The position numbers and the translations under genes were made by a program. From Kingdonia uniflora (lineage: Eukaryota; Streptophyta; Magnoliopsida; Ranunculales; Circaeasteraceae): a DNA stretch of 64,000 nt. Of this stretch, positions 1-64,000 are shown in pieces (the stretch's first letter is position 1; each line of letters opens with the position of its first letter). A model generated the notes under the pieces. The model was not told the DNA's origin. It did not search any database and saw only the letters and a list, made by a program, of their open reading frames with translations. The DNA is taken from assembly GCA_014058105.1 (NCBI GenBank), contig JACGCM010002285.1:248001-312000 (forward strand). The letters are read 5' to 3'.

Positions 1-1689
1 TGCAAAAACTCTAGCTAGGTACGTTAACTCCCTACTTTACTTATTACTTACAGATGGTGGTGTACTAGAAAGTTACAAAGAGGCTTTAAATGGGGAAGCC
101 AAGAACAAGTGAGAGTTTGCTATGAATGATAAGATACAGTCATTGTCAGTAAATCAAACTTGGGATTTAGTTTGGTTACCAAAAGGGAGGAGAGCAACTC
201 ACAATAAGTGGGTATACAGACTAAAGCATGAATACGACGGTTCAAGGAGATTCAAGGCTAGACTTGTGGTGACGAGCTTTCAGCAAAAAGAAGGCAATGA
301 TTTTGGTGAGGTCTTTGCTCTTATTATAAAAATATCTACTATTCAAGTTGTGATGAATATAGTTGTAGTTAAAGATTTACATCTTGAGCAGCTTGATGTC
401 AAGACAGTATTTCTTCACGACAACCTTTATGAAGAAATTTATATGAAGCAGTCAGAAGGGTATTCGGTTAAAGGGAAAGAAGATCTAGTGTGTAGGCTCA
501 CAAAGAGCTTATATGGTTTAAAATAAGTTTCGAGGTAGTAATATTTGAAGTTCGATCAATTCATGTCCAGAAATGGTTATTCGAAATACAACGCGGATCA
601 TTATTATTTTATCAAGAATACGAAAAAGTCATATATCATTCTACTTCTGTATGGAGATGATATGTTGGTAGCAAGTGCCGACATGAGAGAGATTGTCCAA
701 TTGAAGGAACAGTTATCCCAGGATTTTTCTATGAAGGACTTAGGTGCTGCAAAACAAGTTTTTAGTATGCGTGTTACACGAGACAAAAAGTGGTGAGAAT
801 TGAAGTTATCTCAAGCTAAGTACATCAGCAAAGTACTTAAGCAATTTAATATGGATGGTTCTTAAGTTGTTAGTACACCATTAGGAGGTCACTTTAAATT
901 GTCAAAGCAGTATTGTCTAAAGTCGCAGAAGGACCGCGATGAGATGAAGAAGGTTCCTTATCAATCAGCAGTTAGTAGCCTTATGTACGCTATGATTTGT
1001 GCAAGACCGGATATTTTTCATGTATTGGGAGTTATTAATAGGTATATGATTAATCCAGGCATGGAGCATTGGAAAGTTGTGTAATGAATACTTAGTTATC
1101 TAAAGGGGACTCAAGATATTGTATTATGTTATGGGGGTTCTCATATATGCTTATATGGTTTCGTTGATTTTGATATGGTGGCTGACATTGATAGGTAGAA
1201 GAATACTAGTGGCTTTGTATTTGCATTGGGAAGCAGTGCGGTTACATGAGTTTCGAGGCGACAGAAGATTGTAGTTTTGTCTACGACGAAGGTGGAATAT
1301 GTTATGGCTACAAAAGCATGCAAGGATATGGTTTGGCTTAAAGGGTTGATGAAAAAGCTTGGTTAAGAACAACATCTTCCTAAGTTGTATAACGATTGTC
1401 AAAGTGCAATACATTTAGCAAAGAATGAGGTTTTTCATTCTAGGACCAAGCATATTGATATTCGATATCACTATATTTACTTGCTCCTCGAGGATGGTGT
1501 GTTGAAGTTTGTGAAGATTCATACTGATATAAATCCGCCTAATATGTTTAGGAAAGTGGTGACTTTTCAGAAGTTGACGACATGTACAAGTTCTGTGGGT
1601 CTTCATGATTAAAGGTCCGGATAGCGCGAGCAATTCATTATTAGAGATCTAGAGATAGGTTACAGTAAATTCGATTTCAAGTGGGAGAT
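1..1689 (+). pseudogene. Ty1/copia pol remnant (RT and RNase H)
   Basis: Translated pieces follow the copia order. At 122-526 the start of the reverse transcriptase is readable (NKWVYRLKHEYDGS, the KARLV block, a LEQLDVKTVFLHDNLYEEIYM block). At 545-796 there is the catalytic box as YGDDM (YVDDM in active elements) followed by the KEQLSQDFSMKDLG block. At 899-1084 there is the PYQSAVSSLMYAMICARPDI block. At 1385-1560 there is the RNase H end (DCQSAIHLAKN, RTKHIDIRYH). These lie in different frames and are split by stops, for example after SLYGLK near 525 and at the TAG near 1197. Gag, protease and integrase would lie left of the window. The element is dead; its assignment to copia is firm. 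Confidence 0.93.
1680..1689 (+). other. polypurine tract of the copia element
   Basis: The purine-rich run agtgggagat lies directly before a TGTTA start. This is the usual plant copia arrangement for plus-strand priming next to the 3' LTR. Confidence 0.7.
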
Positions 1690-2257
1690 TGTTAAGGTAT
1701 GACCCCGAATTTTATTTGTGAAAGTTCATTAGAGTTCGTGGGACGAGCAAGGATCGAAGACGGAAGGAAAATAAGGTTTTTCAGTGTTCTGTTTGAACGA
1801 AAGAGGCAAAAGTAGCTTTATTCGAATAGACTTATGAGTCTGCTCAAATAGAAAACATTTTGAGTCTATTCATATTGAGGTTTTAGAACCCACTCTATTT
1901 GAATAGACTTCATAAACACAGTTTTAGAAGGTTGGAGTGAAGATATTGGTTTGCCTCGTGATTTGTACTTTGAGTCCAAATTGATGTAATAACCTCCTAA
2001 CTATATAAGGGATACTTAGGGTGGTTCTTATTGTATCTTTTGTGAGTTTAATTCTAGAGAGAACTAGGGTTTAAGAGACTCCATTAAAAGCTTAGAGAAA
2101 ACTTGGAAAGATTGATTGTAACCTATTTGATCATAGCAGATTGTTCGCGGAGAGTAGTTTTTTATCCGTAAGGGTTTTCTACTTCCCTTCTTTGAGTAAA
2201 TCCTTTGTCCTTGTTTTGTTCTTTTTTTGATTTCTTACCCGTTCGACGATTTTCACA
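1690..2257 (+). repeat. 3' LTR of the copia element (right end tentative)
   Basis: It starts TGTTAAGG right after the polypurine tract and has a TATA-like ctatataagg at 2001-2010. Only one LTR is in the window, so the right end cannot be set by comparison; the CA at 2257 (gattttcaca) is a guess. Near 1815-1910 there are short direct and inverted copies of a gaatagactt / gagtctattc motif. Confidence 0.5.
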
Positions 2258-3430
2258 ATTCGTTCTTGTCGTAAAAGAGAGACTAGCTACCTCGTTCAAT
2301 AAACACTTCAAATTGAGACATGTTACACTTTCCATAGTCTGCGATACATGGCATAATTTTTTTTTAATTATAAGTATTGCACAATTTTAAACTAGGCATA
2401 ATTAATTTTGTTTTTCTCTTACCTCTCTCTTGCCATGTGTCATTTTATAAAAGGTTTAATTGAAACAAATTTAGTAGGTAGATTTTCAGCTCACCTTACT
2501 GCTAGTAGAAAATGGGGGTTGATCACTATTTGAGTGAATTTGGTGGTTTGTAATCGACCCAGCTGCTGCAGATGGTCTAATGGACCATTGCTCAATGGAA
2601 AATGAATAGCTAACCCACACGAGTTAGTTATCTAGCTAATCTACTCATTTTGATTGGTCCAACAAGGCAGGATAACCTGAAGACTTTTTCTTCTGGTTTC
2701 TCAAGTTTTTATTTGTTGTTTCTTTCTCCACCCAAGAAAATAGAGTATATGCGTTTCAACATGGTTTTGATTTGTTTTGCCAGGAACGGCTAAAATGGGG
2801 AACGACTAATATGGGCTTGAATTTTAGGATAGGAAAGATGTTTTAACCATTTAAAGAGGTAACCCGTGGGTTAGCTAATTAGGACTCTTGCCCAATCCCT
2901 GTGGTGGTGGGTTTATATACATCTATTTCTGGTAGAACGACACCACTCCCCTTAGTTATGTTGGGGGATCATTCTATCTTCACTACCCCTTTTTACTAGA
3001 AACACCCAAAATAGGGAGGACTCTATGCATAACAAAAAAAATTACTCTCTCATGGGTTTTTTTTTCTCTCTCTCTCTCTCCGGCGATTTTTCTTCATCTC
3101 TTTACAAATTTTTTTTTCTCTCTCAACGATTTTCCTCTTCCTCAAATTTGTTCTTCAAACTCTGGAGAAGTACTAGGTCTCCACTTGATATTTTCATCGT
3201 CGTCGTTTTTCCTTTGTCATCTTTCTTCATTTTTATCTTTCTTTCTCTTTCTCTCTCTAGCCATATCTCAACTCAAAATTTAAAAACTATGACAGCATCA
3301 CTTATAATCAAAATTAAACTTGAGAAATAAAGATTAAGTTAATTGGGTATGTGATTGTGAAATTTTTTGTTAAAATTCATGTTTGGATATGTTTTTGAGA
3401 AGAATTTTGCAAAAAATAATTCTCAGGGTT
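2258..3430. other. non-genic stretch
   Basis: No supported gene. An inverted pair, tagctaacccac near 2607 and gtgggttagcta near 2866, could be what is left of a small foldback element. The CT-rich run at 3055-3130 makes an open frame of low-complexity Ser/Phe/Leu that I do not believe is coding. Confidence 0.5.
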
Positions 3431-3745
3431 TTTCCCCATCAACGTTAGGGCCCTACGTTTTGTATGTTATAGAAACATTGAGACAATAACTTTTAATATT
3501 ACTCATCAACGCTAGGCTCTTAGCTTTGGAAACTCATGAGTGTTTTTATTTTTATTTTATTTTCCCACCAGTGCTAAGAACATAGTGTTTTGTATGTTAT
3601 AGAAACGCAAGGCCAACAACTTTAAATATTACCCATGAACGCTAGGACCCTAGTGTTGGGAACTCAAAGTTTTTTTTATTTTTTATTTTATTTTTTATTA
3701 TGAACGCTAGGTCTCTAGTGTTGATAATAATCTTTCAAAAGAGGA
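3431..3745. repeat. 130-bp repeat with palindromic core, about 2.5 copies
   Basis: The string gttttgtatgttatagaaac recurs 130 bp apart (about 3457 and 3587), and aacgctagg recurs at about 3509, 3639 and 3703. Each core is a near-palindrome of the form AACGCTAGG-nn-CCTAGTGTT, with T-rich spacers between units. Function unknown; it may be part of a degenerate foldback element. Confidence 0.7.
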
Positions 3746-4149
3746 TGACTACTAAGGTGGCGTTTGTTTTTTGAACTGACTCCAGTCACTTAGAGTTGTT
3801 TGTTTTTGCAACTAACTCAACTCAGAGTGAGATAAAACATCTGAGTACTACTCTCTCCACTCATATCCAATAAGCCAGCTAAGTGAGAGATTTGAGTCTG
3901 AGTGTATAATTTTGCCCCAAATTGCCCTTGATCTAAAACAAAAAATACCAAAACAAAATCATTTCTTCTCCACCCACAGCTCCTCCCCGAACGAACCCCA
4001 ATCTCCTCCGATAGCTCTTCTCGATCTCCTTCAGACGCCAGTAGCTCCTCCTCGCCTCCTCCTCATCTCCTCCAAATGCAGCAGCTCCAATACGTTGTTG
4101 TGCTTTCACAAAACAAACTTGTTCTCCCCAATACCCATTTCTTCAAACT

Positions 4150-4440
4150 CTTTGAATCCCAATGAACTGAGAAAATTCTCAATGAACTTTCTCAATTATG
4201 CGAAAACCCCAAATCTTGTAGAGTAAATGGTTGGTGTTAGGAGGAGAATACATGAGAACCTAGAACTTGGGTTTGAGGAATTTGAGACTAGTAAGCTTAT
4301 TAGAGCTGAATTGGATAAGATGGGTATACCTTATAAGCATCCTGTTGCTGTTGCTGTTGCTGGTGTTTTGGGCTATATTGGGACTGGTGGATCGTCTTTT
4401 ATTGCACTAAGAGCTAATATGGATGCCCTTCCAATGCAGG
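4150..4440 (+). pseudogene. IAA-amino-acid hydrolase (ILR1/ILL-like) first-exon relic
   Basis: The translation across two consecutive frames resembles the N-terminus of plant ILR1-like amidohydrolases (M20 family), which release auxin from amino-acid conjugates. It reads AKTPNLVE, a stop, then [46 protein letters not shown] and MDALPMQ. The stop (TAA at about 4224-4226) falls where the family has Trp just before MVG. The usual RADMDALPMQ reads [10 protein letters not shown], and there is an extra Val-Ala repeat (gttgctgttgctgttgctgg). Homology stops at atgcag|gtttga, which matches the end of exon 1 in this family. No later exon, including the metal-binding GHDAH region, was found downstream. 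It is a truncated relic, probably carried here by duplication or by a transposon. Confidence 0.8.
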
Positions 4441-5439
4441 TTTGATTGATTTTTAGCAAAAAAAATTATGTTGATTAGTAGTTCATTGATCATATAGATG
4501 ATCAGTAGTTCATTGATCATGAGAAGAAGAAGAAGAAATTAGTTGGTGTTATGAATTGAAGTAATTGGAGTACTTTGGGAGAATCTAGTGTTTGCTAAAT
4601 GGGCTGATTGGGTATGAGTAGAAGTGATGAAGTTATGGTTGTTTTTCATGAATTGAAGCACTGGGAGGAATTTTGTAGAGTTGGATTGATGGGGATTACA
4701 ACATGTATTGATGGGAATTTTCGGTAGGCAAGCTGGGGTTAGACACCCCATGAACCATGTATTAATGCCCAAAATTTTGGAAGTATTACAGCATAATGTA
4801 CTTCCCCCTAGCATCCTCCAAAATAATAACGAGTACATATGGCAAGGAGCTGGGGATAAGTACATTTTCTTGTTTATGCATATCTTCTTAACTCCCTTGG
4901 CAATACCAATTTCCAGGCCTCTCTTAATTGTTGTGCACCACTAGTGCCATGAAGATGCATGTGATGGGGTTGGAGTTACTGTCAACTCTCATCTTCTTTG
5001 TGAAAATCCAAGAACAGAACAAGTTAGGACTGATGAGGCCTCCAAAAATGATAGGCATTGTGGGGCAATTTTTTTTTTTTAAGCATGTAGAGTCAACATC
5101 ATCATCTACTAAGCTAAGCTTAATGTGTAGAGGGATACAGTACATAGAGAACACAAGTTGGTATTAGAAAGAGAGTTACAACTCCATCACCATGGTATTA
5201 TTCCTCCCTTAACTCTATACTTTGGACCACCTGCATGTGCTAACAACAACAATAAGATTGCTTTTTTTCATTACTTGTGGGCAAAAGTAGTTTTATGCCT
5301 AATAATGGATTAGAATCTGTAATTAGTGTGTTCTTACAACACAACACTTAATGTTGTATTTTTGTGATGCCTCTACTACTTGGATGCTTAGAGGCCTGTT
5401 TGCAAAATCAACTACTTGGATGCTTAAGAAGAGGCCTGT
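4441..5439. other. non-genic stretch after the hydrolase relic
   Basis: Probably old intron sequence at first. It has a 24-bp tandem duplication (agtagttcattgatcat at about 4480 and 4506) and, near 5368-5450, a duplicated actacttggatgcttaaga / aggcctgttt block. No gene seen. Confidence 0.5.
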
Positions 5440-6010
5440 TTACAGAATCTTTTGTGTCCATCTGTTTACAGAAGCTTGTATAGAATCTGTCCAGAACTGT
5501 TATGCCCATTTGTAGGTTATGTCCAGAACTGTTATGCTGTTATGTACAAGCTTGTACAAAAGCTTGTATAGAATCTATTGTGCCTCTCCAGAACTGTTAT
5601 GCTGTTATGTCCATTTATAAAGTACAAGCTTGGACAGAAGCTTGTATAGCTTTATGTTGTTATGCTGTTATGTCCAGAACTGTAATGCTGTTATGCCTGT
5701 CCAGAACTGTTATTAGATTATGTCCATCTGTTTACAGAACTAAGGTGTCCATCTGCAGAACTGATATGCTGTTATGCCTGTTTATACAGTTATTAGATTA
5801 TGTCCATCTGTTTACAGAACTAAGGTGTCCATCTGTTTACAGAAGCTTGTATAGTTATGTCCATCTGCAGAACTGTTATGCCTTGTCCTTGTGGATGAGT
5901 ATTTGCCTTCTTTTGTGCCTGTCCATCTGCAGTGTAGAACTGTTATGCTTTGTCCACAGTACAATGCTTCTTTTGTACCTGTCCATAGTACAAGGCTTCT
6001 TTTATCATCT
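5440..6010. repeat. degenerate minisatellite (cagaactgttatgc / agcttgtatag motifs)
   Basis: Short motifs recur in shuffled order: ccagaactgttatgctgtta, acagaagcttgtatag, gttatgtccatctg, attagattatgtcc. A long open frame across it is low-complexity Cys/Leu/Tyr/Val and is best explained by the repeats, not by a gene. A similar-flavoured tract (ctgtttatacagtttgtat) occurs inside Helitron H3 at 19018-19640. Confidence 0.75.
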
Positions 6011-6461
6011 ACAAAATGTTGTTTATTCTATACTAAACATTATATGATAATTATTTATATACTAAGCATTTATACTATACTAAATATTAGATAATAATTA
6101 TTTCTTGTTTATAATACAACATTGAGCCCTCACCTTTTACGCACTTTTCTTATGTTTTCATGATTGTTTAGTTTCCTTCAAGCTGGTAACAGTTGAAAAA
6201 CATATAGTCTTCTACCTAGAATGTTGTTGACCATGTTGTCCTGTTTATGTGTTACAGTGGTACCAAATCTATACAATCTAGAGGTGCACAAGCTCTAACA
6301 ATAACTCATAACATTTCTAGGTGAGACATTTTTATTATGATGTTTCTCTTGTGATGCTTCTGATCGTAATTGTTTTTTAGGTTTCTAGTTTATATGCAGC
6401 AGTTCAACCATTGTAACCAACGAAGTTGGTCTAATCTCTGATATCTGCATTTACTGCCCAA

Positions 6462-6674
6462 GGAGCAAGTTTGACTTCTGCTAGCAATGATGATACCACT
6501 TCTGAAGTTCTGAAGGTATTGAAGGATATGGTCAGTTCATATGAGAGAGATAATACATTATTTTTCAAGAGTTTAAAGTTCTTGGGAGGGAAAAATGAGC
6601 ACAACTACAGGTTGATGTTTCTGGGGCTTGAGCCATAGCAACGTGTTGGTTTCCTTGAAGCCCTTTTAAGTTGA
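6462..6674 (+). pseudogene. unidentified coding-like fragment
   Basis: One frame reads like a protein exon: SASNDDTTSEVLKVLKDMVS, then SYERDNTLFFKSLKFLGGKN, then RLMFLGLEP, a stop, and QRVGFLEALLS. The composition is amphipathic and unlike the surrounding AT-rich DNA, and the stop interrupts an otherwise continuous frame. I do not recognise the family. It could come from the C-terminal part of a plant Myb/SANT-like protein of the kind linked to Harbinger transposons, but that is only an impression. Confidence 0.35.
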
Positions 6675-6784
6675 TTGAAACTTATTTGTTTGCATATTTG
6701 TAATAACTCCTAAGACTATGATATTTGCTTATTTGTATTAACTTCAAACCAATATTAGTTTTTATTTGATTTTAGGAATTTATG

Positions 6785-6916
6785 TATTTGTGTTTGCTAT
6801 ATATACAAGTTATTTTCTATCTATTTGTGTTTGCTATATATATAAGTTCTTTCCTATGTATTTGTGTTTGCTATATATACAGGTTCTTTTCTATATATTT
6901 GTGTTTGTTATATATA
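6785..6916. repeat. 37-bp tandem repeat, left part
   Basis: The string tatttgtgtttg starts at 6785, 6822, 6859 and 6896, an exact 37-bp period. The fourth unit is cut after 21 bp at 6916 by the Helitron block and resumes at 21058, where 16 bp complete the unit before the next tatttgtg at 21074 (21+16=37). Confidence 0.95.
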
Positions 6917-7169
6917 CTAGTACTACTCGTGGCTCGCCACGGTAAATACGTCGACACGCCTTCGGCGCTATATAATTTTCCAGTAACGCGTCTGCGGCAC
7001 TAAAAAACCCATAAAGACATGATAATCCAAAAAAGTGTCCAAATAATCTTACGGAAAATAATTAAACAAAGTAAGTTCTTTAATTCATAACTTTACATAC
7101 CTTCAACACTAACTACAAAATTAGAAAGGCAAGCATTCAACATTACAATAAAATAATTAAACTCGTTCG

Positions 7170-7600
7170 TCATTTTTTCTCACCATACAAATCGATAAAT
7201 ATAATAAGATATCCACAAACAAAGACGTTACTCCAAAGTAAACTAAGAAAAAATTCACTCTGATATGCATAATTAACTGCATCACAATTTACTTCTAATT
7301 GTAGTTTCATCACAAAGCTGAGTCTTTTCATGCCCCTTAAATATGTAACTATGAAGATACTTAATAGCTTCAACACCTTAATAAACTCCATTCTTTAGAT
7401 GATTAGGTTGAACGCGAGCTTCAAGACCATTTTTGTTACATTTGTCATCATCAGAAAGCTTAGTCTTGTCATGCCCCTTAAATATCTAACTATAAAGATA
7501 CTTAATAGTTTCAACACCGGAATAAACTCCATCATTTAGATAATTAGGTTGAACGCGAGCTTCAAGACCCTTTCTGTTATATTTGTCATCGTTTTTGCGC
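7170..7600. repeat. internal tandem duplication near the H1 3' end
   Basis: A segment with tagtcttgtcatgcccctta, taactatgaagatacttaat and ttaggttgaacgcgagcttc occurs twice, about 120 bp apart, near 7310-7440 and 7450-7575. The same double arrangement is present in H3 at about 17680-17955, so the duplication predates the split of H1 and H3. Confidence 0.75.
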
Positions 7601-7919
7601 GAAGGTGGCGAGTTCGTCATGGGTGTAATTAAAACCTAACTACAATTTAGACCAAAATATAATGAACGTTAGTACCATATATGTAGATAATTTTGAATCA
7701 CTGTGAAACATATACGTCCTGATGGGCTGACCTATATCGTAAATATATAATACACAAAGACAATGAAACCTAATTACAATGAAGTTAGCAATGAAACCTA
7801 ATTACAATGACATAGGTGATCAAAGAAGTTTAAAGTAACAAAACTTCTCCTCCACTCTTTGTCTGTATTGGGGTTCATAAGAAAATTGATTTCAAATTAG
7901 AGACACTGAAGTATTTTAC

Positions 7920-8177
7920 CTGTTCTCAAGAACTTGTTGTAAGATGCTATGGTGATGGGATAAAGGAGAATATTCTATCTTGGGGAGTGCTCCCATGTAC
8001 ACAATGTAATCCTACAATAGTAAGAACATGATCACTGATTATAGTCATCTTGAGAATTATGAATGAGCGAGTGTGTGAGAAAGTGCTTACTTTCTTATCA
8101 TTTTCAAGGAGAGCACTGGAGAGTGGGGTGCTTAAGGTGAAGATGAGAATGGAGAAAATAAGAAGAGGAGTTTCCAT
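7920..8177 (-). pseudogene. subtilisin-like serine protease fragment (two 5' exons) captured in H1
   Basis: On the minus strand an ATG at 8177 opens 29 codons that look like a signal peptide (METPLLIFSILIFTLSTPLS, then SALLENDKK) ending at a GTAAGC donor (exon 8091-8177). After an 80-bp intron ending in ttgtag, a second exon (8011 to 7920) reads [20 protein letters not shown] then [11 protein letters not shown] and ends at a GTAAAA donor. YIVYMGALP...EYSP.SHH is the conserved start of the inhibitor-I9 propeptide of plant cucumisin-type subtilases. The catalytic domain is absent. Intact exon edges show that genomic DNA, not cDNA, was captured. The fragment is absent from the matching place in H3. 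Confidence 0.85.
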
Positions 8178-8527
8178 TGTAGCCTCTGATTAATAGAAAA
8201 AGCTAAGCGGTGAACTTAATTTGTAGGGAAGCCATTAAAGTAGAATTTAAAGAATATTTATTGTTGTTTTCTATAAATAGATTGGTAGAAAGTTCTTATG
8301 ATAAAGTGTAGTTCACCATATAAGTTGGTTATACAATAAGCACATTTACTCTACGCCTATCTCATTAAATAAGCATGGGAATTATATTTAAAGCATAGTT
8401 AATGTAATTATCTCTAATAAATGGTACTCTAAGCATCCTGCAGGATGATTCTTCCAGCAAGCTCATAAGCGTGGTTGTTCCGCAGATGAACTATTGTTAG
8501 AATGCATGTTGTGATTATCTCAACTTA

Positions 8528-8665
8528 AAAGGAGAACTTAAAAGGGCAACAGACAACTTCAATGACTCTGGTATCCTAGGCAGAGGAGGCGTTGGTACAG
8601 TTTACAAAGAAATGTTACCTGATAATAGAATAGTCGCCATTAAGAAATCCAAATATAATATATGA
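8528..8665 (+). pseudogene. wall-associated-kinase-like kinase fragment captured in H1
   Basis: The frame reads [40 protein letters not shown] and KYNI then a stop. This is the start of a receptor-like kinase domain: glycine-rich loop [10 protein letters not shown] and the ATP-binding lysine in [14 protein letters not shown] plus [13 protein letters not shown] is typical of the WAK/WAKL family. Only about 45 residues remain, so it has no catalytic function. It lies inside H1, in opposite orientation to the subtilase fragment, which suggests a separate capture. Confidence 0.82.
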
Positions 8666-8669
8666 AATC

Positions 8670-11090
8670 CGAGCCTCTCGCGGGCAACCTCCTTCTCACT
8701 GACGAACACTGAAGAACAATTAGCAGGTTCCTCAGCATGCCTGAATCTAACAGAGTTAAGCTCCATGGTCATAAGACTTATCCATATCCACTTTAAACTG
8801 AATTCTTTAGCGCACAGTAGGAAGAGAGAACCGTGATATGATCAAATTATCCCTTCCAAGACTTATTAGGTTTGAAATCACTTCATTGGTATAAACCTTT
8901 TAATTTCAGGATAAGACCAATAGAATGTTATCCCTCAAAGAAGGCACTCTTCTATAAAATCTTTATGGACTTCCATAAAAATATTCAAAAATATTTCCAA
9001 AAGAAGGATATCCACCATTTAGCAGCACCTTTAAAAAAGAAAAGTACAAATAAATTTGTCCATAGAGTTGTATCTTGTTCAGCTGCAACATACTGTGCTT
9101 TTTATTTCTCTCTTTAACAGCCCCGATGTAAGAGAGGCTCTCCAATGCTTCTTCAGTAATCCTTGTCTCCCTTAACTACGTCACACTTCTTCATGGAGGA
9201 TTACATTTCAGAAGCGTCACCTGAATCCCAGCTTGAATCTGAGAGCACCCATAAACTTATAAAAACTGTCTCATGTTTCTTTCAATCCATACATGATACA
9301 GTAGATTGTTGCAGGGAAGGCCATCCGAGAATTTGTCCTTTGCAATAGCATTTTTTTTTTCCTTTTCTGATTAAACATCTGAACTTAAAAATAACGAAGA
9401 TTCATTAGGTTTGAATAACGAAGACTTGCTAGCACTTTGAACCATCAAGGAAACTTAAAAATAGGCTAGGATGTTTCATTTTTTAGTAGCCATCGTTGTA
9501 ATCTTTAGGTTGCTGCTAATGTCATAGCTAATGGTTGCTGCTAATGTCATAGCTAATGTTCTAAAGCCGATGTTTCTGTGGGGATGAACAGGCAATGTGT
9601 AGGTAAAACCATAGATCGTTCAGCTTCAAGAACTTATGTGCCTAGCTATTATTGTACCCAATAAAAGGCGAGGTTATACTTCCAATTTAGTTTACTTTCA
9701 ATATAAGAGAAAACCATCTGAAAAATTGTAAGGAACCGAATATAACAGTGGTAAACTAAGACAATTTGTGACGATTCTTTGCCATAGGATATAACAGGCT
9801 CATCCAGATTGTACATTCCTTAGCGAACAATTAAGGTAGTGAGACATCCTATGTAAATGGTATTTCGAGTTAGTGTGTATATATCTTTGACAACTTCTAA
9901 GCAGCCTTGTCCAAGAGGATAGAATCAGATTATCAGAATCAAAATCCACCAAGTTTTCTGAAGTCTTTACTGACTGAAGCCTCCATGAGTTCTGAACTGA
10001 CTAACCTTTCTGAAGTATTGACTAACTGGTCCTCCCTGAATTCTGAACTGAGTGTTGTGCTGCTTGTGAACATACAATCTGTTATTTACTTATCTTGCAA
10101 TATGTTATTTCCTTTTAAGCCTCTGTACGTTCTTAGTGTAGTCTTTAGTTTGAAGGAATGTTATTAAAGGCTTCAAAATATGGTGTAAAATAGTACTGAA
10201 AATAGAGGATAAAGCTTGACAACGACCACATGAGATTAAAGTTGAAGCGTAAGGAATTACAATTAATAGAAAGGGAAATTAAAGGTAATCTAGTAACAAC
10301 AATATCAACATTTATGATATTGTTAGCTTGATCAATATTGCTAGTATTACCTGCTCAAATTTTTAGGAGTACCCCATAATTTGGGAGTGTCCTTATTATT
10401 AGCTTTTTCCCGCGAACCTTGTCTACAAATGTTATTTGCGCTACATGATCTCCATTGTTGTTCAAATCTAGAGCAGGGATTTTACTCTGAATATCAGATT
10501 GATGATCAATAACCTGTGCCTCACTTATTTTAACTTCAAATAGCTCTTTTCTTATACGGTTACAAAACAACTAAACTTACGCACTTCAACAGAAAACCCT
10601 AATGGAATGGTAGTCCTGTTCATTTTCCCACTACAATGTTTCTTATATCTAGGATTCATGTAAGAGGAAAGCTTTTCTTGTAGCTAACACTCAAGATTGT
10701 TTACCAACTTAAAAATTCAAGTCATTTAAGGGTATCTTGTTACCTTCACTTCTCATACTTATGTGTAACTTACACATGGAAATTTCTCTTTTATAGCTAA
10801 TACTCGAACCTGCTTACCAGTTTGGTCTGTACTCAGTACATTGGTCATTTGGGGCATCTTTCTTCCTACACTTTTTCATACTCTCTTATTTTCATGTTTA
10901 AAGTGAGACAAAGGCTTCCTACACTTCTTCCACCACCAATAGTACTTTGTTCTCGAAGATCAATATTCACTTGCCAGGATTGAAATCATTGCAAGCCTTG
11001 AATTTTGGTTACTTACTTTAAGCAGTTCATTAGCAGATGTCACAAATACACTCTTCCTTGTGAGAGAAGGGTCCAAACTGACAGCCCGGT
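8670..11090. other. H1 interior without a recognised gene
   Basis: AT-rich. The 9787-10060 part is shared with H3 18360-18650. Short open frames on both strands here (for example 9163-9348 and 10355-10570) have no motif I recognise. Confidence 0.5.
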
Positions 11091-11106
11091 ATTTTATGCC
11101 GTAAAA

Positions 11107-11244
11107 ACATATGATCCGAGCAGTTCATAACATCTGAGTACTATAGGTGGAACCTCAAGATAAACTGTTTTAGGAACATATGATCCGAGCAGTTCATAAC
11201 ATCTGAGTTCTATAGGTGGAACCTCAAGATAAACTGATTTAGGG
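11107..11244 (-). repeat. in-frame 69-bp tandem duplication in H1
   Basis: acatatgatccgagcagttc starts at 11107 and again at 11176. On the minus strand the unit encodes 23 residues, VYLEVPPIVLRCYELLGSYV plus a short linker, twice in one open frame (11094-11348). It looks like a piece of a host coding exon of unknown family that was duplicated after or during capture. Confidence 0.7.
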
Positions 11245-11349
11245 TATTCGCCTGTTGTTAAGGAATCCATAAAACATAGATGTGCAAGTGAAACTAAGCT
11301 CCTCCACTCAAATCTACACCTTAATATCTGGAATCTGGATGATAACAAA

Positions 11350-13080
11350 AATGGTCATATATTTTCTTACAACCTCTTTCCATGTCATTCTTCTCCCACT
11401 ATCACCATCTCCATTTGTCAGGGATTACTTGATATATCAGGATTGGAGTGTTGGAAGAACTACATCGCAAGTAGAAAAACCTCCAAAGAGCTCAATAAGC
11501 ACATCTAAATTTCCCTACACCTGCCCCAAAAGGTTGTTCCCTTACACAGCACATTAAATTGAAGGTTGAAATGACACCGATCATACTGTAATAGGGTAAA
11601 GAGGAATTTCAGGCAAAACCCATTACTACAGAAGCGCAAGGTTCACCGACAATCACTACATAGAATAAACATTAACAATTGTTTTACCGTCTTCAACCTC
11701 TGATCACTCGCCTAGTTAGCCTTCACCGCTTCACATTACACGCGTGTGCCTCCTACATTAAGCCCCACACTATACACTCAATATAACTTCACATAATCCC
11801 AAATATAACTTCATTCAAACTGCAACATCACACCAATAGTATAGCTAAAGAAACAGAGTTTCTTTTCTTTCGAGGCGCCCTATAATCATAATTAAACATC
11901 CACAAAATTCAAAAGAAAACAAACTGGAAAAGTAAGCTACTTTCTTATGGGGGAAGATTATAATTAATCAAAGTGTTCTTAGTTCCTACTCAAGGTTTTG
12001 GGCTGGCTGTTTTGACTTCCCTCTATGGACTCTAAACACCTCAATGAATATCTCTCCAAGCTAAGTCATAACATGATATATACCCTATTACCGACACTCA
12101 TACAAATAAAATACCCCATTATCGACACTCACTCATGGGCATGAAAAGAATCATATCAACCTCTTATAACATTGGGTTCGTCATTATGCACCCACATAAG
12201 AAAAACCAACATGTTCCAAAGATCAACAACGATCAAACGTTAAGACACCAACGTTAAATGTTCTTTCAACTCCGATAGCATGGACTTCTCAAAATCCCAC
12301 TTCCTCCTCTGTTCCAGTTTTACACCATGCATCAATAGATGCTCTCATGACATCGACACTTCAACACAGGTGTTCAAAAATACAATAAACTAATTTCCAG
12401 AAACCAGAACAACATAACAGACTTGATAATAGAAAAAAATAGAGAAGTAAAAAAGAGAAGGATAAAAAATAGATTGATAATCAGATGTGAGAGACGAAGA
12501 GTACCTTGGAGAAGACGAAGCAAAGCGTGAAGCAAAACGTGAAGAAATCAGATACTGAGGACTTCACAGCAGCAGCGAAGAGTAAATCAAAAAAGAGAAT
12601 ACAATTGGTAAGACCACTTAAATGCAGTAATGATCACTTACTTCAATTTCGCTGATCACTCAATCAATCACACTTTCGCTGATCACTCAATCACACTTTC
12701 TTCACTGCAAAACAAAACCAAGTTAGTGTTTCGGGCAGACCCATAGATAGCTAAGATAACCGATTTAAATGTTATAAAAAGAGTTGATTTCAATGTTATC
12801 GATATCAATGGGCGAGAGATTAAGTTTACCTGAGTGAAATCTGAAGATCTGAGTATAGAGTTGAGAAACGGAGAGTTGGAAGAGTTGGGAGAGATGAAGT
12901 CTGTATTTAAAACCCACAATTATTTTGAGTGTTTTAAGTTCAAACTAAACTAACCTCCTCTGTATTGTCGAAACTACCCATAAGTATGAGAGTTAAACAA
13001 ATCTCGTCCGTCGATCTCGTTGTTTCCTATAAATCTCAGCATCTTTTTATATTTGAGACAATGGCAAACTTGTCTATTTG
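11350..13080. other. H1 5' portion without a recognised gene
   Basis: No supported gene. The last 130 bp (about 13055-13130) hold a repeated ttgaatttgagacaatggcaaac motif near the element's 5' end; a single related copy sits at the same place in H3 (tccttgagacaatggcgaat). Confidence 0.5.
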
Positions 13081-14274
13081 AATTTGAGACAATGGCAAAC
13101 TTCTCTATTTGAATTTGAGACAATGTGTAATGTAATATAGACTACGCTATGAGCCCGTGCTAGCACGGTTGTTTAAGTTCATAATTGTAGATAAATGCTT
13201 ATCTAAAAAAATGTTAATAGTTTTGAGCATCCCTTAGCCAAAATTTGGGCCTTGATTTTATTTTTTTTCTTTTCCCAAACACGTATAGTCACTAAATTAA
13301 ATGTAGCTAGCATAATAAAAAAAACTGTGTACTAATAATAGTCACTATATATATCTACATATTTAATATTTGTGAAATTATTCTATAAGAAAAAAATATA
13401 TACTTGGGAAACTTTTGAAAGAACGCACCAAACCAAGTAGATATTTTTCTAAAAAGAACATATAAACCATGCATTAAAGCATGAACTATTTTTGGATTCA
13501 CATGAATCCAAAGGTCGGTGCGAGGCACTTAAAATGTGATAATAGTTTGAATATGTTGTGATGATGTACTTTTGGGGATCTTAGGTTATGTGGATTTGGT
13601 TTAAAGTTTTCTATAGTAACAAAGAGCAGCTCACCTTGTAGATAAGTATGTGAAAAAGACTTGAATATTGGGGCAGTAAACATGCACAACTACTATCTAC
13701 CCATTGTAACAAATATTGATATAAAGGCGTCAAGCTATCGCAAGCCAGTTTCATCTGAAGATATTCACCCCCTTTGCCTTTCAGAATTGCAGATGCCCTG
13801 CCATTCAAATCAAAATTAAAATCTCATAAGAACCCCATTCTAGCTATTTTCGTCGAAAACATCACAAAAACTCAATAAACCAATAGAATCAATTACAAAG
13901 AGCTCAATTATATCTCTTGAAGTACCCGCAATATGCAGATTAAATACCCCCTCCTTAGACACTAATAAAGTAAATAACCCCAACACAGATATATGTATTA
14001 TCTCAATTCTCAATGACCTTAAGTGAGACTTTGCAAGTTGATTATACAAAGTTTCCATTTCTCTTACTGGGTTTAATCTTTTATAGATAGAGATATTGGG
14101 TCAACACCCCAAATGGAAAAATATGCCTCGCCTTTAATTTGTACTGTCTCCGCGGCAATAAGTGAGATTCAGAAGAAACTCCAGAGACAGATACGCACCT
14201 GAATCAATCAAATTAACCTAAAAAATCACCTAAAATTATAAATTCATAGATCTAGGGTTTACAAAAACACTTAC

Positions 14275-14332
14275 AACAGGGACAAACTTGTTGTTTGGGT
14301 GCTTCTCCTTGTACGTCTTACGGAACTCCTCC
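14275..14332 (-). pseudogene. HMG-box (HMGB-type) single exon captured in H2
   Basis: On the minus strand, between a ttaaacag acceptor and a GTAAGTG donor, a 58-bp exon reads EEFRKTYKEKHPNNKFVPV. Plant HMGB chromatin proteins have the exon EEFRKQFKEKHPNNKSVAAV with introns at these same two places. Neighbouring HMG-box exons (the FFVFM side and the GKAGG.KW side) were not found nearby, so only this exon with pieces of its introns was carried in. It is non-functional alone. Confidence 0.85.
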
Positions 14333-14339
14333 CTGTTTA

Positions 14340-17230
14340 ATCAAATCCCCCAAAATCAAAACCTTAAAACATCAAAATCGCCTAAAAATGTAGAGGAATC
14401 ATAGAGAAAGAAAAAAACATTAAGGGGTTTTTCTTTTTTTTATGTATATAAACTAACCCTATTTTTGGAGGAAAGTGAGTGAGGGCAGCTACCCCCACTA
14501 GATCTCATGTGGCTCCGCCGGTGGAAGGTTATATCGAATGCATCATTCAACGAAACCTGTGTACCTAAAATCTTGGGAATTATTTGGTCAAGAAATGATA
14601 AAAAAAATAAAGTGGAATGAAAGCTTACTGTGTCTTGGCAGATGCTTTCATCATTTAAGCTTGGGATTTAATTCATGGCCTTTCTCAAATGCGTAGTTAT
14701 GACGTTAAAATAATAACCTCACAAAAAAAAAAAAAAAAAACAGTAAGCCAATAACCAATTCCATGAATTCATTTGTAATCTTAGTTTTATTTATAGAGAT
14801 AAGAATTAAACGGATGATCAACACATTTAGTCAACTCCAGTTTGTACATGGGGTATGTGTTTAGTTATATTTTCCCTCCCCTAAGGAACATATATGAGAC
14901 GAATACCGGTCACCTGGCCTCAATTCTTCAAGGTGAAACATAAACCTTAACATATACCCCCCTCTTTATGGCATTTTCCCTGTGTCACTCCCTTAAAATT
15001 ACCACACTTTGAAATCTCTTTTATGGCACCATTAATATAATAAATGGATCAACGTGCAAATTCAAGTGCATGCCTATTATAGATTATTCTTATTGATCAA
15101 TGTTATGCACTCTCATGGTACTACTGGCAACTGTGCCGAATACATCATAGATGTCAAATATTATGATGCAAAATACACTCAAAGTACAACACAATGTTGG
15201 ATCTTATAAGAAAATTAGAAGAAAGTAAAATACATACCTAGATAGTTATAACTGGGTTCTACATTAGAAGCCTTCTAGCATATTATGATGGATGAGTTGT
15301 CGGTATTTATTGAAAGCCTTTTCACTATCCTACTGCCTCCTCATTCTCATTTGCAACAGAAAAATAAAATGGTTACATGCCAAAGACATTTGAAAAAACA
15401 CATAATGGGCAAAATGATAGAGTAAAAAGTAAGTACCTAAGATTAATCATACTAAACGAAAATAGATCATGAATCAACCATCTTGTTTTCATAATTCAAC
15501 TATGAAATGCCATTTCGAGATGGGGGTAATGGAATGATTTGTTTAACTTATTCGAGGTAAGCAAATGACACGAAATAAACAACATAGGTAGAATTCGTGC
15601 AAACTCAAAATGTCAAAAGAACAGCGAAAGCTAATATATTATAGATCTTTGGCAAATAAGGTTCGCCCATTTGTATTTTTGACATTCCAAGCAACACAAA
15701 TTCAAAAAAATCTAGACGAATAAAGCAAATGTTTCATTTTGCCCTTCATTTATTTGCTTGCACTGTAGCAACCTTCACTCCGAATGACAAATTCTTATAG
15801 TAGAATTATTAGTCATGGGAATTATCTGCGATAGAAGTAGACGTTGTAGTAAGATAATTCTGACTCCTTAAACCCCCTCGAATATAGAAAACCCAATTTC
15901 AAGACTTAAGTATCTTTGACATCAGCCAAATATCCTTAGAAAAAAATTAGGTAACAATATCCACTGATCCATGGAAACATACAAAGGAAGATAGTAGGAG
16001 ATTCACAAAGTAGATACTCATCGCAATAAGGAGAGAAAAAAGCAACTTTATCAAAGTTGTGAGAACACTTTAATAAAAAGTAAAATCACAACAGTAAAAG
16101 TGAAGCTGATAAAACTACTACCTTCATAATTTTCCAGAGCTTTTTAATTTTTTACACTGAGATATGACTGATGGATCTTCTCCAAAGTATGCAAAAATAT
16201 GGTATCTGGTTTGAGATTGTAAAAATTAGCAGTTGTTTCCCCTTGTAATCTTCAGCCTCTTAACAACAGTCAAGAACATACTGTCAGACAATTTAGAAGC
16301 ACAACTCAATTAGCATATATTAGACATGGAGGAGAAAAAAATAATCAGAGAGTTGAACATGTATACAACTTACTCCCATGGAACATCCCCCACCGTCATC
16401 CAGTCCTCATCCTCGTCTTCGTAAGTTAAGACATAATCGTCGTCAGAATTCACTCTCTCAACACCACAAACTTGAATTTCAGAAAATAAACATAAATGGT
16501 ACAATCAGTATAACGGTCAATACAATTAGACTGTTTCATTGATCATGTAATCTTAGATAAAATTCTCTCTTGATTGTACTTACAGTTGCAGAGGATTGTA
16601 GTCTTGAAAATGTGAGACAAATTACATAAAGATCCACTTGAACTTGAAGAAAGAGATAGAGGGTGAGAGATTCACCATGAAAATAATGATCAGTGAGTAC
16701 TATCTCCACTTGAATTCTAATCGCCACCCCCAAAACCACCAGCATTCCCCATTACCACCATTGAGAACCGCCAAAACCCTAGAACAATCAATCCCCAATT
16801 TTTTGAATCCAATTTCAGAATAACCTAAATCCTTGAAACTCAGTTTAAAACCAAAATTCAAAGTGCTTATGTGACAATTCCATGAAGAACAGAACATCAC
16901 TTCTACTTTGAAAGAGTGAGAGAGCTCGCAGAGAATTATTGTACTGGGTTTTTTCGAAGGTTAGAGAGAAACAAAGACCTACGCTTGGAGAGAAAAAGAT
17001 AGATTGTAAGGTTTTTTTTTTCTTTTTGGAGGAGAACGCAGGGTTTGTTTGGCTTTTTTTTTTTTTTTGGTGAGAAGAGGAGAGGTGAAGTTTGCAGTCA
17101 AGGAGGAGAAGTTTAGTTTTTTTTGTCGGGTTTGGTGCTTTTGGTTTTTTGCCTTAAAACTTCAACTTCCAAAACAACCCCTGTATGTGTGAATCTCAAG
17201 GCCTTCGGAGCTCATCCCGACCCCTCTTTG
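14340..17230. other. H2 interior without a recognised gene
   Basis: No supported gene. A poly-A run lies at about 14723-14740, and T-rich runs at about 17010-17070. Open frames here are short and featureless. Confidence 0.5.
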
Positions 17231-18774
17231 TCTCTGGACATAATGGCAGACTTGTCCAAAGTGGCAAAAATACCGCCCTGAAATATATAATAGACTAGTA
17301 CTACCCGTGGCTCGCTATGGTAAATACGTCGACACGCCTTCGGCGTTATATAATTTTTCAGTAACGCGCCTTTGGCGCTAAAAAACCCATAAGGACATGA
17401 TAATCCAAAATTATGTCCAAATAATCATACGAAAAATAATTAAACAAAATAAGTTCTTTAATTCATAACTGTACATACCTTCGACACTAACTACAAAATT
17501 AGAAAGGCAATCATTCAACATTACAATAAAATAATTAAAATTGTTCGTAATTTTTCCTCACCATACAAATCGATAAATATAATAAGATGTCCATAAACAA
17601 AGACGTTACTTCAAACTAAACTAAGAAAAAATCCACTCTAATATGCATAATTAACTGCATCACAATTTACTTCTAATTGCAGCTTCATCACAAAGCTGAG
17701 TCTTTTCATGCTCCTTAAATATGTAACTATGAAGATACTTAATAGTTTTAACACCTGAATAAACTCCATTCTTTAGATGATTAGGTTGAACGCGAGCTTC
17801 AAGACCCTTTCTGTTACATTTGTCATCATCACAAAGCTGAGTCTTTTCATGCCCCTTAAATACGTAACTATGAAGATACTTAATAACTTCAACACCGAAA
17901 TAAACTCCATCCTTTAGATGATTAGGTTGAACGCGAGCTTCAAGACCCTTTATGTTATATTTGTCGTCGTTTTTACGCGAAGGCGGCGAGTTCATCAAGG
18001 GTGTAATTAGAACCTAAGTATAATTTAAACCAAAATATAATGAACGTTAGTGTCATATATGTAGATAATTTTGAATCACTGTGAAACATATACTTCCTGA
18101 TGGGCTGACCTATATCGTAAATATATAATACACAAAGACAATGAAACCTAATTACAATGAAGTTAGCAATAAAACCTAATTATAATGACATAGGTGATCA
18201 AAGAAGCTTAAAGTAACAAAACTTCTTCTCCACATGAAAAGAAAGCTAGGAATAACTCTACCACATGAAATCAGATGTGCAGCAGTTTCTCCGTTTTGAT
18301 TAAACCACAGATATACAAATTAATGCATCTATATATATCCTCTATTTTCCTGAATCAACAGGCTCATCCAGATTATGTATCTTAATACGTTCCTTAGCGA
18401 ACAATTAAGATAGTAAGACATCCTATGTAAATGGTATTTCAAGTTAGTGTGTATATATCTTTGACAACTTCTAAGCAGCCTTGTCCAAGAGGATAAAATC
18501 AGATTATCATAATCAAAATCCTCCAAGTTTTCTGAAGTCTTTACTAATTGAAGCCTCCATGAGTTTTGAACTGACTAACCTTTCTGAAGTATTGACTGAT
18601 TGATCCTCCCTGAATTCTGAACTGAGTGTTATGCTGCTTGTGAACATACAATTTGCGTGCCTTTAAAAGGTTCCAAGAGGTAAATGGTCTTACTCCCGAA
18701 GTTCTATGATTTTTTTTTAATTCTGGAAAGATACTATGGTTGAATATGGGATAGCTTTATCAACATTTACATTT

Positions 18775-19016
18775 GGTTTAGCTAGGACAGATCTACCTTT
18801 GGTTGCTTGATATTGTTACTCCCATTTTTCTTTTGGTCTAATTTGTCACTGAATAGAAGTCTACGAATCTGGTTCTGACTTCCTGACTTATTTTATACTA
18901 ATTTTCCTCATTTCTTAAAATGGCATTATGAATTAAATGTCTCTATGTTTCGACTTTCATCTTTTGCTTGTTCTTTTATCATCCTGTTATAGATATTTGC
19001 AAAGTGGATTTAGGTT
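18775..19016. repeat. 242-bp direct repeat in H3, copy 1
   Basis: Begins ggtttagctaggacagatct and ends gcaaagtggatttaggtt. A near-identical copy lies 1228 bp further on (20003-20245). The ends are not TG...CA and there is no primer-binding site or polypurine tract between them, so this is a duplication and not an LTR pair. Confidence 0.9.
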
Positions 19017-19017
19017 A

Positions 19018-19640
19018 TTTTTTCCATCTGTATCCACAGTCTGTATCCATAGTCTGTATATGCTTATAATGAACTGTTATTTACCACTGTTTATACAGTT
19101 TGTATGACCTGTTTATACAGGTTATATATACAGTTTGTATATACAGATTATTATGATATACAATTTGTATGGCATGTTTATACAGAGTTTGAATATTCAG
19201 TTTGTATGGCCTGTTTATACAGTTTGTATATCCAGTTTGTATGGCCTATTATACAGAGTTTGAATCTATTTTCATAGAAGTGTTATACCACAAATACCTT
19301 TTGAATCCAGTTTTCATAGAAGTGTTATACCATAAACTGTATAGAAGTATAAATACAGTTTGAATCCAGTTTGTATTTCTATTTTAGAAACTAACAAAGG
19401 AAGCCCCAAATACCTAACTGCCTAACTGTTATCATAGAAGTGCATCCATTTATAAATGTTATCATAGTACTGTTATCATAGAAGTGCATCCATTTGTAAG
19501 CCTAACTGCCTAACTATTTTTATAGAAGTGTTATCATGACCTAACTGCTTAACTGTTATCCATCTGTAAGCCTGTTTGTATATAGAAGTGCATCCATTTC
19601 TTTTTTTGTATATTTCAGTGCATCTATTATGCTTTGTATC
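19018..19640. repeat. degenerate minisatellite in H3
   Basis: Recurring cctgtttatacagtttgtat, gtatggcctgtttatacag, tagaagtgttat and tgcatccatttgtaag motifs without a fixed period. It lies between the two 242-bp direct repeats. Confidence 0.75.
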
Positions 19641-20002
19641 CATCTGTAAGCCTGTTTGTAAATCTTCGGCAATGTCGCTAAAGCGGGATTCTGAAATTTA
19701 CCATGAGATTAGAGTTGAAGCGTAAAGAATTAGAGATTGACTACAATTGAACTACGTAAGTAGCAAGAACCAAATATCATCTTTTGAGGGATTAGATATG
19801 ACAAATTTATATAGCTTCAGGTTTTGGTTGTGCAAATTATGGAGAATTTCATGTGTTGTTATTGTGGTGTATGTTGTTTTGTGTTGTAACTTATGAATAT
19901 CCAAGTATCAAAATTTTGATTTACGTCCCTTTTGTTGATTCTTACATTTTTTTTTTCTTTTCATAATATGCACTAACTCATTACCTCAATTAGTTCCAGA
20001 TA

Positions 20003-20245
20003 GGTTTAGCTAGGACAGATCTACCTTTGGTTGCTTGATTTTGTTACTCTCATTTTTCTTTGGGTCTAATTTGTTACTGAATAGAAGACTACGAATCTGG
20101 TTCCGACTTCCTGACTTATTTTATACTAATTTTCCTCATTTCTTAAAATGGCATTATGAATTAAATGTTTCTATGTTTTGACTTTCATCTTTTGCTTGTT
20201 CTTTTATCATCCTGTTATAGATATTTGCAAAGTGGATTTAGGTTC
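20003..20245. repeat. 242-bp direct repeat in H3, copy 2
   Basis: Second copy of the 18775-19016 repeat, with a handful of substitutions by eye. It is directly followed by tggtgtaaaatagta, a string that in H1 sits at about 10180 in a different order relative to its neighbours. Confidence 0.9.
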
Positions 20246-20482
20246 ATGGTGTAAAATAGTATTGAAAATAGATCGGAAACTGATCCGAGTGAGAGGAGCT
20301 TTGACATCGTAAAAGGGCGAGCCCTTTAAGAAAAACCACCTTCAACCTATTATCCATCTTTCGGGACTCTTTTTTTCTCTACGTTAAATCAATTTGTGAT
20401 TATCACAGCAAGTATATCACAGATCTGATTATCACAGTAAGTATATACACAAATGATAATAGCATTAACCTTAACACAACAA

Positions 20483-20815
20483 GTATATCACAACATTAAC
20501 ACAGTAAGCATAATACGATCAACATAAAACCCTAGGTGCGCTTCAATAAAATTTGAAATCGTAGAGAGAGAGAGAGAGATAAATACCTTGCTTCACTTGA
20601 TATAGAGAGATGGGAGAGTGGTAGCCAGATGAATCTGGATATCACAGCAAGTATATCACAGCATTAACACAGCAAGCATAATACGATAAACATAAAACCC
20701 TAGGTGCGCTTAAGTAAAATTCAAAATCGTAGAGAGAGAGAGAGAGATAAATACCTTGCTTCACTTGATAGAGAGAGATGGGAGAGTGGTAGAGAGACGA
20801 AGAGATGGAGAGAAG
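20483..20815. repeat. 168-bp tandem duplication with (GA)n in H3
   Basis: gtatatcacaRcattaacac begins at 20483 and 20651. Each unit contains ccctaggtgcgctt, an agagagagagagagag run and ataaataccttgcttcactt. Two copies. Confidence 0.85.
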
Positions 20816-21057
20816 AAGAAGAGATTCGGGAAAGATGGTAGAGATGAAGAGTCGGGAGAGATGGGAGAGTTAAAAGTGAAGAAGAGCATGAATTAATACC
20901 CTTTTAGGTGTTATGTCGAAACTACCCCTAAGCCAAATAGTTGAATGAATACAGGCCGTCGATCTCGTTCTTTCCCACAAATCTCAGCCCTTTTTTATCC
21001 TTGAGACAATGGCGAATTTGTCTTTTTGAAAAACACCATTCTCTAATGTATAATAGA

Positions 21058-21110
21058 TATGTTCATTCTTATGTATTTGTGTATTTGTGTTTGTTATGCA
21101 TATGTGGTGT
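21058..21110. repeat. 37-bp tandem repeat, right part
   Basis: Continues the repeat of 6785-6916 after the Helitron block: tatgttcattcttatg completes the interrupted unit, then tatttgtgtatttgtgtttg. Confidence 0.85.
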
Positions 21111-21257
21111 TTATGTTGATGACAAGGGGTGGTGGTATTGGTGATGAATAAGTGGGGGTGTTTGCTTATAAACTGAGAGGGGTATTTTAGTATTTGCCTA
21201 TTTTAGTAAGATCTAACTAGCCAAAAAAACAAATACTCTAAGCATCTAGTCACACAG

Positions 21258-21446
21258 TGAACGCCTCGAAGTGGACTCAGACGCCCCAGTGAGCTCTAGT
21301 AATGAATTTAGAACTATGGGTAGTGTGCAGAATAATTTGGCAAAGATAAATTGGATGTCAAAATAATACCCCATTAGTCTAGAGATAGACAGATCTCACA
21401 TTCTCACTCAATCAGAGAGGGGGAGAGGGACTCCATTACCAAAAAA
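21258..21446 (+). promoter_or_regulatory. upstream region / probable 5' UTR of the folate ligase gene
   Basis: A GA/CT-rich leader (agatctcacattctcactca, cagagagggggagagggact) precedes the ATG. I see no clear TATA box. The Helitron block ends only about 390 bp upstream, so it sets the outer limit of any compact promoter. Confidence 0.4.
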
Positions 21447-24400
21447 ATGACTTCTTCTTCTTCAACTAAAACAACAAGGCAATTACAAGTCGTTTCTCCA
21501 GTCCCAGCTGATATTGACATTGCAAACTCTCTTCAACCTCTCCACATCTCTCGAATTGCTCAAAGCCTCAATCTCACCTCCAACCATTATGATCCTTATG
21601 GGAAATACAAAGCAAAGGTCAGGTTTTTTAGATGTTTATGGAGTGTTTTATTTTTATTTTTATTTTAAAAATCAATAATTTGGAATCAATAATGAAGGTT
21701 TGTATTTTGTGGAAGTTTGATGGATTTGGGTGTTGAAATTTCAGGTACTTTTATCTGTGATTGATGAAGTTAAAGATTCTGGAAATGGGTATTATGTTGT
21801 GGTTGGAGGGATTACTCCAACCCCTCTTGGAGAAGGAAAGTCTACAACTACTGTTGGTCTTTGTCAAGCTTTGGGAGCTTTTCTTGATAAAAAGGTAGTG
21901 GTTTTGCTTAATCATAACTGTATAGTTACGCTTGCTTTCACAAAAAAAAATAGTTATGCTTTCATATCCAATAAAAAATGATAAAGATGATATTTGATAC
22001 ATCCCTTTACCTTGCTCTCCCGGATTTGTGTGTGAATTACTTACAATTTCTTACATGTCAAAATCTCAGAACAAAATCAATATGTTAGATTATGTGCATA
22101 GAGAAATATGATATGCCATAATGGGTATAAAGTTTGTAGGAGAGAAGGATAGGAAAATTATTTTTTAACTTAAAGAACCAACTGCTCGTATCTTATCTAC
22201 ATTTTTTATTTTGTCTGCCAAACTGATTTAAGTTTTTTGATGTGTAAGTGTATATTTGTTGTGTTAATGAATTTTGGTTTCATAGTTTAAAAATGTGGAG
22301 TGCTGATTCGAAAGGCATTAATAAGAAATATAAGCAAGATAATATAAAAGTGAAAAAAAAGGTTAAGTCATAATATAGGCCCATTGTTGGGATTTTCTTG
22401 GCACCCTCTGGAAACAATGTTGGTAACCGTTAATAAGGTTGTGTGTAATCTTACAAGATTGTAGCTTTGGCCACTGTCACATGCGATTGGTTCTATGTAA
22501 CATTGACACGGATACGCGTGTGACACGGATACGCGTGTCGGTGTCGGACGCGGGTACGGGGTGTCGGACACGGTTGCTTCAAAATAAGTGAAAACGCAGA
22601 CACGGCCTTATACATAATAAGATAGTATTATTTTTCACGTTTTCTGTATTGTGTCTTATTATATGTGAGTGTATTATGAATATATAATTGTGATAGTAGC
22701 TTATGGGTTAGTTCACAACTAATAACAAACATAAAATAGTGATAGTAGTTAATAGGGTTGAATAACATGTATAAGATTTGGAAACTTTCTAAAAGTTATG
22801 TCAAAAAGTTGATCTAAGCAAGAAGTGTCCGTTGGAGTGTCCACACAAGTGTCCGTGTGTCCGACACGTTTGGACAGGGATCATTTTAGGAATATGGAGT
22901 GTCCATGTTTCATAGGATTGGTTCAACCATAGAGGCAGTTATCTTAAAAGAGCTAGGAGGAAAGTTCAAATGTGCTTCTAGTCAAAAGAATGGTTAGATA
23001 CAAAATCTCCATGTGGTCCCTATTCAGGAACCCAAAAATGTGGATGAGATATGAAGGAGGTGTGGGCTGTGCACAGCATTGAGTCTGATAGTCTCAAAAT
23101 CTTTGGGATTTAGAAGATGATATTAATTGTGTGAGATGAGAGGCATATAAGGATTCTTGAGTTCCTGAAAGAGGCGTGCTAGAGGTAATCAAAGAGGCTT
23201 CTCATAAACATAGAACAATATGAGGTTGAGACAATATTGAGTTTGAATAAATTGTCAATAGTCACTGCCTTGGTCATTTGCATTCTCATGAATGGTCCTA
23301 GAAGCTGGAAACTCTCTCAGAATTTGTTTGTAGCCCGGCACTTTAACAAACTACATTTGGGTGACAATATGATATAACACCTCTGGGTCAATGCAAAGCT
23401 TTCCTAGCTCTATGTATAAAAATGCCTTGAAACACTTGCCATCAGCTGAGAATGATATTAGGTGGATGAATAACAAAGTTTGTCTAATCCTTAGTCGGTT
23501 GGGCGAGTCTCTCATACATAGAGAGTGGATTAATCGCCAATAATTTTTGTACATGGGACTAGAGTGTTTAGACCTATGCTGCTTCCATTTAAGAGCTCCA
23601 AATAATTATTAAATGTTGGTATAATTCTTTATTTACATGGTTGTCCCTTAGTAGTGCTTAGACTCAAGCTTTAAGCATTAAAGTTTCTTTTTAACAAAAC
23701 TGAACAGCAAAGTCTTTGAAATGGTTGGATCTGGGGTGAGGGTGCTTATTAAAGATTAATGAGGGTGCTTATTAGAGATTTAGGCGTTGAACTCAAAGGA
23801 GGAACCATCTTCTGTCTAACGGGGATAAGTCATCTGGTCTGGATGAGTCCATTCTGCTTTTTTACAACCCCAGTTGGCAATGCACCATATCTGATTTCAT
23901 AAAGCCGTTTCACGCCTCCGCAAAACAGTTTTTGATAATGAGGTGAACGATATGTTTGACACACTAATCCCTAAGGGCTAAGGTATCCAGAACAGAGAAT
24001 ATTACTGATATTAGACCTCATTTGTTCGTTCGCTGGTACATACTTTACCTGAAAGCTTCGATGCCAAGATTGAGTAGTGTTCTACTAGATATCATTTCAT
24101 GAGTTCATTGGGTGTTTATTATTGGTCCTTATCAGGAATGATTGAATGAATGCATCGATTCTATAAGACATGGTTTTTTCTCCATGTGATTAGCAAAATG
24201 AATATGGTGAAAACATGACAATGTCAAGGGCGATTGTTTTTGATTAATTTGTGGAATGGGTCTGGGTGCCTGGCATAGGTAGATTAAGAAATTTATATCT
24301 TCAGTATGCCCGGATCATCCTAGTCTACCCATTAAAATAAGTATATCATCTGTTTTGGTTAATAGCTCTTCTATTGGTTTCTTCAAGATTTTGAGGAGCT

Positions 24401-27400
24401 CTCATTATAACTTATTATAATATTATCTTGTGGAAGCCTAAGGCAGACTCATGCCTAAGGGTGCTGCCTTGGGGGACCTAGACGCCTTAAAGCAAGAAGA
24501 TGGAGTTATGTGATCTACCATTTGCAGTTTGCAGCATTGTAGTAACCCGTTTAAGATGTGTATTGCTTCTGGGAATTGAATTATGGTTCAAATCAGTAAT
24601 CCTAACTATATCCCAAGATTTCCTTTTAAAACGTGTGACACATGATTTGGAATCTAATCTTTAAGGTTTTTCAACAAGGCCTTCTCCTGAGCATCTGGAA
24701 TTAGCCGCGACAGTCTGTAATGGATATGAGAATCATCTGCATCATATATTGGTATAGTTTGTGGAATACTGTACTACCGTGTGAGGTTAATAAGCTTTAC
24801 CTCTTCTCATTTGCTATGTTTCTTATCTCGTGTTATGGATGTTACCAGGTTATTCTAATTTGTGATGACTCTGCCCTCATGTGAATTAGGGTAACACTGA
24901 ATCAATAATGTACCAACTCTCCAAATTGCCGATAAAATTAGAAAATATCTTAGATTTTTTTGCTGAATTGATTGAGTGAAGAGAAGTACTAATTGCTTGT
25001 TTCCTTTGTTGGGTGATATTTTTCTGAATTCCCTCCTGTCTATTTCAGCATGCCTGTTATTCAAGTCTTCCTATGAATTCATCATTCTTCTTCCAACTGC
25101 TAATCTTTTGTTATCTATATATCAAAACTCTTTAGAATTTAACTAATTTATCCTTTTGCCATATCTGAATTTTTTGACTATAATTACTGTCTTCACTTGT
25201 ATTATCAGGTCGTCACCTGTGTTCGTCAACCATCTCAAGGGCCAACTTTTGGAATTAAAGGGGGAGCCGCTGGAGGTGGGTACAGTCAAGTAATCCCCAT
25301 GGATGAATTCAATCTCCACCTTACTGGAGATATACATGCAATCACAGCCGCAAACAACCTCTTAGCTGCTGCAATTGACACCCGTGTTTTCCATGAATCA
25401 ACTCAGTCAGACAAAGCTCTATTAAACAGGTTATGTCCAACTAACAAACAAGGGAAACGAGTTTTCGCTGACATCATGTTCAGACGTCTCAAAAAGCTGG
25501 GAATCTCTAAAGATGACCCAAACGATCTAACCCCAGAAGAAGTCAAGAAGTTTGCTAGGCTTGATATAGATCCGGAATCTATAACATGGAGGAGGGTTAT
25601 GGATGTCAATGACCGTTTTTTGCGAAAGATTACCATCGGACAAGGACCCGATGAAAAAGGGATGGTGAGAGAAACAGGATTCGACATCTCAGTTGCTAGT
25701 GAAATCATGGCAGTTTTGGCGCTTACAACTTCTCTCGAGGATATGAGAGAGAGACTTGGGAAAATGGTAATTGGAAATAGCAAAGCCGGTGAACCCATTA
25801 CAGCCGATGATCTTGGCCTAGGAGGTGCACTGACTGTGCTAATGAAAGACGCCATCAACCCCACTTTGATGCAGACACTTGAGGGAACCCCGGTTCTTGT
25901 TCACGCAGGACCATTTGCTAATATTGCTCATGGGAATTCATCAATTGTAGCCGATAAGATCGCGTTGAAGTTGGTTGGGCCTAGTGGGTTCGTGGTGACG
26001 GAAGCGGGTTTTGGTGCAGACATTGGCACGGAGAAGTTCATGAATATAAAATGTCGATACAGTGGTTTAACTCCTCAATGTGCTGTTATTGTCACAACAA
26101 TTAGGGCCTTGAAAATGCATGGAGGAGGGCCAGAAGTGGTAGCAGGGAAACCTCTTGACCATGCTTATTTGACCGAGAATGTGGGTCTCGTGGAAGCCGG
26201 TTGTGTGAACCTCGCAAAACATATTTCAAATACAAAAGCCTATGGGGTGAACGTTGTAGTTGCTGTGAACATGTTCTCTACAGACTCCGAAGCAGAGATG
26301 AATATTGTGAAAAGTGCAGCAATGGCTGCTGGTGCGTTCGATGCTATTGTTTGCACACATCATGCCCATGGTGGAAAGGGGGCGGTTAGTAATTCTTGTC
26401 TATTACACTTGTGTACTAGTCATTTAGTAATCATGAGACTGATATTTATGTGATATGAAGCATGGTTGTGGAGGCAAAACCTTTGAAAACTTTTATCAAA
26501 AACAAGATCAAAAGTAAAGAACTCTCTTTATTTAATCTTCAAAAACCTAGAAGAACTTTCTACTAATTATTCCTTAACCAAAAAACTCTACCTTTATACC
26601 CCAGCCTGAACCCTCTTTTTATAGAGTAGAGTGACTTTGCAAAATTGGAAGGCTCTCCCCAATTCTAATTTAAATAAACTTCTAAATTAGAATCTCAATT
26701 AAAGATGTACTAAAATGGAAGAGGAATAATCTAGAGACGAGATAGAGAGAGACGCCAATTAGAGACCCGTGTATGGGTGGGTAGACGATCTACGATAGAT
26801 CATCATGAGACAATTGGCGCCTCTCCGTCGAGGATGTTTACACTAAAATTTTATGATTCAAACCTCCCTGATGTTTTGAGTAACTAAGGAATTAAGCATG
26901 AATTTTGAATTTGGTTAATATATAAAGTATTTACAAGGCAGATGTAGAAATCCCAGATCTCAGGAATGCTTTCAAAAATAGAGATGAAACAGTCTCTTAA
27001 AAATTAGTACGAAAAGAGAGAATTATCTCTTAAAGAATCTAACAATTGGTACTAACGGAGTAGTCCATGAATAAATTAATAGGGTACTCATGGGACTATG
27101 TCTACTTCATGGATGTCATGGATTATGTCTATAAATATATAGTTATAGCCTTATAGGTTTGTAATTGAGATGTTTCCTTGGCTGTGAACTATTACTTTGA
27201 TGATTCTCATTTTATGTGCATGTTTACCTTCTCAACTTCACGTTGATCTTCAGAAGACTGGAAATGGCTATTGGGATTGTCTTTATTTACTTGGGTTGAA
27301 TCTTGTTATGCGCGATCAACCTTTCATATCTATTACCTCCTAGGTTTAGTTTCTTACTTCTTTGGTTCGTGGGTTAGTACAGTACATTGAATTGTTCTAA

Positions 27401-30400
27401 TCATTTTTAAATCGTCATCTTCTTTGCACTCCGACATCTTCTGGATAAAAGCTTAGTTTGATCTATTTAATGCCAAGGCTTCCATTATTTATGGTGGTAT
27501 CTAGGCTAATTCAAAAGAAAAAAACATTTGTTCCTTGGATGGCTTACATTGTGTTAGTCGTATGGATTTGAATACTTCTTTGCTACAAAAGCTATTGAAT
27601 CTTGATTTTGGCTCTACAATCTACATGCACTGCTACAGGCTATATATCTGCAACTTGCCAGTGTGGGTGCAATATACTAGTGCCAGGAAGCTATTCTATT
27701 ATGGTACATGAACCTTGTAGAAACTTAGTTCCAATATTCAAAAAACATCCTTTCGGAAACCTTGTGGAATGTAGCCATCATGTTGATGTTTTTGCTCTTA
27801 GGCATCACGGATCCCACTCAAGTGTAGCATGAAATATTTAGTAGAGCCACTTGAAACACGCTTGTGGCCTAATGGATTGGAAATGAACCTTGTGGAATGT
27901 AAGCCATCATGTTGATGTTTTTGCTCTTTGGCATCAGGGATCCCACTTAAGGGATTGTAGAATTCTTTTTATGGTGAAAATGTAGAGGTTATTACCAGTT
28001 TTCATAATTTGGAGTATGGCCAAACCGGTTTAGTTGCTACAACCTCCTTCAATATAAAAGGAAAGTATGGGTACCTAATCCAGGACCTATTAAGATTAAC
28101 ATTTGGTAAACTATGTTTAATGCCCATTATTGACCAGTCCCAATCGTATAACCCCATGTAATGTGATATTCCTGATAAAACAATTTTAGTTCCGTTCAAA
28201 AGCGTGTATATTCTTTCAATCTAGCGAAATTTTCCAAGTGTCAGTTCTATGACGTTGCTGGTTAGTGCTAAATGGAGGAAAGAAGATAAATTTCCATAAA
28301 GCCCATTTTCTTGTGTTCTTTTGTTAGGAAGTCGGTGGAGTATTCTTTAATCTGCTTAACAGTTAGATCCCAACTTCTTTTTCATAAACGGGGATGTTGA
28401 TTTTCCTCTGCTCTTTCCCAATTTCCGATTCTAATTTTCCAACCAGAAAACCCTCCAAATTCTTACACAAATCTGGAATTGATGGGGTCATTTGAGATGA
28501 CCTTGGGAGACAACTTTGTTTACTTCAAGTTCACAGGAGTGCTGAAGTTATGGAAAAAGCACTTGGAATGCGAACACTAAACAAAACAAGCAGTGTTTAT
28601 TATTAGACTAAGGAGGCCGTTTATTGAAGCAGATGCATCAACTATCCACTCTGTACCTATTTCGGTGGTTGAAGAAAATTCCCCGTACCTATCGACCCAT
28701 GATGGTGTTGACACTACTGCTAGTGCTCTTGGCGTTCCACTGAGCTTTGATTGAAAGCTACAGAAGAGATGACTAGGATGAAATTTGCAAGAGTTTGCAT
28801 TGAGATACAGTAAAACCCCTATAAATTAATAGCCTTGGGACCAAGGAAACCTATTAATTAAGCGGGGTTTTAATTTATCGATAAATTGATAATTTATTAA
28901 TTTATCGACTAATTACTAACTTATTAATTTATCTAAGTATTACTTATTTTTCCAAAATATTTTTTTATTTAATGAACTAAGAAATGATCGAGAGGGCAAA
29001 GTTGAAGATTATAGTTATGTTTTGGAGTCTGTTTTTCGCAAAGAAGCTCTAAAAGTGACAATGACATTGAATAATTTTGTTGTTGCAATACGAGAACACC
29101 ACATCAGAACTTCTTAGTGCATTACGAAAAGTCAGAGATGAGATCAAACTTCAATTTCAAGGAGTTTTGTTTTATGTATTATCTTATAAATTTAGCGAAT
29201 TTATTAATTTAGTCCATTGGTCGAAGTCGGGACTGGCAAAAAGTATTATTTAATCGCGATTATTAATTTATCGGGGTTCTACTGTAGAAGTAAGAACCTT
29301 TTCTCCAATGTTGTGACTATTAACATTTATAGGATTATAACCATTTTTTATGAGGTGGAGTATGCCTGGGTCCCAATGAAATACCAATACTGTCAGGTAT
29401 TTGGGCAGGATAGATACAATTGTGAATTTTACTATGAACACCAAATCTGGTGAATGGGAATTCCACTTGTAGAGCGAAATGGCGAGCTGTCCAAGAGGAG
29501 AGCAATAAGGCAACGATTGATAGTGTGGGATCTATACTGCCAAGGGTAAAGGCAGAGCACATACCCAACCAATCAATGTACTGGATTTCATGAAAGATGC
29601 AACTTTTAAGCAGTGGATACCACAGGTGAGAAAGCCATTGAAACTACAGCTACAGTAGATTGGTAGTGTTGGTCTTGAAAATTCTGGTTTTTGTGGTATT
29701 GGCAGGAAGAACAGAATCAAGAGGCAGAAATGAAAGGCTAAGAGACCATTTAAAGGATTGGTTAAAAAGGAAGCTTTGCTACATACCACATCAACCAAGA
29801 GTCTTCCGGCAGAAGGAACTAGTGAGCAGCCAATTGATTCCCCCAATAGAATTAAGTACATCAAAGATGACGAGGAGTTGGCTAAGGAAGCTCAGATCCA
29901 TGGGAGCAACAACGAGAGTTAGAAAAGGATGCCATCCCCCAAATAGCAATGATTGACCTCAGATTTTGAAATGTTAGAGGTGTCAATTGGTAGACAAAAA
30001 GAAGTTAAGAATATTGCTTTTCTTTCTTGCTGGAGCTATTTGTGCCGTTATATCTCCATGTACACTTTCTCTAACCTTCTCGCCGCATTAGGCCTTTTGT
30101 TCTCTAGATAGAGTGATTTCCATGATTTCATTTACTAGTGTTCTTTTGCGGACGCCATTTCGTGAATGTTTTCCTTCTCCTTTTTTCGATGAACCAAACA
30201 CACACAATAGTGATATAGTTGGAAAAGGGTAGGACTTCATGTAAACCTTTTTATACTTCTCTATACTTAGTAATTGCATCCATAAGACTGGTCCCGCAAG
30301 TAAAGTATGGACTTTGATAGCTATTTTCTTAACATTTGCTCAGTATTATTATGTGAAGTGTAAAACCATGGATCATTTAGGAGATTCTTCCATCAGGCCA

Positions 30401-31757
30401 CCATAACAAGATATTTTTCCAATTTTAAATAATCAAAAAGGAAATTGTAACTTCACTCCCATCATATATTTCCAATCAAAGGGTTTTGTCGATTAAGAAT
30501 GATCATCTTTACATGTATTTTTAAACAAATAAAGAACTGCATGATAAGTGTGTAAGCTGACATATTTGTATATTGTTTACCAAAACGTCAGGTTGAACTT
30601 GGTCTTGCTGTTCAAAGAGCATGTGAGAATGTTACAGAGCCAATGAGGTTTCTATATCCTTTGGACATCGGTATCAAAGAGAAAATAGAGGCTATAGCAA
30701 CTTCATATGGTGCGAGTGGCGTCGAATACTCTGAGCAGGTAAGTCACTTTTAAAATTGTAAATTTTATGTGCTGCGTTTTGTGCACTTTATAAGGTGCAG
30801 ACATACTACAGCTTCTTACAAAAGTTACTACATGTTTAGTAATAATTTGTATCGACACTAATCATGCAGTGAGTGTGGTTGACTGTAAAATAGAAGTGTG
30901 AGTTTACACAAGCTGTATGATAATGTAAGTTGACAAAGCACTGCATGATAAAGTGTGCAACAAGCTGTATTATTTTACAGTCAATGATCAGACTTCTATT
31001 AATCAAGTTACTTGTCAATTGGACTATGAAAATAATGTATCGACAGACATCTGTAAGGTCATAAATCTATGTAATCTGCAGACAAAGTTAGTTTAGATTA
31101 TGGACATTAATGCGTTTATGGTAGAATTTACCTCCACTTACACCAGTCAACTATTAATAAAGTTAAGTATTTTATTGCTAAAAGCGTAATAAATTATTTT
31201 TGCTAGTAACTTCTGCTTAATAAGGTCATGCCTTTATAATGTTGTGTGTTGAGAAGATTTCACGTCTCTTGAGATACCAAAGCATCAACTTATCCATGGT
31301 GATGGTCGTAGAGAGTCATTATGATACACTTACTAGTCCTCTGTGCTACGTATTTTAAGATTTGCAATCACAAAAACACCAGACTTGCACATTTTAGCTC
31401 CTTAAGAGATATCAAGTTTTCCTTTTTAGTGTTTTGATTCTCATTATTAGATAATATTCTTCTCATTTTTTGCTTATTTAGGCTGAGAAGCAGATTGAGA
31501 TGTACACCAGACAAGGATTCTCTTCTCTACCAATCTGCATGGCAAAAACCCAGTATTCCTTCTCACACATCCCGTCTCAGAAAGGCGCCCCAGTTGGATT
31601 TTTGTTACCAATCAGAGATGTCAGAGGAAGCATTGGAGCTGGTTTTATTTATCCTCTCGTGGGAACCATGAGTACAATGCCTGGGCTTCCAACACGGCCT
31701 TGCTTTTTCGACATTGATGTTGACACCGTGACAGGAAATGTACTCGGTTTGTCTTGA
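21447..31757 (+). CDS. formate--tetrahydrofolate ligase (10-formyl-THF synthetase), five exons
   Basis: Joins formate to tetrahydrofolate with ATP to give 10-formyl-THF for cytosolic one-carbon metabolism. Exons, all phase 0 and GT-AG: 21447-21617, 21745-21894, 25209-26384, 30592-30738, 31482-31757 (stop TGA). They total 639 codons, the usual length for the monofunctional plant enzyme. The first ATG (context ccaaaaaaATGAC) gives an N-terminus with no obvious organelle signal. Residues 83-91 are the nucleotide-binding TPLGEGKST. Residues 122-132 ([11 protein letters not shown]) match the first family signature and residues 402-413 ([12 protein letters not shown]) the second. The end reads [20 protein letters not shown] and [13 protein letters not shown] see no stop or frameshift, so it looks functional. 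Introns 2 and 3 are swollen by transposon debris. This is the only intact host gene in the window. Confidence 0.97.
22504..22877. repeat. GC-rich inverted repeat in intron 2
   Basis: A left arm rich in gacacggatacgcgtgt and gtgtcggacac (22504-22573) faces a right arm with gtgtccgtgtgtccgacac (22825-22877) in opposite orientation. In an AT-rich intron this pair looks like the ends of a foldback transposable element of about 370 bp. No coding capacity. Confidence 0.6.
23815..24400 (+). pseudogene. LINE reverse-transcriptase relic in intron 2
   Basis: Pieces of a non-LTR retrotransposon RT are readable in shifting frames. [19 protein letters not shown] (from 23821) corresponds to the family's GDKxPGPDG...FY block. 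DTLIPKG (about 23958) corresponds to the ALIPK block. [12 protein letters not shown] (about 24347) corresponds to the SVLVNG block. Many stops. Same strand as the host gene. The 23350-23560 stretch may be the upstream part. Confidence 0.65.
26740..26835. repeat. imperfect inverted repeat in intron 3
   Basis: gagagacgccaattagaga near 26747 faces agacaattggcgcctctcc near 26810, and between them lies the palindrome gatctacgatagatc. It could fold as a hairpin in RNA or DNA; origin unknown. Confidence 0.55.
27756..27960. repeat. direct repeat of about 75 bp, two copies, in intron 3
   Basis: accttgtggaatgtagccat...cagggatcccact starts at 27759 and again at 27887, 128 bp apart. Not associated with a recognised gene. 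Confidence 0.75.
28808..29284. mobile_element. Emigrant/pogo-like DNA transposon remnant in intron 3
   Basis: The terminal inverted repeats are CAGTAAAACCCCTATAAAT at the left and, inverted, CAGTAGAACCCCGATAAAT at the right, each flanked by TA (28806-28807 and 29285-29286). This resembles the Emigrant/Lemi1 terminal sequence known from Arabidopsis, a pogo-type family that duplicates TA. Inside, 28970-29160 has coding flavour ([18 protein letters not shown]), like a pogo transposase tail, broken by stops. At 477 bp it is a deletion derivative. Confidence 0.8.
29349..29945 (+). pseudogene. LINE ORF1-type zinc-knuckle relic in intron 3
   Basis: [20 protein letters not shown] followed by DRYNCEFYY resembles the EYEWVPxxCxxCxxFGHxxxxC motif (CCHC type) found in ORF1 proteins of plant L1-like LINEs. 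The first Cys and the His are lost. The region to 29945 has further positively charged coding-like pieces ([18 protein letters not shown]) with stops and frame changes. Same strand as the host gene. Confidence 0.55.
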
Positions 31758-32569
31758 ACGGGATATTTTCTTTTTTAAGTTAACATTCGCCTTAATTTGC
31801 TTCACGGTGGCGATAAATAAGAGTCCGGTGGGACAATCATGATTTTTCAAAGTACAAAATTTGTGTATCATATATGAATATTTGCTATGTTTTTCTTTGA
31901 TATGAATTATACGAAGAGTTATATGACAATTTTGTGATACCCCTTAATCACCGTTCTCAAATTTAGTTTTTATATTGGATGACTGAAGATTGGTGAATAC
32001 TGAGTATGATTTTGAGGGTCTCGAGCATCAAATAAGATATGCGTAATGACCATTTTTAGGGTTGGTGTAAGCCAAAAGTAAGCTGTTAATGGATCTTGTT
32101 CTGGCGCAGCTTGCAACAATGGCATTCGTATTAGTTCGCCCTTTTTACCCAAGTGATGATCACAGAGAAAAACCCTCAACTGCATGACTACATCTCCACC
32201 TCTTCTCTTTCACTCGAGTATACCTCGAACCCTCTCTTTCGTCAGTTTGTCGATTCCTCGCTCACTCCAGCTCCTCTGACATCTCTTAACATATTTCAAC
32301 ATCTCTGAAAAAGCATAGTTAATTTGAGCAATACCACACATAAGATCAATGCATTAACTACAATATGCATGTTTGGAAAAACCATGTTGATGTAAACCTC
32401 CATCAAACCATTTTGATGTAAACCTCCATCACGCTTTCATTAACCGACCGATATAACAAACAGCTTACACTGAGCTTCGTCTTGCCGGGGCTTAAATGCC
32501 CCTTGGGACCATTTGTCTTAGGTGTTCGACTAAAAGCTCAAGATATCCAAAGTTTTCAAAAGAAGAATA
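31758..32569. other. 3' UTR and intergenic DNA between the folate gene and element A
   Basis: A gataaataagag string (about 31814) is a plausible polyadenylation signal about 55 bp after the stop. The rest, to the LTR at 32570, shows no gene. A short direct repeat (catgttgatgtaaacctcca / cattttgatgtaaacctcca) lies near 32390. Confidence 0.5.
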
Positions 32570-33108
32570 TGTAGTATAGCCTCCTCAATCAGATTGACCA
32601 CCGTTGGCTACTAAGGTCGTGACCTCAAGACTTGTCGGTATAGTGATCGACATCTGAAGAAATCATCCGGTTGACATCGACTAAGCCGGCCGCCACAAGT
32701 AGAATTCAGGAAAGGAGTCAACAAAGATATTGAGCTCTGCCAAATGAGTTGAAAATGCAACCGCCAGTAAGAGACAGCTGTAAAGTGAGATATACGAGTA
32801 GTGTACAGTAGTATTAATGGTTTAATAGTAATTAAACCCATGACCTAGCTGTCCCTCTCCAAGTTTCCTATAAATAGAGAAGGGACAGATCCATATGGTA
32901 GAGGTTCGAGTAGCTCGACCATGTTCTAAACAGTTTTTGTAAACACTCATATACAGTTATATATCATCTCATATTTAAATCCTCATTTGAGGTCGTGGGT
33001 CTTCCTCATTAACGGAACTTAGACATATATTGTCAAACACTTTACATTATATAAATACACACTGGTGGTGTAAGGCGGATCCTCTTTCCTCAAAATTAAG
33101 CATTTATA
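32570..33108 (+). repeat. 5' LTR of element A
   Basis: Begins TGTAGTATAGCCTCCTC, similar to the element B LTR start TGTAGTAGCCTACTC, has a TATA box ctataaatag at 32868-32877, and ends catttata just before tttggcgccatctgt, in the same position as the B LTR end. No second copy for comparison. Confidence 0.75.
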
Positions 33109-33126
33109 TTTGGCGCCATCTGTACT
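33109..33126 (+). other. probable primer-binding region of element A
   Basis: tttggcgccatctgtact directly follows the LTR. The equivalent in element B (50670-50687) is tttggcgtcgtctgtact. TGGCGCC next to the 5' LTR is usual for plant gypsy elements. I did not assign the tRNA. Confidence 0.65.
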
Positions 33127-33178
33127 CAACAACCCATACCATACAAAAAAACTTTTTCCTTGCCTCACCACAGTTAAC

Positions 33179-34545
33179 ATGGCACCTCATCTTAGGTCTA
33201 GGTCAGCGATAGTGGGCGGTAATCAACAAGATGATGTTAACGCTCAGTTGGCCCAGATACGAGACATATTCGCACAGGCCGAAGATCGCCACGTACAGCA
33301 ACTGCGCCACGAACGTGAAGCTCGCTGTAAAGAACTTCAGGAAGAGTGCGATTGAAGAAAGGAAGAAACAAATAGAAACAACAGAGAAATGGAAAACTTG
33401 CGCAATACAGTTTGTAATCTCCAAGACACTCGACAGGATCGAGAACCAAAACCACTCCAGAAAACCGGCACATTCGAGGTTATCAATTCGAGACCGACTG
33501 GGGCCAAATCCGCAATAGCAACAACAAACTACTGTCTATCTTGGAGCAACCGAAACGATACCGCCATTCCTAGCCGCGTCTATCCATCTAGGAGTTGACG
33601 CCTCTGAGGGCTCGAGTGGCTTAACCTTATGCACCGGCAGAGATGGAACACGTAGACCCGCAAAAGACTGATTGCGCGAGCGTAGCGATGAGTAATAACC
33701 ACGTCGTGCACACCACCGAGCTACTACCGAAAGATCACCCCCTCAAGCAATGTATGTCACTCAAAGAGAGCTTGATCAAAAAATACGCGAAGCCATCAAC
33801 ATCAGCTCGACCCCGATCTCAACCTCTTGGAGTTGATTAAACAACCCAATCTGCAATGATCTCCTCAGCATCCAAATCCCACCAAATTTTCATGTACCGA
33901 AGATCCGCAAGTACAAACATAGACCTAGAGTCTCATATCCTCAAATTCCAGAATTCTCTAAGCCTCCATGTTATATGCGATCACATCTTATGCTAGGTGT
34001 TTCCATCTAGCGTCTCCGACAACCCTCTAAAGTGGTACTGCAGTCTGCCTAACGGATCAATCCACAGCTTTGAAGACCTATCCAAATAATTCATCGCCAA
34101 TTTCGCACATTACAAGGAAAGAGAAGAACGGGTATCGACTCTCTGTTTAACATCAGACAAGCACAGCGTAAAACCCTTAAAACTTTTACCAAACGATTCC
34201 TCGATGAATCCATAAAATTTGAGAGCCTCGACTCCTCGAACATCGTCCTCACGTATTCCAACGAGCTCCCTGATAGCAACAGAGTCAAGGAATATATCGT
34301 CTTACATAAACCATTCGAAGAAATGCTTATCAAAGTTAATGGCTACATCAACCTCGAGAGGATTTCAGGAAATAGTCAACAGGCACTTCAACACTCCTCT
34401 CAGCCCACTAAACCCAAATCGATGGTTGCATCCGTCCACACCGACGAGGATTCGAGGAAGCGATCAAATCAGGATCAACAGGCCGACCAGCCACGAAGGA
34501 ATCCTCCCATTCCCGTCTTGCCAAAACTAAAGGTTAAACTTGCAT
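33179..34545 (+). pseudogene. gag remnant of element A
   Basis: ATG at 33179 opens MAPHLRSRSAI...DDVNAQLAQIRDIFAQAED, related to the B gag start at 50755. The retrotransposon-gag core appears at about 34010-34130 as DNPLKWYCSLPNGSIHSFED then FIANFAHYKE, continuing to about 34350 (LINS/LIKVNGYINLE). Several stops and frame changes. Confidence 0.75.
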
Positions 34546-34959
34546 AAATATATTATCTCGTCGAAGCCGACCCAATCTGGAGAACTCCCCAACCAATCGA
34601 AGTAAAGTTAGAAGAACCCCATTGCCTAAACCACAAATGAAGAAATCACTTCACAGAGAGATGTTATGCTCTCAAGAAAATGTTGGAACTAATTTTTAAG
34701 TCTAGCAGAATGCACGAATACATAGTAGACGCAAAATGATGGCAAAAAAGAATTGTACATTTACCAAGCTCACATGATTGAGGTCAGTAATATCGATAGT
34801 GGCCAAGCCGTCAGTAAAAGGAAGAGAGTCGAAGATTGTGTCAGGTTGACCTGCTAACAAAAACTACCCATACTTCTACCCGAATCAAGCTAGTACCCTC
34901 GACCAGTTGGTATCTCTTTTGTTGGTTGTGACGTATCTCAAATTCGTTTCCTACATTCC

Positions 34960-35390
34960 GACCCCTTAATCATCACATTCAAAGTCGAGAACGTCATTCT
35001 ACACCCTATGCTAGTTGACAGAGGAAGCGCAGCAGACATACTTTTCCTTGTAGTCGTTAAGGTAATGAAAATGAAAGATCGCATAACTCTAGCCAACGTT
35101 GAACTTAAAGGCTTTAATGGGTCTATGGAAGCAGCCGCAGGTAGACTTTGCGTTTCGTTCATCGCAGGCCCGTCGTCATCTAAATCAATTTTTTCATGAC
35201 AAAGAATTAGAATATTTGGGTATTGTCGGTTGTGAATGGCTACACGCGATGAAGGTTACCCTTTCCAGTTATAACCAGGTGCATCAATTCATAACAAAAT
35301 AGGGCACATACAACATGAAAGGTTTGCAACGTCAGGCCTATTCATGTGAACATCCAGAGATCGAAAGGACTCGCAAGCTGGTGAAGGCAT
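34960..35390 (+). pseudogene. aspartic protease remnant of element A
   Basis: VDRGSAADILFLVVVKVMKM then NVELKGFNGSMEAAAGR aligns with B's IDTGSVADVLF protease. The catalytic D-T/S-G triad reads D-R-G, so the active site is lost. A frame change precedes LEYLGIVGCEWLHAMK. Confidence 0.8.
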
Positions 35391-35454
35391 AACAATTATA
35401 GAGCATCGGGACGGCTCGAGATCATGAGAAACGTGTCGAGCAACCCCCAGTGGA

Positions 35455-36960
35455 ACCAGTAACATATGTAGAATTAGATGGGACTAACCGAGGTACTTAT
35501 ATCGGCACCCTTTTAAGTGAGGACGAGATAGTCATTTTAGTATATTTCCTCAAACTCAACAAAGATGTTTTCGCATAGACCTTCAATGAAGTGCCAAACA
35601 TTGACCCCCACCTCGCCTGTCACAAACTAGGCTTGGATGTTAATGCCACATAAGTCAAGCAAAAGAAAAGAAACCTCTCCCCAAAGTTATGTGACGCAGT
35701 TAATGCCGAGATTGATAAACTCCTAGATGCAAGATTTATTCGTGAAACTTAATACCCTAGGTGAATATCTAACATTGTTACAGTTTTAAAGAAGAACGGC
35801 AAGATCCACGTCTGCGTTGACTTCACTGACCTTAGCAAAAATACTCCAAAAGACAGTTTCCCGCTACCCAAAATCCAATGAATCCTCGACTACACAGCAG
35901 GACATGAAAGGTTGTCCATGATGGACGCATCATCTGGTTTCAACCAGGTTCCGCTCGCAGCAATAAACCAAGATAAAGCAACCTTCATCACGGAACGATG
36001 ACTCTATTACTTTAACGTCATGCCCTTCAGACTCAAATATGCGGGGGCGGCATACCAGCGGTTGGTAACAAAGACGCTTAAACCCCTACTCGGAACCACG
36101 ATTGAGGTATGCATTGACGAATTGCTATGCAAAAGCTTGAGGCAAGAGTCGCATATCGAAGATCTTACCCAAGTTTTCCAGATCCTTCTTTCCTATAGTA
36201 TACGACTAAACTCTGACAAATGCCAGTTTGGCATATCTTCTAGTAAGTTTTTAGGAAATATGATTATCCAGAGAGGAGTAGAAATCAACCCTCAAAAGAT
36301 TTGAGCTCTCATCGATATGCATTCCCCGTGCAACATAAAAGAAGTACAAAAATTAGCAGGAAAGATTGCAGCGATAAATCATTTTATCTCAAAATTCTCA
36401 TATCGATGCAAGTAGCTTTTTTCCCTCCTCAAAGTAGAATCGATCAAGAACTATAACAAAAAGAACACCGACATCAAGTTGACACCTGAATGCGAGCTAG
36501 TATTCCATGAATTGAAAACATATCTTGGTCGACCCCTAGTCATGAACACACCAATGGACGACGAAACATTATCGCTCTACCTGGCTGCCACTGACGACTC
36601 GATAAGCTCCATCCTAATTTGGGTTAGCGATAATGTCGATAAACTTGTGTATTCCATCCGTTAAATCCTCACTCCTGCAGAGTCCAGATATACAAAGTTA
36701 GGAAAACTACTACTCAACCTCCTCTACACATCAAGAAAACCGAAACCATCCTTTCAAGCTTATAAGGTCAAAGTAATCACAAGTTATCCACTATGAGAGG
36801 TTCTCACCAAAATGGAAAAATCAGGGAGAGTACTACAGTGGTATGTATTTTTAGGGGAACACGACATCACCTTTGAAAAGAAAGTATAAGAAAAAGGACA
36901 TGTCGTGGTACATTTCATGGCCGATTTCCCGGTTAAAGACCTCGAATGGGAGGAGCACGA
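35455..36960 (+). pseudogene. reverse transcriptase and RNase H remnant of element A
   Basis: Recognisable blocks: KKNGKIHVCVDFTDLSKNTP, MMDASSGFNQVPLA, ATFITER, PFRLKYAGAAYQRLV, then the catalytic box as CIDELLCKS instead of YIDDMLVKS. RNase H follows with LTPECELVFHELKTYLGRPL and LSLYLAATDDSISSIL. Multiple stops. Dead. Confidence 0.88.
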
Positions 36961-36984
36961 CATAGAAATTCCAGAAGACAGGCT

Positions 36985-37300
36985 TAATCCCCTCGATCCA
37001 TGGAACAAGAGCACAAGGTGGCAACTGTTCATCGACGGGTCAGCAAGACCAAACGGTTCAAGAATAGGGATAATTTTGGTTACCCCTTCAAATAATAGTA
37101 GGCTTGATAAATCAATCAAATTAGGTTTTGAATACAGTAACAACAAAGTAGAGTGTGGGGCCCTTAAACATATGTGGACTCGACATAACTTTTAGCCTGG
37201 GCATACCTCAGCTCTCAGTGTTCACTGATTTATAGTTGGTCGAACGACACTACTCAAGGGAAATCAATGCAAACAGACAAATGATCCACTATGCCCAGGC
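36985..37300 (+). pseudogene. second (archaeal-type) RNase H of element A
   Basis: WQLFIDGSARPNGSRIGIIL then SNNKVECGALKHM matches the extra RNase H (IDGS...GIVL...NNxAEYEAL) that Tat-lineage elements carry between RNase H and integrase. The catalytic Asp of IDGS is kept; the later Glu region is frameshifted. Confidence 0.8.
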
Positions 37301-37559
37301 TATTCGAGATCGAATGGAGAAGTTTCTTCAAAAGTCTACCAGAACCTATTTTTGCGATAAGAGAACAGACATGCAGACGCTTGCCCTATATAGCGGCCAT
37401 GCTCGGCCAATTAAAGCCATGACAGCTCAGTATCAAAGTGGCAGCCATCTCAGTATCGACCACATGCAAGTCAATACTATTCAAGCAACGACCACGGATG
37501 GTGATGCCAAGGACTGATGATTACCATTCCTACAGTATTTCAACCGCAGCATCCTCCCT

Positions 37560-38735
37560 GATGACCTTAAGGAAAAATGCTATGTACTAGTCAACGGCAA
37601 GAGATACTTAGCTTTGAACGGTAAACTAAATAAATGCGTGACGAATGGAGTTTATCTGCACTGTTTTTCTGACACTGACGCCTAAGACACATTGAATGAA
37701 CTTCATAAGGAGACATGTAGGTCGTATACAGCAGGCAGGTCGCTCGCCAACAGAGCTATCATGCAAGGACTATTTTAGCCTTGAATGCGACAATAGGCCA
37801 AAGAATATGCTCGACGATGGGACAAATATCAGCACCATGCGTATGATATCAAAAGCCCTTCTCACAACTTGAATCATTGTCAGGTTTACTAGCCTTTTAA
37901 GAGGTGGGCGATCCATCTGATCAGAGTTATTCCTAAGGTAGCAGGTAAGAGAGAACATGTTTTTATAGCTACCAACTACTTCACTAAGTGGGTTGAAGCG
38001 GTCTCATTATGTAGAAAACGAAAATAGGAGGTTATCAACTTCCTTTGGGAGAACATTATCACTCGTGTTGGGTGCCCATACATGATTCGCTTTGACAACG
38101 GTCCCCAGTTCATTAAAGCCAAGGTTCATAATTTTTTGAAAGATCACAACATCATCATCTCACCCTCGACCCTGCATTACCCACAAGACAACGGTCAAGT
38201 CGAAGCCATTAATAAGACAATCTTATATCGGCTGAAGTAATGAATCAACGACAAGAAAGGTTGATGGGCCCAAAAACTGCAGCATGTCCTTCGGGCGTAT
38301 CGAACGACCCCCAGAAAGTCGACCCGCTACACCCCTTTCTTACTAGCTTATGGGATTGAGGCAATACTACACACACAATTCCAAACTCCCACTCACGATC
38401 TAGAGCTGCCCGATGAAGAAAATGAATATCAGTTAGCCTGCAGCATCGAGCATATTGAGGAGACACGCGATCGGGCCATCGCAAACCTCGACCGATACCA
38501 TTATTCGCTGCAGAAGTTTTACAGCAAGAAGGTGCGACCAAGGGAGTTTGAAGTCGGGGACTTAGTCCTTAAACAGGAAACCCTATCCTCAAGGACAAAA
38601 AATATGGGGAAACTAGCAAACTCGTGGGAAGGCCCGTATATCGTCTACGACAAGACCATGAATGGGTCATACTACTTGATGATAGAGGACAACGAACCCC
38701 TAACTCATCATTGAAACACAATGCACCTCATGGAA
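37560..38735 (+). pseudogene. integrase remnant of element A
   Basis: Integrase core pieces: FTKWVEAVSLC, FDNGPQFIKAK and DNGQVEAINKTI, with the third catalytic residue (Glu in QVEAIN) still present. The C-terminal part is readable at 38532-38714 (FEVGDLVLKQ, GKLANSWEGPYIVYDKT). Stops and frameshifts between the blocks. Confidence 0.82.
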
Positions 38736-38822
38736 TACAGTCGATAGTTCAACCTATGCAACACATTTTGTACCTTAAAAGTCATCAATAAGATCCCCTT
38801 TTGTTGTTGTTCAACTCACACA

Positions 38823-39625
38823 TATACTTACAAAATACAAACCCCAAATATTGGATTCAGTCAATCAACTTGAATCATGCCTGGGGATGAACTCGTTCTC
38901 AAGCCACTTATATACTTACAAAATACAAACCCCAAGTATTGATTTCAATCAATTGACTTGAATCATACATGGGGGCGAGTTCGATTCTCGACCCACTTAT
39001 ATACTTACAAAATAAAAACCTCAAATATCGGATTAAGTCAATCGACTTGAATCATATCTGGGGGCAAACTCGATTCTCAAGCCATATATATACTTACAAA
39101 ATACAAACCCCAAGTATTGGATTTAGTCAATCGACTTGAATCATACCTAGGGGCGAGCTCGATTCTCGAGCTACATATATACTTACAAAATACAAACCCC
39201 AAGTATTGGATTCAATCAATCGACTAGAGTCATACCTCGGGCAAACTCGATTCTCAAGCCACATATATACTTATAAAATGCAAACCCCAAGTATTGGATT
39301 CAGTCAATCGACTTGAATCATACCTGGAGGCGAGCTCAATTATTGGGCCACACATATACTTACAAAATACAAACTTTAAGTATTGGATTTAGCCAATCGA
39401 CTTCTTGGGGGTGAGCTCGATTCTTGAGCCACACCAATACTAACAAACGACAAACCCCAAGTTCGATTCAGTCAAATCGAGTTGAATCATACATTGGGGT
39501 GAGCTCGATACTTGATCTACATAGGTACTTACACCATACTCACCCCAAGAAATTGGATTCTATCAATCAACTTGAATTATCCTGAGGGCGAGCTCGATCC
39601 TCGCACAATATATGTACTTACATAC
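38823..39625 (+). repeat. 88-89-bp tandem array after the integrase of element A
   Basis: tatacttacaaaatacaaac recurs at 38823, 38911, 39000, 39089, 39178, 39266 and 39355, with more diverged copies near 39436, 39524 and 39613. Units include attggattcagtcaatcgac and ggggcgagctcgattct. About ten copies, sitting between integrase and the antisense gene. Confidence 0.95.
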
Positions 39626-39749
39626 ATGAGACAGATTAATCCATAACCACATAAATATTTCATCAGCTTAAACCAACTTCAAAAATTCCTACATCACTAA
39701 CATTATAAACAGTAAGATTGAAAACAAAAGATACGTCCATGGTTTACAA

Positions 39750-41881
39750 ACAACAGTGTGAAACTGAAGATCGCTCAGGCGTCATTATTTTCCACCGCGT
39801 CCGTGGCAGAGGGTATTGCTCCTTCGACCAAAATTTATGTCATGCTTGCGCTAGCAAGGACTGAATGGTTAATTTCCAAGTCTTTTTCGACTATCTCTTC
39901 CAGGCCTTTACCCTTAACTCCTTCCAGACCCTATTCGGGCTTAGCCTCCTCAACGCCATCCTTGTCATCCTCTTCGGTTTCATAGTATCGTAGAGACTTC
40001 AGATTGACACCTATCTTGTCCAGATGGATTGCAAGACGATCCATCGCAACCTACTTTTCCTTCACAAGGTTCTGGAAGGTCGCCTTGTTCAAGAGAAGTT
40101 AAACTTCATACCCCGCCAATACTGCATCATACTCACATTCAAAATTTCCTTCGTTTGGTCATAGGCAATATTCAGCTCTTCCTCTTTGGCTCTCACATCA
40201 GTGTCGACCTTTGTATAGTTGGACCTTTTGGCAGACGCTAGAACCCTATCCAACTCGGCCACACATTGCTCGAGCTTGGCCACCCAGGACTCCTCGCCAA
40301 TCTTTTTGGCCAAAACCCGACCCATAGAGAACACCTTGGACATACCCTGCAAAAGCAACATAAGCTGTAAATGGCACATATGCAATTCACAAGACCCTTG
40401 CCAAAAGTAATTACTTTACGTAGTGCACCTCGTAGAAACAAAGGTCGATTTGACGCAACACGGCCCCGGGGTCCTTCTGTACCAAGGCCTCCAGACGATG
40501 GTTGACCACCATAGCTGTCGGGGATAATGAACCCACAATTGGTCGCTCATCTACCACCACCGCACTCGGGCAAGACTCATCCCTTTTCCTCTTCTGTCCA
40601 ACTGAAAAACTCTCCACCTTAATATTCGTCTTAGACGCCTCCCCATTTTTTCCCGCAACCTTTTTCCCCGCAGTCGGTTTGTTCGTGATCAATTTGTCCC
40701 TTACTTCTTGGCAAATACTGGAAAGAGTTCAGTATCTCATTCAGCTGGTCAACATCTGATACATTCGTTCCACCCCCTGGACCCATTTTTCTCCTTCTTT
40801 CGCTTTGTCTCTTTCTTTCCACTGCAACTCCCTTCAACTTGGAGTCCTAGCTGCTGACTCTCACCCTTGAGAACTTTAGCTCAGTAAATATCTTGTTGAC
40901 TCACTCGTCATCTTCAAGAAGGATGGTATCGAGATAGCTCAGCTCTAGCGATATGTTCAAGGGTCGAGGCTCTGCACACACAAAAAATCGTTTGTTGATC
41001 AAACACATAAACCCACATACATTGAGATCTAACAAGAGAAACCTACCAGTTTTGTATACTCAATTATTTAGAGCCAACGCAGGCTCACATAGCTGTTGTT
41101 CCCAACCACCATCGACCAAAACCAAGGTCTCATTCCAGTGTCGACCATTGGTACTCATATCATAGAACCATTGTCGACTACTGTCGCTTTTTACATGGTA
41201 TGTGATTTTCTTTGGATTAAATACCTTTTCATAATAGACGACGATGTCGAGTGACGTTATAGTCAGCTCGCCAACACGCTTTAAATCTCTTTTCAAGGTC
41301 TCAACTACCCACATCATCTCATAAAAATTCTCATTCATCTGGCAAGGGGCAATGTCGAAGAAGTTCAATACCTCCTTTACCAGGTTGCTGAAAGGAATCA
41401 TCATGCCAAGCTGGAGTTGGCCGACATACACGATTCCATGAGGTCGCATAAGTCACCCTTGTAGAGCGTGATAGTGATCAGTGAGCTAACATGAAAAAAT
41501 TTCCCGGTACAACCTCAATTTCTTTTCATAGAAACTCTCTGCTAGAGCATCATCCACATCATCCTCATCATCTCCTTCATCCACCCCCTCGTCATTTACC
41601 TCCTCCTCATCCTCGACCACTCACCCTACATGGGTTACACGTCGATCATCACCTCTAATGCTCACTCAATCGAGGTCATCTTCGGTCACCACACTATCCT
41701 CTTCGACATCAGCCTCTCCAATCGGTCGCGACCGAGATGAACCATATCCTTGCAACCTTGCTAGGGGAGCCGTGTCACCAAAATCCATCATCAATAGGTC
41801 GTCATCACTAGCGTATAGCTTTTGACGACCAGAAGTTGATAGCTCTCTCATGTTAAGATTGGCTATGTCAAAATCTATCAA
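39750..41881 (-). pseudogene. antisense spliced gene of element A (Transposase_28-like)
   Basis: On the minus strand, exon a (41881-41047) opens with an acidic N-terminus and contains QLQLGMMIPFSNLVKEVLNF then FDIAPCQMNENFYEMM and the GRHWNETLVLVDGGWE end. Intron 1 is 41046-40972 (75 bp, GTAGGT...gtgtgcag). Exon b is 40971-40420 (KRQSERRRKMGPGG, SVGQKRKRDESCPSAVV). Intron 2 is 40419-40347 (73 bp, GTAAAG...tttgcag). Exon c runs from 40346 (VFSMGRVLAKKIGEESWVAK, LEQCVAELDRVLASAKRS) to an acidic tail. The domain resembles the Pfam 'putative gypsy type transposon' family (from memory). In-frame stops make it a pseudogene. A minus-strand TATA lies at 42141-42153. Confidence 0.75.
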
Positions 41882-42140
41882 CCTACTTGTAGTGGCATAT
41901 TTTTCGGAAGGAGAATTTTTGCCAATACTTATTCATAAAGAGAATGTAATAAAGACTTAATAGACAAAATTTTACGTGAAAAACTCAGTAAAAGTTGAGA
42001 AAAACTACGACCTCGAGGAGGATTTTGATGTAAAATCCAGTATATTGTTAGTTATTATAAATTTTAGAATGATAGTAGGGATAAGAAGTAATATTGGTAA
42101 AGTTGTGGATTGCTGGGGGGTCTGAATAATCTATTCTCTG

Positions 42141-42153
42141 CCTGTATTTATAG
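42141..42153 (-). promoter_or_regulatory. TATA box candidate for the element A antisense gene
   Basis: Minus strand ctataaatacagg, about 260 bp before the first ATG of the antisense gene (41881). A similar minus-strand TATA lies about 230 bp before the element B antisense ATG. Confidence 0.45.
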
Positions 42154-42199
42154 TAGATACAAGCAGTTTACAAAAATAAAGAAACAATCTTCTATTTCG

Positions 42200-44990
42200 G
42201 GGGGAGTGGGCAAACTTCACGGATCTCTAACAGCTCTTTCTTGACCAAGTACAATGGCTATTTTTGATAGGTCGAGGACTTGTGGGGCCTTCGATCATGT
42301 ATGGCTGTCTTCGACTACGTTTTACTGGCTTACTCTTGTCGAATCTAGGGAATATGCTAATTCATTGGCCTCATTCTCGACAAAAGTATTTGTGGTTGTG
42401 TCGAGAAGAAATTGAAAGTTGAAGAGGTTGCCGAATTTTATCACGAGTCGTTATTGTCATTTTCGAGTTCAAAGTGAACTGTATCTGGTAGGATAATTCC
42501 CGAGTAGCAATTAATACGATACAATGAAACAGGCAGACTGAAGTTGGGAATAAATAGAGGGTTTAAGGAGGGTGTGATGGTGGTAGTTTAGAAGTATGTC
42601 ACCCCAACTGTGGTCTAACGTGTTGTCTGAGGCTGAAGATGGTAAATAACCTGAGGTAAAGCTCTGTCCCAAATTGGTTTTTTATAATCCCTCAGTTGAT
42701 TATGTCACGGCATGGGGGGTAGAGAGAGGTAGAGTCAGAGAAGATGTGTATCTTTACACACTTGTGTCATCATGCGGTGTTGAAGGTAATGGAATGCATC
42801 AGTTTGGGGAGAAGGGATAACTGTTCGTGTTGAAGATGAGGATATGAAGCTTAGATGGGTGTCTAGGGATCTTGCCGAATGTAGGGGGTTTCTTACATTT
42901 TTTTACTGCCTTTTATCTGTGGAAGCATCTCTTAGAAGTTCAGTGACTTGAGATTCATTGAGCTTCTTTTATCTGTGGAAGCATCTTTTATTTGTTGCTC
43001 CTAGTGCCAAAAATAATGCCAGATTTTGGTGAAAGAGGTTTTAATGTCAGATTCTGGCGAAAAGAAAGCACAGAGTAATTAGTCCTGTAAGTCGAATATA
43101 AGGATAGTATTGTAGTTTGATGTAATGTAATCGAAGGATATAGTGATCGAATGTAATATGTAACAATTTGTTTATTAAATAATGATATTTGCTTTGACTT
43201 TTGCTCTTTTTGTTTATGTTGTTGTCGACTATATATGTTTTCATCATCGAAGGCATCTGTGAGTAAAGTGAGTGTTGGAATGTATAAACAATACGAAGTA
43301 TAGTTTTTCGAGTGGGTCCAGGAATGGATTTCGAGGTTGATATAGGTGACTGTTGAAAATGTATAGTTCTGAGGTGAATTTAAAGTTGGTTGGTTGACTT
43401 TGACTGTGCAGTGGTATAAATATTCCTTGCTGTTTGAAGGAGAGTCATTCTGGTTGAGGAGATGGTGAAGACGAGATTGCAGGCGTGTAATGAGGTATAT
43501 AGTCGTGTGCAAGCGAAGTATTGAGAAATATATGGTAATTATATCAGACTCCTTCGGAACGTGTATATTCACTTGGAGGATCTTGTGGAACCCGAAATAT
43601 AGAGGTTTGCAAATTTGATAGCAATGGGTGGGGGCAAGAGATGAGGGTATGTGATTATGGTAAAGTGTTTTCCTTTGGGTGAAAGTTGGGAATATAAAGA
43701 AAATGATATGCAGTATCTTTGTGAAAAAATTAGGTATGCAATATTAAGTATGGATGTTGCAGAAGAAATTCTTCGAGATATGAAAGGGTTGGAAGGCGAA
43801 GGGTCAAAGACTTTAAGAAAAGACGTGCGAGGCGTTACCCTCGAGTAGTGGAACGATTGCAAAGCAGTGCGATGAACAGTCACGTGAGGTCTATAAATAG
43901 CTCAGGTGTGGGCTACTGTTCACATTTTACAAACTCTAAAGAAAACTTGTCCAGTGCAAATTATCTGCTTTCGTTACTAGGAATATTGACAATAATTGGG
44001 AAGGAGGAGATTGTCGTGTTGATCGAAAGAGCAAAGCGGGTAAGAGAGAGGGATACAGAAGCAGCGAGGTTACAAGGTTAGTAACTACTTTGGATTTACA
44101 TTGTTTTTTGCTTGGTTCTTGTTGTGCAATAGTTGATGTAGATTGATATAGGGTAAATGTAGATGGAAATGTGTATCATGAGGAGGATGTGTTTGTAGAT
44201 TTGAAATGGGGTTAGGGTTTGTGACACTGTGAATGGTGTGTTTTTTGATGGTAATGGAGTTGCAGTGGTTAATAAAGGGGATTGTAGGGGATGATTGGGC
44301 ATAATTGATGGTGAGTGGTGGAAAGAGAACTATTTGCGGGACGGTGGAGATTCCGTGATACTAGGTATTTAGTTGGGTTGACGGCGAGGAAGTTGGGATT
44401 TTGTGCCCAAGTATTTTTAGATTATTGCCGGAATTGTCACCGGGAAAGGCGATATCCGTCGTTTGAAAGTTTGTTATTTTGGCGGGAAACAGTTCGAGTT
44501 TCTTCGAGAACTTTTGATTTTCTGAAAGTGGAGCAAGTAGATATTAAACAATTGCTTGATGTTTTAATTATAATAAAAAATAAAAATTTATCGAGAACGG
44601 AACATAGTGCAGTAGTCGATATATATGACTTGGAAAAGTCATATAAGTGTATCTAGAACTTCACATAGTAAACAAATTGTAATAATTATAGTAGCAGACA
44701 GTTCGTTGAGAATGATATGTTGGAGAGTATTCTCGGCAACTATACGAAGATGAATAGATGAACTTATGAGCATATATACGTATCAAATATGATACTGTGG
44801 AAAAAATATTGAATCTGATTTACAGGTTCTTTAAAAAGGCTAAACCAATTCAAAATGATAAGAAAGATATATATGCGAATCTTGAAAATGTAGTGCCCCT
44901 GATGATTGACGTAAGGACATGTGTAAAACAGTTGGGAGGGAAATATAGGGTAGGGTCGAGTAGTGTAGATCTAGGTAGCGTGAAATAGTT
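42200..44990. other. unresolved retroelement-derived region between elements A and D
   Basis: A and D face each other here. I could not find an LTR of either. The DNA keeps the TCGA-rich flavour of the elements (cctcattctcgacaaaag). TATA-like strings on the plus strand: ggtataaatatt at about 43413 and ctataaatag at 43891-43900, either of which could drive the D antisense gene. A 194-codon open frame on the minus strand (42988-43572) has no motif and odd composition, so I do not call it. Confidence 0.5.
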
Positions 44991-44994
44991 TAAG

Positions 44995-46933
44995 GTGTCA
45001 CCTAGGGTTGTCGAACTATCTGATGAAGAGGCTATGAAGACGGATGTGGATCACGAGCCCCTAGCTAGTGATCGAATAGGTAGTGGGGATAGGAAAGAAG
45101 ATGTGGAGGAGGGTAAAATGATCGACCAGGAAATACCTTTGAATGGGATTCTGGTTCATCGAGAACAGATTAAGAAAGGGTTGAAACTTCCCCTCAGAGC
45201 TGACCAGACAAAGTTGATAAACTTTTTTGATGCAGCACCTGGTCAGTTCAATCCGAATGTATATGATTTATTTAGGGTATGTGGGGCAATAAATGGTCGA
45301 CTTAAGGCCAGGGGGGAGGAATTGATAACAGTCGATGATTTATGTGTGTACTACATGCTCAAGATGAACCCGCAGAAAGTAGGTTACTGGTACTTGGCGA
45401 GGTTTCTCAAGGGACCATTGTTTTATGATATGGTGTCAACTGGGGGGCGATACACTGATGAACGCTTACTTGTTTCAGGGAATTATGAGTTCAACAAGAA
45501 GGCCCCGGGGAGCCCCTAAAGAGAAAGACCTTTAACTTAGGTTTGTGGTTAGGTAACTTTAATTGTCGATTTTCGAAGTGTTTGAATGGGATGTGTATTG
45601 TTTATAACTATTTTTTGTTGTTTGCAGCTTTGAAAGAGGTCGACAGGAAGTCAGAAGTAAAAGAAGAGTTGTATAAGGTGAACAAAGATTTCTTTGGTAG
45701 GATCGATAATTTGGTCATCGACCAAGATCGCGTGAGCACTCTATTCTAAGAGGCCGGTTTAAAGAGGTCGAGGGCTAAAGGTTTGAAAGTGCCTGTTATC
45801 GACGGAAAGATGTCGGCAAAGAACAAGAGGGCCGCAAATACTAGCTTGCCACTGGAAAATCCTTCCTTGTCCGGGTATAACACTGATATAAAGATAGATG
45901 CCATGTTTCAAGAATTTCTAGGAAAGAGTAAGAAGAGGAGGGTGGTGAGCTATGATGTTCCTCCGATGCTTCCTCACAAGAGGCTTACTTGACAGTCAGT
46001 AATAGAGGAGGTGGCTGGTACCGCTAAACCAGTTGTTGTGGTGGATGGGCATCCTCCATGGGGTGCGGGCAGTGTGCTCCCAAAGAGAGTGTTGGTGGTG
46101 AGACGTCGAAGACAAAATTTGTCGAAGAGTCTGAGATGGAAATTCAGAAGACCATGGACTCCAATGCGTTTGGGACGGATGAGATTAAGATAGAACTGGA
46201 GGATTGTTTGGTTGGCATTGATAGTTTGAATACGTTTTTCAGCAAGGGTCAGAGAAATATGTCGAAGGTGAGAAATTTTAATGCTTTGCTTCGATTGAAA
46301 AAATTGGTAAGTCACTCGAATACTCATTATATGACTTTGATGTAGATCACGAAGTTGGTGACTGACGCCATAGACCGTATTGTGGGCAGTAGTGATATGG
46401 AAAATTAACATGTGGCCTATAAAAATATAAAGAAGGATTTGATCAAGGAGAAAGCTGGGTTGAATGCAACGTTAAATAGGTACAAGCTGGAGGCAAAAAA
46501 GTGGAGGGAAGTTGCGCTTTGTGAAGCGAAGAAAGTGTCAGAGAAAGATAAAAAGAAGGCTTTGGCATTGCAGAAAGCCAATTTTGATAAGGATATAAGG
46601 GAGTAAGTTCCCGATGCATGGAAAGCAATGGAGGTAGAGCAGGGCAAGCTTCTCGGCGAGGTAAGGGCTCAGTTGAATGCATAGAAACTGGAAAGATGTA
46701 GGGAAGTAAGGGCTCATTTCACAAGACAGTACGAGGAGTTGGAGGAAAGGAAAAAATTCTATGATAGCTCAGAAGACGAAGTACCCGAGACTCCCGAAGT
46801 TCACGGTGAGACGGAAGCCATCGATGATATGATGATAGAAGATGATACTGCGCACCTTAGGGAGGTAGCTGGTGTACAGGTACCCGAAGGTGCTCTAAAT
46901 GTGAATGAAGTGATAACTCCTCCTGTAGTATAA
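44995..46933 (+). pseudogene. antisense spliced gene of element D (Transposase_28-like)
   Basis: Lies opposite to element D. Exon a (to 45540) has an acidic N-terminus, then [60 protein letters not shown] and [19 protein letters not shown]. Intron 1 is 45541-45627 (87 bp, GTTTGT...tttgcag). Exon b (45628-46306) is [20 protein letters not shown] and KRRVVSYDVPPMLPHKR. Intron 2 is 46307-46345 (GTAAGT...gatgtag), only 39 bp and probably shortened. Exon c (46346-46933) is a charged coiled coil (LKIKAG..., [20 protein letters not shown]) and an acidic tail (SSEDEVPETPEV). The true start is unclear; the first ATG in frame is about 45031. Several in-frame stops in exons b and c. Confidence 0.75.
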
Positions 46934-47100
46934 AACTTTTTTGTAAGCAGTATTAATATGATGGAAGTATGTAAAAATGGTCAGTGGGACCAAAATAATT
47001 TTATTTGTGTGTGGAATGATGTGGTTTCTATTTGAAACTTGAAGTTTTGACTTTGCGTATATAGAATGAATCTTGTTTGATAAGAATAAAGATGATTCAT

Positions 47101-47720
47101 TGTCTGATGCAGATTGGTAAAGTCTAGATCGAGATCAAGTCAAAATAGGAAAGATGATTGATTGTCTCATGCATACTTGTTAAGTATGGATCGAAATCAA
47201 TCCATAATAGTAAAAATGCTTGATTGTCTGATGCATACTGAAAGTATGGGTCGAGATCAATTCAAAATAGTAAAGATGTTTGATTGTCTAATGCATACTG
47301 GAAGTATGGATCGAGATCAATTCATAATTAATAGTAAAGATGTTTGATTGTCTGATGCATACTGAAAGTATGGATCGAGATCAATTCTTAATAGTAAAGA
47401 TGTTTGATTGTCTGATGCATACTGAAAGTTTGGATTGAGATCAATTCATAATAGGAAAGATGTTTGATTGTCTGATGCATATTGAAAGTATGGATCGAGA
47501 TCAATCCAAAATAGGAAAGATGAGTAATTGTCTGATGCATACTTGTTAAGTATGGATTGAGATCAATTCTTAATAGTAAAAATGATCGAGTGTCTGATGC
47601 ATACTTGTCAAGTATGGATCGAGATCATTTCAAAAGTAAAGATGATTGAATGTCTAATGCATACTTGTCAAGTATGGATCGAGATTATGTCAAAAGTAAA
47701 GAGTAAATTGATAGTAAAGA
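47101..47720 (-). repeat. 60-62-bp tandem array after the integrase of element D
   Basis: tgtctgatgcatac recurs at 47101, 47163, 47225, 47285, 47349, 47409, 47469, 47529, 47591 and 47651. Units also contain agtatggatcgagatcaatt and ataatagtaaagatg. About ten copies, in the same slot as the arrays of A and B but unrelated in sequence. Confidence 0.95.
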
Positions 47721-47756
47721 TTGTTTATTTGATTGGATGAAAACGGTTACAATGTT

Positions 47757-48870
47757 TATTTGTAAAATAGTTTCAGTTGAGCAGTATTCCATGGATATTC
47801 TAACAGGATTTTGTCTTTAGTCATCAGCCAGTAAGTGCCATTATTTATTTTATCGCTGACAATATATGGCCCTTCCCAGTTTTCTAATAACTTTCCTGAA
47901 TTTTTAGGCCGTGTGATCTTGAATTCGTCGAAGGACAAGTTCGCCAATGCCAAATTTACTTTGGCAAACTCTTTTGTTGTATGCTTTTTTCAATGTATCA
48001 TGGTATCGCCCCAAGTTTGTAATTGCTCTATCTCAGGTATCTTCTATCCAGTTGAAGTTGCAGAGGAGACGGAGTTCATTGTCTTCATCTAGGATCTTTC
48101 TTCGGGTACTTGGTAGGTCAAGGTCTGAAGGTATGACTATTTCAGTACCAAAGGCTATCTTGAAAGGAGTGCAGCCTGTTAAAACTCGAGGAGTGGTTCG
48201 GTAAGCCCAGAGAACACTGAGTAGTTTGTCAACCCATCTTCTTTTTTTGTCCTTGTTGTCGAGACACTTTCTTAAACCTGATTTGATGCTTTTGTTAATG
48301 GTTTTGGCTTGTCCGTTGCCTTGAGGATAGTATGGTATGGATGTTGATAGCTGAACTTTGTATTTATGGAGGAAAGCAAGTACTTTTGCACTGATGAATT
48401 GCTTATCATTGTCAGAGCGTATCATTTGTGGGCAGCCAAACCTTGTGATTATGTGCTCCCAAAGTAACTTGATAACCTTATTCTCATCAGTATGGCATAG
48501 GGGAACGGCTTCAACCCATTTTGTAAAGTAATCAGTGGCGACTAGCACGAATCTTCGGTTACCCGAGGCTGGATGGAAAGCTCAAATGATGTCGATCCCC
48601 CTGCATTTGAATGGCCAGAGGACATTGCTAATATGTAAGTCGAGGGCTGGACTTTTAATGTCATGGGCATGGATTTGGTATTTGTAGCATTTACGGACAA
48701 AATATTCGCAGTCCTGTCTCATTTTTGGCCAGTATAGGCCTTGTGTGAATGCACGTTGAGCTGACGATCTTCCTGAAATGTATGCGCCACAGATACCCTC
48801 GTGAAGTTCTCTGATTTTGATCTGAGCTTGTTTGTTAGAGATGCATTCGATAAGTGGCCCTCCTCCGGTT
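47757..48870 (-). pseudogene. integrase of element D
   Basis: Integrase core in a long frame (48548-48033): LVATDYFTKWVEAVPLCHTD, FGCPQMIRSDNDKQF, then GNGQAKTINKSIKSGLRKCL, SVLWAYRTTPR and FKIAFGTEIVIPSDL. The two Asp positions are kept, but the catalytic Glu of the usual GQAExINK reads Lys. The zinc-binding part is partly readable near 48700 (VRKCYKYQIHAHD). The C-terminal end is at 47953-47757 (GKLLENWEGPYIVSDKINNG). Dead by the Glu to Lys change and stops. Confidence 0.85.
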
Positions 48871-49189
48871 ATTCAGTATAGGACTTTGCCTTGAACTGTG
48901 AATCTTGGGCATTATGCCAAAAGTGATCGGGCGTCTTCTTTGTTATCTGGGTGGATATTAGAGTAGAGGTAGGCATAAAATGGTTTTCTTCAGGGTCTTC
49001 CTCTTCAGCAATGGATATTTGGAGTGTTGATAGTGCATCGATACTAGAATGCTCGATGATCTCGATTTCTAAAGATCTTTTTTTACTGTCTCCCAGCATT
49101 GCAGCGATGTAGGCTAATACATCGGTATGCTGATTTTGTTGGCGAGGTAAGTAAGAGATTGTTGCATGTTTCAACATTTTCATCTTTTC

Positions 49190-49500
49190 CTCAACCAGAG
49201 CCGCATAATCAACCATCTTTCTCGTTGTGCAGAATGTCTTGTTGTAATGATTTTCCCCGAGTAAAGAATTAACATAGACGGTTGATTCTTCGGCACCGAG
49301 GGATAGTGGGAGATCTAGACCGTGGAGGATTCCTTCATATTCGATCTCATTATTGGTGGTATAGAAGTTTATCTTTATAGTTTTCTCGATGCGATGATTA
49401 GAAGGTGTAACGAGGACGATGCCAACCCCTGATCCTAGCGGTCCAATTGACCCATCTATAAAAAGTCGCCATCCCGAGCTTTTGGACTATGCGTCAGGTT
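49190..49500 (-). pseudogene. second (archaeal-type) RNase H of element D
   Basis: WRLFIDGSIGPLGSGVGIVL, then TNNEIEYEGILHGLDLPLSL, is the Tat-type extra RNase H; the Asp of IDGS and Glu of EYE are kept. It is followed by KMVDYAALVEEKMKMLKHAT and the connecting LPRQQNQHTDVLAYIAAML block. A few stops. Confidence 0.8.
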
Positions 49501-49925
49501 CGGCTTTTGCATCATCGGTAAAGATTTCTTCGAGTTTTTCCCAACCAGGGTCTTCAACCGGAAAGTCTGCCAAAAAGTCAACGACTGCTTGTCCTTTGAC
49601 TGATATTTGTACTTCGAAGGAGATGTCGAATTCGCCAAGGAATACAGACCATTACTGAATTCTATAAGATTTCTCTTTTTTTGGAAAGTATCAGCTTGAG
49701 AGGATACTTGGTGATGATTTTAATAGGATGAGATTGAAAGTAAGGACGAAGCTTTTGAAAAGACGACCAGGGAGAGTAGTTGTTTTTCTGTCGTTGTGTA
49801 TCTTTTTTCAGCAGGCATGAGTATTTTGCAAATGAAGTAGATTGGCTTTTCAACTCCTTAATCTTCTCTAATAAGGACAAAACTAATTAAATCTTCAATT
49901 GTGCCATTCACTGAGAGGGGACGAA

Positions 49926-50669
49926 TGTAGTAGCCTACTCACAGCTTTTTGTCCCAGTCAAACACTTGAAGGCTACTTCAAAGCCTACTTAAATGTCTCG
50001 AAGCCCATCCAATCCTTAAACAATTCTCCCAAAGATTATCCGAAGACGAAGCCTCGACTCTGAACAAGCCGCGAAGACGAACTCCACATCGTAGCAGAAA
50101 CACTTTGACCATATCCATACATGGTTAAAGTATGACAGGACAGATAGCCAGCTCACTAGACAAGACGACAACGTTATTGGTCCTTTCAGCTACAGTAACA
50201 GACCCAATAATTGCTATACTGTCAGAGTACAGAAATAGACCCAAAAACTATTGCAGTGACAGCTCCGACATTTCCGGCGTCAATACCAACTCTGGGAAAC
50301 CCGCTCAATATTCGGATGGTACTCTTGTAATGTGACCTAACCTTGGCGACTCAGCCCTCCCTATGTTCTATAAATAGGAGAGATGGGGAACCAAGGAGGG
50401 GTTACAAAATCCCTCTCCGGAGCCCTTACTGATTGCCTTCGATCACCTTGTAAAACCCAGCACTCGAATCTTCAACTACTCGACAGAAATATAAATACTC
50501 TTAAAAATCCTTATCAGAGGTCGTGAAGAGTCACATTCTAGGCCTCCATGCAAGTATATTATCCGTAGATTAATTTATCTATAGGTTATATGCTTGATTT
50601 CCTTTGATAAAGGATTAACCCCATGGTGTAAGAGTTGACTTCCCCTCTGCTCAAAGTTAGGCCCCTATA
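49926..50669 (+). repeat. left LTR of element B
   Basis: TGTAGTAGCCTACTC to GGCCCCTATA (the other copy ends CTACA). TATA box ctataaatag at 50368-50377. Unusually it is preceded by ctgagaggggacgaa, the same polypurine string that precedes the right LTR. Confidence 0.92.
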
Positions 50670-50687
50670 TTTGGCGTCGTCTGTACT
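50670..50687 (+). other. probable primer-binding region of element B
   Basis: tttggcgtcgtctgtact follows the left LTR directly; compare tttggcgccatctgtact in element A. Confidence 0.65.
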
Positions 50688-50754
50688 TCCCACCCTACCA
50701 ATCTCACTTTCTTATTTCCCTCCCTTTGTTCTCAATTTCAACAGATTATTCTCA

Positions 50755-52410
50755 ATGGCACCCACCCTCCATTCAAGTTCTACCCATGCCGACAACTCTA
50801 TCGATGAAGTGGCCGCCCAAATAGCCTTACTTTCTCAACAATTCGCCCAAGCCAAGGAACGCCACCATGCACAACTTCACAGGAATGTGAAAAACACCGG
50901 TAGGAATTCAAAACAGAACGACATCGCCATCTGGACGATGCCGACGGGCAAAATTGGGCAATTAACGAGTTACGCAATACCGTCAGAGAGTTGCAGAGAC
51001 TACAACCTTTGGACGAGGCTCGACTATCCCAAGCACCAGACCCGTCGCACGTGTCTGTCCGCGCCCGTCTGGGGCCCCTACCAAATCTCAAAATACCCCC
51101 AGTCCATATCGGTGCCGAGGGTGTTCCCCACACTATTCCCCCTACTGGCTCTATCTATCTCGGCATTTACCCCACCGAAGATTCCTCTGACTTCACCCTC
51201 CGTTCATCCAGACACCCCAAACGCCACTCTGCACGAGAACGTCTCGAGGAGTACAGTGTAGAATACATACCACACACTCAGACTCATCATCCTCGAACCC
51301 TCCGATCACCCCCTCCTCTTGCCTATGCTGCACAACAGGACTTCAACTACAAAATCCAACCTGTCATCTACGCCAATGCGAGTCCGGCACCAAACTTATG
51401 GAGTCGATTGAATAATCTCCTTTGCCCTAAACTCCTCACCATCGAGATACCTCCAAATTTATCTGTTCCCAAACTCACCAAATACCGTAACACCGAACCT
51501 TAATCACACATCCTCGAATTCTAAAATGCTCTGAGCCTCTACTCCACAATCGACCACCTGATGTGTTGCCTTTTTCCCACCAGCCTCACCGACAGCCCAC
51601 TTCGATGGTATCACAATCTCCCTAATGGCTCGATCCAGAGTTTCGAGCAACTGTCACTGTTTTTCATCGCCCAATTTTCCTTCAATAAAGGCAAAGAGGT
51701 CAGAGTCGATGCCCTCTTCAATTCCAGAAAATCCAGTAGTGAAGCCCTTGAAGCCTTCATCTAGAAGTTCCTTGACGAGTCGTAAAAAGTCGAGAGCCTT
51801 GACTGCGCGAATGATGTACTCGCGTACTAAATTGATTTACCAGATCACATTCGTGTTAAAGAGTACCTGGTCCTCCATAAACCTCGAACCCTCGAGGAGA
51901 TGCTCTCAAAGGTTAATGGCTATATCGACCTTGAGCCCCTTCACGAATCTCGTAAATAGGAGCAACCTTCAGCCACCAACTTCAATAAACCTCGACAAGG
52001 CCTACCTTCTGACCCCACACCCCTGATCGCTCCCATCTCACAGGAGACTGAGAGCCACAAATGCCATCACAATGAGAACAATGCCAAAGTTCGCAGAAAG
52101 TGGCCAAAGCCGGTCCTACCGATACTTATTGCCCCTCTTAGCACCCTTCTAGCACATATACAGGCAGATCCCATCTAGCGTATCCCTTTCCCCATTAAAG
52201 TCAAACCAGGTAAACCTTACTGCGCCAATCACAAGTGTAACTGCCACCTCACCAGAAAATGCATTACCCTCCAGCGCTTTCTCGAAATCATCCTCAAAGC
52301 AGGTCGTCTACATCAATATATTGCCGACCTTCCCAGTTACCTTGACGGGTCCTACCTCAAACCTCAACCTGCCCCTACTGCCAACCCGGCCGAGGTGCAT
52401 ATCTACTGAA
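50755..52410 (+). pseudogene. gag remnant of element B
   Basis: ATG at 50755 opens MAPTLHSSSTHADNSIDEVA, AQIALLSQQFAQAKERHHAQ. The gag core is at 51561-51770: LTDSPLRWYHNLPNGSIQSF then FEQLSLFFIAQFSFNKGKE. The 3' part continues past EMLSKVNGYIDLE (about 51900), in changing frames, to the protease. Frameshifts and stops throughout. Confidence 0.8.
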
Positions 52411-52544
52411 TAAATTTTATCAAAGTTAATAACATAGACAGCGGCCGTTCTAAGAGCAAGCGCAAGCATGTCAAAGAATGCCACAAACTCACCTACCAGG
52501 AGAAGCTGCCCGCTCTCCTACCAGGATCAAGCCTCTCCCCTCAA

Positions 52545-52960
52545 CCCGAAGGCATCTCTTTCATCGACTGTGATACATCCCATGTCTGTTTTCCCAATTC
52601 TGATCCATTAGTCATCATGATTAAGATCAAAAACCTTGTCCTCCGTAAAATGCTCATAGACACAGGAAGTGTAGCTGATGTCCTTTTCCTCCAAACTGTC
52701 CAAACCATGAAGAAAACCGACCTCGTCACTGCTGCCAATGTCGAACTCAAAGGTTTTAATGGGGCCACAAAAGTTGTTGTTGGTCGAATCAGCCTCCCAG
52801 TTACCACCGGCCCAGTCACATTCCAAACCTGCTTTCTTGTTATCGATAAGAAGTCTGAATACCTTGGTATCCTTGGGCGCGATTGGCTCCATGCCATGCA
52901 TGCCATACCTTCGACCTATCATCAGACCCTTCGTTTCCCCCCCCCTTAGGTACTTAGAAT
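52545..52960 (+). pseudogene. aspartic protease of element B
   Basis: LRKMLIDTGSVADVLFLQTV keeps the catalytic D-T-G, followed by VELKGFNGATKVVVGRISLP and SEYLGILGRDWLHAMHA. This domain is readable in one frame from about 52617 to 52946. The flanking links to gag and RT are broken. Confidence 0.85.
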
Positions 52961-53229
52961 TAAAAAGGCTCTCAATGGCTCGCTCGTTCATGCGAGCATC
53001 CAAAGATCGATCAGATCCAGGGGCTCGTCAGCCGCCCATAGCAATCACTATCCCTTTCTATCTCCACACCGTCGACAGATGTCACCTCACCCATCGAACC
53101 TACAGTCTATATCAAACTCGACGGTCCTGGTCGAGGCACATTTATTGGATCTTTTTTAGACGAGCCAGAACCCCTCGAGCTCTCATATTTCCTTCGAGCA
53201 AACAAAAATGTCTTTCTATGGACGTTCAG

Positions 53230-54510
53230 GGAGATGTCCGGTGTCGACCCCAGTTTGGCATGCCACCACCTCGATCTTATTCCCCATTCCACAACAGTTA
53301 AACACAAGAAACATACCTTGACACCTCGACATCGAGAAGCAGTAAACCTTGAAGTTGACAAACTCATAGCCGCAGGTTTCATCGGAGAAGTGAAGTATAC
53401 TGATTGGATATCAAACATTGTTGTAGTTCCCAAAAAGAATGGCAAGATCGGGATTTGCGTCGACTTCACAGACCTCAACAAGTACACACCGAAGAACAGC
53501 TTCCCCCTCCCGATCATCTTAGTACTCTAATACCACTGCTGGTCATGAGCGTCTGTCTATGATGGACGCAACTTTGGGTTACAATTAGGTACCTCTCCTC
53601 CTCGAAGGTCAACTTAAAACTTTTTTCATTAATGAACAAGGCCTTTACTGTTTTAACATCATACCATTCGGCCTTAAAAATACGAGTGCCACCTATCAAC
53701 GCCTTATCACGACCATGTTAAAACCCCTGCTTAGCATGTCGGTCGAAGTTTACATCATCGACATGTTATGCAAGAGCCTCCAAAAATAGACCCACATTCA
53801 GGACCTAACTGAAGTCTTTTCGATACTTCGATCATACAACATGAAACTGAACCCAGACAAATGCAAATTTGGTGTTTCGTCTGGTAAATTTTTAGGCTAC
53901 CTTATCAGCAAGCGAGGTATTGTGATCGACCCAACCCATATACGAACTCTCATCGACGTACCTTCGCCCCGAACCAAAAAAGATATCAAAAAAGTGGCTG
54001 ATAAAATTGCGGCCCTCAACCGCTTTATTTCCAAATCCTTTGACCATTGTGCTTGGCTCTTCTCCCTCTTACGCGACCAAGGCATCCCCAAAACAAAAAA
54101 GAAAAATAACCCTGAGATGAACTGGACACCCGAATATGAACATGCCTTACTCGAACTCAAAGCTTACCTTGGTCGACCACCCATTATCAACACCCCCATC
54201 GATGGTGAGGCACTCTCTTTATATCTCGCTGTTACAGACACCTCCATCAGTTCAGTACTTATTCGACTCGAATCAAACATCGAAAAACTTGTATATTTTA
54301 TCAGCAAAACTTTAACACCTGCAGAAAGTCGATATTCAAAATTTGAGCGCTTGCTTCTCACCCTCATCTACTCATTCCGCAAACTCAAACCATATTTTCA
54401 AGCTCACCCCATCCGTGTTATAACAAGCTACCCCCTTCGAGAAGTGCTCAACAAAAAAAGAAAAATCCAAAAGAGTGCAAAAGTGGTCTATCTACCTTGG
54501 TGAACATGAC
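53230..54510 (+). pseudogene. reverse transcriptase and RNase H of element B
   Basis: 53234-53530: VDKLIAAGFIGEVKYTDWIS, KKNGKIGICVDFTDLNKYTP. Then a frame change, MMDATLGYN, QGLYCFNIIPFGLKN, and the catalytic box reads VYIIDMLCKS, so one of the two Asp is lost. 53841-54503 is open: PDKCKFGVSSGKFLGYLISK, WTPEYEHALLELKAYLGRPP, LSLYLAVTDTSISSVLIRLE, PAESRYSKFERLLLTLIYSF, KPYFQAHPIRVITSYPL. The RNase H part is therefore almost intact. Confidence 0.9.
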
Positions 54511-54559
54511 ATCACATTCGAGAAGTGCTATAACAAACAGTAGCAGATTTCCTTGTTGA

Positions 54560-55385
54560 CTTCCGAGTCGAAGATGTCGATTGGGAAGAACATGAAGATG
54601 ATCTGACAGAAGACTAGCCCGAAGTATCAGATCCTTGGAACCCTAACACTGGATGGTATATATTCACAAATGGATCCACTGGGCTCAGCGGTTCAGGGAT
54701 TGGTATAGTCCTTGTTACACCTATGAATGATCGAATAGAGAAGGCAGCTAAGCTAAACTTTGAATGTTCCAATAACAAAGCTGAGTATGAAGCTCTGATA
54801 CATGGCCTCGACCTCGTACTCAAACTCGGCATTCCCAAACTTGTACTTTTCACAGATTCCCAACTAGTTTAGAAACATTACACTGGCGAAAATTAAGCAA
54901 ACGGACGCATGGCCGAATATGCTCTTTTCGTTCGACAACGCATGGACCGTTTTCCTGAAAAATCTACTATCACTCATTACCCTCGAGGAGAAAACCGACA
55001 CGTAGATGCCCTCACCTACATAACAGCTATGTTAGGCCAATCAGAATCCCGAACCCTCCATATCGAAGTACTCGAACGCCCAAGTATCGACCAGATGGAA
55101 GTCAATGCCATCAATACTGGGGGAGAGAGTCTCGATCTAGACGACTGGCGAACACCATTCCTCTATTACTTTAACAAAGTTTCCCTCTTAGTTGATCCCA
55201 AAGCCAAACGATCATTATTAGAGAACTGCTGTAGATACACCATTCACAAACATGAGTTACATCGCAAATCCCCAAATGGCGTCCTTCTTCGATGCATTTC
55301 TCAAACCGAAGCCTCTAAAATTCTAGCCAAACTCTTCCAAGGGACCTACGGTGCTCATACTGTTGGCCAATCTATGGCCCTTTGA
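54560..55385 (+). pseudogene. second RNase H and linker of element B
   Basis: WYIFTNGSTGLSGSGIGIVL then NNKAEYEALIHGLDLVLKLG is the Tat-type extra RNase H. The catalytic Asp of IDGS reads Asn (TNGS). The linker to integrase (54909-55385) is open: MAEYALFVRQRMDRFPEKST, YPRGENRHVDALTYITAMLG, and the DGVLLRCIS-like region near 55290. Confidence 0.85.
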
Positions 55386-56303
55386 GCCATCTCCCAAGGT
55401 TTATTCTGGCCAAACATGAAAAAATAAGCCTAAGAGTATGCCAAATACTGTGAAAAATGCCAGTATCACGCCCACGACATCCATAGTCCTTCACAAGACC
55501 CCATTTCAGTCAAGTTTCCTGGTCGTTCAAAAGATGGGCTATCGATCTCATCGGTCACTTCCCTAAAGCCTTGGGTAGTAGAGAGAATATCCTTGTTGCA
55601 ACAGATTACTTTACCAAATAGGTCGAAGTTATGCCTTTATGCCGAACCAGGGAAAAATAAATTATCAAATTTTTATGGGAAAACATCATCACCCGTTTTG
55701 GATGCCCTCATATGATTCGATGCGACAATGGGATCCCCAGTTCGTCGGCAACAAAGTTAGAAATTTCCTCAAGAACCATAACATCATCCTCTCCCCCTCA
55801 GCACCTTACTACCCCCAAGGCAGTGGTCAAGTCAAAGCTATCAACAAAACCATAGTCGACGGTCTCAAGAAACAACTCAACGCAAAGAAAGGTCGATGGG
55901 TTTAGGAGTTACAACATTTCTTCTAGGCCTATCGAACAATGCCAAGAAAATCCACATGCTGCACCCCTTTCCTTAGAGCTTATGGTACTGAAGCAGTGCT
56001 CCCTACTCAATTTGAAGTACCCACACGAGATCCCATCCTCCCAGACGAAGATAATGAGTTTGAACTCGGATGTACATGTTATGGATCGATGAGACCAGAG
56101 ACCGAGCCATCGCCAACCTTGGTCGTTACCATACATCACTTCAGAAGTCAGACAACAAGCGAGTTCGAGCACGAAGTTTCAACATCGGAGATCTTGTACT
56201 TCGACGTGTCAACCAATCTTTGAAGCCCCGAAATGCCAGCAAGCTCACCGTATCTTGGGAAGGACCTTATGTCGTTTATGAAAAAATCGACAAAGGTTCA
56301 TGA
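55386..56303 (+). pseudogene. integrase of element B
   Basis: Zinc part CEKCQYHAHDIHSP (about 55450). Core pieces ATDYFTK (stop at the Trp position) and MIRCDNG, where one extra base (gacaatgggatccccag) shifts the frame. Then PYYPQGSGQVKAINKTIVDG, where the catalytic Glu reads Lys as in element D. C-terminal part at 56070-56303: FNIGDLVLRRVNQSLK, KLTVSWEGPYVVYEKIDKG. Dead. Confidence 0.85.
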
Positions 56304-56447
56304 CAGAAGATAACGAGCCTCTACCACATCCATAGGGCACAATACACCTGGTCTCATACAATAGGCCACAACCTCCATCTTATACACCTGATGTAAATAC
56401 ATAATAATCAATAAACTATTTTTCCTCCTATAAACTTCGTCTCCTGT

Positions 56448-57055
56448 TTTCCAGTAAATTTCTTGGTTAATCCTAGGTATCATATCAACCCTCAACCCGA
56501 CTGATTCTTGGGGGCGACCCTGAAAATTTTCAAACTCCCAATTTCGAGCAAACTCGAGTGGCAAGGATGGTTAATAGACCAGACCCTCAGAAATGTATTG
56601 GGGGAAACAATTATGCTTCGATCCGGTTTAAGCCGTCGAAGTCCAATCGATTTCTTGGTTTCCTCTAAGTATCACGTCAACCCTCGACCCGACTGATAAT
56701 TTGGACCGACCTTGAAATTTTCAAGCTTCCAACATTCGAGCAAACTCGAGGGGCACGAATGGTCGAAAGATCGGACCCACGAGGATGCGTTGGTGGTGAA
56801 CATGTATCACTTCGCTGTGGCTAAGACCTTCGAAGTCCAGTAAATTTCCGGGTTTCCTCTAAGTATCATGTCAACCTCGGCCCGACTGATACTCGGGGGC
56901 GATCTTGAAAATTTTCAAACTCCCAACATTCGAACAGATTCGAGGGGCACGAATGGTCGAAAGACCGGACCCTCGAGAATGCATTGGGGGCGACCACGTC
57001 TTACATCGCTATGGCTTAGGCCATCGATGTCTGGTTAATCTCTTGGCTCAAGCAA
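56448..57055 (+). repeat. 192-193-bp tandem array after the integrase of element B
   Basis: cgaccctgaaaattttcaaa recurs at about 56515, 56707 and 56900. Units contain tcgagcaaactcgag, gaccctcgagaatg and gtatcacgtcaaccctcgac. Three copies, in the same slot as the arrays of A and D. Confidence 0.92.
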
Positions 57056-57470
57056 ATTATCATAACTATCTCGACATTCTTCAAGGTTTGATCACTCTAC
57101 AATCATTCGACATTTACAGCATACGTAGATACAAGTATATAGAAATATCTTCAATCCTACCACATGTAAGAAGTTTCAGAACAATAAATATCAGAGAAGC
57201 AGTTTCAACAAAAATCAATCCAAATCATGCTCTTAATAAATCTCAAGAATCTAGCACAACAATTCAATACAGATCAAGGTCACACAAATCAGTCTCAAGT
57301 GCAGTCCACAAACCAAACAGAATCAGTACAGTACAAGTCAAATTCAGTACAATACCTTAAGACAATCACAAGTTCAAAGATCAACTCCAAAGAAAGATAA
57401 ACATCGTTCAAACATTACAACCCAACAGAAAATAAATAAAAAATAGGCATGGCACTCCAGTACAAATGCC

Positions 57471-59644
57471 TCATATCGGCATGGCTGCATCTTCTCCCCC
57501 AACAGGTTTTTCAGTACTAACACCTTTAGCACCCACAGTAGAAGGTTTCGACCCTGCACCATCGGCGACCATATCAGTTGTAGCTCCGGCAGCAGGACCT
57601 TCGACCACAGGAGCCTCCACGCCACCTCCAACACCTTTATTAGTAACATCCACCTCTATCCCTTCGGTTAACAAAGTATCTTCAACAACAGGATCTTGGG
57701 TATCAGGCAAGCGTTGCAGAGTTATAGGATCAAACCCCATATCCTCTATGAGCTCCTTTATCCTAACATTACCCAAAACTTCAACATCATATTGTGCTTG
57801 GTAATGCTCTTTTAGTGCTTTCTTTTCCTTCTCATGATTAACAAACTTTAACCTCAGTACCTGTTCATGATTGAAATGTTGACCCTCCAGTCTCTTCTCG
57901 AATGCATCATTGATGCCTCCAGATCTCGCTTCAACTTATTATTATCAGACAACAACAACGCTTCTGTCCCCCGAGCAAGCTCTAGACTGTCAATCACCTC
58001 CCGTAACCTCCTCTTTCCTACTTTTACTGCCTTGTTGTAGGATTGTGCCCAAGCATCCATCTGATAGAGTATTCGAGCTGTCAGTACTTCTCTAAGCATG
58101 AAACACTTAAGAATTTTTCAAAATTTCACACGCAATAATAGACAGTTACCTAATACATACTCCTTTTCATCTACCTCAAAGCCTCGTCTGGGTCAGCATC
58201 ACAGATCTCCGCCATCAAAGCAGCCTTGGCTAGAGCCTGTTCTTCTCATTCAGCCTCCGTCATCTCTTCGCCCTCATCCTTTGTATCATCTTCCCCCAGC
58301 GCCCTGTGCCTTTTGCGCTTCATTAATTTTGTCTGTTGTACCCTCAGAGACTCGGGAATAACCTTGTATTTCCCCTTCTCAGCCTGTGTTGGTACCTGCC
58401 TCAGCCTCAGTCTCGAAGCATCACTAGCCACTTTGGGCACTGACACCGCCTGCTTTGCCGCCCGCTTCGCCTTCAGAACTTACTGAACCTTCTTCGCCAA
58501 ATTATCATCCTCCATGCCTTCGACTACCATTAAAACACCTTCGCCTCCCCTCTTCTTTGATGGCTTCGACATGAGGGGTATATTTCGAAGCAGGGAATCT
58601 ATCTTCTTCTTCCTTTTCCTCTTGATACCAAGACTCTCGAAAATAGAATTCACCCACTCCTCGTCAGAATCGAGTAAAGTGTCAATATAATCCCTCGGAT
58701 TCTCCCAAGACCGGTTAGTCGGACCTGCAGAAAAACATAAATATAATCACCGTTTATTCGAGCAACACATCAAAAACATCTTCAACATAAAACTTACTCG
58801 GGTTATAAACTTTATGATGTAACCTGTAAGAGCCCTTTCCTTCGACATTCTCAAAATTACCCTGTACCACACCTAAATTCTTATTCCGCCCTCGACCCGT
58901 CGAGCACAGATCAAACAACCTGGGCTTCTCTGGGTAGCACTGGATGTGGTACGTACCCACATTCTGGTTCGTCTTCCTCACATAGAATGATACCACATCA
59001 TACCACTCAATTAAACCCCTCTTCTTACTCCTTAATTTTATATTCATCTGAAATTTCCTTATCATCTCGTAAAAATTTCCATTCATCTGAACCGGGGCAA
59101 CTTCCCAAAAATTTAACACCTCCTTCACCAGCCTAAGGAGGGGAAGTTGCATTCCTAGTCAAATTTGACCCCTGTACGCCATTATCCCCTCTCGAGGGTT
59201 TGACTTGAAAGATAACCATGTTCCCGCCGCACTCAACACCACCCCAACCTTCAACAGCTGCAGCTTGGCAGCAAATCGATCTAATCTTACCTTATCTCTA
59301 GCTGAGACAGAACCGTCGGCCTTATCCAACTCAGCCGACTCCCCACTATCATCACTTAGCTCCCCTCCTCCCCTCTCACCACCTGAAGGTCTAGCATTAC
59401 CTTTGTTTCTCTCCCCTCCCCCTATCTCTTCCTCATTACTATCCTCAGTTACGATCGTCTTACGACGTCTAGTATTCGAAACCCCATTTGCCGGCACCAC
59501 CACGGCTAACGGGACATCAGTTACAGCATCTAATACTTTTAAGTCGCTGCCCTCATCCATCGGAGCACGGCCAGAAACACTAGCCTCATTTTCTTTGACT
59601 TTCTCATCTATCAGCCACATTCTCGAAGCTCGACGGGTACGCAT
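57471..59644 (-). pseudogene. antisense spliced gene of element B (Transposase_28-like)
   Basis: ATG at 59644 (MRTRRASRMWLIDEKVKENE). Exon a (59644-58798) is acidic at first (EDSNEEEIGGGER), then after a stop has MQLPLLRLVKEVLNFWEVAP, VQMNGNFYEMIRKFQMNIKL and EWYDVVSFYVRKTNQNVGTY. Intron 1 is 58797-58725 (73 bp, GTAAGT...tctgcag). Exon b (58724-58175) begins GPTNRSWENPRDYIDTLLDS and is Lys-rich. Intron 2 is 58174-58092 (83 bp, GTAGAT...gcttag). Exon c (58091 on) is EVLTARILYQMDAWAQSYNK, AVKVGKRRLREVIDSLELAR, a coiled coil, then a frameshifted tail ending near 57471. Minus-strand TATA at 59874-59884. Same exon layout as in A and D; few stops, so the best-preserved copy. Confidence 0.78.
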
Positions 59645-59873
59645 CTTATCCTACAGAAGAAGAGGCACGCAATTAGATCAATAGATTTGTCTATTACGTG
59701 TCAGTAACCCATTTTTCATCTACCCTCTCCAATAGATACAAACACAGTCGAAAACTTGATCCTAAGCACAGTCCCTCCGTCAATACCAACGAAATCCTAA
59801 AATGGGCTAGAACCCAGACTCATGAATTCTCCCCATCCACAATTCTAACCTCTCAACTGCAAACCTAGATGAT

Positions 59874-59884
59874 CCTATTTATAG
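59874..59884 (-). promoter_or_regulatory. TATA box candidate for the element B antisense gene
   Basis: Minus strand ctataaatagg, about 230 bp upstream of the ATG at 59644. A second candidate (gtatatatatgagg on the minus strand) lies near 60090-60105. Confidence 0.45.
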
Positions 59885-60339
59885 ATACAGAAGGAAAACT
59901 CAAACAGAAATAGACAAAGATCAATCGACATACCTGTGTCAGCAGAAGTACAATCGAAATAGCAAATCAATCGACATCCAGAAACAACCTCAGTACTCTA
60001 TCCCAAACTTCACGTAAAAGTGGTGTACGTCCTCTTCCTCTCACTCTCTATTTTTTATCTTTGAACAACACCATTGGTTATTTCCTCCTCATATATATAC
60101 CTCCTCAGAATAACAAAACCGCCTCGATTTCCAAAGCACTATCATTGCCACGCCCCTACTACCTTGAATTTTTGGATGAGATGGGTTTTTGACCAATTTT
60201 CCCCTCATTCCCCTCACGTGCGAATCACACGCTCACTCTGAATGAGTTGTAAACTCAAAGCCATTCAAACCTTTTAATCCTCATTCGAAGCCGTCCAGTT
60301 AAATCCCAACATCAAATCACACTTTTCTGTAAAATAAGT

Positions 60340-60880
60340 AAAAAATCATGATTTCTTGCATGGCGCACTGCCCCAGGAACACGTACCATTCTGACAGACC
60401 AGCTGTATGGGATGTCAGTTCATCCATTCAAATCCACCAAACCTTTGACACACCTGCTTCTCACATATGAGTAATTGACTATGCCATGTCTCGAACATTC
60501 ATCCACAGATAACCCCACATTCAATTTCCAAATATATCGAACATTCGATTTACCGCACATTCGACAACTCAGAATTTTATGTCTTATTTACTTAGGCAGA
60601 TCAGACTTTTATTCTGATAGATCACACTTTTTACTTCGACAGTTCAGAATTTTACACATACACAGATCAAACCTTCTACTTCGACAGTTCAGACATATTA
60701 CTTCAACAATTCAAAATGTTACTTCGAGCATTCAAAATCCTACTTGCACACAGTATTGAAAAATAATTCGACAGTTATATTACCAACTCCCAATTTCATT
60801 CAATACAAATCAAAACAATATAATTCAAATAGAAAATTCAAATACCCTTCTATACCCATCCTAAACACTCAACAAGCCAG
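60340..60880. other. AT-rich tract with ttcgacagttcagaa-like repeats in element B
   Basis: Short recurring strings (acttcgacagttcag, gaacattcga, attcaaaat) without a fixed period. No gene supported. Confidence 0.5.
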
Positions 60881-60971
60881 CAAGAATCCCTTATTTATCA
60901 TCGGGACGCTTCTCCTCACTCCTAGCCTCAGCAGCAGAATCCTTCTGCCCCACCATCTCTTCCGCAAATGA

Positions 60972-61235
60972 TTATAGTAAGGATAATCGATGGCCCAAAA
61001 ACGGACCCATCATCTGAAGAATCCCCCACCAATATGCAAAGGACATTCCAGCAATGGGTTCCCCAGGTTCCGCTTCAAACAGGTCTGGCATCTCCGCATC
61101 GATATCTTGATCATCAAAAAGCCTCTGTTTCAGCTCCAACGTCTTTTCCTACACTCTAATAGCCTTTGCTGCAACCCGGTCCTGCTGATTGGCCTTGGAA
61201 GAATTGCCGCTATTTTGGGACGAAGAAGAAGACAT
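60972..61235 (-). pseudogene. small antisense ORF x2 of element B
   Basis: ATG at 61235: MSSSSSQNSGNSSKANQQDR, one TAG after AAKAIRV, then LELKQRLFDDQDIDAEMPDL, FEAEPGEPIAGMSFAYWWGI and an end at GHRLSLL. It is related to ORF x1 nearby (ELK..F.D...D..MP.L.E.EP.EPI.G.S). Function unknown. It lies about 1.3 kb upstream of the large antisense gene and on the same strand, so it could share a transcript with it. Confidence 0.5.
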
Positions 61236-61927
61236 TATGTTCAGAAGAAGAAAGAAGAAATATGAGAAATTCTCCTCGCAACACCCAATTATATACATGA
61301 AGGTACATTTAAGGCATTCCCTAATACCAAGTTACATTCATTACAACCTTCAATTCCTTTCCTTAAAAACTCAATAGTCTAAACTTCCCAACTTCCTAGA
61401 CATAACCATTTCATCTGTATCCGCATTCAAATCCCCGGCATGCAGTCGACCAAATCCCCAGCATCGAACCATTAACCCCTGTCACATTTTGCCTTACACC
61501 TCTTTCACGGAGTTTTGACTAATACAGGGTCAATTATCTTCGACCATATCTTTATACTTCGAAACCAGTTTTTCTGAACGTTTGATGAGATATATTTTCT
61601 ACCGCACCTATAAGTCTATTTGTCTACAATTCCTACCAGATACAAACACACAAAATTACAGTAAAACATTATTCCCATTCCATTCCAGAAATTACAACAA
61701 CAGAAACAACAAATTTGCAAACCCAAATATACAGAACCACAGCAACAACGGAAACCTTCAAAATACAGTCCCACACACAACAAAAAAAGAAAGATAAAAA
61801 CCCATCACCAACACATGGCCACCACTTTAAGAAGAAGTCGCTCTATTTCCAGACGGGCCAGTGCCACTCGCAGAGCCTTGATCCTCTAACTGCTCTTCCG
61901 CCTGAACGAAAATTTCTGCCAAAGCCA

Positions 61928-62167
61928 TCAGGTAAGGTAACGTTTGACAACAGTAGTAAAATGAAACTTTATCTGCCTCCAGAAGTGAGAATAGGACTCC
62001 CCGTTGATGGGTTCCACAGGCTCCAACTCCACCAGTTCAGGCATGTCCCAGTCAAGTTCATGGTCACTGAAAAATTTTAACTTCAACTCTGCGGTCTTCA
62101 GCCCTATACAACGGTCTCTGGAAAATCCTATCCTCTGTTGGTGGCGAGTGTTAGGCGTGGTATCCAT
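61928..62167 (-). CDS. small antisense ORF x1 of element B
   Basis: ATG at 62167 gives MDTTPNTRHQQRIGFSRDRC, TAELKLKFFSDHELDWDMPE, LVELEPVEPINGESYSHFWR and a stop after VVKRYLT, about 79 residues. The frame is open upstream to an ATG at 62242, but the MDTTP start agrees better with where similarity to x2 begins. Acidic in the middle (ELDWDMPELVELEPVEP). No known family recognised. It ends about 700 bp before x2. Confidence 0.5.
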   Translation of the reverse strand: MDTTPNTRHQQRIGFSRDRCIGLKTAELKLKFFSDHELDWDMPELVELEPVEPINGESYSHFWRQIKFHFTTVVKRYLT

Positions 62168-62411
62168 AAGTTTTTTCAAAAAATACAGAGGAAGGAGCAG
62201 AGAATAAAACAAAAGAAGAACATACAGTGTTCCTACCCCCATAACCCATACTTATAACCCCATCTAAACTCATTAATTGCTCCATAACCACCAACATTTC
62301 TTTATTACCCTCTTTAATTACCACCCCCATAAACCAACAGTTAAACCTCTCAACTTCCAACGCCAAACAGTTTCTCAGCAAACGCCTCTACACCTATTTT
62401 CAAACCCTTCG

Positions 62412-62426
62412 CTGAGAGGGGGCGAA
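62412..62426 (+). other. polypurine tract of element B
   Basis: ctgagagggggcgaa directly precedes the right LTR start TGTAGTAG. Nearly the same string (ctgagaggggacgaa) precedes the left LTR at 49911-49925. Confidence 0.75.
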
Positions 62427-63169
62427 TGTAGTAGCCTACTCACAGCTTTCTGCTCCAGTCAACCACTCGAAGGCTGCTTGAAAGCCTACTCGAATGTATC
62501 GAAGCCCATCCAATCCTTAAACAAGTCTCCCAAAGATTATCCGAGGATGAAGCCCCAACTCTGAACAAGCCTCAAACACGAACTCCACGTCGCAGCAGAA
62601 ACACTGCGGCCATATCCATACATGGTCGAAGTATGATAGGACAGACAGCTAGCTCACTAGACAAGACGGCGGCGTTGTTGGTCCTTGCAGCTACAGTGAT
62701 AGACGCAACAACTGCTACAGTGTTATAGTATAATAACAGACCCAACAACTGTTACAGTAACAGCTCTGATATTTCTGACGTCAATGCCAACCCCGAAAAA
62801 CCCGCTCGATATTCGGATAGTACCCTTATAATATAACCTAACCTTGGTGACTCAGCCCTCCCTATGTTCTATAAATAGGAGAGATGGGGAACCAAGGAGG
62901 GGCTACAAAATCCCTCTCCGGAGCCCTTACTGATTACCTTCGATCACCTTGTAAAACCTAGCACTCCAACCTTCGATTACTCGATAAAAATATAAATACT
63001 CTTAAAAATCCTCATCAGAGGTCATGGAGAGTCACATTCTAGGCCTCTACGCAAGTATATTATCAGTAGATTAATTTATCTATAGGTTATATGCTTGATT
63101 TCCTTTAAAAAGGATTATCCCCGTGGTGTAAAAGCCGACTTCCCCTTTGTCCAAAGTTAGGCCCCTACA
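62427..63169 (+). repeat. right LTR of element B
   Basis: TGTAGTAGCCTACTC to GGCCCCTACA, TATA box ctataaatag at 62869-62878. Matches the left LTR over its whole length, with substitutions mainly of the C/T and G/A kind. Confidence 0.92.
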
Positions 63170-64000
63170 CATATCATCGATGTAAACTTCCATAATAGTG
63201 CCGAGATAAGTTTTGATCATTTTAGTCACAAGCCTTTGATAAGCAGCTCCTACATTTTTTTAACCCAAAAGCCATAATTGTGTAACAGTAGAGGCCTCTT
63301 TCGGTAATGAAAGTAGTTTTTTCCTGATCGTCTTCGGCGAGTGGAACTTGGTTGTAACCTGAGGCTACATCCGTCATAGGAAGAAGTTCATAACCGACAA
63401 TAGAGTCGAGGAGTTGCAGAATCAATGGCAACAAAAAGCTATCTTTGGGTGTAAACTTGTTGGGTTCTATGAAGTTAATGCAAACCCTGATCTTTCCATT
63501 TTTCTTCGAAACTGCTACGATGTTGGAAACCCATTTGGGATACTTAGCTTCTCAAATAAATCCTACCCGAAGGAATTTATCAATATCTTTGTTAACCGCA
63601 TCAAGAAGGCGAGGAGCTAGGTTATGTCATTTATGTATAATAGCTTTGCTGTATGGAAGGAGGTTCAGCCAATGGCACGCGATTGACGGATCAATGCTAG
63701 GTATCTCTGCAAAAGTCCAGGCAAAGATGTTGACGTTTTTCTTCAGTAGGTTAATCATGGCTTTTTTTCGTTAGGTAACAGCTTGGAGCCGATGAAGGTG
63801 TGACGACCTGGACCATCGAGATTAATGGATTCGACTATTTCAGTGTCATGTTGCTCGAATGTAGAGGGCATTTCCTGCTGTAGTTGTTATGCTTTGTGAA
63901 GTTTTACTGTGTGAGTATTGGTGGTGGTATTCTTACACATATGCGCAACTGCTTGGTTACCCTTGATCTTATATATTCCGTGATCTGTTGGAAAGCGTAA
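63170..64000 (-). pseudogene. Ty3/gypsy element D, right part (RT N-terminal half)
   Basis: Minus strand, entering from the right edge: FPTDHGIYKIKGNQAVAHMC (protease/RT link), then VSNIVAVSKKNGKIRVCINF and DSFLLPLILQLLD. At 63434-63222: LPMTDVASGYNQVPLAEDDQ, EKTTFITERGLYCYTIMAFG. It ends with EVYIDDM, the intact catalytic box, exactly at the element B right LTR (63170). The next stretch of D, about 140 codons up to the RNase H start near 49890, is missing. Confidence 0.88.

Follow-up and report, generated by a model that had tools for sequence, protein, structure and literature searches.

Three elements and their antisense genes

The window that we analyzed is a 64,000 nt stretch of the Kingdonia uniflora genome (assembly GCA_014058105.1, contig JACGCM010002285.1, positions 248,001-312,000, forward strand), and coordinates below are positions within it. 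Retand elements occur widely among flowering plants, and three Retand-like Tat elements, here called A, B, and D, lie in the window, each with an antisense gene between its pol and its 3' end.

We set the strand of pol in the three elements through Pfam matches. In element A, the reverse transcriptase region lies on the plus strand (35702..36352; RVT_1, 64.4 bits, stops read as X), and a scan of three frames gave no match to an extra RNase H. The pol of element D is on the minus strand, with the extra RNase H (48869-49486; RVT_3, 27.5 bits) followed by the integrase core (48033-48578; rve, 52.7 bits). Only part of D is visible, because element B sits inside its pol. In B, the plus-strand matches at 52410..55199 cover the protease (gag-asp_proteas, 26.1 bits, below its cut-off), the RNase H (RT_RNaseH_2, 60 bits), and the extra RNase H (RVT_3, 58.9 bits, stops read as X). 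Their order is RNase H at 53790-54500 and extra RNase H at about 54690-55010, with the integrase beyond 55384, as judged by similarity to A and D. The extra RNase H that marks Retand/Tat elements is thus found in B and D; its position between RNase H and integrase is also a trait of Ogre (PMC6317226).

Element B is bounded by plus-strand LTRs at 49926..50667 (5') and 62427..63169 (3') that are 87.7% identical (K2P 0.136 over 741 sites), while a search for 3' LTRs of A and D found none. Each element has a tandem array: nine copies of an 89-nt unit in A (38817..39602, between pol and the end of the antisense gene), about ten copies of a 60-nt unit in D (47080..47685), and three copies of a 194-nt unit in B (56450..57046). 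A PPT-like octamer is present in the A and B arrays.

The antisense genes lie at 39773..41884 on the minus strand (gene A, with an N-terminal part, a TRP28-like core, exon 2, a coil, and a tail), 44989..46933 on the plus strand (gene D, with a TRP28-like core, exon 2, a coil, and an acidic tail), and 57471..59644 on the minus strand (gene B). Gene B is inside the LTR pair of its element, antisense to pol and between pol and the 3' LTR; for genes A and D, antisense placement is set by the strand of pol. A preliminary description of this DNA had placed three genes here, each opposite to its own pol, and the Pfam-fixed strands bear this out. The open reading frames are discontinuous, with two likely introns each, and all three copies are broken: the frames as read contain 7 in-frame stops in A, 5 in B, and 5 in D, besides frame breaks in A and one each in B and D. 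Upstream of gene B, element B has an extra antisense coding module on the minus strand (60897..61235; 69% identity to part of the predicted protein P0005, E 8e-42) and a second, related one, also on the minus strand (61931..62167; 53% identity to P0014, E 1e-14). The arrangement extends beyond the window: we detected integrase in 15 of 20 B-family genome copies, and it was on the strand opposite to the antisense gene in 15/15.

A shared core resembling Transposase_28

The core is common to the three proteins, as first proposed, with phmmer scores of 63 bits for A against B, 58 for A against D, and 43 for D against B, while the best of 6,000 shuffled cores reached 14.2. Its resemblance to PF04195 (Transposase_28, TRP28) holds. 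This is the sole Pfam family matched by each of the three cores at E up to 1, yet the scores (A, at 41063-41452 on the minus strand, 21.6 bits; D, 12.3; B, 13.1) all fall under the curated cut-off of 26.2 bits. Matches below the cut-off were also found in P0001-P0003 among four proteins, in 2 of 18 homologues at E 0.05, and in an extended form of B, and PF04195 was the top match, again below the cut-off, in 7 of 10 genome copies, the other three having no PF04195 match. None of the sequences scanned (cores, Kingdonia proteins, extended B, genome copies) reached the cut-off. A PF04195 profile search of the K. uniflora genome gave 0 matches, which is uninformative because 14 control genomes also gave 0.

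Outside the core, the same description had the three proteins sharing a Lys-rich part, a coiled coil, and an acidic tail. These are alike in composition only; sequence similarity was found between A and B alone, where exon 2 begins (20.8-22.1 bits, vs 14.9 for the best shuffle), and for no other pair among A, B, and D. Protein searches for homologues returned 4, 0, and 15 proteins, 18 of them distinct and all labelled Kingdonia uniflora, and these relatives cover most of the length of gene B. No homologues were found in the viral contigs searched.

By sequence, the antisense product has basic patches and coiled-coil parts. Structure models were weak (mean pLDDT 46.9 for the D core and 60.0 for P0006), and a Foldseek search of the PDB with them listed 10 and 7 matches, all with E above 0.001; a profile search against PDB sequences found a single match, at E 0.16. 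These results bear on the earlier suggestion of a gag-like role, under which the protein would be structural or gag-like and serve particle building or RNA packaging. Such a role would agree with elements that multiplied while the protein stayed conserved, but the antisense pieces that we scanned against Pfam match no gag family and the structure search, run on weak models, found no capsid fold, so the suggestion is unsupported and we regard it as quite unlikely.

Likely introns of the antisense genes

Two likely introns on the antisense strand interrupt the coding part of each gene, and their places correspond among A, B, and D. The first is in phase 1 and spans 75 nt in A (40972..41046, minus strand, GT-AG, ranked first of 515 GT-AG pairs), 75 nt in D (45553..45627, plus strand, phase taken from relatives, ranked first of 507 pairs), and 73 nt in B (58725..58797, minus strand, GTAAGT...TGCAG). 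The second is in phase 0 and spans 82 nt in A (40347..40428, minus strand, GT-AG, ranked 4/515, with a shorter form on the same acceptor scoring higher), 78 nt in D (46268..46345, plus strand), and 89 nt in B (58061..58149, minus strand, ranked 6 of 629).

We examined the splice sites in 30 B-family and 30 D-family genome copies. The two splice dinucleotides are kept in 28/30 and 27/30 copies for B intron 1, 29/30 and 28/30 for B intron 2, 29/30 and 26/30 for D intron 1, and 28/30 and 26/30 for D intron 2. Predicted proteins have the identical join, in P0004, P0006, and P0010 for B intron 1 and in P0004, P0005, P0006, and P0007 for B intron 2. The introns are as conserved as the exons (mean column identity 0.829 vs 0.826 in B and 0.800 vs 0.770 in D) and diverge less than third codon positions, unlike the expectation for neutral introns. 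Variation in intron length is not diagnostic, because exon 2 also varies by non-triplets, in 11/30 B copies and 22/30 D copies. In element B, intron 2 has a splice score of 8.0, which is below the best one on the pol-sense strand (10.9).

Purifying selection on the antisense frame

In the K. uniflora genome, purifying selection acted on the antisense frame of both the B family and the D family. The preliminary description had proposed dN/dS between family members as a check, and the medians are 0.183 in the B family and 0.096 in the D family (30 copies each). A codon-position signal is present as well in exons that were left out of the choice of copies, and between A, B, and D themselves in a frame-blind test, used there since the version run on a protein alignment favors a positive outcome. 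Comparison of pN/pS between stop-free and broken copies showed no difference. Given both protein similarity and purifying selection among genome copies, there is good support for the earlier claim that conservation points to a function in the life cycle of the element. Selection, together with an exon-intron layout that agrees across three diverged families, identifies an accessory gene, not debris.

Two other explanations are weighed by the same evidence. In one, function resides in the antisense RNA, which would either feed silencing by double-stranded RNA or escape it, and the open frame is a by-product. Antisense transcription can yield siRNA, as raised in PMC7264820, and the arrays sit where two transcripts would converge, but such strong protein-level selection disfavors this reading, which we consider very unlikely. 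In the other, the gene was brought in by the insertion of a different mobile element and is carried as a passive passenger. The Pfam name invites this thought, and PMC11963269 discusses an inserted mobile element but doubts it. We think it highly improbable, given the matching introns in three genes and the sustained selection within two families, which argues against the gene being a passenger today.

Candidate promoters and the TCGA word

Upstream of gene D, a TATA box at 43892..43899 (plus strand) is a candidate internal antisense promoter, and TATAWA occurs within 60 nt of its place in 22/30 D copies. We rejected CTATAAAT upstream of A, B, and D as a common promoter feature: the B box is almost confined to the copy in the window, with TATAWA near its place in 1/30 B copies. 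Most relatives carry a GTAAGT-like sequence there, a possible splice donor of the leader, but only 14/30 B copies have the exact word CTGTAAGT and only 17/30 have a matching acceptor. Among the upstream boxes, with genome copies checked for B and D, only the D box is supported as a candidate promoter.

TCGA is the top over-represented 4-mer in elements A, B, and D and is not so in window positions 1-31000, with densities of 8.3-10.7 per kb in A, D, and B vs 1.74 in those 31 kb, the sole comparison DNA. It is raised in the tandem arrays, is densest in the introns, and is raised in the coding cores too, while the D integrase and aRH have no excess (7 vs 8.4). Z-scores and array counts are inflated by the non-independence of copies and of array units. 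Conceivably, the TRP28-type protein and a TCGA-centered word form a self-recognition pair, in which the protein would bind the word across the element, its arrays, and the antisense introns and keep the element open against host silencing, as a retrotransposon counterpart of the VANC proteins of VANDALs, which are DNA transposons. We consider this unlikely. The enrichment names a concrete candidate DNA target.

Proposed role of the antisense gene

The most likely role is that of a putative nuclear coiled-coil protein that would act on the DNA or chromatin of its own element, and we judge it somewhat more probable than otherwise that these Retand-like elements carry a spliced antisense gene, under selection, with such a product. 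In live copies, a promoter belonging to the gene would drive transcription toward pol, and the transcript would be spliced. The introns would outlast the RNA copying cycle because pol-sense genomic RNA carries no spliceable form of them. The product, with its acidic N-terminus, helical TRP28-like core, basic patches, and long coiled coil, would enter the nucleus, self-associate, and act on the element's DNA or chromatin, and so control the element's expression. For Grande gene23, a promoter of its own and a nuclear product are published (PMC7264820), and the TRP28 domain is predicted to bind DNA (PMC7264820, PMC11963269).

The points in favor of this explanation are core homology, paired introns, kept splice sites, dN/dS, the codon-position signal, the opposite integrase, and the D TATA box. 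The points against it are the weak structure models without a solved relative, the private B TATA box, introns as conserved as exons, and PF04195 scores below the cut-off.

The protein may instead aid the copying cycle in another way, by promoting nuclear entry of the pre-integration complex or by steering integration, as proposed in PMC7264820. Basic patches and a coiled coil would fit this, but we found no link to integrase or capsid, and a separate antisense promoter in D would uncouple the protein from gag-pol expression; we consider this unlikely.

The introns are useful in two respects. They give exact junctions at which strand-specific RNA can show whether the antisense gene is expressed, and they suggest one benefit of antisense placement, in that they need not be lost when pol-sense RNA is copied.

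Comparison with known systems

Published work already treats such an antisense gene as a hallmark of the Retand lineage (PMC11963269, PMC7264820): an antisense TRP28 (PF04195) ORF was found in 97% of recently active Retand clusters, about half of them with tandem arrays (PMC11963269). The Kingdonia genes likewise lie antisense between pol and the 3' LTR, with a TRP28-type core and arrays nearby, but they differ from those ORFs in being split by two introns and in scoring below the PF04195 cut-off. That survey used an ORF finder, and introns go unmentioned in it (PMC11963269). Other antisense accessory genes, which we liken by description, are gene23 of Grande and the antisense ORFs in RIRE2 and in Silene Retand (PMC7264820). 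The deltaretrovirus antisense genes HBZ and APH-2 (cited in PMC11963269) lie near the 3' end too and have a nuclear regulatory product; unlike theirs, the candidate promoter in D is internal and not in an LTR, and we claim no kinship. As a lead only, the VANC proteins of VANDAL transposons (PMC5735166) pair an accessory protein gene with a short word raised across the element and its arrays; unlike the VANC word, TCGA in the Kingdonia elements is raised in coding DNA too. The antisense arrangement is already known, and what is new here is the matching introns, the purifying selection, the integrase on the opposite strand in all 15 of the 20 B-family copies where it was detected, and the TCGA enrichment.

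Antisense genes opposite to pol

The three Tat-type (Retand-like) gypsy retrotransposons A, D, and B each carry an antisense gene, which we call by the letter of its element. The preliminary description had proposed that these genes are related, lie opposite to pol, and resemble the PF04195 (Transposase_28) family. The first two points hold: the TRP28-like cores, at 41063-41452 on the minus strand (A), 44989-45516 on the plus strand (D), and 58757-59158 on the minus strand (B), score 43-63 bits against one another, and none of 6,000 shuffled cores scored above 14.2. The family likeness stands in part, in that PF04195 is the sole Pfam family matched by each core, but at 21.6 (A), 12.3 (D), and 13.1 bits (B), all below the cut-off of 26.2 bits. 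Pfam places pol on the opposite strand in each element: on the plus strand in A (RT, 64.4 bits, stops read as X), on the minus strand in D (integrase, 52.7 bits; extra RNase H, 27.5 bits), and on the plus strand in B (RNase H, 60 bits; extra RNase H, 58.9 bits, stops read as X; protease, 26.1 bits, under its cut-off). Orientation relative to the integrase was counted in B-family loci, where an integrase was found in the downstream 4.5 kb of 15/20 and was on the strand opposite to the antisense gene in 15/15.

The antisense arrangement is not new, since Retand antisense genes have been published. Vicient 2025 describes 63 Retand clusters, of which all but two have antisense TRP28 ORFs and about half have tandem arrays (PMC11963269), Neumann 2019 reports a TRP28-type domain in 23% of Retand elements (PMC6317226), and the review of Vicient and Casacuberta 2020 covers Grande gene23, with its own promoter and a nuclear protein, RIRE2, and Retand (PMC7264820). 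We conclude that the antisense gene is a genuine accessory gene under selection, of a known kind, found here in diverged members.

Selection on the antisense genes

Copies were sought in the genome of the window (1.0 Gb, 2,693 contigs), with 150 copies scored per core out of 19,688 (B), 21,927 (D), and 22,707 (A) first-look candidates. The 18 protein relatives found are all labelled Kingdonia uniflora, so the window probably comes from this species. Among the best 30 of 150 scored copies, median dN/dS was 0.183 for B (435 pairs) and 0.096 for D (405/435 pairs, 30 being saturated), and uncorrected pN was below pS in 435/435 pairs for B and D alike; the ratio drops with rising dS in both. Because protein similarity was used to find the copies, which lowers dN, we tested gene parts outside the copy search. 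The divergence of codon positions 1+2, expressed as a ratio to that of position 3, was 0.78 (0.66-0.93) in the exon 1 N-terminus, 0.78 (0.68-0.90) in exon 2, and 0.53 (0.41-0.70) in exon 3 of B, and 0.49, 0.57, and 0.55 in exons 2a, 2b, and 3 of D. Introns diverge less than third codon positions (0.206 vs 0.239 and 0.311 in B; 0.279 vs 0.370-0.409 in D). In a frame-blind DNA alignment of A, B, and D, codon positions 1, 2, and 3 were identical at 164/320, 198/319, and 122/318 (Fisher p 1e-7, from three non-independent pairs).

Introns in the antisense genes

Two GT-AG introns were called on the antisense strand of A, B, and D, in corresponding positions. Intron 1 directly follows the core (73 nt in B, 75 in A, 75 in D), and intron 2 is further along (89 nt in B, 82 in A, 78 in D). 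Read in frame, they are phase 1 and phase 0, respectively, in all three genes; a frame break at D intron 1 in the window copy meant that its phase had to be read from relatives. A high T content is typical of plant introns, and the T fraction of the six is 0.36-0.49, a level that few or no non-intron stretches of the same genes attain (A 0/1729 and 0/1708; B 0/1789 and 0/1741; D 0/1521 and 2/1512). Under a simple consensus-based splice scoring, the two best non-overlapping candidates per gene are the called introns or overlap them, with exact ranks of 1 and 4 of 515 (A), 2 and 6 of 629 (B), and 1 and 8 of 507 (D). The best scores on the other strand were 7.8 (A), 10.9 (B), and 9.8 (D), so B intron 2, at 8.0, is not distinct by splice score.

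Among predicted Kingdonia proteins, which are gene models and not transcripts, P0004, P0006, and P0010 cross the intron 1 join and P0004, P0005, P0006, and P0007 the intron 2 join. Donor and acceptor dinucleotides are retained in 28/30 and 27/30 (intron 1) and 29/30 and 28/30 (intron 2) B copies, and in 29/30 and 26/30 and 28/30 and 26/30 D copies, compared to medians of 24 and 20 for other GT/AG. Against the introns, their mean conservation equals that of the exons in the 30 B and 30 D copies, and exon 2 length varies by non-triplets in 11/30 (B) and 22/30 (D). The exon-intron structure appears to be new, with no mention found in the accessible parts of the Retand antisense-gene literature. 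The word "intron" is absent from PMC11963269, and no description of such antisense introns appeared in titles or abstract starts among the matches listed, which leave mostly outside the subscription literature, including that on Grande and Retand.

Protein, promoter, and additional modules

Sequence likeness common to all three proteins is confined to the core; A and B are also alike at the start of exon 2. The predicted structure of P0006 has short helices in the core, a helix at 230-250, and another at 252-341 (mean pLDDT 60). A structure search of the PDB with weak models and a profile search of its sequences found no solved relative.

A TATA box upstream of gene D is near the same place in 22/30 D copies (9-mer identity 0.83 vs 0.39 over the aligned stretch), and that of gene B is almost private to the window copy. 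Upstream of gene B and on its strand (minus) are two small, mutually related coding modules conserved in Kingdonia proteins, at 61235-60897 (69% identical to P0005, E 8e-42) and 62167-61931 (53% identical to P0014, E 1e-14). Such a module is fused to a TRP28-type protein in some Kingdonia models (P0005, P0009), and the modules may be exons of one gene with gene B or separate accessory genes. In P0007, P0010, P0013, P0015, and P0017, antisense-gene pieces are joined to unrelated domains, e.g. of kinase, Hsp70, or methionine synthase type, and these are probably annotation fusions.

Element architecture

At the point of convergence between pol and the antisense gene lies a tandem array that differs from element to element; the repeat unit is 89 nt in A, 60 nt in D, and 194 nt in B. 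The B LTRs are 87.7% identical over 764 columns (K2P 0.136 over 741 sites); comparison of stretches around A revealed no such pair, and none was found for D inside the window. From the sequence, we place element B inside D's pol because D-type RT sequence, by our own reading of the motif, restarts past B's 3' LTR. By eye there is no obvious target duplication around the insertion (49904-49925 and 63170-63180), D's pol seems partly missing at this join, and a copy of the purine-rich stretch that precedes B's 3' LTR also stands ahead of its 5' LTR. The join seems to be an unusual insertion or a later rearrangement. The octamer GGGGGCGA occurs 6 times in the window vs 0.59 expected. Five occurrences, at 38971, 56510, 56895, 56986, and 62418 (plus strand), belong to the arrays of A and B or to the purine-rich stretch ahead of the 3' LTR of B; the sixth is at 45443 in gene D.

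To the left, stretches at 6909-7855 and 17286-18233, and at 9812-10078 and 18386-18652, are duplicated at 93-95% identity, and the translation of 31485-31757 (plus), just left of the elements, resembles, by eye, the final part of a formate-tetrahydrofolate ligase gene.

The TCGA word and comparison with known systems

No 4-mer is more over-represented than TCGA in the three elements, where its observed/expected ratio is 2.29 (A), 2.47 (D), and 3.01 (B) at 8.3-10.7 per kb. It also ranks first in the loci of the B and D families (2.81 and 2.19), versus 1.00 (1.74 per kb) in window positions 1-31000. From 33100 to 63169 the excess covers the elements' coding sequence, introns, arrays, and LTRs. 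The arrays hold more TCGA than dinucleotide shuffles (A 16 vs 2.8, D 9 vs 3.4, B 15 vs 4.7, array units being non-independent), the word is dense in the antisense introns (14.3 and 11.7 per kb), and the cores exceed synonymous shuffles (B 86 vs 45.6; D 97 vs 55.5). D's integrase and extra RNase H have no excess (7 vs 8.4 by shuffles), and CG is not clearly better retained within TCGA (0.66 vs 0.61 and 0.78 vs 0.60, at 11-35 sites). The phrase "TCGA motif" was not found in the plant-retrotransposon literature among the matches listed.

We infer that the likeliest role of the antisense protein is action on element DNA or chromatin. Vicient 2025 predicts DNA binding by TRP28 and suggests a regulatory role (PMC11963269). 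Arabidopsis VANC proteins are described as binding a short word clustered in the tandem repeats of their own transposon and as causing methylation to be lost there (PMC5735166). In VANDAL transposons the short word is in tandem repeats, and here TCGA is raised in the A, D, and B arrays, a parallel that by analogy offers a lead.
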